Source of the DNA: Marchantia polymorpha subsp. ruderalis | Taxonomy: Eukaryota; Streptophyta; Marchantiopsida; Marchantiales; Marchantiaceae | Assembly (NCBI GenBank): GCA_037833965.1 | Contig: AP031355.1 | Location: 20,919,501 to 20,983,500, forward strand | Length of the DNA: 64,000 nucleotides | Direction of reading: 5' to 3' | Part shown: positions 1 to 64,000 of the stretch, one piece after another | Numbering within the stretch: the stretch's first letter is position 1 | How the letters are laid out: each line of letters begins with the position of its first letter | The notes under the pieces: generated by a model | The model's database searches: none | Told to the model about the DNA's origin: nothing | The model's input: only the letters and a program-made list of their open reading frames with translations | Program-made: the position numbers and the translations under genes

Positions 1-610
1 CGACAGGTTGTGGCTTCACCTTGGTCCGGATGGGCTGCTTCCTGATTTCTTTGATAGGTACAGAATTCTCCCCATCGTCAGCTGACTTCTTTCTGCCACT
101 ACCAGGTCGTTTGACAACCTGCTTTTGGGCGTCGACCTCCTTCGAATCATGGGCTAGCTTCTTGCCTTCTTCACCAGAAGATTCAAGCAACGGAGGTTCA
201 ACTTCTCCCAAAGTGCACACTCTGGTCCACACGTCCTCTTCCACAGGTACCACGGACAACCTCGGCTGCCGGAACATCAAAAAGTCCGCCATCTCGTCGT
301 CCTCTTTCATCTGCGCCAGTGTGACTGGGCTCTTCAGGGCTACAACCTCTTGGACGTCGACAGCTCCCCATTTTCCCGTGTCATCGGTGGGATCAGGGTA
401 GAAGGGCTTGACGACACGGACGATTCCGCACACCTCCTTGAGCTTTCCAGTGTGGTAGAAGAAGCACAGATCACCTTCGACCATATTCCTCATGGCATTT
501 TGGGCCTGGTGATTCCTCACTCCGTCCCACACGGACATACCCTTGTTAGCCGTCTGATTGTCCCAGGACCAGCAGTCCGGCTCCGTTTTGAGCAACCAAT
601 AGTTCCCCAT
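1..610 (-). CDS. EVE-domain (thymocyte nuclear protein 1-like) protein, 5' part, runs off left edge
   Basis: The minus strand is open without a stop from an ATG at 610 to the window edge (203 codons). EVE domains belong to the PUA-like fold and bind modified bases in nucleic acids; nuclear THYN1-like proteins are the eukaryotic branch. Seen: NYWLLKTEPDCWSW at the N-terminus, then WDGVRNHQAQNAMRNM, GDLCFFYHTG, FYPDPT and DVQEVVALKSPVTL, in the family order. The domain fills about residues 1-135. A Lys/Ser-rich, probably disordered tail follows (GSGRKKSADDG). The frame stays open upstream to another ATG at 770, which would add 53 mostly basic residues resembling an organelle-targeting peptide. 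The ATG at 610 sits directly before the domain and is the conservative choice. No intron is needed within the visible part. The 3' end lies outside the window. Confidence 0.82.
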   Translation of the reverse strand, partial: MGNYWLLKTEPDCWSWDNQTANKGMSVWDGVRNHQAQNAMRNMVEGDLCFFYHTGKLKEVCGIVRVVKPFYPDPTDDTGKWGAVDVQEVVALKSPVTLAQMKEDDEMADFLMFRQPRLSVVPVEEDVWTRVCTLGEVEPPLLESSGEEGKKLAHDSKEVDAQKQVVKRPGSGRKKSADDGENSVPIKEIRKQPIRTKVKPQPV

Positions 611-1500
611 TTGAGGACGCTCGTCGGCAACAGGAATCGCTGAGCAATCTCCAGCGCGGTATCCGCCCTCGCGCAGCTTGCGGAGAATCGGACCCTTCTG
701 AAAGTTGAGCTGGCGCGGGAACAACTCCACTAGTGACCTTCGAAACTCAAAGCACTTGAAAGCCAGCATCAATAATCGAAAATCCCACTTTCCCGCTCTC
801 AATTTTTCCTGCACACGAAGACTGCTCTGCGAAGCTCTGGCGCTGCCCCAGCTCCAGCTCCGTCACTCATCTCGAGCTCATCGATGCCCCTGCCAGGAAA
901 CGGCCTGCACAATTGCACGACAAGAGGGCATATCCAAGATCAGACAGCCAAGTTCGCCTGCTCATGCTCCGCTCCTCCGCTCGGCAATTGTGTGCGCTCG
1001 ACCAATCTGTCAGTCAGTCGACTGCGGGAATGGCGAGGAAAATCGAGGGTACGAAGGAACGGTGGTAGACACCGAGGTTCGTTAGTGGGCCTAGAGCGAA
1101 TCTGCGCATGGCCGAAACCGAAAATCCTCAAGATTCTTGATGGCGCCATGTCCGTCTGTCCCGGGGGCGTTCAATTCTCACGCTCGAGCCCGTCCATCGT
1201 CATCATCAGAGCGTCCGAGGGAGCTGCCGAGTCCCCGAGCTTCGACGCTTCTCCCGCCGGTCGCCCACTCCACTCCACATCGGATCGGTCCGGTCCGGTC
1301 AGTGGCCGATCCGACGAGGAGCAGGAGGAAGCATAAGGCCTCCCAGCACCCGAAACGGTCGCATGAACCACTCCTCCCCGGGCCCCCAAATACTCCTGTG
1401 GCGGCGGTGTTCCTGTTCCCGTTTACACCCGGGATTTCGCAGTTGTTTGCCACGTGTACAGATACCGAGGTGCGGAGATGTAAAACCCACCTCTAGCTAC
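611..1500. other. GC-rich upstream region of the EVE gene
   Basis: This stretch is rich in C, G and CpG and lies upstream of the minus-strand EVE gene, so it probably holds the 5' UTR and promoter. The EVE frame can be extended through 611-770. Several short open frames occur on both strands, but none has a recognisable domain, and they overlap one another as expected in GC-rich DNA. I see no convincing TATA box for the minus strand. Confidence 0.4.
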
Positions 1501-2139
1501 TTATTACGTACTCGCATCCCGACGCAAGCCAGGTGGACCTTTGATCGCATGGAACTTTAATCTTCGCTTGTGTCGGTATTTTCTTTGCGTCCGGTTCCTC
1601 ATTTCTATTACAGTCTGTATTCCCTTAGAAGATATCATCTTTATTACCCCATAAGTTTCTTGCCACCCATTCCATTCCCACTAGGTTAGTTGCACAAACT
1701 TATACAAACTGCCTTAGTGATACGATACCAGATTCTTTATACTCTTTCATCCTGCTTCATGGTCCCTTCCGGCAGGGCAGCCCCCGGTAACCCGGATTTT
1801 ATCTCAATTTTCCAATAACCATGTAGAGGCCGTCACTGTATAGGCCACTAAGTTCCATCTAAAATAATGTAATGGAATCTAAACTAGTGGTGATAATTGA
1901 GTTTTAATCCCTAATAAATTCAAACTTTAATATATGTAATCCAAACAGAGATAACATATTGTGGCAACAAAATTTTACGCGACAAAATTTAGGGTTTTTG
2001 AAAATAGTGTCACGTCGGTATTCTCCAATTCGTCGATGTTTCGACGTCGCTTTTGGATGCCAGTGTCAGTGCTTTGAGGAGCTCGTGCTTGCTCTTTTCT
2101 TGTCATTTCAGGTGCTTTTTGCAGGTGTGGTGACAGCAT
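1501..2139. other. AT-rich intergenic DNA, nothing recognised
   Basis: Base composition drops sharply after about 1500. I see no coding pattern, repeat or RNA gene here. The end abuts the first recognisable codons of the transposase pseudogene. Confidence 0.4.
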
Positions 2140-5100
2140 GGAGGCAGGATGGGTTGTGCAGAACCGACCTTATGATGGCCTTTTCAATTCATTAATGTTG
2201 AATTGGTCATATGGGACGGCCTACATCAAAAGCTCGAGGCTTAACGATTTTGTTTCGGGAGAGTGATCTTGTTATTGTGATGCAAAGACGGAATTTGTGA
2301 CACGTTGCTCATACAAGGGTGGAGGGACTAGGCACCGTTAGGAATCGTATGCAATGTACTATTGCAAGTATGGTACTCTAGAAAGAGGCAAGAAGAGTAT
2401 GCTTAGCTCAAATTTTATTCAAGATCCATCAACAAAGACAAAATTTGGTCCAGGGAGTAGGCATAGATTAGATCATGATTCACACCACAAGGGCTGTCAG
2501 TGCAAGTTTAGTGCCATTAAACGGCTGCATAATGATCACATTCCACCAGGGACCATGAAGTTGCTATACAAGCATAGAATACACGTAAATGCTGCAGGTG
2601 TAGCTTGTCATGGCATAGCATGTCCATATAGTGTTGGCTTGCCATCTCAGATGGTACACAATTTATCCTCCGAGTGCAAGTAACGGCATATTTGTAATAT
2701 TTTCAATGTATTTGTTTATCGTTCACAGTTTATCGTCCGTGATATTTGTAATATGTACAATAAGTTTGCTGTTATTACAGTTTGTAAAACTTTGACTTAA
2801 GCAAGCACATTGTCTAATATTTTTTACATTCTTTCGGCAGGGAGTGGGTTGAATGCGAGTTAAGAAGAGGTTTAACTCCTCCACAAATTCTCATGTGTGT
2901 TGCAAAAGCACTATTTGAAAATCATTTGAGCTTAGGCTATGTGCAAGGTACCTCTATTAAAGATCATTATATCATATCAGCTGATGTGTATAATATCAAA
3001 ATGGAACTCGACAAAGAAACTTGAAGAAGGCATGTTAATGATAGAATTAGCACATAATTATGAATGAAAGAAAATTCATCTCAAGTTATTCTGTATCAGG
3101 CACCAACAAGTGATTCATTTAAACCATTGAGGCTTGCTGTTACAAGACTCTTGCTCCTGAAATGGTTGCTAAAACATGGAAATGGAAGTTGTGTTGCTAT
3201 AGATGGAACACATGACACACAAACGTATAAGGTAGTATTCTACTTGTCCATTCTGATGTTTTTATCATCACGCTTCCATAATTATGTATATTCTACCTCG
3301 CAATTTGCAATATCTGCAAGATACTTGAAAAATGACGGTTTGGAGCTTTAACCAATCCGGTAAGACGTTATTGAACTTCTCAATGTGTGATGTATATGTT
3401 GTTTTATATACCTTGATCACGTCTAGCTTATCAATACATAAAAATAGCGAATCATTCATTTTTATCAAGTTTAGCTTAGTATCAATGAAGATGAGTACTT
3501 TGTAGACGACAACTAGCAGCAAACTGATACGTTTATTTTACTTTTTGCGATGCAGTATCCATTGTACACCCTTATGGTGTTTGACGAATATGAACACGGA
3601 CATCCTATTGTTTTTGGATTCCTTGAAAGAGAAGAAACACAAGATCTGGTAGAATTATTATATGTAGTGAAGAAGACGGTCTAACATTATATCCTTGAAT
3701 GGATGCCACCCTGCTTCATGACGCATTGTGCTGACAATGAGAGACTTGCCCTAGACATTGTATTTCCACATATCCCTGTTTTTCTTTGCATATATCATGT
3801 TCGAAAAACATGGACAAAGAAATTGATTGAGGTTGTGAGTGGTCATGAAAAAGGAGCTATTATGAATGCTGCATTAGAAGTTCTGTGCTTTGGAAGCACA
3901 TTGACTGCTGATGGAGAAGAATTTGATGTGGAAAGGTCTGCTGCGATGAAGCTTCTGTTATTTTACAAAAAATTTCAGCTCTTTGAGCCACAATTTGTGA
4001 AGTACTTCCAACCAGAATGGGAACCGTGTATGGATAAGTGTAAGTTTGTAACATGTGTATCCTATATGGAGTTATTACATTTTGAAAGTCGTTTTTTGCT
4101 TAATGGTCTTCCACAAGTATGTCTAACTTACTATTTTTAAATTCAGGTCAGTGGATTCGTGATGAACGGAGAAAGACATGCCGTAACAATCAAGATACCA
4201 ACAACATTATGGAATCAATGCATGGGCACATAAAGGATTTTCTTTATGGCTGGCGCAGGAATGCTCATGAGCAACGTTTGGATCATACAGTATATGGTCT
4301 GCTAGGGGATTTTGTAATGAGAATTTGGTACAAAGATCAAAAGAACCTACTTGGCTTTATTTCAAATAAGAAGAAAGATCAGCGTGTGATTGTTGTGATC
4401 ATCAAGATAAGATCTATATTAAATGTCCATGTTACTTGGCCTCATGGCTATGCAGGCCCCGCATTAGTGGGCTCTACATCAAAGCCGAATAGAATGCATC
4501 TTGTAAATTGGAGATGAGAAAAGTATGCATGCGAGTGCTTCTGATCACTCCAAGGAAATTTTTGCAAACATCAGGTACACCTCAGATTGCAATTCTCTCT
4601 TTGGTTGCATATATTACATATGTTGGTTGCATCTGTATATTTTATTAACACTGCTTGTTTCATGTGTGTCTAGATTCTTATTCTACGAAGGAAAGGATAT
4701 TTCGAGACCAACATCCGCATTTGTTTGGGCATATACTTTGGTGGAATACGAGGTGGAATTAAAGAGCTCTTTGATATAAAGTTACTTCATCACAAATATA
4801 TGATTTAAATGAAGATCCAATCAGTCCAAGAGAAGTTGCACATATTGAAGTCAAAGATGATCACCATGACACTTTCAACCTTACAGAAGGTACTTCAAAC
4901 TGTCATTTTAATGTCAGGAGTGCAATTTGCGTGGCCATGCAACTCTGTAAAGCTACCTAACCCTACATGTTCTCTGTGTTATCAGCTACGGACAGCCCTG
5001 TAAAAAAAGCAACAAAGCCAACAGATTTGGAGGAGGAAGAAAAGACCAAGCGTGCTCTTCATACTCAATTGGTATGGCTGAAGTACTTTTTTGATGAAAG

Positions 5101-5425
5101 CCCCAGTATGGTCAAAGTGGGAGAGCTAGAGCTCCGGCATTGCATTGGACGTATCAAGGAGTCTCACCAAGCATGGAGTCGAGGTAGAATTCTTCCTGTT
5201 GCACACATGTGGTGTACAGCCATGCTAGATAAGCCCAACTCATCATTTAGGAAATTGACTTGGCTTGAAAAATTACCAGGCATTAAATGTCCCAAGCCAC
5301 AGAGAGGACTTGAAACAAGAGGAAGATTTAGAGCCCCAACCGCAGATTTAGGAAAGGTAGAAGAAGATGCTTTTGTGGTAGCGCAGTTTTTGTTTTTTTT
5401 TGAAAATAAAGCATTTTTTGAATAG
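2140..5425 (+). pseudogene. Mutator-like (MULE) transposase pseudogene with introns
   Basis: Transposase remnants follow one another in the usual MULE order. An N-terminal Cys/His zinc-finger-like region lies near 2280-2680 (KGCQCKFSAI, HVNAAGVACHG). The first catalytic Asp is in VAIDGTHDTQ (about 3200), the second in FMTHCADNERLALD (about 3718), and the Glu in TNNIMESMHGHIKDF (about 4198). A SWIM-type zinc finger follows at 4530-4575 (CEC then CKH). Canonical introns can be placed at 2680-2839, 3232-3555 and 4040-4146; each restores the frame. In-frame stops remain at 3022, 3055, 3061, 3682, 4515 and 4542, so the gene is dead. A last open stretch, 4967-5425, is Lys/Glu-rich and may be the C-terminus. 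No terminal inverted repeats were found, so this may be a decayed transposon or a domesticated derivative that later died. Confidence 0.75.
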
Positions 5426-5468
5426 TAAGTACCGCGGTACTAGCTGTAGATAAGAATCGGTATGTGAA

Positions 5469-6286
5469 TGTGGTACCCCACTTTTGGTATTTTTGAGGAA
5501 ATTAAAACATTTTTGGAAAACTGTACCGCGGCAGTAGTGTAAATAGCCTTCGGTGCATCAAAATAGAGTGAAATTGGAAGATCGCAGAGAATCTCGAGAA
5601 AACTCGTAGAATCCAGGATTTGGGTGCAACGTTGGGGACGGACACCACCCTATATGCGGGCTCTGAAGGAATAACCCCTTCGGCGCAAGGCGCGAAATCC
5701 GCCTTCGGCGCTACGCCTTCGACGCTAGAGGAATCCTTCAAAACCTGGTCAATTCCCAAACGCCTTGACTTGGTTAGGGTCTCGTTGGAAAGAGCTCAAC
5801 GCGCTGATACTAACGAGCCCAAGAACGCCACGAACGGAGGAGGATTCCGAGAGTTATGAAGGTCGTTGGCGAAGAGTTGAGTATCTTACAACCTTCATAA
5901 CTCCCGGAGTCTTTATCCGCTGTTGGCGTTCTTGGGCTCGTTGGAATCAGTGCGTCGAACTCTTTCCAACGAGGCCCTAATTAGGTCAAGGCGTCTGGGG
6001 GTTGACCTAAATATGACCTGGGGTCCCTACCGCCGCGGACGCAGCTCCGAAGGCGGGTTTTGCGCCCTGCGCCGTAGGGATCCTAACTGCAGAGCTCGTA
6101 GGGAGGGTGGTGCCCGTCCTTACTGCTGCACCCAACTCCTAGATTCTACGAGATCCCTCGAGAATCTCCGCGATCTTCCAAATTCACTCTGTTTTGATGC
6201 ACCGAAGGCTATTTACATTGCTGCCAGGGTACAGTTTTCCAAAAATGTTTTAATTTCCTCAAAATTACCAAAAGTGGGGTACCACA
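5469..6286. repeat. Head-to-head giant-LTR ends (0.8-kb fold-back)
   Basis: From 5469 (TGTGGTACCCC) a plus-oriented giant-LTR start runs about 400 bp. It is followed directly by a minus-oriented LTR end running from about 5870 to 6286 (ending GGGGTACCACA). The two arms are clearly related but not identical, so they come from two copies of opposite orientation joined after loss of the DNA between them. No matching target duplication flanks the pair. Confidence 0.65.
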
Positions 6287-6701
6287 GCTCGCACGACAGG
6301 CGGATGAGGATTTAATCCGCAGGCTACAGTCGGAGTGCGGGGAATTGAGAGCTCAGCGTGCGGAGGCCGAATCGCAGTTGGTGGTAATTGAAGATGATCG
6401 CAGGCGAGAGGCAGATCGCACGAAGGAGGAGATGGCGAGGCGCGTCGGCCATTGTCTCAAGGGCTACGCCCACTGGGAAGTGGCGGCGAAGGAAAAACTC
6501 ACACTGCGTGAGTTGGAGCTTCGTGAAGCTGGGTTGTTGACAGGTGACAGTAGGAGTCGGCGGCGGGTAGCGAAGAAGTTAGATTCGTTTCTGTCAAGGT
6601 CGCGGGACGCCATGGCCGCCCTCGAGATAGAGGTTACTGTTGTGTTGCGGCGGCTGGGACTGCGAGGATGGTGCCACTTGAGATGCGCGCGACAGCTTTG
6701 A
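6287..6701 (+). pseudogene. ORF1 C-terminal fragment of the outermost giant LTR
   Basis: The frame reads the coiled-coil end of ORF1 (QADEDLIRRLQSECGELR, then GDSRSRRRVAKKLDSF) and breaks near 6665. From there a second, more diverged version of the same segment is repeated to about 6879 (GDGRSRRRVG in another frame). The junction looks like recombination between two diverged copies. The upstream part of ORF1 is missing. Confidence 0.7.
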
Positions 6702-7260
6702 TGGCTGGCGACGGACGAAGTCGGCGGCGAGTGGGAAACGGTTGGAGTCATTCCTGTCTAGGTTGCGGGATGCCAATGCAAACCTCGAGGCAGAGATTAC
6801 CGAGGTGTTGCGGCCGCTCGGACTGCGTAGGAGAGCAGACGAGTGGACGGGTAGGGAATTAGTGGATCGTCTGCCGACTTGTGGTAACTCACTTTTTGTT
6901 TTTGTGCGGAATTTAAAACATTTTTGGAAAACAGTACCGCGGCAGCCGTGTAAATGGTAATCGGTACATTTAAATAGAGTGAAGATGGATAATCGTGGGT
7001 CTTGTATGATCTCGTAGAATCCAGGAGTTGGGCGCAATGTCCGAAACAGGCGCTCTGACCTGAACGATCAATTCTGAAGGAGATCTCCTTCGGCGCATAA
7101 TCCGCCTTCGGCGATACGCCTTTGGCGCTAGGGAAATTCCTCAGATTTTATTCAATTCACAACGTCTTGACTTGGTTAGGGTCTTGTTGAAAAGAGCTCA
7201 ACACGCTAGTTCTAATGAGCCCAAGAACGCTTGGAACGGATGAGGACTCAAGGAGTTATG

Positions 7261-7830
7261 ATTATCGGAAGATACGGAGAAGGTACGCCTTCGGCGGAAG
7301 GAGTTCGCCTTCGGCGGAAGGGCTAGGTCGACGGACGAGCCGCCTTCGGCTCAGCCGCCTTCGGCCCTAGATGTTCGCCTTCGGAGGTGAATTTCTTCGT
7401 ACGGTGCCAGCGCATCAAGATTAGGTAAGCGCCTTCGGGGGTAGCAACTCCGTACGGTCCGCCTTCGGCCCAACGCCCTCGGCGGTACGGACATGTGCGC
7501 CTTCGGTGGAACAGAGCTCCGGCGGCAAAAGCGCCTTCGGAGGGACAAGAGGGATCGACAGAGAGGACAAGACACGTTGACTACGGTCAACGCCTTCGGC
7601 ACAGCCGCCTTCGACGCTGCGCCTTCGGCGATGCACTTACGTCGAAGGACGTCTTCAAGAAGTCCGCCTTCGGCGCTGGGAGTCAACGCCTTCGGCGGTA
7701 GATGTTCGCCTTCGGCGCTGCGGGTCAACGCCTTCAGCGGTGCGGGATAGATACGAGTTGCGAGTCGGCCAGAGGCGAAAGCCTTCGCCGCCGCGCCTTC
7801 GGCGCTGCGCGAACACGGCCGCGGCGAAGT
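7261..7830. repeat. Palindrome-dense leader (CGCCTTCGGCG units)
   Basis: About 25 copies or near-copies of the dyad CGCC-TTC-GGCG occur here at intervals of 10-40 bp, in both flanks of longer inverted arrangements. Reading the strand both ways gives long open frames full of Ala, Glu, Gly, Pro and Ser, but these are by-products of the repeat and not genes. The same units continue into the coding part of ORF1 at 9230-9740. Confidence 0.75.
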
Positions 7831-8234
7831 ACGATGGCGGAAATCAAATTGAATTTTCGAGCGTGTGAGTCCGCGCAACGGCGGAGCGTGAAGCCGCGTG
7901 TGCGAGAGGAGGGCCGTTACGCCTCCAAGCCGGTGCAGCCATCAAGTGAGTCGACACTCACGACCAAGTGTCGACAATGAAATCTTGTGAGCCAAGGGCG
8001 GACGACTCATTCTTGAATTTGCGATTTCGATTTCTTGTGAGAGCTGCGCGCGCACACATTCTGGTAGAGAGAAATTCGAGAAGGCGACGAGCAGAGACTT
8101 GCATAGCAGGGGGAGAATTGAGTGCGCGACCGCAGGAATTGAGAGAGAGCAGAGTTTGCAGAGGAATCGCAGCCGCGGGCAAGAAGCTTGGGCATAGCGG
8201 AGGAGAGTTTGCGAACTACGATTTCAAGAACGCA

Positions 8235-10467
8235 ATGTCGAAGGCCACTCAGCTGCGGATGATCCCGCTGAAGATTCCGCAGATTGGGCTGCGCGCTTTC
8301 CAGACCCAGCTGTCTGCGGTGAAGCTCAATTTCCTCCTGTGGGGATGGAATTACGTGTGCCAGGACATGGTGCGCAAATGGCAGAAGGAGAGACACCAAC
8401 CTACGCGCGGGTTTTGACCGCACGTAGAGCGTTGGACCATCCAAGATTGGGCACAGGTACTGGGAAGATGTGCGGGGGAGGACGGATATCTCATATTTGA
8501 TAGCGAGAGCATCAAGGTCACGAAGGAGGAGGAGATTTCCTTCGCGACCCTGTTCAAGAGTGCAAAGTCCAGCAAGAACGGGTACAGGACCCGGGACTAC
8601 AAGGATCGCTACCGCAGAAATGTCGCGGTAGCACTTCTCCAACTCTTGCAGCCGCACAGGACCACATACATCACTTCTTGGCAAGTGTCTTTCGTGGAGC
8701 TGGCGTTGGTCGGAGCTCCGATTCACTGGGCGCGCATCTTATGGAAGATAACGCGGCATCATGCGTTTGAGGAGAAGGGAGGATCGATCAATCACCTCTC
8801 CCCCTTCTTGATCAACTTTTATCGGTCGATGGGTTGCCTAACCGCGACCGAGCGTGTTCAATTTCCACTGCTATCACTCAGCAATCCCGAAAGATATGTG
8901 AAGGATGTCGAGGTCGACACCGACGAGGAAGAAACTCCTGCCTCCACGCCACCAGCCCAACAGAGTGCAGGAAGGGAAACATTCGCAGCGGAAGCGGAGA
9001 TGGAAGGGAGAAGTAGAGAAGGGTCAACATCGAGATTCGGCTGCTCTCAAACGGAAGCGGCCACTGGAGGAGCTCTGTAGTCGGCCGAAGCAGAAAGCAC
9101 GCAGGCTCGTATTGCCTGCAAGTAGCGCGGAGACAGGACGTGCCGCCGGAGAGAAGGAGACACCATCCTCGGAGGAGGATGGGAACACGCGGACGGCAGA
9201 GGGGTCAGCGGACCTCCCTACATTGAAGGCAAGGACGCCTTCGGCGGAAGCAAGACGGCCTTCGGGTCAAGAAAGACGACACGCGGCACCGATGAATGTG
9301 CCGGCAACGGATAGGAGTTCCGCACGAGCACCGTACGCGGACTCGCCTTCAGGGTTGGGGCCTTCGGCTCGAGCGCCTTCGGCGCAGCGGAGGAAGGGAA
9401 AGGAGCCGGCGGAAGATGCGCCTTCGGCGCAAGGGCCTTCGGGCCAAGGAGTTGCGAGTAAGGCGCCTTCGGCGGTAAGTCCGCCGGAAGATGCGCCTTC
9501 GGCTCAAGGGCCTTCGGGCCAAGGGACTTCAGGCGAGCCGCCTTCGGCGGAAGCGCCGCAGACAAATGCACCTTCGGCTGAGGCACCTTCGGAGCAGGAC
9601 CTATCGAAGGAGCAGGACCTAACGGAGGAGCGGAATGACAGTCAGAAGGGAGAACACGTGTGCGCTCCGCACAATTGCAATCCGCACAAACACCGTCCGC
9701 ACGAACGCCTTCGGCGGTGGACGCCTTCGGCGATACGGAGTTGGTAGAAGCCGGACGGGCGAGCGGTGCGAGTTTGGCACAACCAAAATCTCCCACCGCC
9801 TTGGACATTCTGGCCGGAAGCAGCGAGGCAGCAGCGGCAACAGTGGCAGCAGACGACGCAGACACTACGAAGCCCCACTCACGAGAGTCGCCAGAGAATT
9901 CAGTGGCGACTGAAATCCTCAATTCGGAGGATGACGAAGACGGAGAAACGGAATCGGGATCGGGATCGGGTGAGGAGGAGGAGCTTTCGGTGGCAGGCAC
10001 GCCGACGGCGGCACTTTGCGAGCAGGTGATACCTCTGTTAAGGTATCTTGATCGCAAGGTGACGAAGTATGCGGACCCCCGCCAGCCTGGGTCCTACGTC
10101 GAGTTAGTGCGTAGGCGGACTCGCAGGAAAGTCCGCACCAGCAAGTTGTTGGCACGTCTGAATGGGGACATTAAAGATCTGCGGGAGAAGAATGAGTGCC
10201 TGCTGGGCCACATTGCTCTTACGCGGAAGATGCACCAGGCCGTCGACAAGTTGCGCGATGAGAAATTTGAAGAGGCGACGAAGGAGTTCGCCAAGGAGAA
10301 GGCGAAGCTCGCAGATGAGCTGGATTTTGAGCAGACTTAGAATCAAATTTTGTCAGAGGAGCTCGTGCGGCAGACACGGTTGCTGGAGCAGTGTCAGCTC
10401 GCACGGCAGGCGGATGAAGAGTTAATCCGCAAACTGCAATCAGAGTGCGGGGAATTGAGAGCGCAGC
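8235..10467 (+). pseudogene. LTR-encoded ORF1, broken copy (continues at 37166)
   Basis: The conserved ATG at 8235 (MSKATQLRMIPLKIPQIGL) starts the conserved N-terminal domain (LLWGWNYVCQDMVRKW; HWARILWKITRHHAFEEKGG). An in-frame TGA at 8415 replaces the Arg of the RGxRPH motif. A frameshift lies near 8985, another between 9660 and 9747, and a TAG at 10338 replaces Gln in the coiled coil. The middle is Pro/Ser/Ala-rich and written by CGCCTTCGGCG-type units (APSAQGPSGQG). The frame is open upstream of 8235 to 7968, with a conserved FLNLRFRFLVRAARAHIL. It is cut at 10467 by the next insertion. Confidence 0.8.
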
Positions 10468-10664
10468 TGTAATAACCCACTAAAGGCTAAAACTGCAATA
10501 TAGTGGTAGAAAGGTCGAACCCACAGGGACAGAGGAACACATAGGGTACAAAGTGTCACGTTTTAACAGACTATTGAGGAGTTTGAATTCTCAGGCGACT
10601 GTCACTCCCAGAAATACTGCAAGTGTCCACTCGGAGCGCACTTGGAGGTCGCACAGTGCAGCGT

Positions 10665-10691
10665 AACACACACACACACACACACACACAC
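10665..10691. repeat. (CA)n microsatellite
   Basis: A CA dinucleotide run lies in the 3' noncoding part of the LTR. Matching runs of differing length occur in the other copies (about 17001-17018, 19247-19261 and 55965-55978, and as GT near 16714-16731). Confidence 0.9.
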
Positions 10692-11484
10692 CTGAAACTA
10701 CAGATACACAACCCAGAGATCCGTTAGGACCTCTACTCAAGATTTCAGGTGGAAGGTCTCTCAAGAGTACACTCAGCGAAGCTGCGGGTAGTGACTCCCA
10801 ACTCCGGCTTTTACAACGCTTCCACTAGCTTGCTGCTAGCGTAGGAAACCCGGTTTGGACTACCTACTTCAGATCGAAGTCACTCATACACGGTGAACAA
10901 CACTCTCAACTCACAAAACGCGCAGAGAACACAGGTCCGCACTTAAGGACTCACTGAGAAACATTCCAGTAACATACCATAACAGTCTATTGAAGAGTTT
11001 GAATTCTTAGGCACTTGTCATTCCCAGAAATACTACAGGGGTTACCCCAAAGGCACCTGCTGCAGCGTAACCTGAATTTACAACCAAGGCTTACACGAAG
11101 TAGCAAAACTTCACTTTGGCATTAAGGGGAAAAATCCCGAAGGAGTACAATCAGGCACAAACACTCGAAGGTGTAGGGGCGAAACTATTCAAGTATCTAA
11201 CTACTCACTTGCTCTGAGCATCGGCAATCACCCGCAGGTGTAGATCCGAACTACTCAAGTCTCTAACCAATGTACTAGCTTGAACATTCGACCGAAGGCC
11301 TTCAGCTACAAAATGCGGAACGCCAAGTTGTAGCTCCTCTTGCGTGGTGACAGAACTAAGGACACAAACACGCAGAGAAAATGAGTTCCTGATCTGCACT
11401 TCCGAAACTGGAAAAATCACAAGGCAAGACGCCTTGAACTACTTTATACCTTCTAAGTCCTAACTAGCACTACACTGCACTACA

Positions 11485-12134
11485 CTACGCGCCTGCACGG
11501 AACCACGCTACACTACACTCCGCAGAACCTGTGCTTTGCCTCCTGCGCGACAGACTGCCGCGCACTAACTCCCTACCCTGCCAGTCTTCCGCTCGACTGC
11601 GCAGTCCCAAAAGCCGCAACGCCGCGGACACCTCCGCCTCGAGGGTGGACATGGTATCCCGCGCCTTCGACAGAAAAGAGTCTAACTTCTTCGCCACCTT
11701 CCGCCGACTCCTACTGTCACCTATCAACAACCCGGCTGCACGAAGCTCTAACTCACGCAGTGTGAGTTTCTCCTGCGCCGCCACTTCCCAGTGGGCGTAG
11801 CCCTTGAGACAGTGGGCGACTCGCCTCGCCATCTCCTCCTTCGTGCGATCCGCCTCTCGCCTGTGATCGTCTTCAATTACCACCAACTGCGATTCGGCCT
11901 CCGCACGCTGAGCTCTCAATTCCCCGCACTCCGACTGCAACCTGCGGATCAACTCCTCATCCGCCTGTCGTGCGAGCTGACATTCCGCCAACAACCGCGT
12001 CTGTCGCACGAGCTCTTCTGACAGAATCTGATTCTGAGTCTTCTTAGAAATCAATTCCTCCGTGATCTTCACCACATCCCTGGTGAGCTCTTCTAGTCTC
12101 GCCTTCTTCAATGTGTCGTAGTGGGTGTGCGTCT
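11485..12134 (-). pseudogene. ORF1 C-terminal coiled coil of the level-3 LTR
   Basis: This is the C-terminal half of ORF1. It shows a heptad-like, Glu/Arg/Leu-rich coiled coil (EELVRQTRLLAECQLARQ, then LQSECGELRAQRAEAESQL), followed by a basic end (SRSRRKVAKKLDSF). It is separated from its N-terminal part (33668-36067) by the insertion at 12135. A CTTTATA box (11442-11448 on the plus strand) lies just beyond the stop. Confidence 0.75.
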
Positions 12135-12269
12135 TGTAATAACCCACTAAAGGCTAAAACTGCAATATAGTGGTAGAAAGGTCGAACCCACAGGGACAGA
12201 GGAACACACAGGGTACAAAGTGTCACGTTTAACAGACTATTGAGGAGTTTGAATTCTCAGGCGACGGTC

Positions 12270-15200
12270 TGTGGTACCCCACTTTTGGCAATTTTGAGGA
12301 AATTAAAACATTTTTGGAAAACTGTACCCTGGCAGCATGGTAAATAGCCTTCGGTACATCAAAACGGAGTGAATCCGGAAGATCGCGGGGATTCTCGAGG
12401 GATCTTGTAGAATCTGGGATTTGGGGTGCAGCAGTAAGGACAGGCACCACCCTCCCTGCGAGCTCTGCAGTTAGGACCCCTACGACGCAAGGCGCAAAAC
12501 CCGCCTTCGGAGGTTGCGTCCGCGGCTGTAGGGAAACCCTCCATAATTAGGTCAATCCTCGGGCGCCTTGACCAAGTTAGGGTCCCGTTGGAAAGAGCTC
12601 GGCGCACTGATTCCAACGAGTCCAAGAACGCTTGGAACGGATGAGGACTTAGGGAGTTATCACTATTGGAAGAAACGGAGGCGGTCGCCTACGGCGGAAA
12701 GAGTTCGCCACCGGCGCGAATTCCGCCTACGCGGAAGGGGGAATCAAGTTTTGTCCTATGCGCGGACGAAGGCGTTCGCCTGTGCACAGGCGAAGTAGGG
12801 TTTGGGGAGGCGCGAAGTCCGCCTACGCACAGGTCGCCTGTGCACAGGCGCTTCGGCGTCGGCGGAAAATCCGCCTTGGGCCCTAGAAATGCGCCTTGTG
12901 AGGTAGAAAGTGTACGGCGCCTTCCGCGCCAGCGCAGCGCCGCGTACGGCGGAAGAGCCGCCAGAGTAATCAAATCGGTACGGACCATGCGGACGGGACG
13001 GGTGGATGCGCTCTTGGACGGACGGAGTTGCGGCGGCGGAAGCGCCGACGAAGAGACAAGGAACGGACAGACTGAACGGAGACGGCTGACCACGGTCAAC
13101 GCCTTCCGCGCCAGCGCAACGCCGTGCACGGAATTCGCCTGCGCACAGGCAAACGCCTGTGCACAGGAGGATGTTCAAGTTCCGCGCCGGCGGAGAATCC
13201 GCCGAGGAGTCTGCCTGCGCACAGGCAGGAGTTGAACTTTTGTCCGACATGCGGACACACGCGTCAAGGCAGAGGGGGATTGGCCGAGGGGCGGTACGAA
13301 CAAGTGTACCGCGCAAGGCGGAAAACTCGCCTTCGGCGCTACGCCCCCATGTCCGCGGGGTAATACGCTCGCGGAGTTCAAATCCGCCAATTCGAGCGTG
13401 AGAGTTTAATCGGAGACGGCGGAGCGTGAAGCCGCGCGTGAGAGCGAAGACCGTTCCAGCGTACAGCCGGCGCGGCCATCAAGTGAGACGTTCTTCACGA
13501 GCAAGAGCCGACCATGACCTTCGACCGGGCGGCGGAGAACGTCCCATTCTTGAATTCGCGATTCCAATCTCTTGTGCGCGCTGCGCGCATCCATCTGCTG
13601 GCTGCTAAACATTCTCGACGTCGTCGCACAGGAGATTTCTTGTTGATTGAGGGAGAAGTGAATGCGCGTGATTTGGAATTGAGGGCGATTAGAGTTTGCC
13701 GAGAGAGAAAGAAGCTCGGGCGGTGCGGAAGTAGAATGAGCGGGCGAGCGAACCCCAGGAACGCAATGACGAGACCGAGCAGATTGCGGATGGTGCCACT
13801 TCGCCTACCACAGAACGGGCTGCGCGCTTTCGAGGAGCGCTTAATAGCAAGAAAGCTCGATTTCTTGCTATGGGGATGGAACTACATCTGTGCGAATATG
13901 GTGCGCGAGTGGCTAGAGCCACAGGGACCACCTTCGCGCGGATTACGTCCGCATGTTGATCGGTGGACAGTCCAAGATTGGGCGCAGGCGTTGGGAAGAT
14001 GTGCTGGCATGCCAGGGCATCTCCTTTTTGACAGTGAGAGCATCAAGGTGACCAAGCAGGAAGAGGCGCAATTTGTGGAGCTGTTCAAGACCGGGAGGTC
14101 TACCAAGAATGGGTACAGGACCCGTGATTACAAGGATCGATTTCGCCGGACTTTGTCCGCGGCGCTGATGCAATTACTGCAGCCGCACCGCGCCTGCTAC
14201 ATCACATTGTGGCAGGTCTCTTTTGTGGAGTGCGTCATCGAGGGAACTCCAATTCACTGGGCGAGCATCCTGCACAGGGTGATGCGACAGCACGCGTTTG
14301 AGGAGAAGGGGGGAACTCTAAACCATCTTTCTCCTTTCCTCATCAATTTTTATCGACAGCGGAATTGTTTGACGGAGGCGGAGCTTGAACATTTTCCGCC
14401 ATTGTCCATCGACCATCCCGGGAAGTATGTGCGGGAGAATGAGGTCGACACTGATGCAGAGGAGTCACCGACTTCTACCCCATCAAGGCGGAGGGACGAA
14501 GGGAGACACACTCCTGCAGCACGAGTGCCGCGGAAGCGGCGATGGAGGGAAGAGTCTGAAGAGGAGCAGCATCAAGAACCCTCTGCTCCCATTCGACCGC
14601 GGCCGCTGTGCGAGCCATACAGCCGGCCGAAGCAGAAGGCACGCAGACTGGTGTTACCAGCCGACAGTGCGGACACGGCGACGATTGCGACGGAGAAAGG
14701 AAGTGCGTCGCCAGAGAAGCATGAGGAAGCGCGGACGACCGCAGGAGCAACGGGCCACGCTGCAACCTCGACGGGAGAGAGGCCGCCTACGGGCCAAGGG
14801 CCTCCGGAGTTACCACGTGCGATGCGGACAGATGTTCCGTTTGCGCACAGACGAGCCTCCGCGGACGGACGAGCCTCCGCGGACAGGCGATCACAAGTGG
14901 ACGTGGATCTACGCTTACGCGTGGGAAGGAGCAGTCCGCCTGTGCACAGGCGCTCACCTGTGCACAGGTCGCCTGTGCACAGGACACCTCCACACGTGCC
15001 GCCTGTGCACAGGTAGGAATCACCCCCGTTCCAACGTAGGAAGGGGAAGGAGCCGGCGGAAGAACCGCCTACGAGACACCGGCCCTCGGGGCCAGACCCT
15101 CCGGCGCACCACGCGCCGCAATTTGCGCCTTCGGCGCCAGGGCCTTCGAGCCGAGGAGATTCGAGCAGGGAGCGTGCGGAGGCCGCACCATCGGCGGGAA

Positions 15201-16932
15201 GTCCGCCGATAGATGCGCCTTCGGCGGTAGGGCCTATAGGCCAAGGGACATCGGGCGAGCGGCCCCCGGCCATGTCGCCTTCGGCGATGGATGTCCGCGG
15301 CGCTGCGCCTGCGGCGGACAAGGCGCCGGCAATTGCGCCTGCGCACGGGCTAGGCACAGCCCCCACGGACCGATCAAGGGAGCAGCAACAGACGGAGGAG
15401 CGGAGTGACTGTCCGCGGGATGAAATTTCGATGCGCGATGCGCAATCAAACCCCGCGCAGCCACCCTCCGCTCGATCGCCTTCGGCGGCGGGCGACGGCG
15501 GCAGAGAGGACGCGGTAGACAACCAACAAGCGAGCGACGGGGATGCCGCACGGGTACATTCGCCTTCCGCCTTAGACATTTTGGCGACGAGCAGCGAGGC
15601 TGCAACCGTGCCTTCGCAGGCAGTACACGTCGATGACGTGCAGCCCCACTCGGGGCAGTCGCCGACGCAATCAATGGCGACTGAAATTCTCCACTCGGAT
15701 GATGACGACGGAGGCTCCACCGAAGAAATGTCAGGAGCAGAAGACACCGAGGAGGAGGAGGAGGAAATTGTTGGAGCGCCGGCGGCGGCGCTCTCTGAGC
15801 AGGTGATTCCGTTGCTGAGGTACTTGGATCGCAAGGTCGATAAATACGCCGACCCACTCCAGCCGGGATCTTACATCGAGTTAGTGCGCAGGCGGACTCG
15901 CACTAAAGTCCACACCAGCAAGTTGTTGGCTAGAGTGGACCAGGAGTTGAGGGAATTGAAGGAGAAGCATGCATGCTTGTGGGGTCAGTACAAACTTAAT
16001 CAGAAATTCTACAAGCACTCCGAGAAGATGAAGGATGAGAAACTGGACGAGCTCACCAAGGAGCAGGAGGAGTTACAACTTAGCGTTCCGCATTTTGTAG
16101 CTGAAGGCCTTCGGTCGAATGTTCAGAGCTAGTACATTGGTTAGAGACTTGAGTAGTTCGGATCTGCACCTGTGGGTGACTGCCGATGCTCAGAGCCAGT
16201 GACTAGTTAGATACTTGAACAGTTTCGCCCCTACACCTTCGAGTGTTTCTTTCTGATTGTACTCCCTTGGGATTTTTCCCCTGAATGCCAAAGTGAAGTT
16301 TTGCTACTTCGTGTAAGCCTTGGTTGTAAATTCAGGTTACGCTGCAGCAGGTGCCTTGAGGGTAACCCCTGTAGTATTTCTGGGAATGACAAGTGCCTGA
16401 GAATTCAAACTCTTCAATAGACTGTTGTTGTGTTACTGGAATGTTTCTCAGTGAGTCCTTCAGTGCGGACCTGTGTTCTCTGCGCGTTTTGTGAGTTGAG
16501 AGTGTTGTTCACCGCGTAGGAGTGACTTCGATCCGAAGTAGGCAGTCCAAACCGGGGTTCCTACACTAGCAGCAAGCTAGTGGAAGTGTTGTAAAAGCCG
16601 GAGTTGGAAGTCACTGCCCGCAGCTTTGCCGAGTGTGCTCGCAAGAGACTTTCCCCCTGAAATCTTGAAGTAGAGGTCCTAACGGATCTCTGGGTTGTGT
16701 TTCTGTAGTTTCAGGTGTGTGTGTGTGTGTGTGTTACGCTGCACTGTGCGACCTCCGAGTGCGCTCCGAGTGGACACTTGCAGTATTTCTGGGAGTGACA
16801 GTTGCCTGAGAATTCAAACTCCTCAATAGTCTGTTAAAACGTGACACTTTGTACCCTGTGTGTTCCTCTGTCCCTGTGGGTTCGACCTTTCTACCCCTAT
16901 ATTGCAGTTTTAGCCTTTAGTGGGTTATTACA
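12270..16932 (+). mobile_element. Solo giant LTR, plus strand, level 5
   Basis: It is bounded by TGTGGTACCCC and GGGTTATTACA, with target duplication CGGTC at 12265-12269 and 16933-16937. It is 4663 bp long. A palindrome-rich leader with CGCCTGTGCACAGGCG units (for example 12777-12792) precedes ORF1. The segment from late ORF1 through the TATA-like box is deleted near 16067. Confidence 0.87.
13514..16132 (+). pseudogene. LTR-encoded ORF1, one nonsense codon and a deleted C-terminus
   Basis: The frame is open from 13514; the family-wide conserved ATG is at 13766 (MTRPSRLRMVPLRLPQNGL). The N-terminal domain (LDFLLWGWNYICANMVREWL; NHLSPFLINFYRQRNCL), basic stretch (PRKRRWREESEEE) and low-complexity region (SPVHRSPVHRTPPHVPPVHR) are complete. 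A TAG at 15014-15016 replaces a Gln codon. The same frame then resumes through the acidic patch (TEEEEEEIVGA) and the start of the coiled coil. A deletion then fuses it to 3' noncoding sequence, and it stops at 16132. Confidence 0.8.
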
Positions 16933-17942
16933 CGGTCACTCCCAGAAATACTGCAAGTGTCCACTCGGAGCGCACTCGGAGGTCGCACAGTGCAGCGTAA
17001 CACACACACACACACACACCTGAAACTACAGATACACAACCCAGAGATCCGTTAGGACCTCTACTCAAGATTTCAGGGGGAAAGTCTCTCGCGAGCACAC
17101 TAAGCGAAGCTGCGGGTAGTGACTTCCAACTCCGGCTTTTACAACACTTCCACTAGCTTGCTGCTAGTGTAGGAAACCCGGTTTGGACTGCCTACTTCGG
17201 ATCGAAGTCACTCATACGCGGTGAACAACACTCTCAACTCACTAAACACGCAGAGAACACAGGTCCGCACTGAAGGACTCACTGAGAAACATTCCAGTAA
17301 CACAATAACAGTCTATTGAAGAGTTTGAATTCTTAGGCACTTGTCATTCCCAGAAATACTACTGGGGTTACCCTGAAGGCACCTGCTGCAGCGTAACCTG
17401 AATTTACAACCAAGGCTTACACGAAGTAGCAAAACTTCACTTTGGCATTCAGGGGAAAAATCCCGAAGGAGTACAATCAGGAACAGACGCTCGAAGGTGT
17501 AGGGGCGAAACTATTCAAGTATCTAACTAGCCATTGGCTTTGAGCATCGGCAATCACCCGCAGGTGTAGGTCCGAACTACTCAAGTCTCTAACCAATGTA
17601 CTAGCTCTGAACATTCGACCGAAGACCTTCAGCTACAAAATGCGGAACGCTAAGTTGTAACTCCTCTTGCGTGGTGACAGAACTTAAGGACACAAACACG
17701 CAGAGAAAAGGGATTCATGATCTGCACTTCTGATGTTGGGAAAGATCCCAAGGCAAGACGCCTTGAACTATTTTATACCTTCTAAATCCTAACTAACACT
17801 ACACTGCACTACACTACACGCCTGCACGGAACCACGCTACACTACACTCCGCGGAACCGGTGCTACGTCTCCTGCGCGACGGATTGCCGCGCACTAACTC
17901 CCTACCCTGCCAGTCTTCCGTTCGGCTGTGCAGTCCTAACCG

Positions 17943-18975
17943 CTACAACGCCGCGGACACCTCCACCTCGAGGGTGGACATGGTATCCCGCGCCTTCGAC
18001 AGAAAAGCGTCGAGCTTCTTCGCGACCTTCCGCCGACTCCTGCTATCGCCTGCCAACAACCCGGCTGCGCGAAGTTCAAACTCATGCAGTGTGAGTTTCT
18101 CCTGCGCCGCCACTTCCCAGTGGGCGTAGCCCTTGAGACAGTGGGCGACACGCCTCGCCGTCTCCTCCTTCGTGCGATCTGCCTCTCGCCTGCGATCCTC
18201 TTCAATTACCACTAACTGCGATTCGGCCTCCGCACGCTGCGCTCTCAATTCACCACACTCTGACTGTAGCCTGCGGATTAAATCCTCATCCGCCTGCCGT
18301 GCGAGCTGACACTCCGCCAACAAACGCGTCTGTCGCACGAGCTCTTCTGACAAAATCTTATTCTGAGTTTTCTCAGACATCAAATCCTGCGTGGTCTGCA
18401 CCACATCCCTGGTGAGCTCTTCCAATCTTTCCTTCCGCATCCTGTCGAGGGCGTGCGATTTCCTCTCAAGGTTGTACTGCCCCCATAAACAGGCATGCTT
18501 CTCCCTCAATTCCTTCAACTCATGGTCCACCCTAGCTAGTAGCTTGCTAGTGTGGACTTTAGTGCGAGTCCGCCTGCGCACTAATTCGATGTAAGATCCC
18601 GGCTGAAGTGGATCGGTGTATTTATCGAATTTGCGATCCAAGTACTTCAGCAACGGTATCACCTGCTCAAAGAGCGCCGCCGCCGGCGCTCCAACAATTT
18701 CCTCCTCCTCCTCCTCGGTATCCCCCGCTCCCGACATTGCTTCGGTGGAGCCTCCGTCGTCATCATCCGAGTTGAGGATTTCAGTCGCTATTGATTGCGT
18801 TGGCGACTGTCCCGAGTGGGGCTGCACGTCGTCGACGTGTGTTGCCTGCGAAGGCACCGCTGCAGCCTCGCTGCTCTTTGCCAAAATGTCTAAGGCGGTG
18901 GGCGAATGTGGCCGTGCTACATCCCCGTCGCCCGCTTGTTGGTCTTCTACCGTATCCTCTCTGCCGCCGACGTCC
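17943..18975 (-). pseudogene. ORF1 C-terminal half of the level-4 LTR
   Basis: The frame reads acidic patch, the conserved LSEQV-like segment and coiled coil (GSYIELVRRRTRTKVHTSKL). It ends early at a TAG (plus-strand CTA at 17943-17945) where sister copies have Gln. The coding region is cut at 18975 by the Ty3/gypsy insertion and resumes at 32245. Confidence 0.78.
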
Positions 18976-19046
18976 TGCAACCTCCGGGCTGACTCTCACT
19001 CAGGTTTACCTCTGATGGCTTTGTGGTAGCGCATCATGGTTCTAGA

Positions 19047-22000
19047 TGTAATAACCCACTAAAGGCTAAAACTGCAATATAGTGGTAGAAAGGTCGAACC
19101 CACAGGGACAGAGGAACACACAGGGTACAAAGTGTCACGTTTTAACAGACTATTGAGGAGTTTGAATTCTCAGGCAACTGTCACTCCCAGAAATACTGCA
19201 AGTGTCCACTCGGAGCGCACTCGGAGGTCGCACAGTGCAGCGTAACACACACACACACACACCTGAAACTACAGAAACACAACCCAGAGATCCGTTAGGA
19301 CCTCTACTTCAAGATTTCAGGGGGAAAGTCTCTCAAGAGTACACTCGGCAAAGCTGCGGGCAGTGACTTCCAACTCCGGCTTTTACAACGCTTCCACTAG
19401 CTTGCTGCTAGTGTAGGAAACCCGGTTTGGACTGCCTACTTCGGATCGAAGTCACTCATACGCGGTGAACAACACTCTCAACTCACAAAACGCGCAGAGA
19501 ACACAGGTCCACACTGAAGGACTCACTGTGAAACGTTCCAGTAACACAACAACAGTCTATTGAAGAGTTTGAATTCTCAGGCACTTGTCATTCCCAGAAA
19601 TACTACAGGGGTTACCCTCAAGGCACCTGCTGCAGCGTAACCTGAATTTACAACCAAGGCTTACACGAAGTAGCAAAACTTCACTTTGGCATTCAGGGGA
19701 AAAATCCCAAGGAGTACAATCAGAAAGAAACACTCGAAGGTGTAGGGGCGAAACTGTTCAAGTATCTAACTAGTCACTGGCTCTGAGCATCGGCAGTCAC
19801 CCGCAGGTGCAGTTCCGAACTACTCAAGTCTCTAACCAATGTACTAGCTCTGAACATTCGGCCGAAGGCCTTCAGCTACAAAATGCGGAACGCTAAGTTG
19901 TAACTCCTCGTGCGTGGTGACAGAACTCAAGGACACAAACACGCAAAGGAAATGGGTTCCTGATCTGCACTTCTGATGGGAAAGAACCCCAGGCAAAACG
20001 CCTGGAACTATTTTATACCTTCTAAGTCCTACCTAACACTACACTACACTACGCTACACGCCTGCACGGAACCACGTTACACTACACTCCGCGGAACCTG
20101 TACTACGTCTCCTGCGCGGCCGACTGCCGCGCACTAGCTCCCTACCCTGCCACTCTTCCGCTCGACTACGCAGTCCCAACCGCTGCAACGCCGCGGACAC
20201 CTCCCCCTCGAGGGCGGACATGGTATCCTGTGCCTTCGACAGAAAGGCCTCGAGCTTCTTCGCTACCTTCCGCCGACTCCTACTGTCGCCTGACAACAAC
20301 CCGGCTGCGCGCAATTCAAACTCCCGCAGTGTGAGTTTCTCCTGCGCCTTCACTTCCCAGTGGGCGTAGCCCTTGAGACAGTGGGCGACTCGCCTCGCCG
20401 TCTCCACCTTCGTGCGATCCGCCTCCTTCCTGCGATCCTCTTCAATGGTCACTAATTGCGATTCGGCTTCAGCACATTGCGCCCTCAATTCGCCACACTC
20501 TGACTGTAAACTGCGGATTAATTCTTCATCCGCCTGCCGTGCGAGCTGACATTGTTCCAACAACCGCGTCTGTCGCACGAGCTCTTCTGACAAAATCCGA
20601 TTCTGGGCCTGCTCAAAATCGAGTGCTTCCTTGACCTTCACCTGCTCCTTGGTGAGCTCGCCCAGTTTCTCATCCTTCATCTTCTCGGAGTGCTTGTAGA
20701 ATTTCTGATTAAGCTTGTACTGTCCCCACAAGCACTCATGCTTCTCCTTCAAGTCCCTCAACTCCTGGTCCACTCTAGCTAATAGCTTGCTGGTGTGGAC
20801 TTTAGTGCGAGTCCGCCTGCGCACTAACTCGATGTAAGATCCCGGCTGGAGTGGGTCGGCGTATTTATCGACCTTGCGATCCAAGTACCGCAGCAACGGA
20901 ATCACCTGCTCAGAGAGCGCCGCCGCCGGCGCTCCAACAATTTCCTCCTCCTCCTCCTCGGTGTCTTCTGCTCCTGACATTTCTTCCGTGGAGCCTCCGT
21001 CCTCATCATCCGAGTGGAGAATTTCAGTCGCCATTGATTGTGTCGGCGACTGCCCCGAGTGGGGCTGCACGTCCTCGACGTGTGCTGCCTGCGAAGGCAC
21101 GGCTGCAGCCTCGCTGCTCGTCGCCAAAATGTCTAAGGCGGAAGGCGAATGTATCCGAGCGGCATCCCTGTCGCTCGCTGGTTGATTGCCCACCGCATTC
21201 TCTCTGTCGCCGTCGTCCGTCGCCGAAGGCGATCGAGCGGAGGGTGGCTGCGCGGGGTTGGATTGCGCATCGCGCATCGAGATGTCGTCCCGCGGACAGT
21301 CACTCCGCTCCTCCGTCTGCTGCTCCCTTGATCGGTCCGTGGGGGCTGTGTCCGGCCCGTGCGCAGGCGCATGTGCCGGCGCCTTGTCCGCCGCAGGCGT
21401 AGCGCCGCGGACATCTATCGCCGAAGGCGACATGGCCGGGGGCCGCACGCCCGATGTTCCTTGGCCTATAGGCCCTACCGCCGAAGGCGCATCTATCGGC
21501 GTACTTCCCGCCGATGGTGCGGCCTCCGCACGCTCTCTGCTCGTATCCCCTCGGCTCGAAGGCCCTGGCGCCGAAGGCGCGAATTGCGGCGCGTGGTGCG
21601 CCGGAGGGTCTGGCCCCGAGGGCCGGTGTCTCGTAGGCGGTTCTTCCGCCGGCTCCTTCCCCTTCCTACGTTGGAACGGGGGTGATTCTTGCCTGTGCAC
21701 AGGCGGCACGTGTGGAGGTGTTCTGTGCACAGGTGACCTGTGCACAGGCGACCTGTGCACAGGCGAGCGCCTGTGCACAGGCGGACTGCTCCTTCCCACG
21801 CGTAAGCGTAGATCCACGTCCACTTGTGTTCGCCGATCCGCGGAGGCTCGTCCAGCCGCGGAGGTTCGCCTGTGCGCAAACGGAACATCTGTCCGCATCG
21901 CACGTGGTAACTCCGGAGGCCCTTGGCCCGTAGGCGGCCTCTCTCCCGACGAGGTTGCAGCGTGGCCCGTCGCTCCTGCGGTCGTCCGCGCTTCTTCTCG

Positions 22001-24450
22001 CCTCTCTCGCGACGCACTTCCTATCTCCGTCGCAATCGTCGCCGTGTCTGCACTGTCAGCTGGCAACACCAGTCTGCGTGCCTTCTGCTTCGGCCGGCTG
22101 TATGGCTCGCACAGCGGCCGCGGTCAAATGGGAACAGAGAGTTCTTGATGCTGCTCCTCTTCGGCCTCTTCCCTCCATCGCCGCTTCCGCGGCACTCGCG
22201 CTGCAGGGGTGTGTCTCCCTTCGTCTCTCCGTCTTGATGGGGTAGAAGTCGGTGACTCCTCCGCATCAGTGTCGACCTCGTTCTCCCGCACATACTTCCC
22301 GGGATGGTCGATGGACAATGGCGGAAAATGTTCAAGCTCCGCCGCTGTCAAACAATTCCGCTGTCGATAAAAATTGATGAGGAAAGGAGAAAGATGGTTT
22401 AGCGTTCCCCCCTTCTCCTCAAACGCGTGCTGTCGCATCACTCTGTGCAGGATGCTCGCCCAGTGAATTGGAGTTCCCTCGATGACGCACTCCACAAAAG
22501 AGACCTGCCACAATGTGATGTAGCAGGCGCGGTGCGGCTGCAGTAATTGCATCAGCGCCGCGGACAAAGTCCGGCGAAATCGATCTTTGTAATCACGGGT
22601 CCTGTACCCATTCTTGGTAGACCTCCCGGTCTTGAACAGCTCCACAAATTGCGCTTCTTCTTGCTTGGTCACCTTGATGCTCTCGCTGTCGAAAAGGAGA
22701 TGCCCTGGCATGCCAGCACATCTTCCCAACGCCTGCGCCCAATCTTGGACTGTCCACCGGTCAACATGCGGACGCAATCCGCGCGAGGGTGGTCCCTGTG
22801 GCTCTAGCCACTCGCGCACCATATTCGCGCAGATGTAATTCCATCCCCATAGCAAGAAATCGAGCTTTCTTGCTATTAAGCGCTCTTCGAAAGCGCGCAG
22901 CCCGTTCTGCGGCAGGCGAAGTGGCACCATCCGCAATCTGCTCGGTCTCGTCATTGCGTTCCTGGGGTTCGCTCGCCCGCTCATTCTACTTCCGCACTGT
23001 CCGCGTTTCTTTCTCTCTCGGCAAACTCTAATCGCTCTCAATTCCAAATCACGCGCACTCACTTCTCCCTCAATCAACAAGAAATCTCCTGTGCGACGAC
23101 GACGAGAATGGTCCGCAGCCAGCAGATGGATGCGCGCAGCGCGCACAAGAGATTGGAATCGCGAATTCAAGAATGGGACGCTCTCCGCCGCCCGGTCGAA
23201 GGTCATGGTCGTCTCTTGGTCGTGAAGAACGTCTCACTTGATGGCCGCGCCGGCTGTACGCTGGAACGGTCTTCGCTCTCACGCGCGGCTTCACGCTCCG
23301 CCGTCGTCGATTAAACTCTCACGCTCGAATTGGCGGATTTGAACTCCGCGAGCGTGTCACCCTCCGGACATGGGGGCGTAGCGCCGAAGGCGAGTTTTCC
23401 GCCTTGCGCGGTACACTTGTTCGTACCGCCCCTCGGCCAATCTCCTTCTGCCTTGACGCGTGCGTCCGCATGTCGGACAAAAATTCAACTCCTGCCTGTG
23501 CGCAGGCAGGGGCCTCGGCGGATTCTCCGCCGGCGCGGAACTTGAACATCCTCCTGTGCACAGGCGTTCGCCTGTGCGCAGGCGAATTCCGTCCGCGGCG
23601 CTGCGCTGGCGCGGAAGGCGTTGACCGTGGTCAGCCGTCTCCGTCCAGTCTGTCCGTTCCTTGTCTCTCCGTCGGCGCTTCCGCCGCCGCAACTCCGTCC
23701 GTCCAAGAGCGCATCCACCCGTGCCGTCCGCATGGTCCGTACCGATTGGATTACTCTGGCGGTCTTCCGACGTACGCTGCGCTGCGCTGGCGCGGAAGGC
23801 ACCGTACACTTTCTACCTCACAAGGCGCATGTCTAGGGCCCAAGGCGGATCTCCCGCCGATGCCGAAGTGCCTGTGCACAGGCGAACGCCCGTGCGTAGG
23901 CGGACTTCGCGCCTTCCCTAACCCTACTTCGCCTGTGCACAGGCGAACGCCTTCGTCCGCGCATAGGACAAAACTTGAATCCCCCTTCCGCGCAGGCGGA
24001 ATTCGCGCCGGTGGCGAACTCCTTCCGCCGCAGGCGACCGCCTCCGTTTCTTCCAGTAGCGATAACTCCCTAAGTCCTCGTCCGTTCCAAGCGTTCTTGG
24101 GCTCGTTGGAATCAGCGCGTCGAGCTCTTTCCAACGAGATCCTAACTTGGTCAAGGCGCCCGAGGGTTACCTAATTACGAGGGTTTCCCTACAGCCGCGG
24201 ACGCAACCTCCGAAGGCGGGTTTTGCGCCTTGCGCCGTAGAGATCCTAACTGCGGAGCTCGCAGGGAGGGTGGTGCCTGACCTTACTACTGCACCCCAAA
24301 TCCCAGATTCTACAAGATCCCTCGAGAATCCCCGCGATCTTCCGGATTCACTCTGTTTTGATGTACCGAAGGCTATTTACAATGCTGCCAGGGTACAGTT
24401 TTCCAAAAATGTTTTAATTTCCTCAAAATTGCCAAAAGTGGGGTACCACA
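19047..24450 (-). mobile_element. Solo giant LTR inside the gypsy LTR, level 6
   Basis: It has TGTAATAACCC and GGGGTACCACA ends, target duplication CTAGA (19042-19046 and 24451-24455) and a length of 5404 bp. It is nearly identical to the solo LTR at 55762-61153. It sits in a gypsy element whose LTRs are themselves identical, so it is one of the youngest insertions here, yet it has already lost any internal region. Confidence 0.9.
20054..23206 (-). pseudogene. LTR-encoded ORF1, intact except one TGA
   Basis: This is a full-length ORF1 from 23206 (conserved inner ATG at 22954) to 20054. The only obvious lesion is the TGA at 22124-22126 (plus-strand TCA), where the near-identical sister copy at 55762 has CGA (Arg), just before the RPRPLCEPYS motif. 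The palindrome-encoded stretch has one more SPVHRR-type unit than the sister. Domains are as described for 56774-59908. Confidence 0.82.
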
Positions 24451-25265
24451 CTAGAAGACTAAGATTCATACTCTCACTCATGTCCCAAACACCTTCTCTT
24501 ACAAACTCTCATGTATCACTCCAACTCACACACAACTCTCCTCACATCACCCTCTTCACATAAATGCAAACACACGTCGATACTCCAAGATACTCAAAAA
24601 CTTCACTCCTTCATTACTGAAACAAGTCCTCACACATGACTCTCCAAACTTGCTTGAGAGGTGCTACTCTACCTCTCTATTTATACTACTTGAGAAGTTA
24701 CCATAGTAACATGTGGTAATTTCTCCTAACTTACTTTTACCTAGGTAAGTTTGACTAACCTTCTCTACGTGGCAACATGCCATTGGCCTACCTAAACCTT
24801 CTAGAAGCTTCCGGAATCCAAGGTTGAGGTGGCGACATGCCATTGGAAGCTTTTAAACTTCTACAAGCTTCCTAGCCACTAAGTCAACATTAGACTTAGT
24901 CTAGCCAATCATCTTTCATACATTTAGTCAAACCAATCAAATCCAAGCTTCTAGTCAAATATCTAATCCCTTGGAATCTAGAACTTTTGTATGAGACAAA
25001 ATAGAAGTGCTCATTCCTTGTGAAAGACAAAATAGAAGTGCTCACTCCATTCTTCTAGAACTCCGCTAATTATTCCGCCAACTATAGAGATTGTAGCTAA
25101 ACTTAGTCATGACTAGATAAACTTAGTTATAACTAACTAGTTTAGTCATAACTAGCTAGTCTTAGCTATGCCTTGGCTAATCATCCTTATTCCCTTGACC
25201 ACTTTTAAGACTTAGTACATATGTGCAACACCCAGTCTTACATTTACCCCCGGACCAAGATTTCA

Positions 25266-28200
25266 CTACGCCCTCGGAGTGAAAGAATGTGATCTTCGAT
25301 GGAATAACTTCAACTTGTCGTGGTTGACTCGATCGAAGTGACGTCCTCCTAACTCCTTGATGTCATAAGTGAAATTTCCCCACACCTTCTCAACTATGAA
25401 AGGTCCAAAATACTTAGGAAGAAACTTTTTCCTAGCTCTCTTGTATCTAATTGCATCAAAGAGCATCACCCAATCACCTTCCTTGAACGGTTTCAAGTTC
25501 TGGTTTCCACTTCGTTTGTCGTGATACTTCTTCTGCAACTGTTGAGCCCGCTCCACTCGTACCATGGCTAGTGCTCGAGCTTCCTCCAACTCCATCAATT
25601 GTTGTTGGCGAGACTTGATGGCTTCTGCTCCATTTGATTTCTTCAACCTTTGCTGGATTGTTGTGAATGTTGTCAAGTCAAACTGTATGGGAAGTTTTGA
25701 CTCAACTCCATACACCATCCGAAAAGGTGAGTATCCAGTAGATGTCTTCCATGTTGTGCGATACTCCCATAAGATAGCATGGAGCCTCTTGTCCCAATTG
25801 TGTTTACTCCCGTCCATGTCTGCATCCTTGGCCAACATCATACACAAAGTGTAGTTGGTCCGCTCCGCCAACCCATTAGCGTTAGGTTTGTAGGAAGTGG
25901 TCACTCGAGCCTTGATGGAAAAGTGCTCCAACATGGCTTGAATCATACTTCCCACAAATTCTCCTCCTCTATCTGATACTAACTCCAATGGACAACCAAA
26001 TCGAGTAATGATTCTCTCATATAAAAATCTACCAACCTCCTTCTCATTAGTAGATTTAAGTGGTCTTGCCTCTACCCACTTCGTAAGATAATCTGTAGCT
26101 ATCACAATGAACTTATTCCCTCGAGGAGTAAGATTCAAAGGACCTACAAAATCTATTCCTCACTTTTCAAAAGGACCTAACACTGGTACAGAAATCATAG
26201 GAGGGGTTTTCATGGACTTTTTAGCAAAAGCTTGACACACATCACAACTTTTGCAATATTCCACACAATCCTTAAAAATACCCTTCCAATGATAACCAAC
26301 ATCAAGAATTTTGAAGGCAGTTACCTTCCCCGCAAAATGTCCTCCACATACTGCACCATCATGAAACTCCTTCATGAGTTGTAATGCCTCTCCTCTCCCA
26401 ACCGCCCTTCGTAGAAGTCCGTCAGCTCCTTGATGAAAAAGTACCTTCTCCATGATCATATATGGTTGACATCTCTTCACTAATGCATTTTTCTCCCTTT
26501 GATGCATTCCTTGAGAAAACTCTCCTTTAGAGATGAAATCCCAAATTTCCTTGTACTCCTCCGGTACTGTTGTCACCGTGTCCATGACTAGCAAGTCCTC
26601 ATCCGGAAAGGTGTCATCTACTGACTGATCTCCTCCATCATCATATGCTCTCGACATCAAATCCGCATTAGCATGCTTCTTTCCAGGTCTATCCTCAATG
26701 GTATAATCAAACTCTGCTAGTAGTAGCTTCCATCTAGCTATCCTCCCTTCAGCATTAGGCTTGTTGAAAATGTATTTCAAAGCCTTATGATCAGTCACTA
26801 TAGTGAATCTCCCACCCAACAAATAATGTCGAAACTTCTTAAGTGAGAAGATTACAGCTAACGCCTCTCTCTCTGTCACTGAGTAGTTCTTCTCCGCTTG
26901 AACCATTTGTCTACTAGCATAGGCAATTGGATGATCATGCTTTTCATCATCTAATTGACTCAAGGTGCATCCTACAGCAATATTTGATGCATCTGTGTAG
27001 AGAATGAAAGGTTTACCCCAATCCGGTTTCGCCAAAATTGGAGCCGTCACCAACGCCTTCTTGAGAACTTCGAACGCCGTCTTTGCAGCTTCATCCTTGA
27101 AAATGAGTTCGTACTCCACTCCCTTCTTCATGTAATTTGTCAAGGCATGAGCTTTGTTGGAGAAGGACAAGATGAACCGTCGATAGTACCCCACCATACC
27201 AAGGAATTGCCTCAACTTGGTTAAAGTCGCCGGAAAAGGTAACTCCATGATCCGTGTCACCTTCTCTGGGTCCACCGCTATACCATTCTTGGAGATGATA
27301 TGCCCCAACAATAGGCCTTCCTCACATCCAAAAATGCATTTTTCTGGATTGAGTGAAGCCTTAGCTTCCTCCAGCCGTTGAAGTATTTTGATCAAATGAT
27401 CAAAATGATCCGCTTTCCTCCCGTAAACACAAAAATCATCTATGAAATCCCTTACAAACTTTCCAATGAAAGGTTCAAACACTCTATTCATGAACCTTTG
27501 AAAAGTGGCAGGAGCATTACATAGACCAAACGGCATCACTCTAAAAGCGAAGGTTCCCCATGGAGTAGTAAAAGTTGTTTTGAGTTGGTCTTCTAAGGCA
27601 ATTTGGATTTGGTTATAGCCACTATAACCATCTCCAAAACTATACCACTCATGGCCAGCAACCTCCTCTAGAATCTCATCTATGAAAGGCAAGGGATAGT
27701 AGTCTTTCTTTGTGACAGCATTCAACTTTTTGTAATCTACGCACACTCGTAGCTTACCATTCTTCTTCTTCACTATCACAATTGGAGACACCCATTCAGA
27801 ATTTTCTACCTCGTAGATGAAGCCAGCCTCCTTGAGCTTGTCGATCTCCTCCTTCACCACAAGAGCCGTAGGTGGATTTATTCGGCGTTGCTTTTGCCGA
27901 ATAGGACGAGCTTTCTCCTCCAACTCGATGCGATGAGTCTCCAACGTCACATGCTTAAGATCCTTGTAACTAAAGGCAAAAACATGAATATATTTGCGAA
28001 ATATATCCAGAAACTTTGCCTTTTCCTCCTTGGTAACCTTGGGACCAAACCTGAGAGTGGACAGTCGTCGACACACCTCCTCTTCGCTCATCTCCACTTT
28101 GTCAGGATCTTTCTTCACTCCAGGCCTAGGCAACAACTCCATGGCAGCAATGACTTGTACTTGAACATTATCATCAGAAGAGTACTCCGATGATGTTTCT

Positions 28201-30032
28201 TGATCAGAAGTTGAGATGTCTGTGTCAACTTCTGAAAAGCTACCACTCTCTTCACTCTCAGATTCCCAATACTCGTCAGTTGGTCTATCTGAGTCAGTGG
28301 TGGATTCCCCTCCTCTCGTCAAAGGAACCTTAACTCGATGGTTCTTTGGGCCTATCCTCAAATAGCCCTTGTGCCATCGGTCCGTAGTCCTTACCGCCCT
28401 CAACCAAGGACGTCCCAACAGCAAGTCGTAGCTAGCTTCCTTGAGAATTTGGAAGGAAAGCAAAGTTTGCACTCCCCTCACACTAACCACAACTTTGTCT
28501 ACCACCCCCAGTGGTCTTACCTTCTGTTTGTTGGCCATACCAACAATTATGCTAGAAGGTCTAGAAGGTTGCATACCCAACTTCTGCATCAACCTCTCAG
28601 ACATGGCATTCACAGCCGATCCACCATCAACCAACACATCTGATACATCATGTCCATTGATCCTCACTTCGATCTTTGAAGCATGTGTACATACCTCCGA
28701 AGCAGCCGCATCCACCACCCCAACTCCCACATTGGTCATGTGAGCCTTCCCCTTAGATTTCCGCTTCTTGGTCCTTGTGGAGATAAGACCTCCTCTTAAC
28801 TCCTTCCGAATGGCTGGATTCAAGGCAATCAGCTGACCAACTGTTATATTGGCCTTCTGATTTCCTACATCCTCCACCACGTCATACTTAGCTTGAGAAG
28901 ATGAAATGGAAAAGTCATCCATGCCCAACTTCTTCCTTGGTACTCTTGGTTGACTCACTCCACTTGACCGTGTACTTCGACTTGGCGTGTCCTCCATGAA
29001 AATCGACTCGTCCGCAAATCGGGCCCGCTTCTTCTCATGAGCAAGGATATCCACTTTCGATTTTGAGCTCTCCCCTTTCTCAAAAGTGCATTGATGAGGG
29101 AATACATCAATGGATGCTACTCCCTTATCCTTGGCTTGTTGCGTGGCCGGTGCATTGTTGTTGTGCCGAACTCCATCATGTTGTCGAGGGTTAGGACAAT
29201 TCCTCTGAAAATGAGGACCTCCACAAGAAAAGCAAGAAACCGCAAAGTTTCCTGAAGGTGGATTTCCTCTTGGAGGATAATTTCCATACCCCCTAGAGCC
29301 TCCTACTACGTTCTGATTCCTCTTCTCCCACAACTGTACTACATTGATCTTGAGATCTGCTAGAGTCTCCGTGATAGATTTCAACTCATTTTGAAAATCC
29401 ACACTAGGATTCGCTATCGTGGATGAAGTAGAAGTGTTTGAAACAATAGACCTTCCTATAACCGGTGGAGCTACTTCTCTAGCCACCAAGCTAGAATCAT
29501 CATCTTCTAAGCTCTCCTCCATTCTAATAGCAATTCGAATGGCTTCAGCCTTAGAAGAGGGCTTCTCGTATCTCACCTTACTTCGAATCTCTGGTCTCAA
29601 ACCTCCAACGAAGTTCTTCATGAGCATCGCCCTTATCCCCACCATTGTAGCATCCACTTCGTCTCCGCCCTTCCTCAACACCACGTGGAATCTAGATTCC
29701 AACTTCTCGGTTCTCTCCACATAGGTCCTCACCTTCTCGTTCTCTCCTTGTTTCAAGAAGGTGACCTCACACATCAACTTTTCATCTTCTTCACTGGGAA
29801 GAAAGTTTTCGATCAGGTTCTCCGTTAATGTCTCCCACGTGTCGTCCTCCGAATGCTCCCTCTTGTACTCCTTGTACCACTTGAGAGCAGAATCCTCCAA
29901 GAAATCCGGCAAAAGCATAGCCCACTCGTCTTTCTTCCTCTCATTGTTTCCTATGCAAGCCCTCTTGAAGTCCCTAACAAAAGCTTCTACATCCTCATTC
30001 TCCCTCCCATAAAATACCGGAAGCTTCCCCAT
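25266..30032 (-). pseudogene. Ty3/gypsy gag-pol polyprotein with one nonsense codon
   Basis: Translation starts at the ATG at 30032 (MGKLPVFYGRENEDVEAFV). Order: capsid-like gag (VGGLRPEIRSKV), a zinc knuckle spaced CX2CX3HX4C (CFSCGGPHFQRNC; one residue shorter than usual), aspartic protease (VLVDGGSAVNAMS), reverse transcriptase (FIDDFCVYG), RNase H (LYTDASNIAVG), integrase HHCC zinc finger, integrase core with D, D and E (ATDYLTKW; SDRGGEF; LAERTN), and a GPY/F module (YFGPFIVEKV). A TGA at 26160-26162 (minus strand) replaces the conserved Trp just before GIDFVGP; the frame continues unbroken to 25266. Apart from this point change the coding region appears whole. The TGA context does not resemble a readthrough signal, so I call it a mutation. 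Confidence 0.9.
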
Positions 30033-30042
30033 TTCCAACTAA

Positions 30043-30068
30043 TTTTTTTTTTTTTTTTTTTTTTTTTT
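30043..30068. repeat. 26-nt poly(T) tract (poly(A) before gag)
   Basis: On the coding strand this is a run of 26 A residues ending about 10 nt before the gag ATG. It may be a slipped A-rich leader. Confidence 0.95.
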
Positions 30069-30265
30069 CTTTTCTATTGGAAATTTATATGGGGCTTCCT
30101 AATACAATATAAACAACACTAACTCCATCCTTGAGTAATTCATCAAAGGAAACACAAAAGGAATTGGTTGTTCCAAGATAGCCAAAGCTCTCTCCTCTCC
30201 TAGGCATACGATGAGTCTTACCCTCATCATCATCTTCTCCATCATTCGAATGATGATCTCCATCT

Positions 30266-30709
30266 TCAGTTGGAGCTTGAACCCGCTGAGGTCACTTTCT
30301 CTGTTTCAGCACTTAGCTTGCCGTCAAACCCTTCCACAAGTGATTCCAGAAGTGCCTTCACTCCGCTGCATTCGTGTCCCGCTGGTAGCCCAATCACTCC
30401 GCAATTGTCACAGAAGGTGGCGCTTTGGGATTCATGTGGCGATGATGGTCCCAAGTGAAGTTTCAAATCTCCCAAGTTCCTCTTGCTCCTCAATCTTCTA
30501 TCTTTGTTCCGCAGGGAACAATTGACAACCTTATGGCCCTCCTCTCCACAATAAAAACAAGTTTCACGTTTGACTCTTGGAGATTGACTCACTACTCTTT
30601 CTTCAAACTCCACCTTGAATTCTCTTGTATTGGAGTCTAAAGACACTATAACATCCAAGCCTTGAGGTACTTTGGATAACCTAACCTTCCAACCTTCTTG
30701 TTCACTCAT
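30266..30709 (-). CDS. Small zinc-knuckle protein frame between 5' LTR and gag
   Basis: A 147-codon frame starts with ATG at 30709. It holds one classical CCHC knuckle (CFYCGEEGHKVVNC, about residues 51-64) and a second Cys/His cluster (CDNCGVIGLPAGHEC, about 100-114). It precedes gag in a different frame, separated by about 230 nt and the poly(A) tract. Nucleocapsid-type knuckles bind RNA. This looks like an extra, separately encoded nucleocapsid-like protein or a captured gag fragment. I cannot tell whether it is expressed. Confidence 0.55.
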   Translation of the reverse strand: MSEQEGWKVRLSKVPQGLDVIVSLDSNTREFKVEFEERVVSQSPRVKRETCFYCGEEGHKVVNCSLRNKDRRLRSKRNLGDLKLHLGPSSPHESQSATFCDNCGVIGLPAGHECSGVKALLESLVEGFDGKLSAETEKVTSAGSSSN

Positions 30710-31363
30710 TTTCCCATAAGGTAGAAACCACTCAAAAGACCTCTCCCAGAAACGCTATCTACTTGACGAAAACTGTGAATAAAGAAATCAAAAACTTTTG
30801 CTTTGTTATCTTGCTTTTGTACCCCCTCAACTTCAAATCAACATAACTTCGTCTCTAGACGTGATCTCTCAGTGAAATTTTGACTCAAACGTAGCTTATC
30901 TTCCAATACACACTCGTACGAAGTTTCAAAGCCTAAATTGAAATACAGAAAAAGTAATCAACTCTGTACAAACTTTCCAGAGAGCAGACTTTTGATACCC
31001 GTGAAAACCCACTCAACTTCTAACTCTCATATCTTTCTGTTAACACATGATCTGGACCTGAAACAAAAACGTAAATTTTCTCTATCTTTCACTCTAAAAT
31101 CAATAAAAACTTTGAAGAATACCTTCAAAAATACTTTTCGGTGTCTAAGATCACTTTTCTCTCAAAAAGACATGTTTACGTGAACAAAACATACAAAATC
31201 ACTTCTAGGCTATCATATGAGACTATGGGATAAACAAATGGAATTTCGCTCTCAAGCACACTCTCCGCTCTTTCATTCCCCAATGTTAACACCAAGTGAT
31301 CCCTCATGGATACTTTCTCTCGAGCTAGAAATCGAATCCTAAACATTCCGCCTTCTAGATTGA

Positions 31364-31382
31364 GGTCCCGGCAACGGAACCA
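31364..31382 (-). promoter_or_regulatory. Primer binding site (tRNA-Asp-like)
   Basis: The minus strand reads TTTT then TGGTTCCGTTGCCGGGACC immediately after the 5' LTR. Plant Ty3/gypsy elements often use TGGCGCCGTTGCCGGGG, complementary to the 3' end of tRNA-Asp. Here GGCGCC is replaced by GGTTCC, so another or variant tRNA is possible. Confidence 0.7.
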
Positions 31383-31386
31383 AAAA

Positions 31387-32244
31387 TGCAACCTCCGGGC
31401 TGACTCTCACTCAGGTTTACCTCTGATGGCTTTGTGGTAGCGCATCATGGTTCTAGAAGACTAAGATTCATACTCTCACTCATGTCCCAAACACCTTCTC
31501 TTACAAACTCTCATGTATCACTCCAACTCACACACAACTCTCCTCACATCACCCTCTTCACATAAATGCAAACACACGTCGATACTCCAAGATACTCAAA
31601 AACTTCACTCCTTCATTACTGAAACAAGTCCTCACACATGACTCTCCAAACTTGCTTGAGAGGTGCTACTCTACCTCTCTATTTATACTACTTGAGAAGT
31701 TACCATAGTAACATGTGGTAATTTCTCCTAACTTACTTTTACCTAGGTAAGTTTGACTAACCTTCTCTACGTGGCAACATGCCATTGGCCTACCTAAACC
31801 TTCTAGAAGCTTCCGGAATCCAAGGTTGAGGTGGCGACATGCCATTGGAAGCTTTTAAACTTCTACAAGCTTCCTAGCCACTAAGTCAACATTAGACTTA
31901 GTCTAGCCAATCATCTTTCATACATTTAGTCAAACCAATCAAATCCAAGCTTCTAGTCAAATATCTAATCCCTTGGAATCTAGAACTTTTGTATGAGACA
32001 AAATAGAAGTGCTCATTCCTTGTGAAAGACAAAATAGAAGTGCTCACTCCATTCTTCTAGAACTCCGCTAATTATTCCGCCAACTATAGAGATTGTAGCT
32101 AAACTTAGTCATGACTAGATAAACTTAGTTATAACTAACTAGTTTAGTCATAACTAGCTAGTCTTAGCTATGCCTTGGCTAATCATCCTTATTCCCTTGA
32201 CCACTTTTAAGACTTAGTACATATGTGCAACACCCAGTCTTACA
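31387..32244 (-). repeat. 5' LTR of the Ty3/gypsy element
   Basis: It is 858 bp and identical by eye to the split 3' LTR. The TATA box (TATAAATA on the minus strand) is at 31680-31687. It contains no open frame of note. Confidence 0.92.
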
Positions 32245-32919
32245 GTCCGCCGCAGAAGGCGATCGAGCGGAGGGTGTCTGCGCGGGGTTTGATTGCGCAT
32301 CGCGCACCGAAATTTCGTCCAGCGGAAAGTCAATCCGCTCCTCCGTCAGGTGCTGCTCCCTCGATTGGTCCTTCGCGGAGGCTGTGCCTGGCCTGTGCGC
32401 AGGCGCAAATGCCGGCGCCTTGTCCGCCGCAGGCGCAGCGCCGAAGGCGTCTATCGCCAAAGGCGATATAGCCGGGGGCCGCTCGCCCGATGTCCCTTGG
32501 CCCGTAGGCCCTACCGCCGAAGGCGCATCTACCGGCGGACTACCCGCCGATGGTGCGGACTCCGCACGCTCCGTGCTTGCATCTCCTCGGCCCGAAGGCC
32601 CTGGCGCCGAAGGCGCAAATCGCGGCGCGTTGTGCGCCGGAGGGTCTGGCCCCGAAGGCCTGTGTCCCGTAGGCGGATCTTCCGCCGGCTCCTTCCCCTT
32701 CCTACGTTGGAACGGGGGTGATTCCTGCCTATGCACAGGCGGCACGTGTGGAGGTGACCTGTGCACAGGCGACCTGTGCATAGGCGAGCGCCTGTGCACA
32801 GGCGTACTGCTTCTTCCCACGCGTAGGCGTAGGTCCACGTCAGCTTGTGGTCGTCTGTCCGTCGAGGCTCGCCCGTCCGTCGAGGCTCGCCTGTGCGCAG
32901 GCGGAACACTTGTCCGCAA
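32245..32919 (-). pseudogene. ORF1 middle region of the level-4 LTR
   Basis: This is the Pro/Ser/Ala/His/Arg-rich part of ORF1, upstream (on the minus strand) of the piece at 17943-18975. Palindrome-encoded units such as SPVHRSPPHVPPVHR and APSAVGPTGQG are visible. The conserved N-terminal domain is missing: a deletion near 32970 joins this region directly to the leader. Confidence 0.75.
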
Positions 32920-33667
32920 CGCACGTGGTAACTCCGGAGGCCCTTGGCCCGTAGGCGGCCTCTCGTCCGTCGCGTCCGTACAGTCCGTACGGTCCGTACG
33001 GATTTTACTATTCTGGCGGCTCCTTGCTCGTCCGCGGCGTTGCGCTGGCGCAGAAGGCGCCGTACAATTTCTACCTCACAAGGCGCATTTCTAGGGCCCA
33101 AGGCGGATTTCCCGCCGACGCCGAAGCGCCTGTGCACAGGCGCACGCCTGTGCGTAGGCGAACTTCGCGCCTACATCAAAACCCTATTTTGCATGTGCGC
33201 AGGCGAACTCCCTTCGTCCGCGCATAGGACAAAACTTCTCCGCCTATGCACAGGCGAGGAGCTGAGTATCTTACAACCTTCATAACTCCCGGAGTCCTCA
33301 TCCGTTGTTGGCGTTCTTAGGCTCGTTGGAATCAACGCGTCGAGCTCTTTCCAACGAGACCCTAACTAAGTCAAGGTGTTTGAGCGTTGACCTAAATATG
33401 TAGGATTTCCCTACCGCCGACGCCGAAGGCGGATTTTGCGCCTTGCGCCGTAGGGATCCTAACTGCAGAGCTCGCAGGGAGGGTGGTGCCCTTCCTTACC
33501 GCTGCACCCAACTCCTAGATTCTACGAGGTCCCTCGAGAATCTCTGCGATCTTCCGAATTCACTCTGTTTTGATGCACCGAAGGCTATTTACATTGCTGC
33601 CTTGGTACAGTTTTCCAAAAATGTTTTAATTTCCTCAAAATTACCAAAAGTGGGGTACCACACGTCT

Positions 33668-36067
33668 TCCGCACGAGATTATACTGTCCCCACAAACAGT
33701 CATGCTTCTCCCGCAAATCCTTCAGTTCCCGGTCCACCCTAGCTAGTAGCTTGCTGGTGTGGACTTTAGTGCGAGTCCGCCTGCGCACTAACTCGATGTA
33801 GGACCCCGGCTGGAGTGGATCGGCGTATTTATCAAATTTGCGATCCAAGTACTTCAGCAGAGGTAGTACCTGCTCAGAGAGCGCCGCCGCCGGCGCTCTA
33901 ACAATCTCCTCCTTGATATCTCCCGATCCCGACATTGCTTCTGTGGAGCCTTCGTCGTCATCATCCGAGGGAAGGATTTCGGTCGCCATTGATTGCGTTG
34001 GCGACTGACCCGAGTGGGGCTGCGAGTTGTCTACGGGTGCTGCCTCCGAAGGCACTCCTGCAGCTTCGCTGCTCCCCGCTAAAATGTCCAAGGCGGTGGG
34101 TGAATGTGGTCGTGCTACATCACCATCCCCCGCCTGTCGATCGTCGACTGTGTCCTCTTCGGCGCCGACGTCCGCCGCCGAAGGCGATCGAGCGGAATGT
34201 GTATGCGCGGGGTGTAATTGCGCATCGCGCACCCGAATTTCATCCAGCGGACAGACAATCCGCTCCTCCGTTAGGTCATGCTCCCTCGTTCGTTCCTGCG
34301 CGAGGGCTGCGTCTGGCCTGTGCGTAGGCGCAAATACCGACGCCTTGTCCGCCGCAGGCGCAACGCCGAAGGCGTCTATCGCCGAAGGCGACAGAGCCTG
34401 AGGCCGCTCGCCCGATGTCCCTGGCCCCAAAGGTCCTACCGCCGAAGGCGCATCTGCCGGTGGATTACCCGCCGAAGGTGCGGTCTCCGCACGCTCCTTG
34501 CTCAAAACTCGTTGACCCGAGATCCTGGCGCCGAAGGCGCAAATCGCGGCGCGTGGTACGCCGGAGGGTCTGGTCCCGAAGGCCCTTGACCCGAAGGCGG
34601 ATCTTCCGCCGGCTCCTTCCCCTTCCTACGTTGTATCGGGGGTGAGTCCTGCCTGTGCGTAGGCGGCCTGTGCGTAGGCGAACTTTCTCTGCCTACGCGT
34701 AGGCGGAGGTCCACGTCCGCTTGAGGTCGCCTTTCCGCTGAAGCTCGCATGTGCGTAGGCGGAACACTCGTCCGCATCGCACGTGGTAACTCCGGAAGCC
34801 CTTGGCCCGAAGGCCGCCTCTCGTCCGTCGGAGGTGTAGCGCGGTCCGCCGCTCCGGCGCTCCTCTCTGGCGACGCACTTCCCTTCTCCTTGGCGATCGT
34901 CGCCGTGTCCGCGCTACAGGCTGGTAACACAAGCCTGCGCGCCTTCTGCTTCGGCCGGCTGCACACTTCGTGCAGTGGCCGCTGTCGTATGGGAGTAGTG
35001 GGTTCTCGATGCTGCTCCTCCTCGGACTCCTCTCTCCATCGACGCTTCCGCGGCACTCTTGCTGCGGGTGTGCTTCTTCCCTCGTCCCTCCGTGTCGGTG
35101 GAGTAGAAGCTGGTGAATCCTCTGCATCGGTGTCGACCTCGTTTTCCCGCACATACTTCCCGGGATGGTCGACGGACAATGGCGGAAAGCGAGCGAGCTC
35201 CGCCGCGGTCAAACAATTTCTCTGCCGAGAGAAATTGATCAAAAAAGGGGAGAGGTGATTGAGAGTTCCCCCCTTTTCCTCGAATGCGTGCTGTCGCATC
35301 ACTCTGTGCAGGATGCTCGCCAAGTGAATTGGAGCTCCCTCGATGATGAGCTCCACAAAAGAAACCTGCCACAAGGTGATGTAGGAGGTGCGGTGTGGCT
35401 GCAGCAATTGCAGCAGCGCCGCCGCTAAAGTTCGGCGGAAGCGATCTTTGTAGTTGCGGGTCTTGTACCCATTCTTGGTAGACCTCTCCCGCTTGAACAA
35501 TTCCACAAATTGCGCCTCGTCTTGCTTCGACACCTTGACGCTCTCACTATCAAAGAGAAGGTGCCCTTCGATGCCGGCACACCTCCCCAATGCCTGCGCC
35601 CAATCTTGGACGGTCCACCGATCGACATGCGGACGCAATCCGCGCGTAGGTGGTCGTTGTGGTTCTAACCACTCTCGCACCATGTCCACACAAATGTAAT
35701 TCCATCCCCACAGCAAGAAATTGAGCTTTCTTGCAATCAGCCGTTCTTCGTAGGCATGCAACATGTTCTGTGGAAGCCGGAGCGGGAGCATCCGCAATCT
35801 GTTCAGCTTCGACATTGCGTTCTTGAAATTAGCTTGCTCGCTAATTCTCTCTCTGCTCCGCTCGAGCTCCTTGCTCCCTCTGCAAACTCTAATCTCACTC
35901 AATTCCAAATCGCGCGCACTCAATTCTCTCTCAATCAACAAGTAATACTCCGCGCGGCGATGTCTGGGATGTTTAGCAGCTAGCAGGTGGACGCGCGCAG
36001 CTCGCACTAGAAAATAAAATCGCGAATTCAAGAATGGGACGCCCTCCGTCTCCCGGTCGAAGGTCAT
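33668..36067 (-). pseudogene. ORF1 N-terminal and middle part of the level-3 LTR
   Basis: The frame opens at 36067 (FLNSRFYFLVRAARVHLL) with the conserved inner ATG at 35815 (MSKLNRLRMLPLRLPQNML). The N-terminal domain and basic motif are complete. A frameshift near 34505, in the PSAPG-type repeat, moves the remainder into another frame, which continues to the insertion point and then at 12134. Confidence 0.78.
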
Positions 36068-37165
36068 GATCGGCTCTTGGTCGTGAGGGTCGAATCACTT
36101 GATGGCCGCGCCGGCTCTACGCTAAAACGGTCTCCGCTCTCACGCGCGGCTTCACGCTCCGCCGACGCCGATTTAACTCACACGCTCGAATTGGCAAATT
36201 TGAACTCTGCTAGCGTACTACGCCGCGGACATGGGTGCGCAGCGCCGAAGGCGGATTTCTCGCCTTGCGCGCTACACTCGTTCGTACCGCTCCTCGGCCA
36301 ATCCCCTCCTGTCGAAGGTGATCGTCCGCGCTGCTGTGCTGGCGCGGAAGGCGTTGACCGCGGTCAACAGGCTCCGTCCAGTCTGTCCATTTCTTGCCTC
36401 TCCGTCGGCGCTCTCGCCGCCGCAACTCCGTCCGACCGAAGGCGCATCCATCCGTACAGTCCGTACGGATTTTACTACTCCGGTGGTTCCTCGCCCGTCC
36501 GCGCTGTTGCGCTGGCGCGGAAGGCGCCGTACAATTTCTAACCCCGAAGGCGCATTTCTAGGGCCGAAGGCGGATTTTCCGCCGACGCCGAAGCGCCTGT
36601 GCGTAGGCGAACTTCGCTCGTCCGCCTGTGCAGAGATTTCCTCGCCTACGCGTAGGCGACATTCGCGGCGGACATCGCGCCTACGTCAAACCCTATTTCG
36701 CCTACGCGTAGGCGAACTGCCTTCGTCCGCGCATAGGACAAACTTTCCTCGCCTACTCGTAGGCGAGAAGCTGACTATCTTGCGACCCTCATAACTCCCG
36801 CAGTCCTCATCCGTTTGTGGCGTTCTTGGGCTTGTTGGAATCAGCGCATCGAGTTCTTTTCAACAAGACCCTAACCAAGTCGAGGCGTTTGGGAATTGAC
36901 CAAATTCTGAAGAATTCCTCTAGCGCCGAAGGCGGATTTTGCGCCTTGCGCCGAAGGGGTCATACCTTTAGAGCCCGCAGGGAGGGTGGAGTCCGTCCCC
37001 GACGTTGCACCCCACTCCTGGATTCTACGAGTTCTCTCGAGAATCTCTGCGATCTGCCGATTTCACTCTGTTTTGGTGCACCAAAGGCTATTTACACTGC
37101 TGCCGCGGTATAGTTTTCCAAAAATGTTTTAATTTCCTCAAAAATACCAAAAGTGGGGTACCACA

Positions 37166-37592
37166 GCAGCGTGCGGACGCAGAGTTGCAATTAGTGGTAG
37201 TTGAAGACGATCGTCGGCGGGAGGCAGATCACACGAAAGAGGAGTTGGCGAGGCGAGTCAACCACTGTCTCAGAGGTTACACCCACTGGGAAGTGGCGGC
37301 GCAGGAGAAACTCACGCTGCTCGAGTTAGAGCTTCGCGCGGCGGGTTTGGTGTTAGGTAATAGTCGGAGCCGGCGGCAAGTAGCAAAGAAGTTAGATTCG
37401 TTTTTGTCAAGGTCGCAAGACGCCATGACCACCCTCGAGGCGGATGTTACGGCGGTGTTGCGGCGGTTGGGACTGCGCAGTCGAGCGGAAGACTGGGCGG
37501 ATAGGGAGTTAGTGCGCGGCAGTCCGTCGCGCAGGAGGCGAAGCACGGGATCTGCAGAGTGTAGCGTAGCGTGGTTCCGTGCAGGCGTGTAG
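37166..37592 (+). pseudogene. ORF1 C-terminal end of the level-2 LTR
   Basis: This continues the frame broken at 10467. It reads coiled coil (ADAELQLVVVEDDRRREAD), HWEVAAQEKLTLLELELRA, the basic GNSRSRRQVAKKLDSF and the family-wide terminus STGSAECSVAWFRAGV, with a stop at 37592. The TATA-like box follows at 37626. Confidence 0.8.
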
Positions 37593-38109
37593 CAGGTAGT
37601 GTAGTGTAAGTTATGACTTAGAGGGTATAAAGTAGTTCAAGGCGTCTTGCCTTGGGATTTTCCCAGTTTCGGAAGTGCAGATCAAGAACTCATTTTCTCT
37701 GCGTGTTTGTGTCCTTAGTTCTGTCACCACGCAAGGTTCCCTGTGCTAGCAAAAACTAGTGAAAGGGTTGTAAAAGCCGGAGTTGGGAGTCACTACCCGC
37801 AGATTCGCTGAGTGTAGTTGCGAGAGACTTTCCCCCTGAAATCTTAAGTAGAGGTCCTAACCGACCTCTGAGTTGTGTTTCTATAGTTTCAGGTGTGTGT
37901 GTTGAGTGAACTACGTTGCACTGTGCGACCTCCGAGTGAGCTCAGAGTGAACACTTGCAATATTTCTGGGAGTGACAGTCGCCTGACAATTCAAACTCTT
38001 CAATAGTCTGTTAAATGTGACACCTTGTACTCTGTGTGTTGCCTCTGTCCCTGTGGGTTTGACCTTTCTACCACTATATTGAAGTTTTAGCCTTTGGTGG
38101 GTTATTACA

Positions 38110-39113
38110 CGACTCATAGGAGGCATAGCCGATGAGGTAGAGTGTTAGGTAGTTAGGATTTTAGAATGTATAAAGTAGTCCAAGGCGTTGGCCTTGGGGG
38201 ATTTTCCCGTTTTGCGAACTCAAGTTAAGGAAGCGTTTTCTTTGCGTGTTTGTGTCTTTCGTACTGTCACCATGCAAGAGGAGCTATAGCTTATCGAAGT
38301 TACCGCATTTTATAGCGGAAGGCCTTCGTCCGAATGTTCTGTGCTAGCAGATTGGCTAGTCAGGATTTAAGCAATCTCGGACTTACACCTTTGGACGTTT
38401 TTACCTAATTGTACTCCTTCAAGATTTTTTCCCATGAATACCAAAGTGAAGTTTTGTTAACTTCCGACTAAGCATTGGTTGATTTCAAGTTGAGTGTGTT
38501 AAGCTGCCAGAGGCGCCTTTGGGGGTAGCCTTCGCAGTATTTCTGGGAATGACAGTTGCTTGAGAATTCAAACTCGTCAATATACTGTTAAGTTGTAACA
38601 CTGGGTCTTTTCTCCATTTAGTTTCTCAGTTCGGATTTCTGTATTCTCTGCGCGTTTTGTGAGTTGAGTGTGTTGTTCACCGCGTGAGAGTGACTTCGGT
38701 TTGACGAAGGTACTGCATCCGAAGTAGGAATTCCAACCCGAATGCTCTGCACTAGCAGTGGCTAGTGACATGGTTTAAGCAAGTTCGGAGTTGGTAGCCA
38801 CCTGCAGATCCTCTGAGTGTACTCTTGGGAAACTTCCCCTTTGAATCTTAAGTGGAGGTCCTGACCGATTTCTTAGTTGTGCATTTACAGTTTCAGGTGT
38901 GTGTTTGGGATGTACTACGCTGCATTGTGTGTCCTCCGAGTGATCTCCAGGTTGAGCACGTGCAGTATTTCTAGGAGTGATAGTAGCCGGAGAATTCAAA
39001 CTCCTCAATAGACTGTTAAAACGTGATACTTTGTACTCTGTGTGTTGTTTCTGTCCCTGTGGGTTCGATCCTTTGCTATTATACTGCAATTTAGTCTTGG
39101 GTGAGTTATCACA
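38110..39113 (+). mobile_element. 3' end of the outermost giant-LTR remnant
   Basis: After the CGACT duplication the older LTR resumes: TATA-like box at 38169-38175, hairpin, R/U5-like noncoding sequence, and the diverged terminus GTGAGTTATCACA at 39113. It is more diverged than the inner copies, as expected for the oldest layer. The flanks of 5469 (GTGAA) and 39113 (GCTTT) do not match, so this outer layer is chimeric or truncated. Confidence 0.7.
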
Positions 39114-40946
39114 GCTTTGCAGCTCAAACTTCAAAAGGGCAGGCAGAAGGTCAACAAAACTCAAAGTCTAATCAAGCAATACCTTCAGGCAAGTGCAAAT
39201 AGAGACAAACGCAAACTAGAAAAAGCTAGAATCCTAGGAGAGACGATTGACTTGACTCTTTCTCCCTAATTTGTTTGCTTGTGATGAATGAATGTTGTTT
39301 CAATATCCTAGTGAAATAAAATTATTTTGTCCAATTTCACATTTTGCAGATTTCCATGCACCGATTACAGTTTGAAAATTTACCATGAACTCACGTTACA
39401 TAAATGATTTTTTAAAGGATGACGGTCAATGTTGATGAGATGACGTTTCAAAATTTTGAACCTTGATTCTGCGTATTTTGATGTTCTTGTGATTCAACTT
39501 TTGATTTATTAATGAATGTACCTAGGTGCTACTCAAGTTATATTAAAAGTGTGATGGAAGAGACGTCTCTCTGTAAGGTCTTTCTTGTTGACGCTTGTTG
39601 GATTGCAAGAAGACGCGCCATCAGCTTGAATGTGACAGCTTGATATTCTTTAGTCAAAAGTATTTGGAATTCCAGGAGCTGGAGGCACTGAAATGTGCAG
39701 GAATGAGAAGGAACTTACAACAACAATTGGACCTTGCAAGGCTTGAGCTTACAATGTGTGATCTGGCTCGGGTATTGACCCTCAAAACTTTACTCGTTCA
39801 TTGCATATAGATTTACTTAAATAATGAAAAAAAAGTCCTCTTTGAAGTTGAGGAATTAATCTTATCCATTTTTTGACATGCACTCGACCTCTAGATTCAA
39901 TGACTGACCGGTAGAGTCTATTAAACTTTATCATAGAATTTTTGGGTACACTTGTCATGATCAGGTTCAAAGCATTGCACGTAAGTAACGATGACATTCA
40001 TTCATTGCATCTTTCAAAAAATACAAAATGTCCAATTTTTTCTTAAAATAAGTCACATATGCAGTAAAATCCCTCATATTATATTGTTAATACGTCAAAG
40101 TTGGAGATAATTTCATTCGATACTTGTCATGGTTAAGATTTTAAAACTTTACTGTTCAACTTTAGACTCTATTGTGTATATTCATCTCATATGCTTCAAT
40201 TCCGACAAAAGTAAGTAAATTTTTTTGTAAAGACAAAGGTGGGTATGAAATCACAATTGATGATATTTCAGATGGTCAAAAAGTTGTTAATATTTTGCCA
40301 ATAGGACCACAACTTATTATTTCAAAACTACTATATCTGTAATGCTATGACTGAAATCTTAAACTGGACTATGAAACCCATGAAGCTTATATAAAAGGCC
40401 AAAAATTATTCTATGTTCAAATCAAACGGCTGGCAAAATTCGACTGAAGGTGATGTTGGAGGTCCATTCCGTAGGCGAATATTCCAACACCGCTTTCTGA
40501 ATGTCCTCTCGTCTGCATCAGCACCGAGAGAGTTCGGACAGCTTCAAATTTAAACAACTTCAAATTTGAATTGAAGTGCTTTCGTTTGACACGTGCCAGA
40601 AGTTTGATGCCATTGAGATTTTACATCTGAATTTTCCATCGAATTTGAATCCGTGACTTTTTTTTTAGGTTTTAGATGGAAGAAATGTGGAAAGTGAAAA
40701 GGAAAAGAAATTAGTCGACGTTCAATCGTTAACCGGCGCGAGAGTCCAAGGTAATGTTTGATCGAGATTACACATCTTCCGATGATACAATAGGTATGAT
40801 TCGCACACCTCAGGATACTGTCCCTCTCCGTTGGTATTGAGCATTGTTCAATGTCTAGCATTGACCCACTTCTGCACGAATGTAGGCTGAATATTCTCGT
40901 GGTTTTATCTTTAGATAGTTGTGTGAGCTCTGTATTACAACGTTAC
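39114..40946. other. AT-rich host-like DNA with two possible exon fragments
   Basis: No repeat of the giant-LTR family is present. Immediately after the LTR end, 39114-39275(+) is an open frame of about 50 codons rich in Lys, Gln and Leu (LQLKLQKGRQKVNKTQSLIK) with a stop near 39269. A second open stretch, 39595-39774(+), reads SQKYLEFQELEALKCAGMRR and could end at a GT donor. I recognise neither. The remainder shows nothing. Confidence 0.35.
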
Positions 40947-42303
40947 TGTGGTAACACACTTTTTGTTTTTTTTGCAGAATTTAAACAATTTTAGAAAACT
41001 AGTACCAAAGCAGTGTTTGTAGCTAGAGAAGGGTACGCTAAATAGAATGGATTGATGAGATCGTCACGAGGGCACAAAGAATCACGTAGTCGGATGTACC
41101 AACGCCAACGTCTTCGGCGCCTTCGGCAAAAGCTCCTTTTTGAGGTATCTCTACTCACGCGCCTCTAGCGTATAAGGAAGCTACGCTTCCGGCGCAGACA
41201 CCTCAGGAGGAGGTTTTGCTAAAGACGTCAGGAGAAGGGCCCGGACCTCTAAAGGCATCCGACCATGAGTGCGCCTTCGGCGAAGCGCCGCTAGCGCGGA
41301 AAGGGAAAACCTTCATAACAATCGGGATACACGGTAGATCCAGTTGGTTGAAGTTGCCTTAGAAAGAGCGCGGGACGCTCGTTCTAACGAGTCCAAGAGC
41401 GTCGGAGATGGATCAGGAATGGAGAAGTTATGAGCGTCGGAAAACTCGTAGCCGGACATGCGCCGTTCGCGCTAGGGTTCACAGCCGGAAAGGATTCCCG
41501 TACGCCCTCGGCGATGCGCCTTCGGTGGAATCACGCGCTCATAGGAGGAAACCCACTCAGAGTCGGAAGCGCCTTTGGCGGCGGTCCATGGAAGGAAAGC
41601 GCCGGTCGGATGTACGTCTCCGACGTGGCGCTGACAGTCGGATGCGCTGGCATGAGTTGCGCTGGCGGATATGCGCCGGCAGCAACGGACGAGGCATAAA
41701 GGACAAAATAGGCGGTACGACTGCGCGCCGGCGTAATTCGATCCGACTGGATGTGCGCCTCCAGCAAGGCGCCGACGGATAATGAACGCACCAGCGGCGA
41801 CACGCCTCCGGAGAAAGGCGGGTTAGGAAAAGACAACAGGGTCGACGTATACCCTGCAGCGGACTCGAGTCCGGAAGGTGGCGGCGGCGGGAGAATTCAA
41901 CGTTTAAGCATGCGAATGCGCGCAATGCGGAGACGTGAATTCGCGCATGCAAAGGGCGAACCGTTAAGCCGTATAGCCGGCTGCGTACGTTGCAACCAGT
42001 AAGAACGTTGGACGTTCTTGAAATCGGAGAAGAAAAGACTGCACTCCAGTCTCATTCTCTCATTCTTGGCTTTGCGATTTCCAGTTCCAAGATTACGCGC
42101 AAGGGCGGAGCGACCTGCAGTGAGAGTAGAGAGTGCGGAGACGAGTTGCGCAAGGATCTTGGCGGACCTTGAAAGAATTGGGAGTAGCGATCTTGAACGA
42201 GCGCAGAGAGAGTGAGCAGTCAGTGCTTGAGTGGCCGACGCGCAGTGGCGATTGTGAGAGAGCGAGCGAAAGGGAGAACGTTTGTGTGTGTGCAGGCAAC
42301 GCA

Positions 42304-44859
42304 ATGTCGAAGGTTCCCCAGCTGCGAGTGTCTCCACTCAGGGTGCCGCAGATCGGTCTACGCGCATTTCAAGATGTGCTGTTGAGGCTGAAGCTCGATT
42401 TTCTCCTATGGGGGTGGAATTGGACATGTCCGGAGATGGTGCGCGAGTATCTGCAAGAGAGACACAAGCCTTCTCGCGGATTTCGCCCACACCCAGAGAG
42501 ATGGGACATTTGCAATTGGGCGCAGGTGTTGGGCAGGTGTGCCGGCGAGGAAGGGGATCTCCTCTTCGAGGCCGACAGCGTGAAAGTGTCCCAGGAGGAA
42601 GAAGTCTCTTACAATGAGCTCTTCAAGGTGGCTAGACATCCCAAGAACGGTTTCCGGACCCGGGATTACAAGGATCGATTGCGGAGAAATGTCGCGACGG
42701 CATTGCTGCAGATATTGCAGCCGACCAAGACCGCTTACATGCATGGTTGGCAGGTAGAGTTTGTGGAGCTAGTATTGTCAGGAGCTCCGGTGAATTGGGC
42801 ACGGCTCCTGTGGAAGGTGACGCGCCAACATGCGCAAGAAGAGAGGGGAGGAACCCTCAATCATCTATCGCCTTACTTAATCGTGTTTTACCGGGCGATG
42901 GGATGTTTGACGAATGCTGAGAAAACTCGGTTTCCGCAGCTGACCCGGACTTATTCAGGTAGATATTCGAGGGAGGCTGAAGTAGACACGGATCCGGACG
43001 AGGAACCTGCCAGTACGCCTCCGGCTCCGGCTCCAGCAAGAGCAGCAGAAGAACGTCGAAGTGAGCGCATTCCGCGAAAGCGGAAGTGGGATGAGAGACC
43101 TGAGGACAGGCAGCCGGAAGTACCAGCTGCGCCGACTCGTGGTCGGCCCACCCCCGAGCCTCACAGTCGACCAAAACAGAGGGCACGCAAAATGCCAACT
43201 GTTACTGAGGAGACCAGGCGAACTCCGACCCGGCGGAATCTCACACAGGAAGAGATAATCGCTCAGATCCTAGGGAAGACGGCAGAAACCTCTGCACAGA
43301 AGGCACCACGGCCTTCGGGAGGAGATGGACGGACTGACAGCCGGCCGGCTGCGAGTCGGATGACTGAAGGTCGACAAGCGGAAGGAAGGCCAACTGAACG
43401 GCGCGTTGAACCGGACAGCAGGCCGGAAGCAGAAGAGAGTTTGGCTGACGAGCCAACAATCCTCAGAGGGTCGTCTTCGGCGGAAGGCACTTCTGGAAGA
43501 ACGCCACCAACAAGCAGGCCAAGTGGAGTCAAGACGCGCAGGGTGTATCCGACTCCCTGTCGGACAACTGCTGGTCGGCCGACTGCGAGTCGGACAACAG
43601 AGAGTCAGTCGGATTCGCCGACTGCGAGACGGATGGGGCCAACGACGAGTGTGCGGACGCCTTCGGCGGACGCACCTTCAGCAAGGACACCTTCCGCGCA
43701 GATTGCGCCGGAAGGACAGGCAGCAGAAGCGGGCGGATCAAGAGTGACAAAAGTCACTGCGGCGTCGACCCCTTCACAAACCGAAGATCAAGCCGGAACA
43801 GGGGCTCAAGCAGTGGGATCTCCCACTGCCTTGGATATTTTAGCAGGCAGTGGAGTAGCAGTCGCAGCGGAAGCTGCTGCGCGCCACAGTTCCAGGGAGT
43901 CTCCAAGGGATTCGGTGGCGACTGAAATCCTCGAGACTGAGGATGAGACGAGCTCGGAAGAGCAAGAAGAGGATTTGGTGCAGAAAACGCCAACAGGGGT
44001 GCTGTGCGAACAGATAGTTCCACTCCTGCGATATCTGGATCGCAAGACATCCAAATACGCAAGTGCCTTAAAACCGCAGTCTTATGTGGAGACAATCAGG
44101 CGAAGGACGAGGAGCAAGGTGGCAAGGTGGGCCTCTAGGTGCCAAGTATATGTGGATAGGAACACCGCCCTCCGACAACACCTGGCGGTCACCCAGAAGC
44201 TATACCAAGCCTTGAAGCAGCAGAAGGAGGATGCGGCGACGAAGAGTCAGGCGGATGCCGAACTAATACGGGCAAAGATCGAGTCGGAATTGCAGGAGGA
44301 GCGGAGACAGAACAAAGTCCTAGCAGCCGAGCTTGCGCGCCAGACGCGCGCCTTAGAAGAAAGTCAAAGAGCCCGCAAGGAGGATGAGGAGTTGTTGCGC
44401 AACTTGCAAACCGAGTGCTCGGATTTGAGGGCACAACGTGCGGAATTAGAAACGCAGCTGGCAGAGGTGGAGAGCAGCTGCAGGGCGCGAGGAGAGTTGG
44501 CGGCACGGGTGACTCGTTGTCTAAAAGGATACACCCATTGGGAGGTGGTAGCTCAAGAGAGTATCACACTCAGGGAGTTCGAGCTTCGGGCGGCGGCACT
44601 GACGGAAGGTGACAGTCGGAGTCGGCGGCGAGTGGCGAGAAAATTAGAAACCTTCTTGTCGGGTGCGCGCGACACTATGGCGCACTTGCAGTCGGAAGTC
44701 ACCACAGCGCTCCGACGCCTGGGGTTACGCAGCCGGTCGGAAGACTGGCAAGGTAGAGATAGTAAGCGGAGCAGTCCGGCGCGCAGGAGGCGCAACACCG
44801 GATCTGCTGAGTGCAGTAGAGTAGTTTGGTTTCGCGCAGATGCTGCGAATGGTAGATAG
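42304..44859 (+). CDS. LTR-encoded ORF1 protein, intact (851 aa)
   Basis: The ATG at 42304 is the one conserved in all copies; the frame is open to 42133, but that extension is not conserved in this copy. The N-terminal domain (about 1-215) shows LDFLLWGWNWTCPEMVREYL, RDYKDRLRRNVATALLQIL and NHLSPYLIVFYRAMGCLT. A basic motif (PRKRKWDERPE) could be a nuclear signal. A Pro/Ser/Thr/Arg low-complexity middle follows, then SPTALDILAGS, an acidic patch, LCEQIVPLLRYLDRKTSKYA, a long coiled coil (about 600-760) and a basic C-terminus (SRSRRRVARKLETF). I do not recognise a catalytic motif. The general layout resembles accessory ORFs of plant Ty3/gypsy elements. It has fewer palindromic units than the other copies. 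Confidence 0.8.
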   Translation: MSKVPQLRVSPLRVPQIGLRAFQDVLLRLKLDFLLWGWNWTCPEMVREYLQERHKPSRGFRPHPERWDICNWAQVLGRCAGEEGDLLFEADSVKVSQEEEVSYNELFKVARHPKNGFRTRDYKDRLRRNVATALLQILQPTKTAYMHGWQVEFVELVLSGAPVNWARLLWKVTRQHAQEERGGTLNHLSPYLIVFYRAMGCLTNAEKTRFPQLTRTYSGRYSREAEVDTDPDEEPASTPPAPAPARAAEERRSERIPRKRKWDERPEDRQPEVPAAPTRGRPTPEPHSRPKQRARKMPTVTEETRRTPTRRNLTQEEIIAQILGKTAETSAQKAPRPSGGDGRTDSRPAASRMTEGRQAEGRPTERRVEPDSRPEAEESLADEPTILRGSSSAEGTSGRTPPTSRPSGVKTRRVYPTPCRTTAGRPTASRTTESQSDSPTARRMGPTTSVRTPSADAPSARTPSAQIAPEGQAAEAGGSRVTKVTAASTPSQTEDQAGTGAQAVGSPTALDILAGSGVAVAAEAAARHSSRESPRDSVATEILETEDETSSEEQEEDLVQKTPTGVLCEQIVPLLRYLDRKTSKYASALKPQSYVETIRRRTRSKVARWASRCQVYVDRNTALRQHLAVTQKLYQALKQQKEDAATKSQADAELIRAKIESELQEERRQNKVLAAELARQTRALEESQRARKEDEELLRNLQTECSDLRAQRAELETQLAEVESSCRARGELAARVTRCLKGYTHWEVVAQESITLREFELRAAALTEGDSRSRRRVARKLETFLSGARDTMAHLQSEVTTALRRLGLRSRSEDWQGRDSKRSSPARRRRNTGSAECSRVVWFRADAANGR

Positions 44860-44892
44860 GATAGTGTAGTGCTAGTTAGGATCTTTTGAGAG

Positions 44893-44899
44893 TATAAAG
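44893..44899 (+). promoter_or_regulatory. TATA-like box after ORF1 (conserved in most copies)
   Basis: TATAAAG lies 34 nt after the ORF1 stop. Equivalents: 37626-37632, 38169-38175, 52317-52323, and on the minus strand at 11442-11448, about 17771, 20011 and 56731. If it drives the genomic RNA, ORF1 belongs to U3. Confidence 0.55.
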
Positions 44900-44904
44900 T
44901 AGAT

Positions 44905-44921
44905 CAAGGCGTTTTGCCTTG
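44905..44921 (+). other. Conserved hairpin CAAGGC-GTTTT-GCCTTG
   Basis: A six-base-pair dyad starts 12 nt after the start of the TATA-like box. It is kept in the other copies that retain the region. In the two solo LTRs at 19047 and 55762 the second pair changes from A-T to C-G on both sides (CCAGGC with GCCTGG). Confidence 0.6.
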
Positions 44922-45812
44922 GGACTCTTCCAGTTTCGGAAGTGCAGATCAGGAACTCACTTTCTTGGCGTGTTTGTGCATTTTGGTCCTGGCACCACGT
45001 AGAGAAGCTGCAGCATAGCGAAGTTACCGTATGTTGTAGTTGAAGGCCTTTGGCTGAATGTTCAGAGCTAGCACCCGGTTAGAGACTTGAGCAGTGCGGA
45101 TCTGCACCTGCGGGTGATTTCTGATGCTCAGAGCCGGCTGCGAGTTAGATACTTGAACAGTTCCCCCTTACTCCTTCGAGTGACATATCCTGATTGTACT
45201 CCTACGGGAAGTTTCCCCTGAATGCCAATGTGAAGTTTCATTACTTCGTGTAAACCTTGGTTTGTAATTCAGGTTGTGTGTGTGTTACTGGATCGTGTTT
45301 TCAGTAAGTTCTCAGTCGGGTCTGCACTCCGTGCGTTTTGTGTGATAGTCGAGGGTGACGTCCACGGCGTACGTAGAGGCTTCGTTCCGAAGTGAGAAGT
45401 CCAGTCCGGGTACCCCCGCTAGTTCCTGGCGGAAGGGCAGTAAAAGCCGGAGTGGGAGGCACTTCCTGCAGAACCTCTGAGTGAACTTACGAGACACTTT
45501 CCTCCTGAAATCCGAAGCGGAGGTCCTGACCGACCTCCGAGTTGTGCTTTTTGCCAGTTTCAGGTGTGTGTGTTTGTGTGTGTTGAGTGACCAAGCTGTA
45601 CCGTGCATCCTCCGAGCATCCTCCGAGTTGAGATCCTCCTCCGAGTCGAGCCTCCGAGTCGAGCACTGCAGTATTTCTGGGAGTGACAGTCGCCTAGAAT
45701 TCAAACTCTACAAAAGTCTGTTAAACGTGACACTTTTACTCTGTGTGTTGCCTCTGTCCCTGTGGGTTCGATCTTTTTACCACCATACTGCAGTTTTAGC
45801 CTTTGGTGGGTC

Positions 45813-47667
45813 ATCTTCAGAAGAAGAAAGACGGAAGAAGAAACGCAGTGCGATCAAGAAGAAGGATCGAGGTAAGGGAATCCCAGTGAAGACTCAAGGG
45901 GACATCGCAGCCAAGGTAGACAACCTGGTGAAGAATTTTGCGGACCTGAAAGTTCATGTAGTGGGAGGCCAAGACCGACGTAAATCACCTGCGAGACAAC
46001 GAGCGAATCTCTGGTGTACTACGTGCGGACAGGTGGGACATGCCAACACGGAGTGCATGTCCGCGCGGCCATCTTACCCAGTGAATGCGGTCGAATGGGC
46101 ACCACAGTGGGAGAACCCCATGTATTATGCTGAGCCACCTATGTATTATGCTGAGCAGGTTGAGGACACCGCCTACTCGGTACAGACAGCTCCAGCTACA
46201 ACTCCGAACCCACCGGTGCATATACCGCGCTATGTTCCGAGGGAAATGGCAGGTACACTCCCACCAAGACGCATGGCACCTCCAGGCAATCACAACCGAC
46301 CTCGACCACAATTCGATGGTTGCTACAACTGCGGAGACATGGGGCATTACGCGCCAAGCTGTCCCCACCCGAGGAAGCCAATGGGGTATGCACCGTTGTG
46401 CAGCAATTGCAAGAAGTCTGGACATACAGTAGCCGAATGTGATCAGCCCCAACTCCCTAGGCCAGCAGTGCATTTCGTATCAACGCCTGGCAAGGAAGAG
46501 GTGCAGGTCAACCAGGTAGAACTGAGTCTGGACCCAGTTGAAGAAAACGAAGTATGGCCAGAGGAAGAAGTAATGTGCGGTCGGGTAGAAACCCGAAGTT
46601 CGAAGAAGAGAGGAGAAGGCCACGAGGACACTCGCCGCCTCGAGCGTAGGGAAGAGAGGAGGAAGTCTAAAGAAGTTAGAGAAGGCCAAAGGAGAAGGCC
46701 GGGTACACCTCCGGCTATGAGAAACACCCAGCCGGAGCAGAACTCAGAAAAGGCGGACAGGTATTCGGAAGAGTCCCGGACTCGAGATTACCTTCCGGAC
46801 ATCAAAGATGAGGTGAGTCACCTCATCAAGGAAGCACTGGGCGCCGGAATGACATCCGACGACCGGAAGGCGGTTAGGCCCCCTACACCCCTTCCGACCG
46901 CGAGTACAGGGAAACTTCCGGCTGTGACTTCCAACACTTCCTATGACATAGTGAAAGACATGGGGAGCCAGAGGGCAAATATTTCCTTCCACCAGTTGTT
47001 GGAAGACAATAAGACGTACAGGAGGATGCTGATGCTTTCGTTGCACCGACCACGCAAACCCCGAAAAGAGAAACTTCCGGCTGTGTACAGAGTGGAAGGA
47101 GGAGACCTGGGACCTCCAGAGATCGAGGTAGAGATCGGAGGCTGCGTCATACAGAAGGTACCTGTGGACTCCGGCTCGGGCGTGAATATCATGACCGAGG
47201 AGACAGCGAACTCCTTGGGGTTCCAGACCTTCGAGCCTACATCCCGAGTATTGCGACTGGCCGATCAAACACGCAGAATGCCACTAGGAATGTTGAGCAA
47301 TGTGAGAACCAACATTGGAGGAGTGGACTTTCAACTGTCCTACATAATACTGCAACCTCTGATGAAGAAAGGTTATGATGTGCTGCTTGGCAGACCATGG
47401 CTATACGATGCCAAAGCAAGGTGTGACTGGAGTAGGAAGAGATTACAGTTCCGTAGCCCTGCGGACCCTCCGACTGTCATTACCGTACCGTGGACCAAGG
47501 TACCCCATGAGGGCGAAACACCTTCCACCACCTCCGGTTACACAACCGGAGGGGAGACCAGCTCATCATGCACTTCCGAGACCGAAACGTCGGAGGAATT
47601 TGTGGGCTACGTCACTTGCTGCTCCATTGAGGAGGAAGGAGACGAGGTGTATCCGGATGACGAATAG
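45813..47667 (+). CDS. 5'-truncated gag with three zinc knuckles, plus aspartic protease
   Basis: The internal region starts abruptly after the LTR with a Lys/Glu-rich stretch (the frame reads in from LTR sequence without its own ATG). Three CX2CX4HX4C knuckles follow: CTTCGQVGHANTEC (46015-46056), CYNCGDMGHYAPSC (46321-46362) and CSNCKKSGHTVAEC (46399-46440). The retroviral-type protease is at about 47140-47410 (VPVDSGSGVNIM with Asp at 47167, and YDVLLGRPWL). The capsid domain normally preceding the knuckles is missing. The frame ends at TAG 47665-47667 and continues in the same frame into pol. Confidence 0.82.
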
Positions 47668-47673
47668 CAACTA
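47665..47673 (+). promoter_or_regulatory. Putative leaky stop (UAG CAA CUA) between protease and RT
   Basis: TAG is followed by CAACTA, matching the CARYYA context that promotes readthrough of UAG in tobamovirus-type genes. Thirty-three sense codons then lead in the same frame into the RT region, with no ATG until about 47860. The site sits at a natural domain boundary. Confidence 0.65.
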
Positions 47674-50508
47674 GCAGCCGGACTGGGCAGAAGCGAGATC
47701 AGTCACACAGAGGGGATTGTTGACCCGAGTGATTGCTGCGAACTGCAACTCAGTCCAGGTAAAGGCTTGAAGGTGTCAAGCCAGGTACAAGGAGAAGAGT
47801 TGAACAGGGTACAGGCGTTTCTTCGCCAGTATGAGGATGTCTTCGCATGGAAGATTGAAGACATGAAAGGCATACCTGCAAGGTATGGAGAGCACAGGAT
47901 CGACTTGTTGGACGAGGCAGTTCCGGTTCGCCAACGCCAATACAGGCTCAACCCAAAATATTCATTATTGGTGAAGGACGAAATCGATAAGTACCTGAGC
48001 GCAGGAATCATCTACCCGGTACTCAGTAGCGAGTGGGTGTCGCCTATCGTGATCGTGCCCAAGAAACTGACGGGTAAGATCCGGGTGTGTCAGGACTTCC
48101 GGAAGCTGAACGCAGCAACGAGGAAGGACCATCACCCTCTTCCTTTCACGGACTCTATTTTGGACCAGGTCGCAGGGCATGAATGCTACAGTTTCCTAGA
48201 CGGATTCTCCGGCTACAACCAGGTGTCCATCAGGGAACAGGACAAGGACAAAACAACCTTCACGACCGACTGGGGAACCTATGCTTATCACAAGATGCCG
48301 TTCGGTCTGTGCAACGCGCCAGCGACGTTCCAGCGGATGATGACAAACATCTTCCAAGAGCACCTGAGGAAGTTCCTAGAAATTTTCATCGACGACTTTT
48401 GCGTCTTCGGTAAGAGGTCGGAGCACCTTGACCATCTTCGGCAAACGTTCGACAGATGTAGGGAGAGCAGCTTGTCCTTACACCCTGAGAAATGTTTTTT
48501 CTTCATGACCAGCGGAATCCTGCTAGGGCACCGAGTTTCGTCCGATGGCATTGCAGTGTATGTAGAGAAGGTGAAGATTATTCTCGAACTGCAGCCGCCA
48601 ACGAATCTGCGTGAGTTGAGGGCCTTCCTTGGCCATGTAGGTTATTACAGAAGGTTCATAAATATGTACGCCATCTTGGCAGCCGCTCTGACGAAGCTGC
48701 TTAAGAAGGATGAACCCTATGTGTGGGGCAAAGAGCAACAGCTGGCCTTTGAAACGCTCAAAGCCAAACTGACGACTGCTCCGGTTCTGAGAAGTCCGGA
48801 TTGGAACAGACCTTTCCATGTCTATGTAGACACGTCGGCGTTTGCAATCGGAGTGGTTCTCAGTCAGAAGGACGACAATAAGAAAGACTACCCGATTTAC
48901 TTCGCGAGTCGTCAGTTGTCAGCAGCAGAGAAGAAGTACACGACAACTGAGAGGGAGGCGTTGGGAATGGTGTACTCCTGCAAGAAGTTCCGACATTATT
49001 TGATCTGCTACGAGTTCGTGTTTCATGTAGATCATTACGCCTTACAGCACCTGGTGAAGAAGGCGGATCTGTCCGGACGAATTGCCAGGTGGGTACTACT
49101 ACTGCAGGAATTCACCTACACTATACAGACACGGAAAGGCGTTCACCATGAGAACGCGGACTACCTCTCCCGACTATGGACCGAACCCATAGAGGAGGAA
49201 GTAGTGGATGATTTTCCCGACGAACAACTTTTTCAGTTGTCCGCCAGCCATGAGTCCAGGTACGCGGACTTATACAGGTTCCTGCTCACACTCCAATGTC
49301 CGGAAGGATTGGATGCAGAGCAGCGCACAGTCTTCGTTCATAAAGCGGGACCTTACCAGCTTCAACAAGGGGTCTTGTTCAAGAAAATGGCAGACGAGAG
49401 GTTGTGCAGATGTCTAGAGGAGTCCGAAGTCCCGCGACTTGTCAAAGCCATGCACACAGAAGACGCTGGTGGTCACTACGCCACCAGAAATACAGTGACC
49501 AAAATTGTGAATGCAGGATACTGGTGGCCCACGATGTTCAAAGATGTACACGACTACGTTCGCAAATGCGACAGCTGCCAGAGGACGGGAAGGCCGACTC
49601 CGACCACGAGATGGCCTCTTACACCAATCATGCCATTGGCACCATTTGAAAAATGGGGGATCGACTTCGTGGGACCAATACAACCTGTCACTAAAAGCAC
49701 GCGCAGGCGCTACATATTGGTAGCAACAGACCATGCGACCAAGATGGTGGAGGCAGAGGCCACAAGGCACGACGACGCAGCCGCAGTAGCACGGTTCCTA
49801 TTCGAATCAATCATCACACGCTACGGGTGCCCCCTAGAAATAGTCAGTGACAGAGGGACGCACTTTCTGAATCAGGTGATAGAGAGTTTGACGCGGCACT
49901 TCCAGATTAAGCATCGAAAGACTACTCCATACAACCCCAAGGCAAATGGTCTGACAGAGAAGTCCAATGGATTACTCTGTAAGATACTCCTCAAGGTGAC
50001 TGTACACCATGCTCATGACTGGGACACCAAGCTACCGGCCGCCTTATGGGCATATAGAACGGCAGAAAAAGTCACCACCAGGCAAACACCTTACTTCCTA
50101 GTTTATGGGCAGCATCCGATCTTACCCATCGAATTCGAGATACCTACCAAGAGGACCTTAGATCAGAGAAGGCTAGACGCGGAAGAAAGTCAGGCATATC
50201 GACTGCAAGAGGTAATGGCACTGGAGGAAAGACGTCAAGATGCCGAAGATCGGACAAAGCAATTACAACTCAGGCGGAAGGAGAAGTACGATCGAAGGCT
50301 CAAACCAGTACTGCTGGAGAAGGGCGACTTGGCTCTGCTATACGATAGCAGACATGCTAGATTTCCAGGCAAGCTCCACTTGAGGTGGATGGGACCTTAC
50401 AAGGTGATAGAAGTTTTTCCAAATGGATCCATCCAACTCGCAGAACTGACGGGAGAATGGTTAGGCACCCGCGTGAACGGATGGCGTCTGAAGAAATACC
50501 ACGTGTAA
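47668..50508 (+). CDS. Ty3/gypsy pol: reverse transcriptase, RNase H, integrase
   Basis: This is one uninterrupted frame. Reverse transcriptase: SGIIYPVLSSEWVSPIVIV, then the catalytic FIDDFCVFG with Asp-Asp at 48391-48396. RNase H: HVYVDTSAFAIGVVLS and TTEREALGMVYSCKKF. Integrase: HHCC finger (KCDSCQRTG near 49570), core with Asp (VATDHATK), Asp (SDRGTHF) and Glu (LTEKSNG), and a C-terminal GPY/F module (RWMGPYKVIEVFPNGSI). There is no chromodomain. The protein lacks its own good start codon and is probably made by readthrough from gag-protease. It ends 25 nt before the polypurine tract. Confidence 0.92.
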   Translation, partial: QLAAGLGRSEISHTEGIVDPSDCCELQLSPGKGLKVSSQVQGEELNRVQAFLRQYEDVFAWKIEDMKGIPARYGEHRIDLLDEAVPVRQRQYRLNPKYSLLVKDEIDKYLSAGIIYPVLSSEWVSPIVIVPKKLTGKIRVCQDFRKLNAATRKDHHPLPFTDSILDQVAGHECYSFLDGFSGYNQVSIREQDKDKTTFTTDWGTYAYHKMPFGLCNAPATFQRMMTNIFQEHLRKFLEIFIDDFCVFGKRSEHLDHLRQTFDRCRESSLSLHPEKCFFFMTSGILLGHRVSSDGIAVYVEKVKIILELQPPTNLRELRAFLGHVGYYRRFINMYAILAAALTKLLKKDEPYVWGKEQQLAFETLKAKLTTAPVLRSPDWNRPFHVYVDTSAFAIGVVLSQKDDNKKDYPIYFASRQLSAAEKKYTTTEREALGMVYSCKKFRHYLICYEFVFHVDHYALQHLVKKADLSGRIARWVLLLQEFTYTIQTRKGVHHENADYLSRLWTEPIEEEVVDDFPDEQLFQLSASHESRYADLYRFLLTLQCPEGLDAEQRTVFVHKAGPYQLQQGVLFKKMADERLCRCLEESEVPRLVKAMHTEDAGGHYATRNTVTKIVNAGYWWPTMFKDVHDYVRKCDSCQRTGRPTPTTRWPLTPIMPLAPFEKWGIDFVGPIQPVTKSTRRRYILVATDHATKMVEAEATRHDDAAAVARFLFESIITRYGCPLEIVSDRGTHFLNQVIESLTRHFQIKHRKTTPYNPKANGLTEKSNGLLCKILLKVTVHHAHDWDTKLPAALWAYRTAEKVTTRQTPYFLVYGQHPILPIEFEIPTKRTLDQRRLDAEESQAYRLQEVMALEERRQDAEDRTKQLQLRRKEKYDRRLKPVLLEKGDLALLYDSRHARFPGKLHLRWMGPYKVIEVFPNGSIQLAELTGEWLGTRVNGWRLKKYHV

Positions 50509-50532
50509 ATGTTCGCGTGGGCGCTCACAATT

Positions 50533-50543
50533 GAGGAGGGGGG
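50533..50543 (+). promoter_or_regulatory. Polypurine tract
   Basis: GAGGAGGGGGG followed by CA lies directly before the 3' LTR start at 50546. This is the expected primer for plus-strand DNA synthesis. Confidence 0.88.
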
Positions 50544-50545
50544 CA

Positions 50546-53242
50546 TGTGGTAACACACTTTTTGTTTTTTTTTGCAGAATTTAAACAATTTTAGAAAACT
50601 AGTACCAAAGCAGTGTTTGTAGCTAGAGAAGGGTACGCTAAATAGAGTGGATTGATGAGATCGTCACGAGGGCACAAAGAATCACGTAGTCGGATGTACC
50701 AACGCCAACGTCTTCGGCGCCTTCGGCAAAAGCTCCTTTTTGAGGTATCTCTACTCACGCGCCTCTAGCGTATAAGGAAGCTACGCTTCCGGCGCAGACA
50801 CCTCAGGAGGAGGTTTTGCTAAAGACGTCAGGAGAAGGGCCCGGACCTCTAAAGGCATCCGACCATGAGTGCGCCTTCGGCGAAGCGCCGCTAGCGCGGA
50901 AAGGGAAAACCTTCATAACAATCGGGATACACGGTAGATCCAGTTGGTTGAAGTTGCCTTAGAAAGAGCGCGGGACGCTCGTTCTAACGAGTCCAAGAGC
51001 GTCGGAGATGGATCAGGAATGGAGAAGTTATGAGCGTCGGAAAACTCGTAGCCTGACATGCGCCGTTCGCGCTAGGGTTCACAGCCGGAAAGGATTCCCG
51101 TACGCCCTCGGCGATGCGCCTTCGGTGGAATCACGCGCTCATAGGAGGAAACCCACTCAGAGTCGGAAGCGCCTTTGGCGGCGGTCCATGGAAGGAAAGC
51201 GCCGGTCGGATGTACGTCTCCGACGTGGCGCTGACAGTCGGATGCGCTGGCATGAGTTGCGCTGGCGGATATGCGCCGGCAGCAACGGACGAGGCATAAA
51301 GGACAAAATAGGCGGTACGACTGCGCGCCGGCGTAATTCGATCCGACTGGATGTGCGCCTCCAGCAAGGCGCCGACGGATAATGAACGCACCAGCGGCGA
51401 CACGCCTCCGGAGAAAGGCGGGTTAGGAAAAGACAACAGGGTCGACGTATACCCTGCAGCGGACTCGAGTCCGGAAGGTGGCGGCGGCGGGAGAATTCAA
51501 CGTTTAAGCATGCGAATGCGCGCAATGCGGAGACGTGAATTCGCGCATGCAAAGGGCGAACCGTTAAGCCGTATAGCCGGCTGCGTACGTTGCAACCAGT
51601 AAGAACGTTGGACGTTCTTGAAATCGGAGAAGAAAAGACTGCACTCCAGTCTCATTCTCTCATTCTTGGCTTTGCGATTTCCAGTTCCAAGATTACGCGC
51701 AAGGGCGGAGCGACCTGCAGTGAGAGTAGAGAGTGCGGAGACGAGTTGCGCAAGGATCTTGGCGGACCTTGAAAGAATTGGGAGTAGCGATCTTGAACGA
51801 GCGCAGAGAGAGTGAGCAGTCAGTGCTTGAGTGGCCGACGCGCAGTGGCGATTGTGAGAGAGCGAGCGAAAGGGAGAACGTTTGTGTGTGTGCAGGCAAC
51901 GCAATGTCGAAGGTTCCCCAGCTGCGAGTGTCTCCACTCAGGGTGCCGCAGATCGGTCTACGCGCATTTCAAGATGTGCTGTTGAGGCTGAAGCTCGATT
52001 TTCTCCTATGGGGGTGGAATTGGACATGTCCGGAGATGGTGCGCGAGTATCTGCAAGAGAGACACAAGCCTTCTCGCGGATTTCGCCCACACCCAGAGAG
52101 ATGGGACATTTGCAATTGGGCGCAGGTGTTGGGCAGGTGTGCCTGGGGTTACGCAGCCGGTCGGAAGACTGGCAAGGTAGAGATAGTAAGCGGAGCAGTC
52201 CGGCGCGCAGGAGGCGCAACACCGGATCTGCTGAGTGCAGTAGAGTAGTTTGGTTTCGCGCAGATGCTGCGAATGGTAGATAGGATAGTGTAGTGCTAGT
52301 TAGGATCTTTTGAGAGTATAAAGTAGATCAAGGCGTTTTGCCTTGGGACTCTTCCAGTTTCGGAAGTGCAGATCAGGAACTCACTTTCTTGGCGTGTTTG
52401 TGCATTTTGGTCCTGGCACCACGTAGAGAAGCTGCAGCATAGCGAAGTTACCGTATGTTGTAGTTGAAGGCCTTTGGCTGAATGTTCAGAGCTAGCACCC
52501 GGTTAGAGACTTGAGCAGTGCGGATCTGCACCTGCGGGTGATTTCTGATGCTCAGAGCCGGCTGCGAGTTAGATACTTGAACAGTTCCCCCTTACTCCTT
52601 CGAGTGACATATCCTGATTGTACTCCTACGGGAAGTTTCCCCTGAATGCCAATGTGAAGTTTCATTACTTCGTGTAAACCTTGGTTTGTAATTCAGGTTG
52701 TGTGTGTGTTACTGGATCGTGTTTTCAGTAAGTTCTCAGTCGGGTCTGCACTCCGTGCGTTTTGTGTGATAGTCGAGGGTGACGTCCACGGCGTACGTAG
52801 AGGCTTCGTTCCGAAGTGAGAAGTCCAGTCCGGGTACCCCCGCTAGTTCCTGGCGGAAGGGCAGTAAAAGCCGGAGTGGGAGGCACTTCCTGCAGAACCT
52901 CTGAGTGAACTTACGAGACACTTTCCTCCTGAAATCCGAAGCGGAGGTCCTGACCGACCTCCGAGTTGTGCTTTTTGCCAGTTTCAGGTGTGTGTGTTTG
53001 TGTGTGTTGAGTGACCAAGCTGTACCGTGCATCCTCCGAGCATCCTCCGAGTTGAGATCCTCCTCCGAGTCGAGCCTCCGAGTCGAGCACTGCAGTATTT
53101 CTGGGAGTGACAGTCGCCTAGAATTCAAACTCTACAAAAGTCTGTTAAACGTGACACTTTTACTCTGTGTGTTGCCTCTGTCCCTGTGGATTCGATCTTT
53201 TTACCACCATACTGCAGTTTTAGCCTTTGGTGGGTTATTACA
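50546..53242 (+). repeat. 3' giant LTR with ORF1 mostly deleted (2.70 kb)
   Basis: It matches the 5' LTR base for base except for four small differences and a missing block equivalent to 42544-44719. The breakpoint shares GCC on both sides (52141-52143). The TATA-like box is at 52317-52323, and the LTR end is complete. Confidence 0.9.
51904..52248 (+). pseudogene. ORF1 remnant in the 3' LTR
   Basis: The first 80 codons of ORF1 (to VLGRCA) are joined out of frame to its last 40 codons. The protein stops at 52248. This is the copy that would lie downstream of pol in the genomic RNA. Confidence 0.85.
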
Positions 53243-53247
53243 GTTAC

Positions 53248-53848
53248 TGCTTTCATAGATTTTTGAGCTTGTTCGAAAAGCTTGTCCGAGTTCTGTTCCC
53301 ACTTGTAATGTATTGTGAATCTTCAGAAATTGTGGATATATCTTCAGCAACAGGGACTACTAATGGGGTCTCTGTACTTATGAAACCTTTAGCCTTCGTA
53401 ATTTCATCTCTTGGCAGCGGGTAATTATGCCACCTTACTGAATCCAAGTCCCCGTCTTCTTTGCATCGAAGCCTAATTTCAAAGATTAGATGTGGCTGTT
53501 TGGATTAAAGGGTGTTACTTCTTGGGGTAGATACTGAAGAATGTGTGGCGGATCTCGTGAGCTTTAGTGCAAGAATGTTAGGATTTATGCTATGTAAGGT
53601 GAGCAAGGTGCTCTGTAATCTCTCAGATGGATGATCTGTGTTGATCCAAATTGACTTTAGTTTCCCTTTATAGGATGTGCAGCAGCCAGATGGACAGCTT
53701 TCGTGCATCTACTCTTCCACCTACTTCTGCTTTCGTGCATCTACTCTACCACACGGAACTCTCAGGTGTGCAGCATGTACTTGGAATTATATGGACAAAT
53801 TCAAGGACTACATTTCAGGTGGCTGGAACGTAGTCCTTGATTGGCAGC
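53248..53848. other. Short AT-rich spacer, no recognised gene
   Basis: This lies between two giant-LTR elements. A 64-codon minus-strand frame (53253-53447; RWHNYPLPRDEITKAKGF) has gene-like codon use but no domain I know. It could be an exon of the host locus into which the elements inserted. Confidence 0.3.
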
Positions 53849-55615
53849 TGTGGTAACCCACTTTTTGTTTTTGTGCGGAATTTAAAACATTTTTGAAAAA
53901 CAGTACCGCAACAGCGACTGTAAATAGTAATCGGTACACTTAAATAGAGTGAAAATGGATGATCGCGGGTCTCGTAGAATCATCAAGAATCATCGAGTTG
54001 GGCGCAATGTCCGGGACAGGCGCCCTGGCCCGAACAAACGGTTCTGAGGGGAATCGCCTTCGGCGCAAGCCGGAGAATACGCCTTCGGCGCTGGACGCCT
54101 TTGGCGCTAGAGAAATCCCTCTTGACTGTCCCAATTCGTAACGCCTTGATCTGGTTAGGGTCTTGTTAGAAAGAGCTCGACGCGCTCGTTCTAACGAGTC
54201 CAAGAACTTGTGAAACGGATGAGAAATCAATGAGTTACGAGTGTCGGCAGTTACTGATAGGGAACGCCTTCGGCAGAACACCTTCGGCGACGGACGATGC
54301 GCCTTCGGCCCAAGGGTCAACGCCTTCGGCGGTGTACTCCTTCGTGTGAGCGCCTTCGGCGCCAGCGCATCAAGATTAGGTCAACGCCTTCGGGGCAAGT
54401 GATTCCGTACGGTCCGCCTTCGGCCGAATGCCTTCGGCGGTACGTACTAGTTGGACACGTGCGCCTTTGGCGGAACGGAACTCCTGCGGCAAGAGCGCCT
54501 TCGGGGGGACAAAACAGATCAGCGGAAAGGACAAGACAAGTTGACTTCGGTCAACGCGTTTGGCTTAAGCGCCTTCGGCGATGCACCTAAGTCGACGGAC
54601 GTCTTCAAGGGAACGCCTTCGGCGCTGCGGTTCAAGGCGTTTTGCCTTAGGATTCTTCCAGTTTCGGAAGTGCAGATCAGGAACTCATTTTCTCTGCATG
54701 TTTGTGTCCTTAGTTTTGTCACCGCGCAAGAGGAGCTACAGCTTGACGAAGATACCGCATTTTGTAGCTGAAGGCCTTCGGCCGAATGTTTAGAGCTAGT
54801 GTACTGGTTACATACTTGAGCAGTTTGGATCTACACCTGCGGGTGATTGCTGAATGCTCAGAGCCAGTAACTGGTTAGAGACTTGAGCAGTTCGTCCCTA
54901 CACCTTCGGGATGTTTCCCCTGAATGCCAAAGTGAAGTTTTGTTACTTCGAGTAAGCATTGGTTGTAATTCAGGTTACGCTGCGGAAGGCACCCTCAGGG
55001 CAAACCTCTGTCTGCAGAAGGCACCCTCGGGGCAAACCTCTGCAGTATTTCTGGGAATGACTAGTGCCTGAGAATTCAAACTCGTCAATAGAATGTTATG
55101 GTGTGCCATTGGATCTTTTCTCAGTTGAGTTTCTCAGCTCGGACCTGTATTCTCTGCGCGTTTTGTGAGTTGAGTGTGTTGTTCACCGCGTGTGAGTGAC
55201 TTCGGTTTGACGAAGATACCGCATCCGAAGTAGGAAGTCCAACCCGGGTGCCCTGCGCTAGCAGAAACTAGTGGAAGGGTTGTAAAAGCCGGAGTTGGGA
55301 GTCACTTCCTGCAGAGCCCCTGAATGTACTCGTGAGAAACTTTCCCCCTGAAATCTTAAGTAGAGGTCCTAACCGACCTCTGAGTTGTATTTCTATAGTT
55401 TCAGGTGTGTGTTGGGGTGAACTACGCTGCACTGTGCGTCCTCCAAGTGACCTCCGAGTTGAGCACTTGTAGTATTTCTGGGAGTGACAATCGCCTGGGA
55501 ATTCAAACTCTTCAATAGTCTGTTAAAACGTGACACTTTGTACTCTGTGTGTTGCCTCTGTCCCTGTGGGTTCGACCTTTTTGCTGCTATACTGCAGTTT
55601 TAACCTTTGGTGGGT
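53849..55615 (+). mobile_element. Giant-LTR derivative lacking ORF1 (1.77 kb)
   Basis: It starts TGTGGTAACCC, with a leader carrying many CGCCTTCGGCG units (54055-54620). It then jumps at about 54630 to the post-ORF1 hairpin and 3' noncoding region, ending at GGTGGGT without the final TATTACA. ORF1 and the TATA-like box are deleted. The left flank is GCAGC; no partner was found on the right. Confidence 0.75.
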
Positions 55616-55761
55616 GTGAGCACAAAACTGTGCTCACATGTCTTTTTAACCTTGTGAGAGTTAAAGTTTTAGATTTAAGCTCTTGCAAAATTATGCTCGG
55701 AGTTTTCTGGAAGTTTTGGTAAGATTAGGAGTTGGTGTAATAGCTAGTAGGCAAAGGTCCG
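55616..55761. other. Spacer with a 9-bp perfect hairpin
   Basis: GTGAGCACA and TGTGCTCAC (55616-55624 and 55629-55637) pair perfectly across AAAC. The rest is AT-rich and unrecognised. Confidence 0.6.
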
Positions 55762-58700
55762 TGTAATAACCCACTAAAGGCTAAAACTGCAATATAGTGG
55801 TAGAAAGGTCGAACCCACAGGGACAGAGGAACACACAGGGTATAAAGTGTCACGTTTTAACAGACTATTGAGGAGTTTGAATTCTCAGGCAACTGTCACT
55901 CCCAGAAATACTGCAAGTGTCCACTCGGAACGCACTCGGAGGTCGCACAGTGCAGCGTAACACACACACACACACACACCTGAAACTACAGAAACACAAC
56001 CCAGAGATCCGTTAGGACCTCTACTTCAAGATTTCAGGGGGAAAGTCTCTCAAGAGCACACTCGGCAAAGCTGCGGGCAGTGACTTCCAACTCCGGCTTT
56101 TACAACACTTCCACTAGCTTGCTGCTAGTGTAGGAAACCCGGTTTGGACTGCCTACTTCGGATCGAAGTCACTCCTACGCGGTGAACAACACTCTCAACT
56201 CACAAAACGCGCAGAGAACACAGGTCCGCACTGAAGGACTCACTGTGAAACATTCCAGTAACACAACAACAGTCTATTGAAGAGTTTGAATTCTCAGGCA
56301 CTTGTCATTCCCAGAAATACTACAGGGGTTACCCTCAAGGCACCTGCTGCAGCGTAACCTGAATTTACAACCAAGGCTTACACGAAGTAGCAAAACTTCA
56401 CTTTGGCATTCAGGGGAAAAATCCCAAGGAGTACAATCAGAAAGGAACACTCGAAGGTGTAGGGGCGAAACTGTTCAAGTATCTAACTAGTCACTGGCTC
56501 TGAGCATCGGCAGTCACCCGCAGGTGCAGATCCGAACTACTCAAGTCTCTAACCAATGGACTAGCTTTGAACATTCGGCCGAAGGCCTTCAGCTACAAAA
56601 TGCGGAACGCTAAGTTGTAACTCCTCGTGCGTGGTGACAGAACTCAAGGACACAAACACGCAAAGGAAATGGGTTCCTGAACTATACTTCTGAGTTTGGG
56701 AAAGAACCCCAGGCAAAACGCCTGGAACTATTTTATACCTTCTAAGTCCTACCTAACACTACACTGCACTACGCTACACGCCTGCACGGAACCACGCTAC
56801 ACTACACTCCGCGGAACCTGTACTACGTCTCCTGCGCGGCCGACTGCCGCGCACTAGCTCCCTACCCTGCCACTCTTCCGCTCGACTACGCAGTCCCAAC
56901 CGCTGCAACGCCGCGGACACCTCCCCCTCGAGGGCGGACATGGTATCCTGTGCCTTCGACAGAAAGGCCTCGAGCTTCTTCGCTACCTTCCGCCGACTCC
57001 TACTGTCGCCTGACAACAACCCGGCTGCGCGCAATTCAAACTCCCGCAGTGTGAGTTTCTCCTGCGCCTTCACTTCCCAGTGGGCGTAGCCCTTGAGCCA
57101 GTGGGCGACTCGCCTCGCCGTCTCCACCTTCGTGCGATCCGCCTCCTTCCTGCGATCCTCTTCAATGGTCACTAATTGCGATTCGGCTTCAGCACGTTGC
57201 GCCCTCAATTCGCCACACTCTGACTGTAAACTGCGGATTAATTCTTCATCCGCCTGCCGTGCGAGCTGACATTGTTCCAACAACCGCGTCTGTCGCACGA
57301 GCTCCTCTGACAAAATCCGATTCTCGGCCTGCTCAGAGTTGAGTGCTTCCTTGACCTTCACCTGCTCCTTGGTGAGCTCGCCCAGTTTCTCATCCTTCAT
57401 CTTCTCGGAGTGCTTGTAGAATTTCTGATTAAGCTTGTACTGTCCCCACAAGCACTCATGCTTCTCCTTCAAGTCCCTCAACTCCTGGTCCACTCTAGCT
57501 AATAGCTTGCTGGTGTGGACTTTAGTGCGAGTCCGCCTGCGCACTAACTCGATGTAAGATCCCGGCTGGAGTGGGTCGGCGTATTTATCGACCTTGCGAT
57601 CCAAGTACCGCAGCAACGGAATCACCTGCTCAGAGAGCGCCGCCGCCGGCGCTCCAACAATTTCCTCCTCCTCCTCCTCGGTGTCTTCTGCTCCTGACAT
57701 TTCTTCCGTGGAGCCTCCGTCCTCATCATCCGAGTGGAGAATTTCAGTCGCCATTGATTGTGTCGGCGACTGCCCCGAGTGGGGCTGCACGTCCTCGACG
57801 TGTGCTGCCTGCGAAGGCACGGCTGCAGCCTCGCTGCTCGTCGCCAAAATGTCTAAGGCGGAAGGCGAATGTATCCGAGCGGCATCCCTGTCGCTCGCTG
57901 GTTGATTGCCCACCGCATTCTCTCTGTCGCCGTCGTCCGTCGCCGAAGGCGATCGAGCGGAGGGTGGCTGCGCGGGGTTGGATTGCGCATCGCGCATCGA
58001 GATGTCGTCCCGCGGACAGTCACTCCGCTCCTCCGTCTGCTGCTCCCTTGATCGGTCCGTGGGGGCTGTGTCCGGCCCGTGCGCAGGCGCATGTGCCGGC
58101 GCCTTGTCCGCCGCAGGCGTAGCGCCGCGGACATCTATCGCCGAAGGCGACATGGCCGGGGGCCGCACGCCCGATGTTCCTTGGCCTATAGGCCCTACCG
58201 CCGAAGGCGCATCTATCGGCGTACTTCCCGCCGATGGTGCGGCCTCCGCACGCTCTCTGCTCGTATCCCCTCGGCTCGAAGGCCCTGGCGCCGAAGGCGC
58301 GAATTGCGGCGCGTGGTGCGCCGGTGGGTCTGGCCCCGAGGGCCGGTGTCTCGTAGGCGGTTCTTCCGCCGGCTCCTTCCCCTTCCTACGTTGGAACGGG
58401 GTTGATTCTTGCCTGTGCACAGGCGGCACGTGTGGAGGTGTTCTGTGCACAGGTGACCTGTGCACAGGCGACCTGTGCACAGGCGCACTGCTCCTTCCCA
58501 CGCGTAAGCGTAGATCCACGTCCACTTGTGTTCGCCGATCCGCGGAGGCTCGTCCGTCCGCGGAGGTTCGCCTGTGCGCAAACGGAACATCTGTCCGCAT
58601 CGCACGTGGTAACTCCGGAGGCCCTTGGCCCGTAGGCGGCCTCTCTCCCGACGAGGTTGCAGCGTGGCCCGTCGCTCCTGCGGTCGTCCGCGCTTCCTCT

Positions 58701-61153
58701 CGTCTCTCTGGCGACGCACTTCCTATCTCCGTCGCAATCGTCGCCGTGTCTGCACTGTCAGCTGGCAACACCAGTCTGCGTGCCTTCTGCTTCGGCCGGC
58801 TGTATGGCTCGCACAGCGGCCGCGGTCGAATGGGAACAGAGAGTTCTTGATGCTGCTCCTCTTCGGCCTCTTCCCTCCATCGCCGCTTCCGCGGCACTCG
58901 CGCTGCAGGGGTGTGTCTCCCTTCGTCTCTCCGTCTTGATGGGGTAGAAGTCGGTGACTCCTCCGCATCAGTGTCGACCTCGTTCTCCCGCACATACTTC
59001 CCGGGATGGTCGATGGACAATGGCGGAAAATGTTCAAGCTCCGCCGCTGTCAAACAATTCCGCTGTCGATAAAAATTGATGAGGAAAGGAGAAAGATGGT
59101 TTAGCGTTCCCCCCTTCTCCTCAAACGCGTGCTGTCGCATCACTCTGTGCAGGATGCTCGCCCAGTGAATTGGAGTTCCCTCGATGACGCACTCCACAAA
59201 AGAGACCTGCCACAATGTGATGTAGCAGGCGCGGTGCGGCTGCAGTAATTGCATCAGCGCCGCGGACAAAGTCCGGCGAAATCGATCTTTGTAATCACGG
59301 GTCCTGTACCCATTCTTGGTAGACCTCCCGGTCTTGAACAGCTCCACAAATTGCGCTTCTTCTTGCTTGGTCACCTTGATGCTCTCGCTGTCGAAAAGGA
59401 GATGCCCTGGCATGCCAGCACATCTTCCCAACGCCTGCGCCCAATCTTGGACTGTCCACCGGTCAACATGCGGACGCAATCCGCGCGAGGGTGGTCCCTG
59501 TGGCTCTAGCCACTCGCGCACCATATTCGCGCAGATGTAATTCCATCCCCATAGCAAGAAATCGAGCTTTCTTGCTATTAAGCGCTCTTCGAAAGCGCGC
59601 AGCCCGTTCTGCGGCAGGCGAAGTGGCACCATCCGCAATCTGCTCGGTCTCGTCATTGCGTTCCTGGGGTTCGCTCGCCCGCTCATTCTACTTCCGCACT
59701 GTCCGCGTTTCCTTCTCTCTCGGCAAACTCTAATCGCTCTCAATTCCAAATCACGCGCAGTCACTTCTCCCTCAATCAACAAGAAATCTCCTGTGCGACG
59801 ACGACGAGAATGGTCCGCAGCCAGCAGATGGATGCGCGCAGCGCGCACAAGAGATTGGAATCGCGAATTCAAGAATGGGACGCTCTCCGCCGCCCGGTCG
59901 AAGGTCATGGTCGTCTCTTGGTCGTGAAGAACGTCTCACTTGATGGCCGCGCCGGCGGTACGCTGGAACGGTCTTCGCTCTCACGCGCGGCTTCACGCTC
60001 CGCCGTCGTCGATTAAACTCTCACGCTCGAATTGGCGGATTTGAACTCCGCGAGCGTGTCACCCTCCGGACATGGGGGCGTAGCGCCGAAGGCGAGTTTT
60101 CCGCCTTGCGCGGTACACTTGTTCGTACCGCCCCTCGGCCAATCTCCTTCTGCCTTGACGCGTGCGTCCGCATGTCGGACGAAAATTCAACTCCTGCCTG
60201 TGCGCAGGCAGGGGCCTCGGCGGATTCTCCGCCGGCGCGGAACTTGAACATCCTCCTGTGCACAGGCGTTCTCCTGTGCGCAGGCGAATTCCGTCCGCGG
60301 CGCTGCGCTGGCGCGGAAGGCATTGACCGTGGTCAGCCGTCTCCGTCCAGTCTGTCCGTTCCTTGTCTCTCCGTCGGCGCTTCCGCCGCCGCAACTCCGT
60401 CCGTCCAAGAGCGCATCCACCCGTGCCGTCCGCACGGTCCGTACCTATTGGATTACTCTGGCGGCTCTTCCGACGTACGCTGCGCTGCGCTGGCGCGGAA
60501 GGCGCCGTACACTTTCTACCTCACAAGGCGCATTTCTAGGGCCCAAGGCGGATCTCCCGCCGACGCCGAAGTGCCTGTGCACAGGCGAACGCCTGTGCGT
60601 AGGCGGACTTCGCGCCTTCCCTAACCCTACTTCGCCTGTGCACAGGCGAACGCCTTCGTCCGCGCATAGGACAAAACTTGAATCCCCCTTCCGCGCAGGC
60701 GGAATTCGCGCCGGTGGCGAACTCCTTCCGCCGCAGGCGACCGCCTCCGTTTCTTCCAGTAGCGATAACTCCCTAAGTCCTCGTCCGTTCCAAGCGTTCT
60801 TGGGCTCGTTGGAATCAGCGCGTCGAGCTCTTTCCAACGGGATCCTAACTTGGTCAAGGCGCCCGAGGGTTACCTAATTACGAGGGTTTCCCTACAGCCG
60901 CGGACACAACCTCCGAAGGCGGGTTTTGCGCCTTGCGCCGTAGAGATCCTAACTGCGGAGCTCGCAGGGAGGGTGGTGCCTGACCTTACTACTGCACCCC
61001 AAATCCCAAATTCTACAAGATCCCTTGAGAATCCCCGCGATCTTCCGGATTCACTCTGTTTTGATGTACCGAAGGCTATTTACAATGCTGCCAGGGTACA
61101 GTTTTCCAAAAATGTTTTAATTTCCTCAAAATTGCCAAAAGTGGGGTACCACA
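55762..61153 (-). mobile_element. Solo giant LTR with intact ORF1 (5.39 kb)
   Basis: It has TGTAATAACCC and GGGGTACCACA ends and target duplication GTCCG (55757-55761 and 61154-61158). Almost every base matches the solo LTR at 19047-24450. Leader palindromes of the CGCCTGTGCACAGGCG type lie at about 60190-60740, upstream of ORF1 on the minus strand. Confidence 0.92.
56774..59908 (-). CDS. LTR-encoded ORF1 protein, intact (1044 aa)
   Basis: Fully open. First ATG is at 59908 (MTFDRAAESVPFLNSRFQSL); the ATG shared by all copies is at 59656 (MTRPSRLRMVPLRL). From the first Met: N-terminal domain about 85-310 (LDFLLWGWNYICANMVREWL; FEEKGGTLNHLSPFLINF), basic motifs about 345-397 (VPRKRRWREE; RPKQKARRLVLP), a low-complexity region about 400-690 rich in Pro, Ser, Ala, His and Arg written largely by palindromic DNA units (SPVHRSPVHRTPPHVPPVHR; APSAVGPIGQG), SALDILATSSEAA, acidic run TEEEEEEI, a conserved LLRYLDRKVDKYADPLQPGS segment, coiled coil about 825-960 and a basic tail. 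It has no catalytic motif that I recognise. A structural or nucleic-acid-binding role in the element's life cycle is inference only. It is the best-preserved copy here, although it sits in a solo LTR. Confidence 0.85.
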   Translation of the reverse strand: MTFDRAAESVPFLNSRFQSLVRAARIHLLAADHSRRRRTGDFLLIEGEVTARDLELRAIRVCRERRKRGQCGSRMSGRANPRNAMTRPSRLRMVPLRLPQNGLRAFEERLIARKLDFLLWGWNYICANMVREWLEPQGPPSRGLRPHVDRWTVQDWAQALGRCAGMPGHLLFDSESIKVTKQEEAQFVELFKTGRSTKNGYRTRDYKDRFRRTLSAALMQLLQPHRACYITLWQVSFVECVIEGTPIHWASILHRVMRQHAFEEKGGTLNHLSPFLINFYRQRNCLTAAELEHFPPLSIDHPGKYVRENEVDTDAEESPTSTPSRRRDEGRHTPAARVPRKRRWREEAEEEQHQELSVPIRPRPLCEPYSRPKQKARRLVLPADSADTATIATEIGSASPERREEARTTAGATGHAATSSGERPPTGQGPPELPRAMRTDVPFAHRRTSADGRASADRRTQVDVDLRLRVGRSSAPVHRSPVHRSPVHRTPPHVPPVHRQESTPFQRRKGKEPAEEPPTRHRPSGPDPPAHHAPQFAPSAPGPSSRGDTSRERAEAAPSAGSTPIDAPSAVGPIGQGTSGVRPPAMSPSAIDVRGATPAADKAPAHAPAHGPDTAPTDRSREQQTEERSDCPRDDISMRDAQSNPAQPPSARSPSATDDGDRENAVGNQPASDRDAARIHSPSALDILATSSEAAAVPSQAAHVEDVQPHSGQSPTQSMATEILHSDDEDGGSTEEMSGAEDTEEEEEEIVGAPAAALSEQVIPLLRYLDRKVDKYADPLQPGSYIELVRRRTRTKVHTSKLLARVDQELRDLKEKHECLWGQYKLNQKFYKHSEKMKDEKLGELTKEQVKVKEALNSEQAENRILSEELVRQTRLLEQCQLARQADEELIRSLQSECGELRAQRAEAESQLVTIEEDRRKEADRTKVETARRVAHWLKGYAHWEVKAQEKLTLREFELRAAGLLSGDSRSRRKVAKKLEAFLSKAQDTMSALEGEVSAALQRLGLRSRAEEWQGRELVRGSRPRRRRSTGSAECSVAWFRAGV

Positions 61154-61158
61154 GTCCG

Positions 61159-62128
61159 GAACGGGGCTTTCAGGGCAAGGTCTCCGGCGAAGAGCCCTCG
61201 GTGAAGTTCCTTCGGGGAAAGGCCTTCGGCGAAACAGTGAAACCCTCATAACGTTTTCAATGTGTGACGCCTTGACTCAGTTAGTGTCTCCTTGGAAAGA
61301 GCTTGCAACGCTCGTTCCAACGAGACCAAGAACTCTTCAAACGGATGAGGAATCACTGAGTTGTGAGTGTCGGAAGTTACTGATGGGAAGGGTTGAGGCA
61401 AGTCCGGCTGCGAACGTCTTCGGCTCCGGGCGTCTCCGGCTGCGAACATCTCCGGCTTCGGACGACTTCGAGACAACTGCGAGCAGGCCTTCGGCGAACT
61501 CGGAATCGGCGAACTCGGGGTCGGCGAACTCCGAGCCGGTGAAAATCGTGCAAGGGCCATCGGCGAAACAGTAAACTCGGCATATCTTTTTCATTTGTTA
61601 ACGGTTTGATTTGATTAGGGTTCTGTTGGAAAGAGCTCGCGACGCTCGTTCCAACGAGACCAAGAACTCTTCAAACGGATAAGGCGTCACTGAGTTATGA
61701 GCGTCGAAAGCGGCGGATAGGGTAGGACAACATCGAACCGGAAGACATCAAACCGGAAGACATCGAACCGGCGAACATCGTGCCGGCGCCTTCGGCGATA
61801 ACAGGTAACAGGCCTTCGGCGGTGTGCTTTCGGCGAAGGGTAAAACAGGCATAACTTTCTCAATTCATAACGGTTTGACCCAGTTAGGGTCTCGTTGAAA
61901 AGAGCTCAACATGGTCGTTCCAACGAGCCCACGAACTTGTGAAACGGAGCTAGGATCTGTGAGTTATGGGTGTCAGGAGTGACTGTTATGGATAAGCAAA
62001 GGTGTGGTCGTGCGTCTTCGGCGGGTGGATGCCTTCGGCGGTGCGCGGAAGAGGATTCCCTCCGGCGGAGATCGGGTGGTCAGGAATGTAGAATGTGCAC
62101 ACTAGCACTAGCAATCACCTAGCTAGCA
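61159..62128 (+). repeat. Three diverged tandem copies of an LTR leader module
   Basis: A module of about 130 bp recurs near 61248-61380, 61575-61710 and 61850-61975. Each begins like CATAACTTTCTCAATTCATA, contains GTTGGAAAGAGCTC and CGTTCCAACGAG, and ends like GAGTTATGAGTGTCGG. Short GC-rich, often palindromic units fill the gaps. The same module occurs once in each giant LTR upstream of ORF1. Confidence 0.65.
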
Positions 62129-62194
62129 CCACACTAGCAATCTACTAGCTAGGGTGGACCAGGGTCCACCCTAGCTAGTAGATTGCTAGTGTGG
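62129..62194. repeat. Perfect 32-bp inverted repeat with a 2-nt spacer
   Basis: Arms 62129-62160 and 62163-62194 are exact reverse complements, separated by AG. The right arm is ordinary ORF1 sequence (coding for HTSKLLARV on the minus strand); the left arm is its inverted copy. Confidence 0.92.
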
Positions 62195-64000
62195 ACTTTA
62201 GTGCGAGTCCGCCTGCGCACTAATTAGATGTAAGATCCCGGCTGAAGTGGATCGGCGTATTTATCGAATTTGGGATCCAAGTACTTCAGCAACGGTATCA
62301 CCTGCTCAGAGAGCGCCGCCGTCGGCGCTCCAACAATTTCCTCCTCCTCCTCCTCGGTATCCCCTGCTCCCGACAGTGCTTCGGTGGAGCCTCCGTCGTC
62401 ATCATCCGAGTTGAGGATTTCAGTCGCCATTGATTGCGTTGGCGACTGTCCCGAGTGGGGCGGCACGTCGTCGACGTGTGCTGCCTGCGAAGGCACCGCT
62501 GCAGCCTCGCTGCTCTTTGCCAAAATGTCTAAGGCGGTGGGCGAATGTGGCCGTGCTACATCCCCGTCGCCCGCTTGTCGGTCTTCAATCGTATCCTCTC
62601 TGCCGCCGACGTCCGCCGCCGAAGGCGATAGAGCGGAGGGTGTCTGCGTGGGGTTTGATTGCGCATCGCACACCAAAACATCGTCCCGCGGACAATCAAT
62701 CCGCTCCTCCGTCAGGTGCTGATCCCTCGATCGGTCCTGCGCGAGGGTTGTGTCCGGCCTGTGCACAGGCGCAAATGCCGGCGCCTTGTCCGCCGCAGGC
62801 GCAGCGCCGAAGGCGTATATCGCCAAAGGCGATATAGCCGGGGGCCGCTCGCCCAATGTCCCTTGGCCCGTAGGCCCTACCGCCGAAGGCGCATTTACCG
62901 CCGAACTACCCGCCGATAAAGCGGCCTCCGCACGCTCCCTGCTCGCATCTCCTCGGCCCGAAGGCCCTGGCGCCGAAGGCGCAAATCGCGGCGCGTTGTG
63001 CGCCGGAGGGTCTGGCCCCGAAGGCCTTTGTCCTGTAGGCGGATCTTCCGCCGGCTCTTCCCCTTCCTACGTTGGAACAAGGGTGATTCCTGCCTGTGCA
63101 CAGGCGGCACGTGTGGAGGTGACCTGTGCACAGGCGACCTGTGCATAGGCGAGCGCCTGTGCACAGGCGTACTGCTTCTTCCCACGCGTAGGCGTAGGTC
63201 CACGTCAGCTTGTGGTCGTCTGTCCGTCGAGGCTCGCCCGTCCGTCGAGGCTCGCCTGTGCGCAGGCGGAACACCTGTCTACAACGCACGTGGTAACTCC
63301 GGAGGCCCTTGGCCCGTAGGCGGCCTCTCGTCCGTCGAGGGTGCAGCGTGGTCCGTTGCTCCTGCGGACGTCAGCGCTCCCTCGTTCTTCTCTGGCGACG
63401 CACTTCCTTTCTCCGTCGCAATCGTCGCCGTGTCCGCGCTGCTGGCTAGTAACACAAGCCTGCGCGCCTTCTGCTTCGGCCGGCTGTACGATTCGTACAA
63501 CGGCCGCGGTCGAATGGGAGCCGTGGGTTCTTGATGCTGCTCCTCTTCAGACTCCTCTCTCCATCGCCGCTTCCGCGGCACTCTTGCTGCAGGAGTATTC
63601 CTCCCTTCGTCCCTCCGCCTTGACGGAGTAGAAGTCGGCGACTCCTCTGCATCAGTGTCGACCTCATTCTCCCGCACATACCTCCCGGGATGGTCGACGG
63701 ACAACGGCGGAAAACGAGCAAGCTCCGCCGCGGTCAAACAATTTCGCTGTCGATAAAAATTGATGAGGAAAGGAGAGAGATGATTTAGAGTTCCCCCCTT
63801 CTCCTCAAAAGCGTGTTGTCGCATCACCCTGTGCAGGATGCTCGCCCAGTGAATTGGAGTTCCCTCGATGATGCACTCCACAAAAGAGACCTGCCACAAT
63901 GTGATGTAGCAGGCGCGGTGTGGCTGCAGTAATTGCAGCAGCGCCGTAGCCAAAGTTCGGCGGAATCGATCCTTGTAATCGCGGATCTTGTACCCATTCT
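62163..64000 (-). mobile_element. Truncated giant LTR, continues past the right edge
   Basis: On the minus strand this is ORF1 from its conserved N-terminal domain to the start of the coiled coil, cut at the inverted repeat. It lacks the C-terminal coding part, the TATA-like box and the LTR terminus. It contains CGCCTGTGCACAGGCG-type units near 63090-63170. Confidence 0.8.
62224..64000 (-). pseudogene. ORF1, truncated and frameshifted copy
   Basis: The minus-strand frame enters from the right edge with the N-terminal domain (HWASILHRVMRQHAFEEKGG) and basic motif (PRKRRWREESEEE). It changes frame in the low-complexity middle (a base is lost near 63057, in the GKEPAED region). It ends at 62224, where TAA replaces the Glu codon after GSYI. 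All downstream coding sequence is gone. Confidence 0.75.

What the first reader, a model, noticed from the sequence alone, without database searches (positions are those of the whole stretch)
40947..53242. A Ty3/gypsy family whose LTR encodes a large protein, placed in U3
Seen: the direct repeats of the 40947-53242 element hold a complete 851-codon frame in the 5' copy. The same frame recurs, intact or broken, in most other LTR copies of the window. A TATA-like box lies after its stop in most copies. Inference: if genomic RNA starts there, ORF1 is in U3. The 5' copy is then outside the RNA, and the RNA ends with gag-pol-ORF1, the position of env or of accessory genes such as the mouse mammary tumour virus LTR gene. 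An LTR of 4.5-5.4 kb that is mostly protein-coding is unusual for plants.
Basis: partly seen in the sequence, partly recalled or inferred. Interest (0 to 1): 0.88.

Follow-up and report, generated by a model that had tools for sequence, protein, structure and literature searches.

The report
Liverwort retrotransposon with gene inside LTRs
A very common jumping gene of the liverwort Marchantia carries a large, evolutionarily preserved protein gene inside its repeated ends, a layout best known from a mouse retrovirus, so even the leftover single ends it scatters through the genome can carry a whole gene.

Summary
Its 5' LTR has the complete 851-codon ORF1; its 3' LTR has lost about 2.17 kb of it, and its internal region has lost the primer site and gag capsid.

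The genome matches Marchantia polymorpha Tak-2 v7.1. A uniform internal region (5781-5802 bp at 49 of 66 junctions examined) has no room beside gag-pro-pol. Three insertions with matching 5-bp target duplications carry stop-free ORF1 in every LTR (7 of 7). Eleven of 30 ORF1 loci are solo LTRs with identical duplications.

ORF1 is under purifying selection: its 231-codon N-terminal domain has omega 0.015-0.21 between window copies, and variants found in two or more of 25 insertions are 23 synonymous to 1 non-synonymous.

TATAAA lies 32-33 bases after the ORF1 stop in 24 of 24 LTRs with both ends located; no TATA[AT]A occurs in the first 1.35 kb of 29 readable LTR starts. This favours ORF1 in U3, as in MMTV sag; no RNA start was mapped. 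The N-domain has no Pfam match and ORF1 has no membrane-like stretch; a nuclear accessory protein is likelier than an envelope. New variant of a known kind.

The parts
40942..40946 (.). Target-site duplication GTTAC, left copy
40947..45811 (+). 5' LTR of the element (its last bases and the junction to the PBS are missing)
   Evidence: LTRs of the same subfamily with both ends located are 4845-4880 bp
42304..44859 (+). ORF1, 851 codons, complete, inside the 5' LTR: N-terminal domain 1-231, low-complexity linker, charged C-terminal part nearly free of proline
44893..44898 (+). TATAAA box after the ORF1 stop; proposed promoter of genomic RNA and so proposed end of U3
45812..47667 (+). Truncated gag (capsid part missing, zinc knuckles kept) and protease, ending in TAG CAA CTA
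   Evidence: Pfam zf-CCHC 4e-9; Asp_protease_2 9.2e-5, just under its cut-off; in L070 gag capsid (1.9e-13) and protease pass their cut-offs
47668..50508 (+). pol: reverse transcriptase, one RNase H region, integrase; in frame with gag-pro after the amber stop
50533..50545 (+). Polypurine tract GAGGAGGGGGGCA directly before the 3' LTR
   Evidence: 1253 such PPT-LTR junctions in the genome at up to 2 mismatches
50546..53238 (+). 3' LTR with an internal deletion of about 2.17 kb that removes most of ORF1
51904..52248 (+). Remnant of ORF1 in the 3' LTR (114 codons to the first stop)
53239..53243 (.). Target-site duplication GTTAC, right copy
55762..61153 (-). Solo LTR of a related subfamily (5.39 kb; copy B), target duplication CGGAC on both sides
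56774..59656 (-). Unbroken ORF1 of that solo LTR, 960 codons from the conserved ATG
19047..24450 (-). Solo LTR (copy C), target duplication TCTAG; ORF1 stops after 276 codons
12270..16932 (+). Solo LTR (copy E), target duplication CGGTC; ORF1 stops after 416 codons
35123..35815 (-). ORF1 N-domain of another LTR copy (D) whose LTR starts at 37165
8235..8954 (+). ORF1 N-domain of a further subfamily (copy H, LTR start 6880), one stop inside

Best explanation
This is a high-copy, recently active Ty3/gypsy family of Marchantia polymorpha whose LTRs (4.87-5.4 kb) contain a conserved accessory gene, ORF1, in the U3 part. Genomic RNA most likely starts at the TATA box just after ORF1, so it reads R-U5-PBS-gag-pro-pol-PPT-U3(ORF1)-R. 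Only the 3' copy of ORF1 is in that RNA, and reverse transcription copies it into both LTRs. ORF1 protein is probably made from a separate mRNA, either spliced to the acceptor-like AG just before its ATG or started at a TATA-less promoter in the first 1.36 kb of the LTR. That second possibility would let solo LTRs express it as single-gene loci. From its composition it is likely a nuclear, self-associating protein with an accessory role in the element's life cycle. Shown: the geometry, the conserved ORF, purifying selection, the conserved TATA position. Inferred: RNA start, mode of expression, nuclear location, function.
For: Insertions L049/L052 (TSD GCTCT), L061/L062 (TSD TCCTC) and a three-LTR tandem L054-L055-L056 (TSD AAGGA) have ORF1 without stops in every LTR, 7 of 7. 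Their LTRs differ at 28/4859, 2/4869 and 0-2/4867 positions. Of 66 PPT-LTR junctions typed from the listing, 49 have an LTR-PBS junction 5781-5802 bp upstream, 4 have one at 12.2-17.9 kb and 13 have none in the typed list. Whole counts are 1253 PPT-LTR and 1165 LTR-PBS junctions, reversed controls 0. In the copies read, the gag frame opens 84 bases after the LTR (L061) and pol ends 37 bases before the 3' LTR (L013, L028; same in the window), leaving no room for ORF1 inside. Selection. TATAAA in 24/24 LTRs with both ends located (one is the window's own, truncated at its right end), 32-33 bases after the stop. No TATA[AT]A in the first 1.35 kb of 29 LTR starts out of 30 loci (one, L036, a short derivative), nor before ORF1 in four window copies. 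Highest Kyte-Doolittle mean over 19 residues 1.35; basic clusters PRKRKW and RPKQRARK.
Against: No RNA evidence of any kind. About 0.36 TATA[AT]A would be expected by base composition in each LTR start, so their absence is weak evidence, and TATA-less promoters exist. Window copies E and F lack the box. The linker is under weaker constraint (omega 0.27-0.50). The 30 genome loci were picked by protein score, which lowers apparent dN. The structure predictions failed (mean pLDDT 37.5 and 41.8), so there is no fold-based clue to function. The heptad scan printed nothing above its threshold.
Confidence: 0.6

Rival explanations
1. Genomic RNA starts near the left end of the LTR, so ORF1 is the first gene of a long RNA (ORF1-gag-pol) and lies in a very long R, functionally like the 5' extra ORF of Ogre elements.
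For: The first ~50 bp of the LTR are well conserved across subfamilies, and a TATA-less promoter there is not excluded.
Against: The conserved TATA box is after ORF1. An R of several kb would place the poly(A) site of the 5' LTR before gag, to be skipped every time (inference).
Confidence: 0.2
2. ORF1 is kept by selection on the host: solo LTRs act as host genes or as anti-element (restriction) genes, as suggested for endogenous MMTV sag loci.
For: Solo LTRs with unbroken ORF1 are frequent in the sample (9 of 11 solo LTRs, a sample picked by protein score). ORF1-like 'hypothetical proteins' are annotated in M. polymorpha.
Against: In the N-domain, variants confined to one insertion are 25 synonymous to 17 non-synonymous, while those in two or more insertions are 23 to 1: constraint acts mostly along the propagating lineages, not on each locus. 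Copies nearest to an annotated relative (P0007) are mostly broken (9 of the first 82 hits without stops).
Confidence: 0.1
3. The ORF1-bearing 'LTR' is itself a separate mobile unit, and the gag-pol element only shares its ends.
For: Many 5-kb units stand alone with their own target duplications.
Against: Units have LTR ends (TG...CA) and 5-bp duplications, and such ends abut PBS and PPT at more than a thousand junctions each, at a constant internal length in 49 of 66 examined. Solo LTRs by LTR-LTR recombination explain the rest (established for LTR elements), and long LTRs favour it.
Confidence: 0.05
4. ORF1 is an envelope-like membrane protein.
For: Its position at the 3' end of the RNA, if U3 is right.
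Against: No membrane-helix-like stretch; basic clusters; no Pfam match of the N-domain.
Confidence: 0.03

Closest known systems
Mouse mammary tumour virus LTR gene (sag)
   Same: A whole sense-strand ORF inside an exceptionally long LTR; most endogenous copies keep it intact (passages of PMC3026287).
   Different: Host, protein, LTR length (1.3 versus 4.9-5.4 kb) and function are unrelated; MMTV has env; sag mRNAs are known to be spliced, here this is unproven.
Ogre elements (Ty3/gypsy, OTA|Tat)
   Same: Plant Ty3/gypsy; large extra ORF; very long LTRs occur among non-chromoviruses (passages of PMC6317226).
   Different: In Ogre the extra ORF is outside the LTR, upstream of gag (position recalled), with the plant mobile domain in 57% of elements; here it is in the LTR and the N-domain has no Pfam match. 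No second RNase H match in pol.
Retand elements (antisense TRP28 ORF)
   Same: Conserved extra ORF near the 3' end, proposed regulatory role (abstract of PMC11963269).
   Different: There antisense, between pol and the 3' LTR; here sense and inside the LTR.
Athila elements (ORF-1 family, PF03078)
   Same: Non-chromovirus plant Ty3/gypsy, some with extra ORFs; a tRNA-Asp-type primer site is recalled for this group.
   Different: ORF1 gave no PF03078 match; described extra ORFs are up- or downstream of gag-pol. RT phylogeny not done.

Membership tests
LTR retrotransposon | Direct LTRs with TG...CA ends, 5-bp target duplication, PBS and PPT next to the LTRs | tested here: met
   the PBS lies 22 bases inside
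Ty3/gypsy | Domain order protease-RT-RNase H-integrase | tested here: met
Ty3/gypsy | RT phylogeny | not tested
   no reference RT set at hand
Chromovirus | Chromodomain after integrase | tested here: not met
   no chromodomain match up to E 0.1
OTA|Tat (incl. Ogre, Retand) | Second, archaeal-type RNase H | tested here: not met
   one RNase H region only; a divergent aRH could be missed
Ogre | Extra ORF between 5' LTR and gag, often with plant mobile domain (PF10536) | tested here: not met
   gag frame opens 84 bases after the LTR in L061; no PF10536 match
Retand | Antisense Transposase_28 ORF between pol and 3' LTR | tested here: not met
   pol ends 37 bases before the 3' LTR in the copies read (and window)
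Athila | PF03078 extra ORF / Athila RT clade | tested here: inconclusive
   no PF03078 match; it marks only 16% of Athila; RT clade not tested
MMTV sag-like layout (works like, not member) | Complete ORF inside both LTRs | tested here: met
   7 of 7 LTRs of three complete insertions
MMTV sag-like layout (works like, not member) | ORF upstream of the genomic promoter (U3) | tested here: inconclusive
   TATA box after ORF1 only; no RNA start mapped
MMTV sag-like layout (works like, not member) | Spliced mRNA with acceptor just upstream of the ORF | tested here: inconclusive
   an AG lies just before the ATG in the aligned copies; no RNA data

The most novel reading that the evidence does not exclude
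A plant Ty3/gypsy lineage has independently evolved a U3-encoded accessory gene, a new protein family seen so far only in Marchantia. Because the gene is inside the LTR with its own regulatory DNA, each solo LTR is a stand-alone helper gene, so LTR-LTR recombination, which normally kills an element, leaves behind functional copies that act in trans.
Probability: 0.4. Interest if true: 0.88.

Novelty: new variant of a known kind. Interest (0 to 1): 0.72.

Why it matters
In what I read, extra ORFs of plant LTR retrotransposons are described 5' or 3' of gag-pol (review PMC7264820, survey PMC6317226). A large selected gene inside the LTR changes what a solo LTR is: a gene, not only a promoter. It also offers a model plant, with a near-complete genome and easy genetics, in which the role of an LTR-borne accessory protein can be tested directly. 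The family is abundant (1165 LTR-PBS junctions), and dozens of hypothetical Marchantia proteins in public databases match ORF1, so annotation is affected too.

Tried and rejected
Homology of ORF1 to gag was rejected: hhalign of the N-domain profile against the gag translation gave probability 0.2%. Homology to a plant transposon-protein family (PF20167), suspected from a recalled motif resemblance, was not confirmed: no match in the genome, but the controls did not ring either, so that search is weak. Pfam: no match of the N-domain; elsewhere in ORF1 or its relatives only low-complexity or coiled-coil-type hits under their cut-offs, the best being Extensin_1 (1.9e-4, P0001) and CENP-K (0.0018, P0002). 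PDB by sequence: none at E<=1. NCBIfam: only weak hits, 0.074 or worse. Two structure predictions of the N-domain were too poor to search with, so no fold search was run. CTTCGG repeats in the left part of the LTR (4 against 0.26-0.32 in single-base shuffles) were not pursued. The dN/dS was discarded because L060 was out of register; repeat it with 29 of 30 loci. 'Self-associating' rests on composition and those weak hits.
Full report
Where it is. The window lies in a 241,466,482-base, 9-contig genome. Public relatives of ORF1 that carry a name are all Marchantia polymorpha subsp. ruderalis. Contig C1 is 5,591,195 bases. That is exactly the chrU length implied by Table 1 of the MarpolBase paper (PMC13078153, passages only: 248,042,680 minus 242,451,485). 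The total is within 18 kb of Tak-2 v7.1 (241,484,302), a difference I cannot explain. I therefore take the genome to be M. polymorpha Tak-2 and C1 to be chrU.

The exemplar. Element 40947-53238 is flanked by GTTAC on both sides. Its 5' LTR has ORF1 complete (851 codons, 42304-44859). Its 3' LTR lacks 42544-44716, and ORF1 there stops after 114 codons. At the junction of the 5' LTR with the internal region, the LTR's last bases, the PBS and the gag capsid are missing; elsewhere they are present (gag capsid in L070 at 1.9e-13). So the exemplar is defective, while the family is not.

The family. An exact-length internal region recurs. Of these, 49 have an LTR-PBS junction 5781-5802 bp upstream on the same strand, 4 have one at 12.2-17.9 kb, and 13 have none in the typed list. 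Genome-wide there are 1253 PPT-LTR junctions at up to 2 mismatches and 1165 exact LTR-PBS junctions, with 0 in the reversed controls. In the copies read, the gag frame opens 84 bases after the LTR (L061) and pol ends 37 bases before the 3' LTR (L013 and L028; 50508 against 50546 in the window). There is no room for another gene of that size inside.

ORF1 is in both LTRs. The 30 best ORF1 loci were classified by their flanks: 11 solo LTRs with identical 5-bp flanks, 6 5' LTRs, 4 3' LTRs, 1 inner LTR of a tandem, the window's own copy (labelled by the script as genomic on both sides because of a false end match), 1 with both flanks genomic but no matching duplication (L051), and 6 whose ends were not both found. 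Three insertions are complete on both sides with the same target duplication: L049/L052, L061/L062 and the three-LTR tandem L054-L055-L056. ORF1 has no stop in any of these seven LTRs. In the same typed list, 13 stretches run from a PPT-LTR junction to the next LTR-PBS junction: two are 4868 bp (the length of ORF1-bearing subfamily A), four are 5360-5385 bp (that of subfamily B, 5392 bp in the window), and seven are 4230-8974 bp and were not interpreted. LTRs of one insertion differ at 2 of 4869, 28 of 4859 and 0-2 of 4867 positions, so the family moved recently.

Selection. Between window copies, which were not chosen by protein score, the N-domain (231 codons) shows 18 synonymous to 1 non-synonymous change (B/E, omega 0.015), omega 0.10 (B/D) and 0.14-0.21 (A against the others; dS there is near saturation); B and C are identical there. 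By region against copy B: N-domain 0.01-0.16, linker 0.27-0.50, C-terminal part 0.09-0.26, except that the nearly identical B/C pair gives 0.88 on 8 changes. Among 29 genome copies (L060 dropped as out of register) pN/pS is 0.071, 0.353 and 0.263 for the three parts. With LTRs of one insertion merged (25 insertions), N-domain variants found in two or more insertions are 23 synonymous to 1 non-synonymous, and those in one insertion only 25 to 17; for the linker 16:12 against 48:53, for the C-terminal part 24:14 against 36:28. These copies were picked by protein score, which biases against amino-acid changes. The contrast between shared and private changes is still what is expected if copies decay after insertion while the propagating lineage is constrained, most of all in the N-domain. 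Of 53 scored hits for the window's ORF1, 43 have no stop; for the annotated relative P0007, 9 of the first 82 hits have none. The first-look numbers (13,297 and 10,216) are candidates, not copies.

Where the RNA starts. TATAAA is present in 24 of 24 LTRs with both ends located, one of them the window's own, 32-33 bases after the ORF1 stop; in the other six ORF1 loci it is at 33 or, in the out-of-register L060, 48. It is also after the stop in window copies B (36 bases on), C and G, and absent from E and gapped in F. In the first 1.35 kb of the LTR no TATA[AT]A was found in 29 LTR starts out of 30 loci (L037 was not read; L036 is a short derivative), nor before ORF1 in four window copies. By base composition about 0.36 is expected per LTR start and the copies are related, so the absence alone is weak. 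The fixed presence after ORF1 is the stronger fact. This favours ORF1 in U3. No transcript was examined.

What ORF1 may do. It has a conserved N-terminal domain, a Pro/Ser/Thr-rich basic linker with clusters like PRKRKW and RPKQRARK, an acidic patch and a charged C-terminal part nearly free of proline. There is no membrane-like stretch (highest 19-residue mean 1.35). The N-domain has no Pfam match at E<=10; other parts give only weak low-complexity or coiled-coil-type hits under their cut-offs; PDB by sequence gives none. Transposon proteins are often missing from proteomes, so this is not proof of restriction. It is unrelated to gag by profile comparison. A nuclear, self-associating accessory protein is my inference.

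How expressed. By analogy to MMTV, whose sag mRNAs use an acceptor just upstream of the LTR ORF (PMC3026287, passages), I note an AG just before the conserved AACGCAATG in the aligned copies. This is suggestive only. Alternatively a TATA-less promoter lies in the left 1.36 kb of the LTR, which would make solo LTRs genes.

Against the literature. Seen: parts 1-2 of 3 of the text of PMC7264820, the outline and abstract of PMC11963269, and passages of PMC6317226, PMC9985172, PMC5408684, PMC3026287 and PMC13078153. They place extra ORFs of plant LTR retrotransposons up- or downstream of gag-pol and mention LTRs up to about 5 kb; none of what I saw describes a conserved ORF inside a plant LTR. The paper searches (listings of 1 to 25 papers) showed no title or abstract start on an LTR-encoded ORF of Marchantia; only open-licence PMC papers are held, and a Marchantia genome paper cited there (PMC7209395) was not held. 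The motif similarity to another plant family and the tRNA-Asp nature of the primer site are from memory.

Verdict. Observation confirmed, reading partly supported. The geometry and selection are solid; U3 is likely; function is open.

Noticed in passing
genome; listed sites: Between the LTR end and the tRNA-Asp-like PBS lies a conserved 22-base spacer (TAAGRAGCCGACAACTTCTTTT with few variants) that can form a small hairpin (AAGAAG/CTTCTT). That seems long for such a spacer and poses the question how the U5 end is trimmed before integration.
   Followed up: partly
47665-47673; same in L070: gag-pro ends in TAG CAA CTA and pol follows in frame with no other stop; this fits the leaky UAG-CARYYA read-through context (recalled), so pol may be made by stop read-through.
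   Followed up: partly
G000 C2:31345306-31384684 (-), C7:486795-510658 (-), C5:20408083-20431964 (+): Tandem arrays LTR-internal-LTR-internal-LTR at constant spacing (about 10.66 or 11.18 kb); in the C7 case with one target duplication around the whole array.
   Followed up: partly
24451-32244 (-): Nested Ty3/gypsy element of another family with two 792-bp stretches 100% identical; it looks very recent, and the solo LTR at 19047-24450 appears to have inserted into it.
   Followed up: no
L036/L037 (C2:23113583, 23114593); C3:17734520-17740921: Short repeat units (about 1.0 and 3.19 kb) that begin with the family's PPT-LTR junction; the stretch read for the 1.0-kb unit shows no LTR end and no PBS. 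Possibly non-autonomous derivatives or array expansions.
   Followed up: partly
C1 (chrU), about 2.40-3.28 Mb: Places repeat with the same offsets (406,369 and about 342,466 bases), consistent with the triplicated U-chromosome region mentioned in PMC13078153.
   Followed up: no
P0001-P0007, P0009 and others: Dozens of M. polymorpha 'hypothetical proteins' in public databases match ORF1; P0062 joins an integrase-like and an ORF1-like stretch.
   Followed up: partly
40947-42303 and other LTR starts: Repeated CCTTCGG/CGCCTTCGGCG motifs, able to form UUCG-tetraloop hairpins in RNA, in the left part of the LTR.
   Followed up: no
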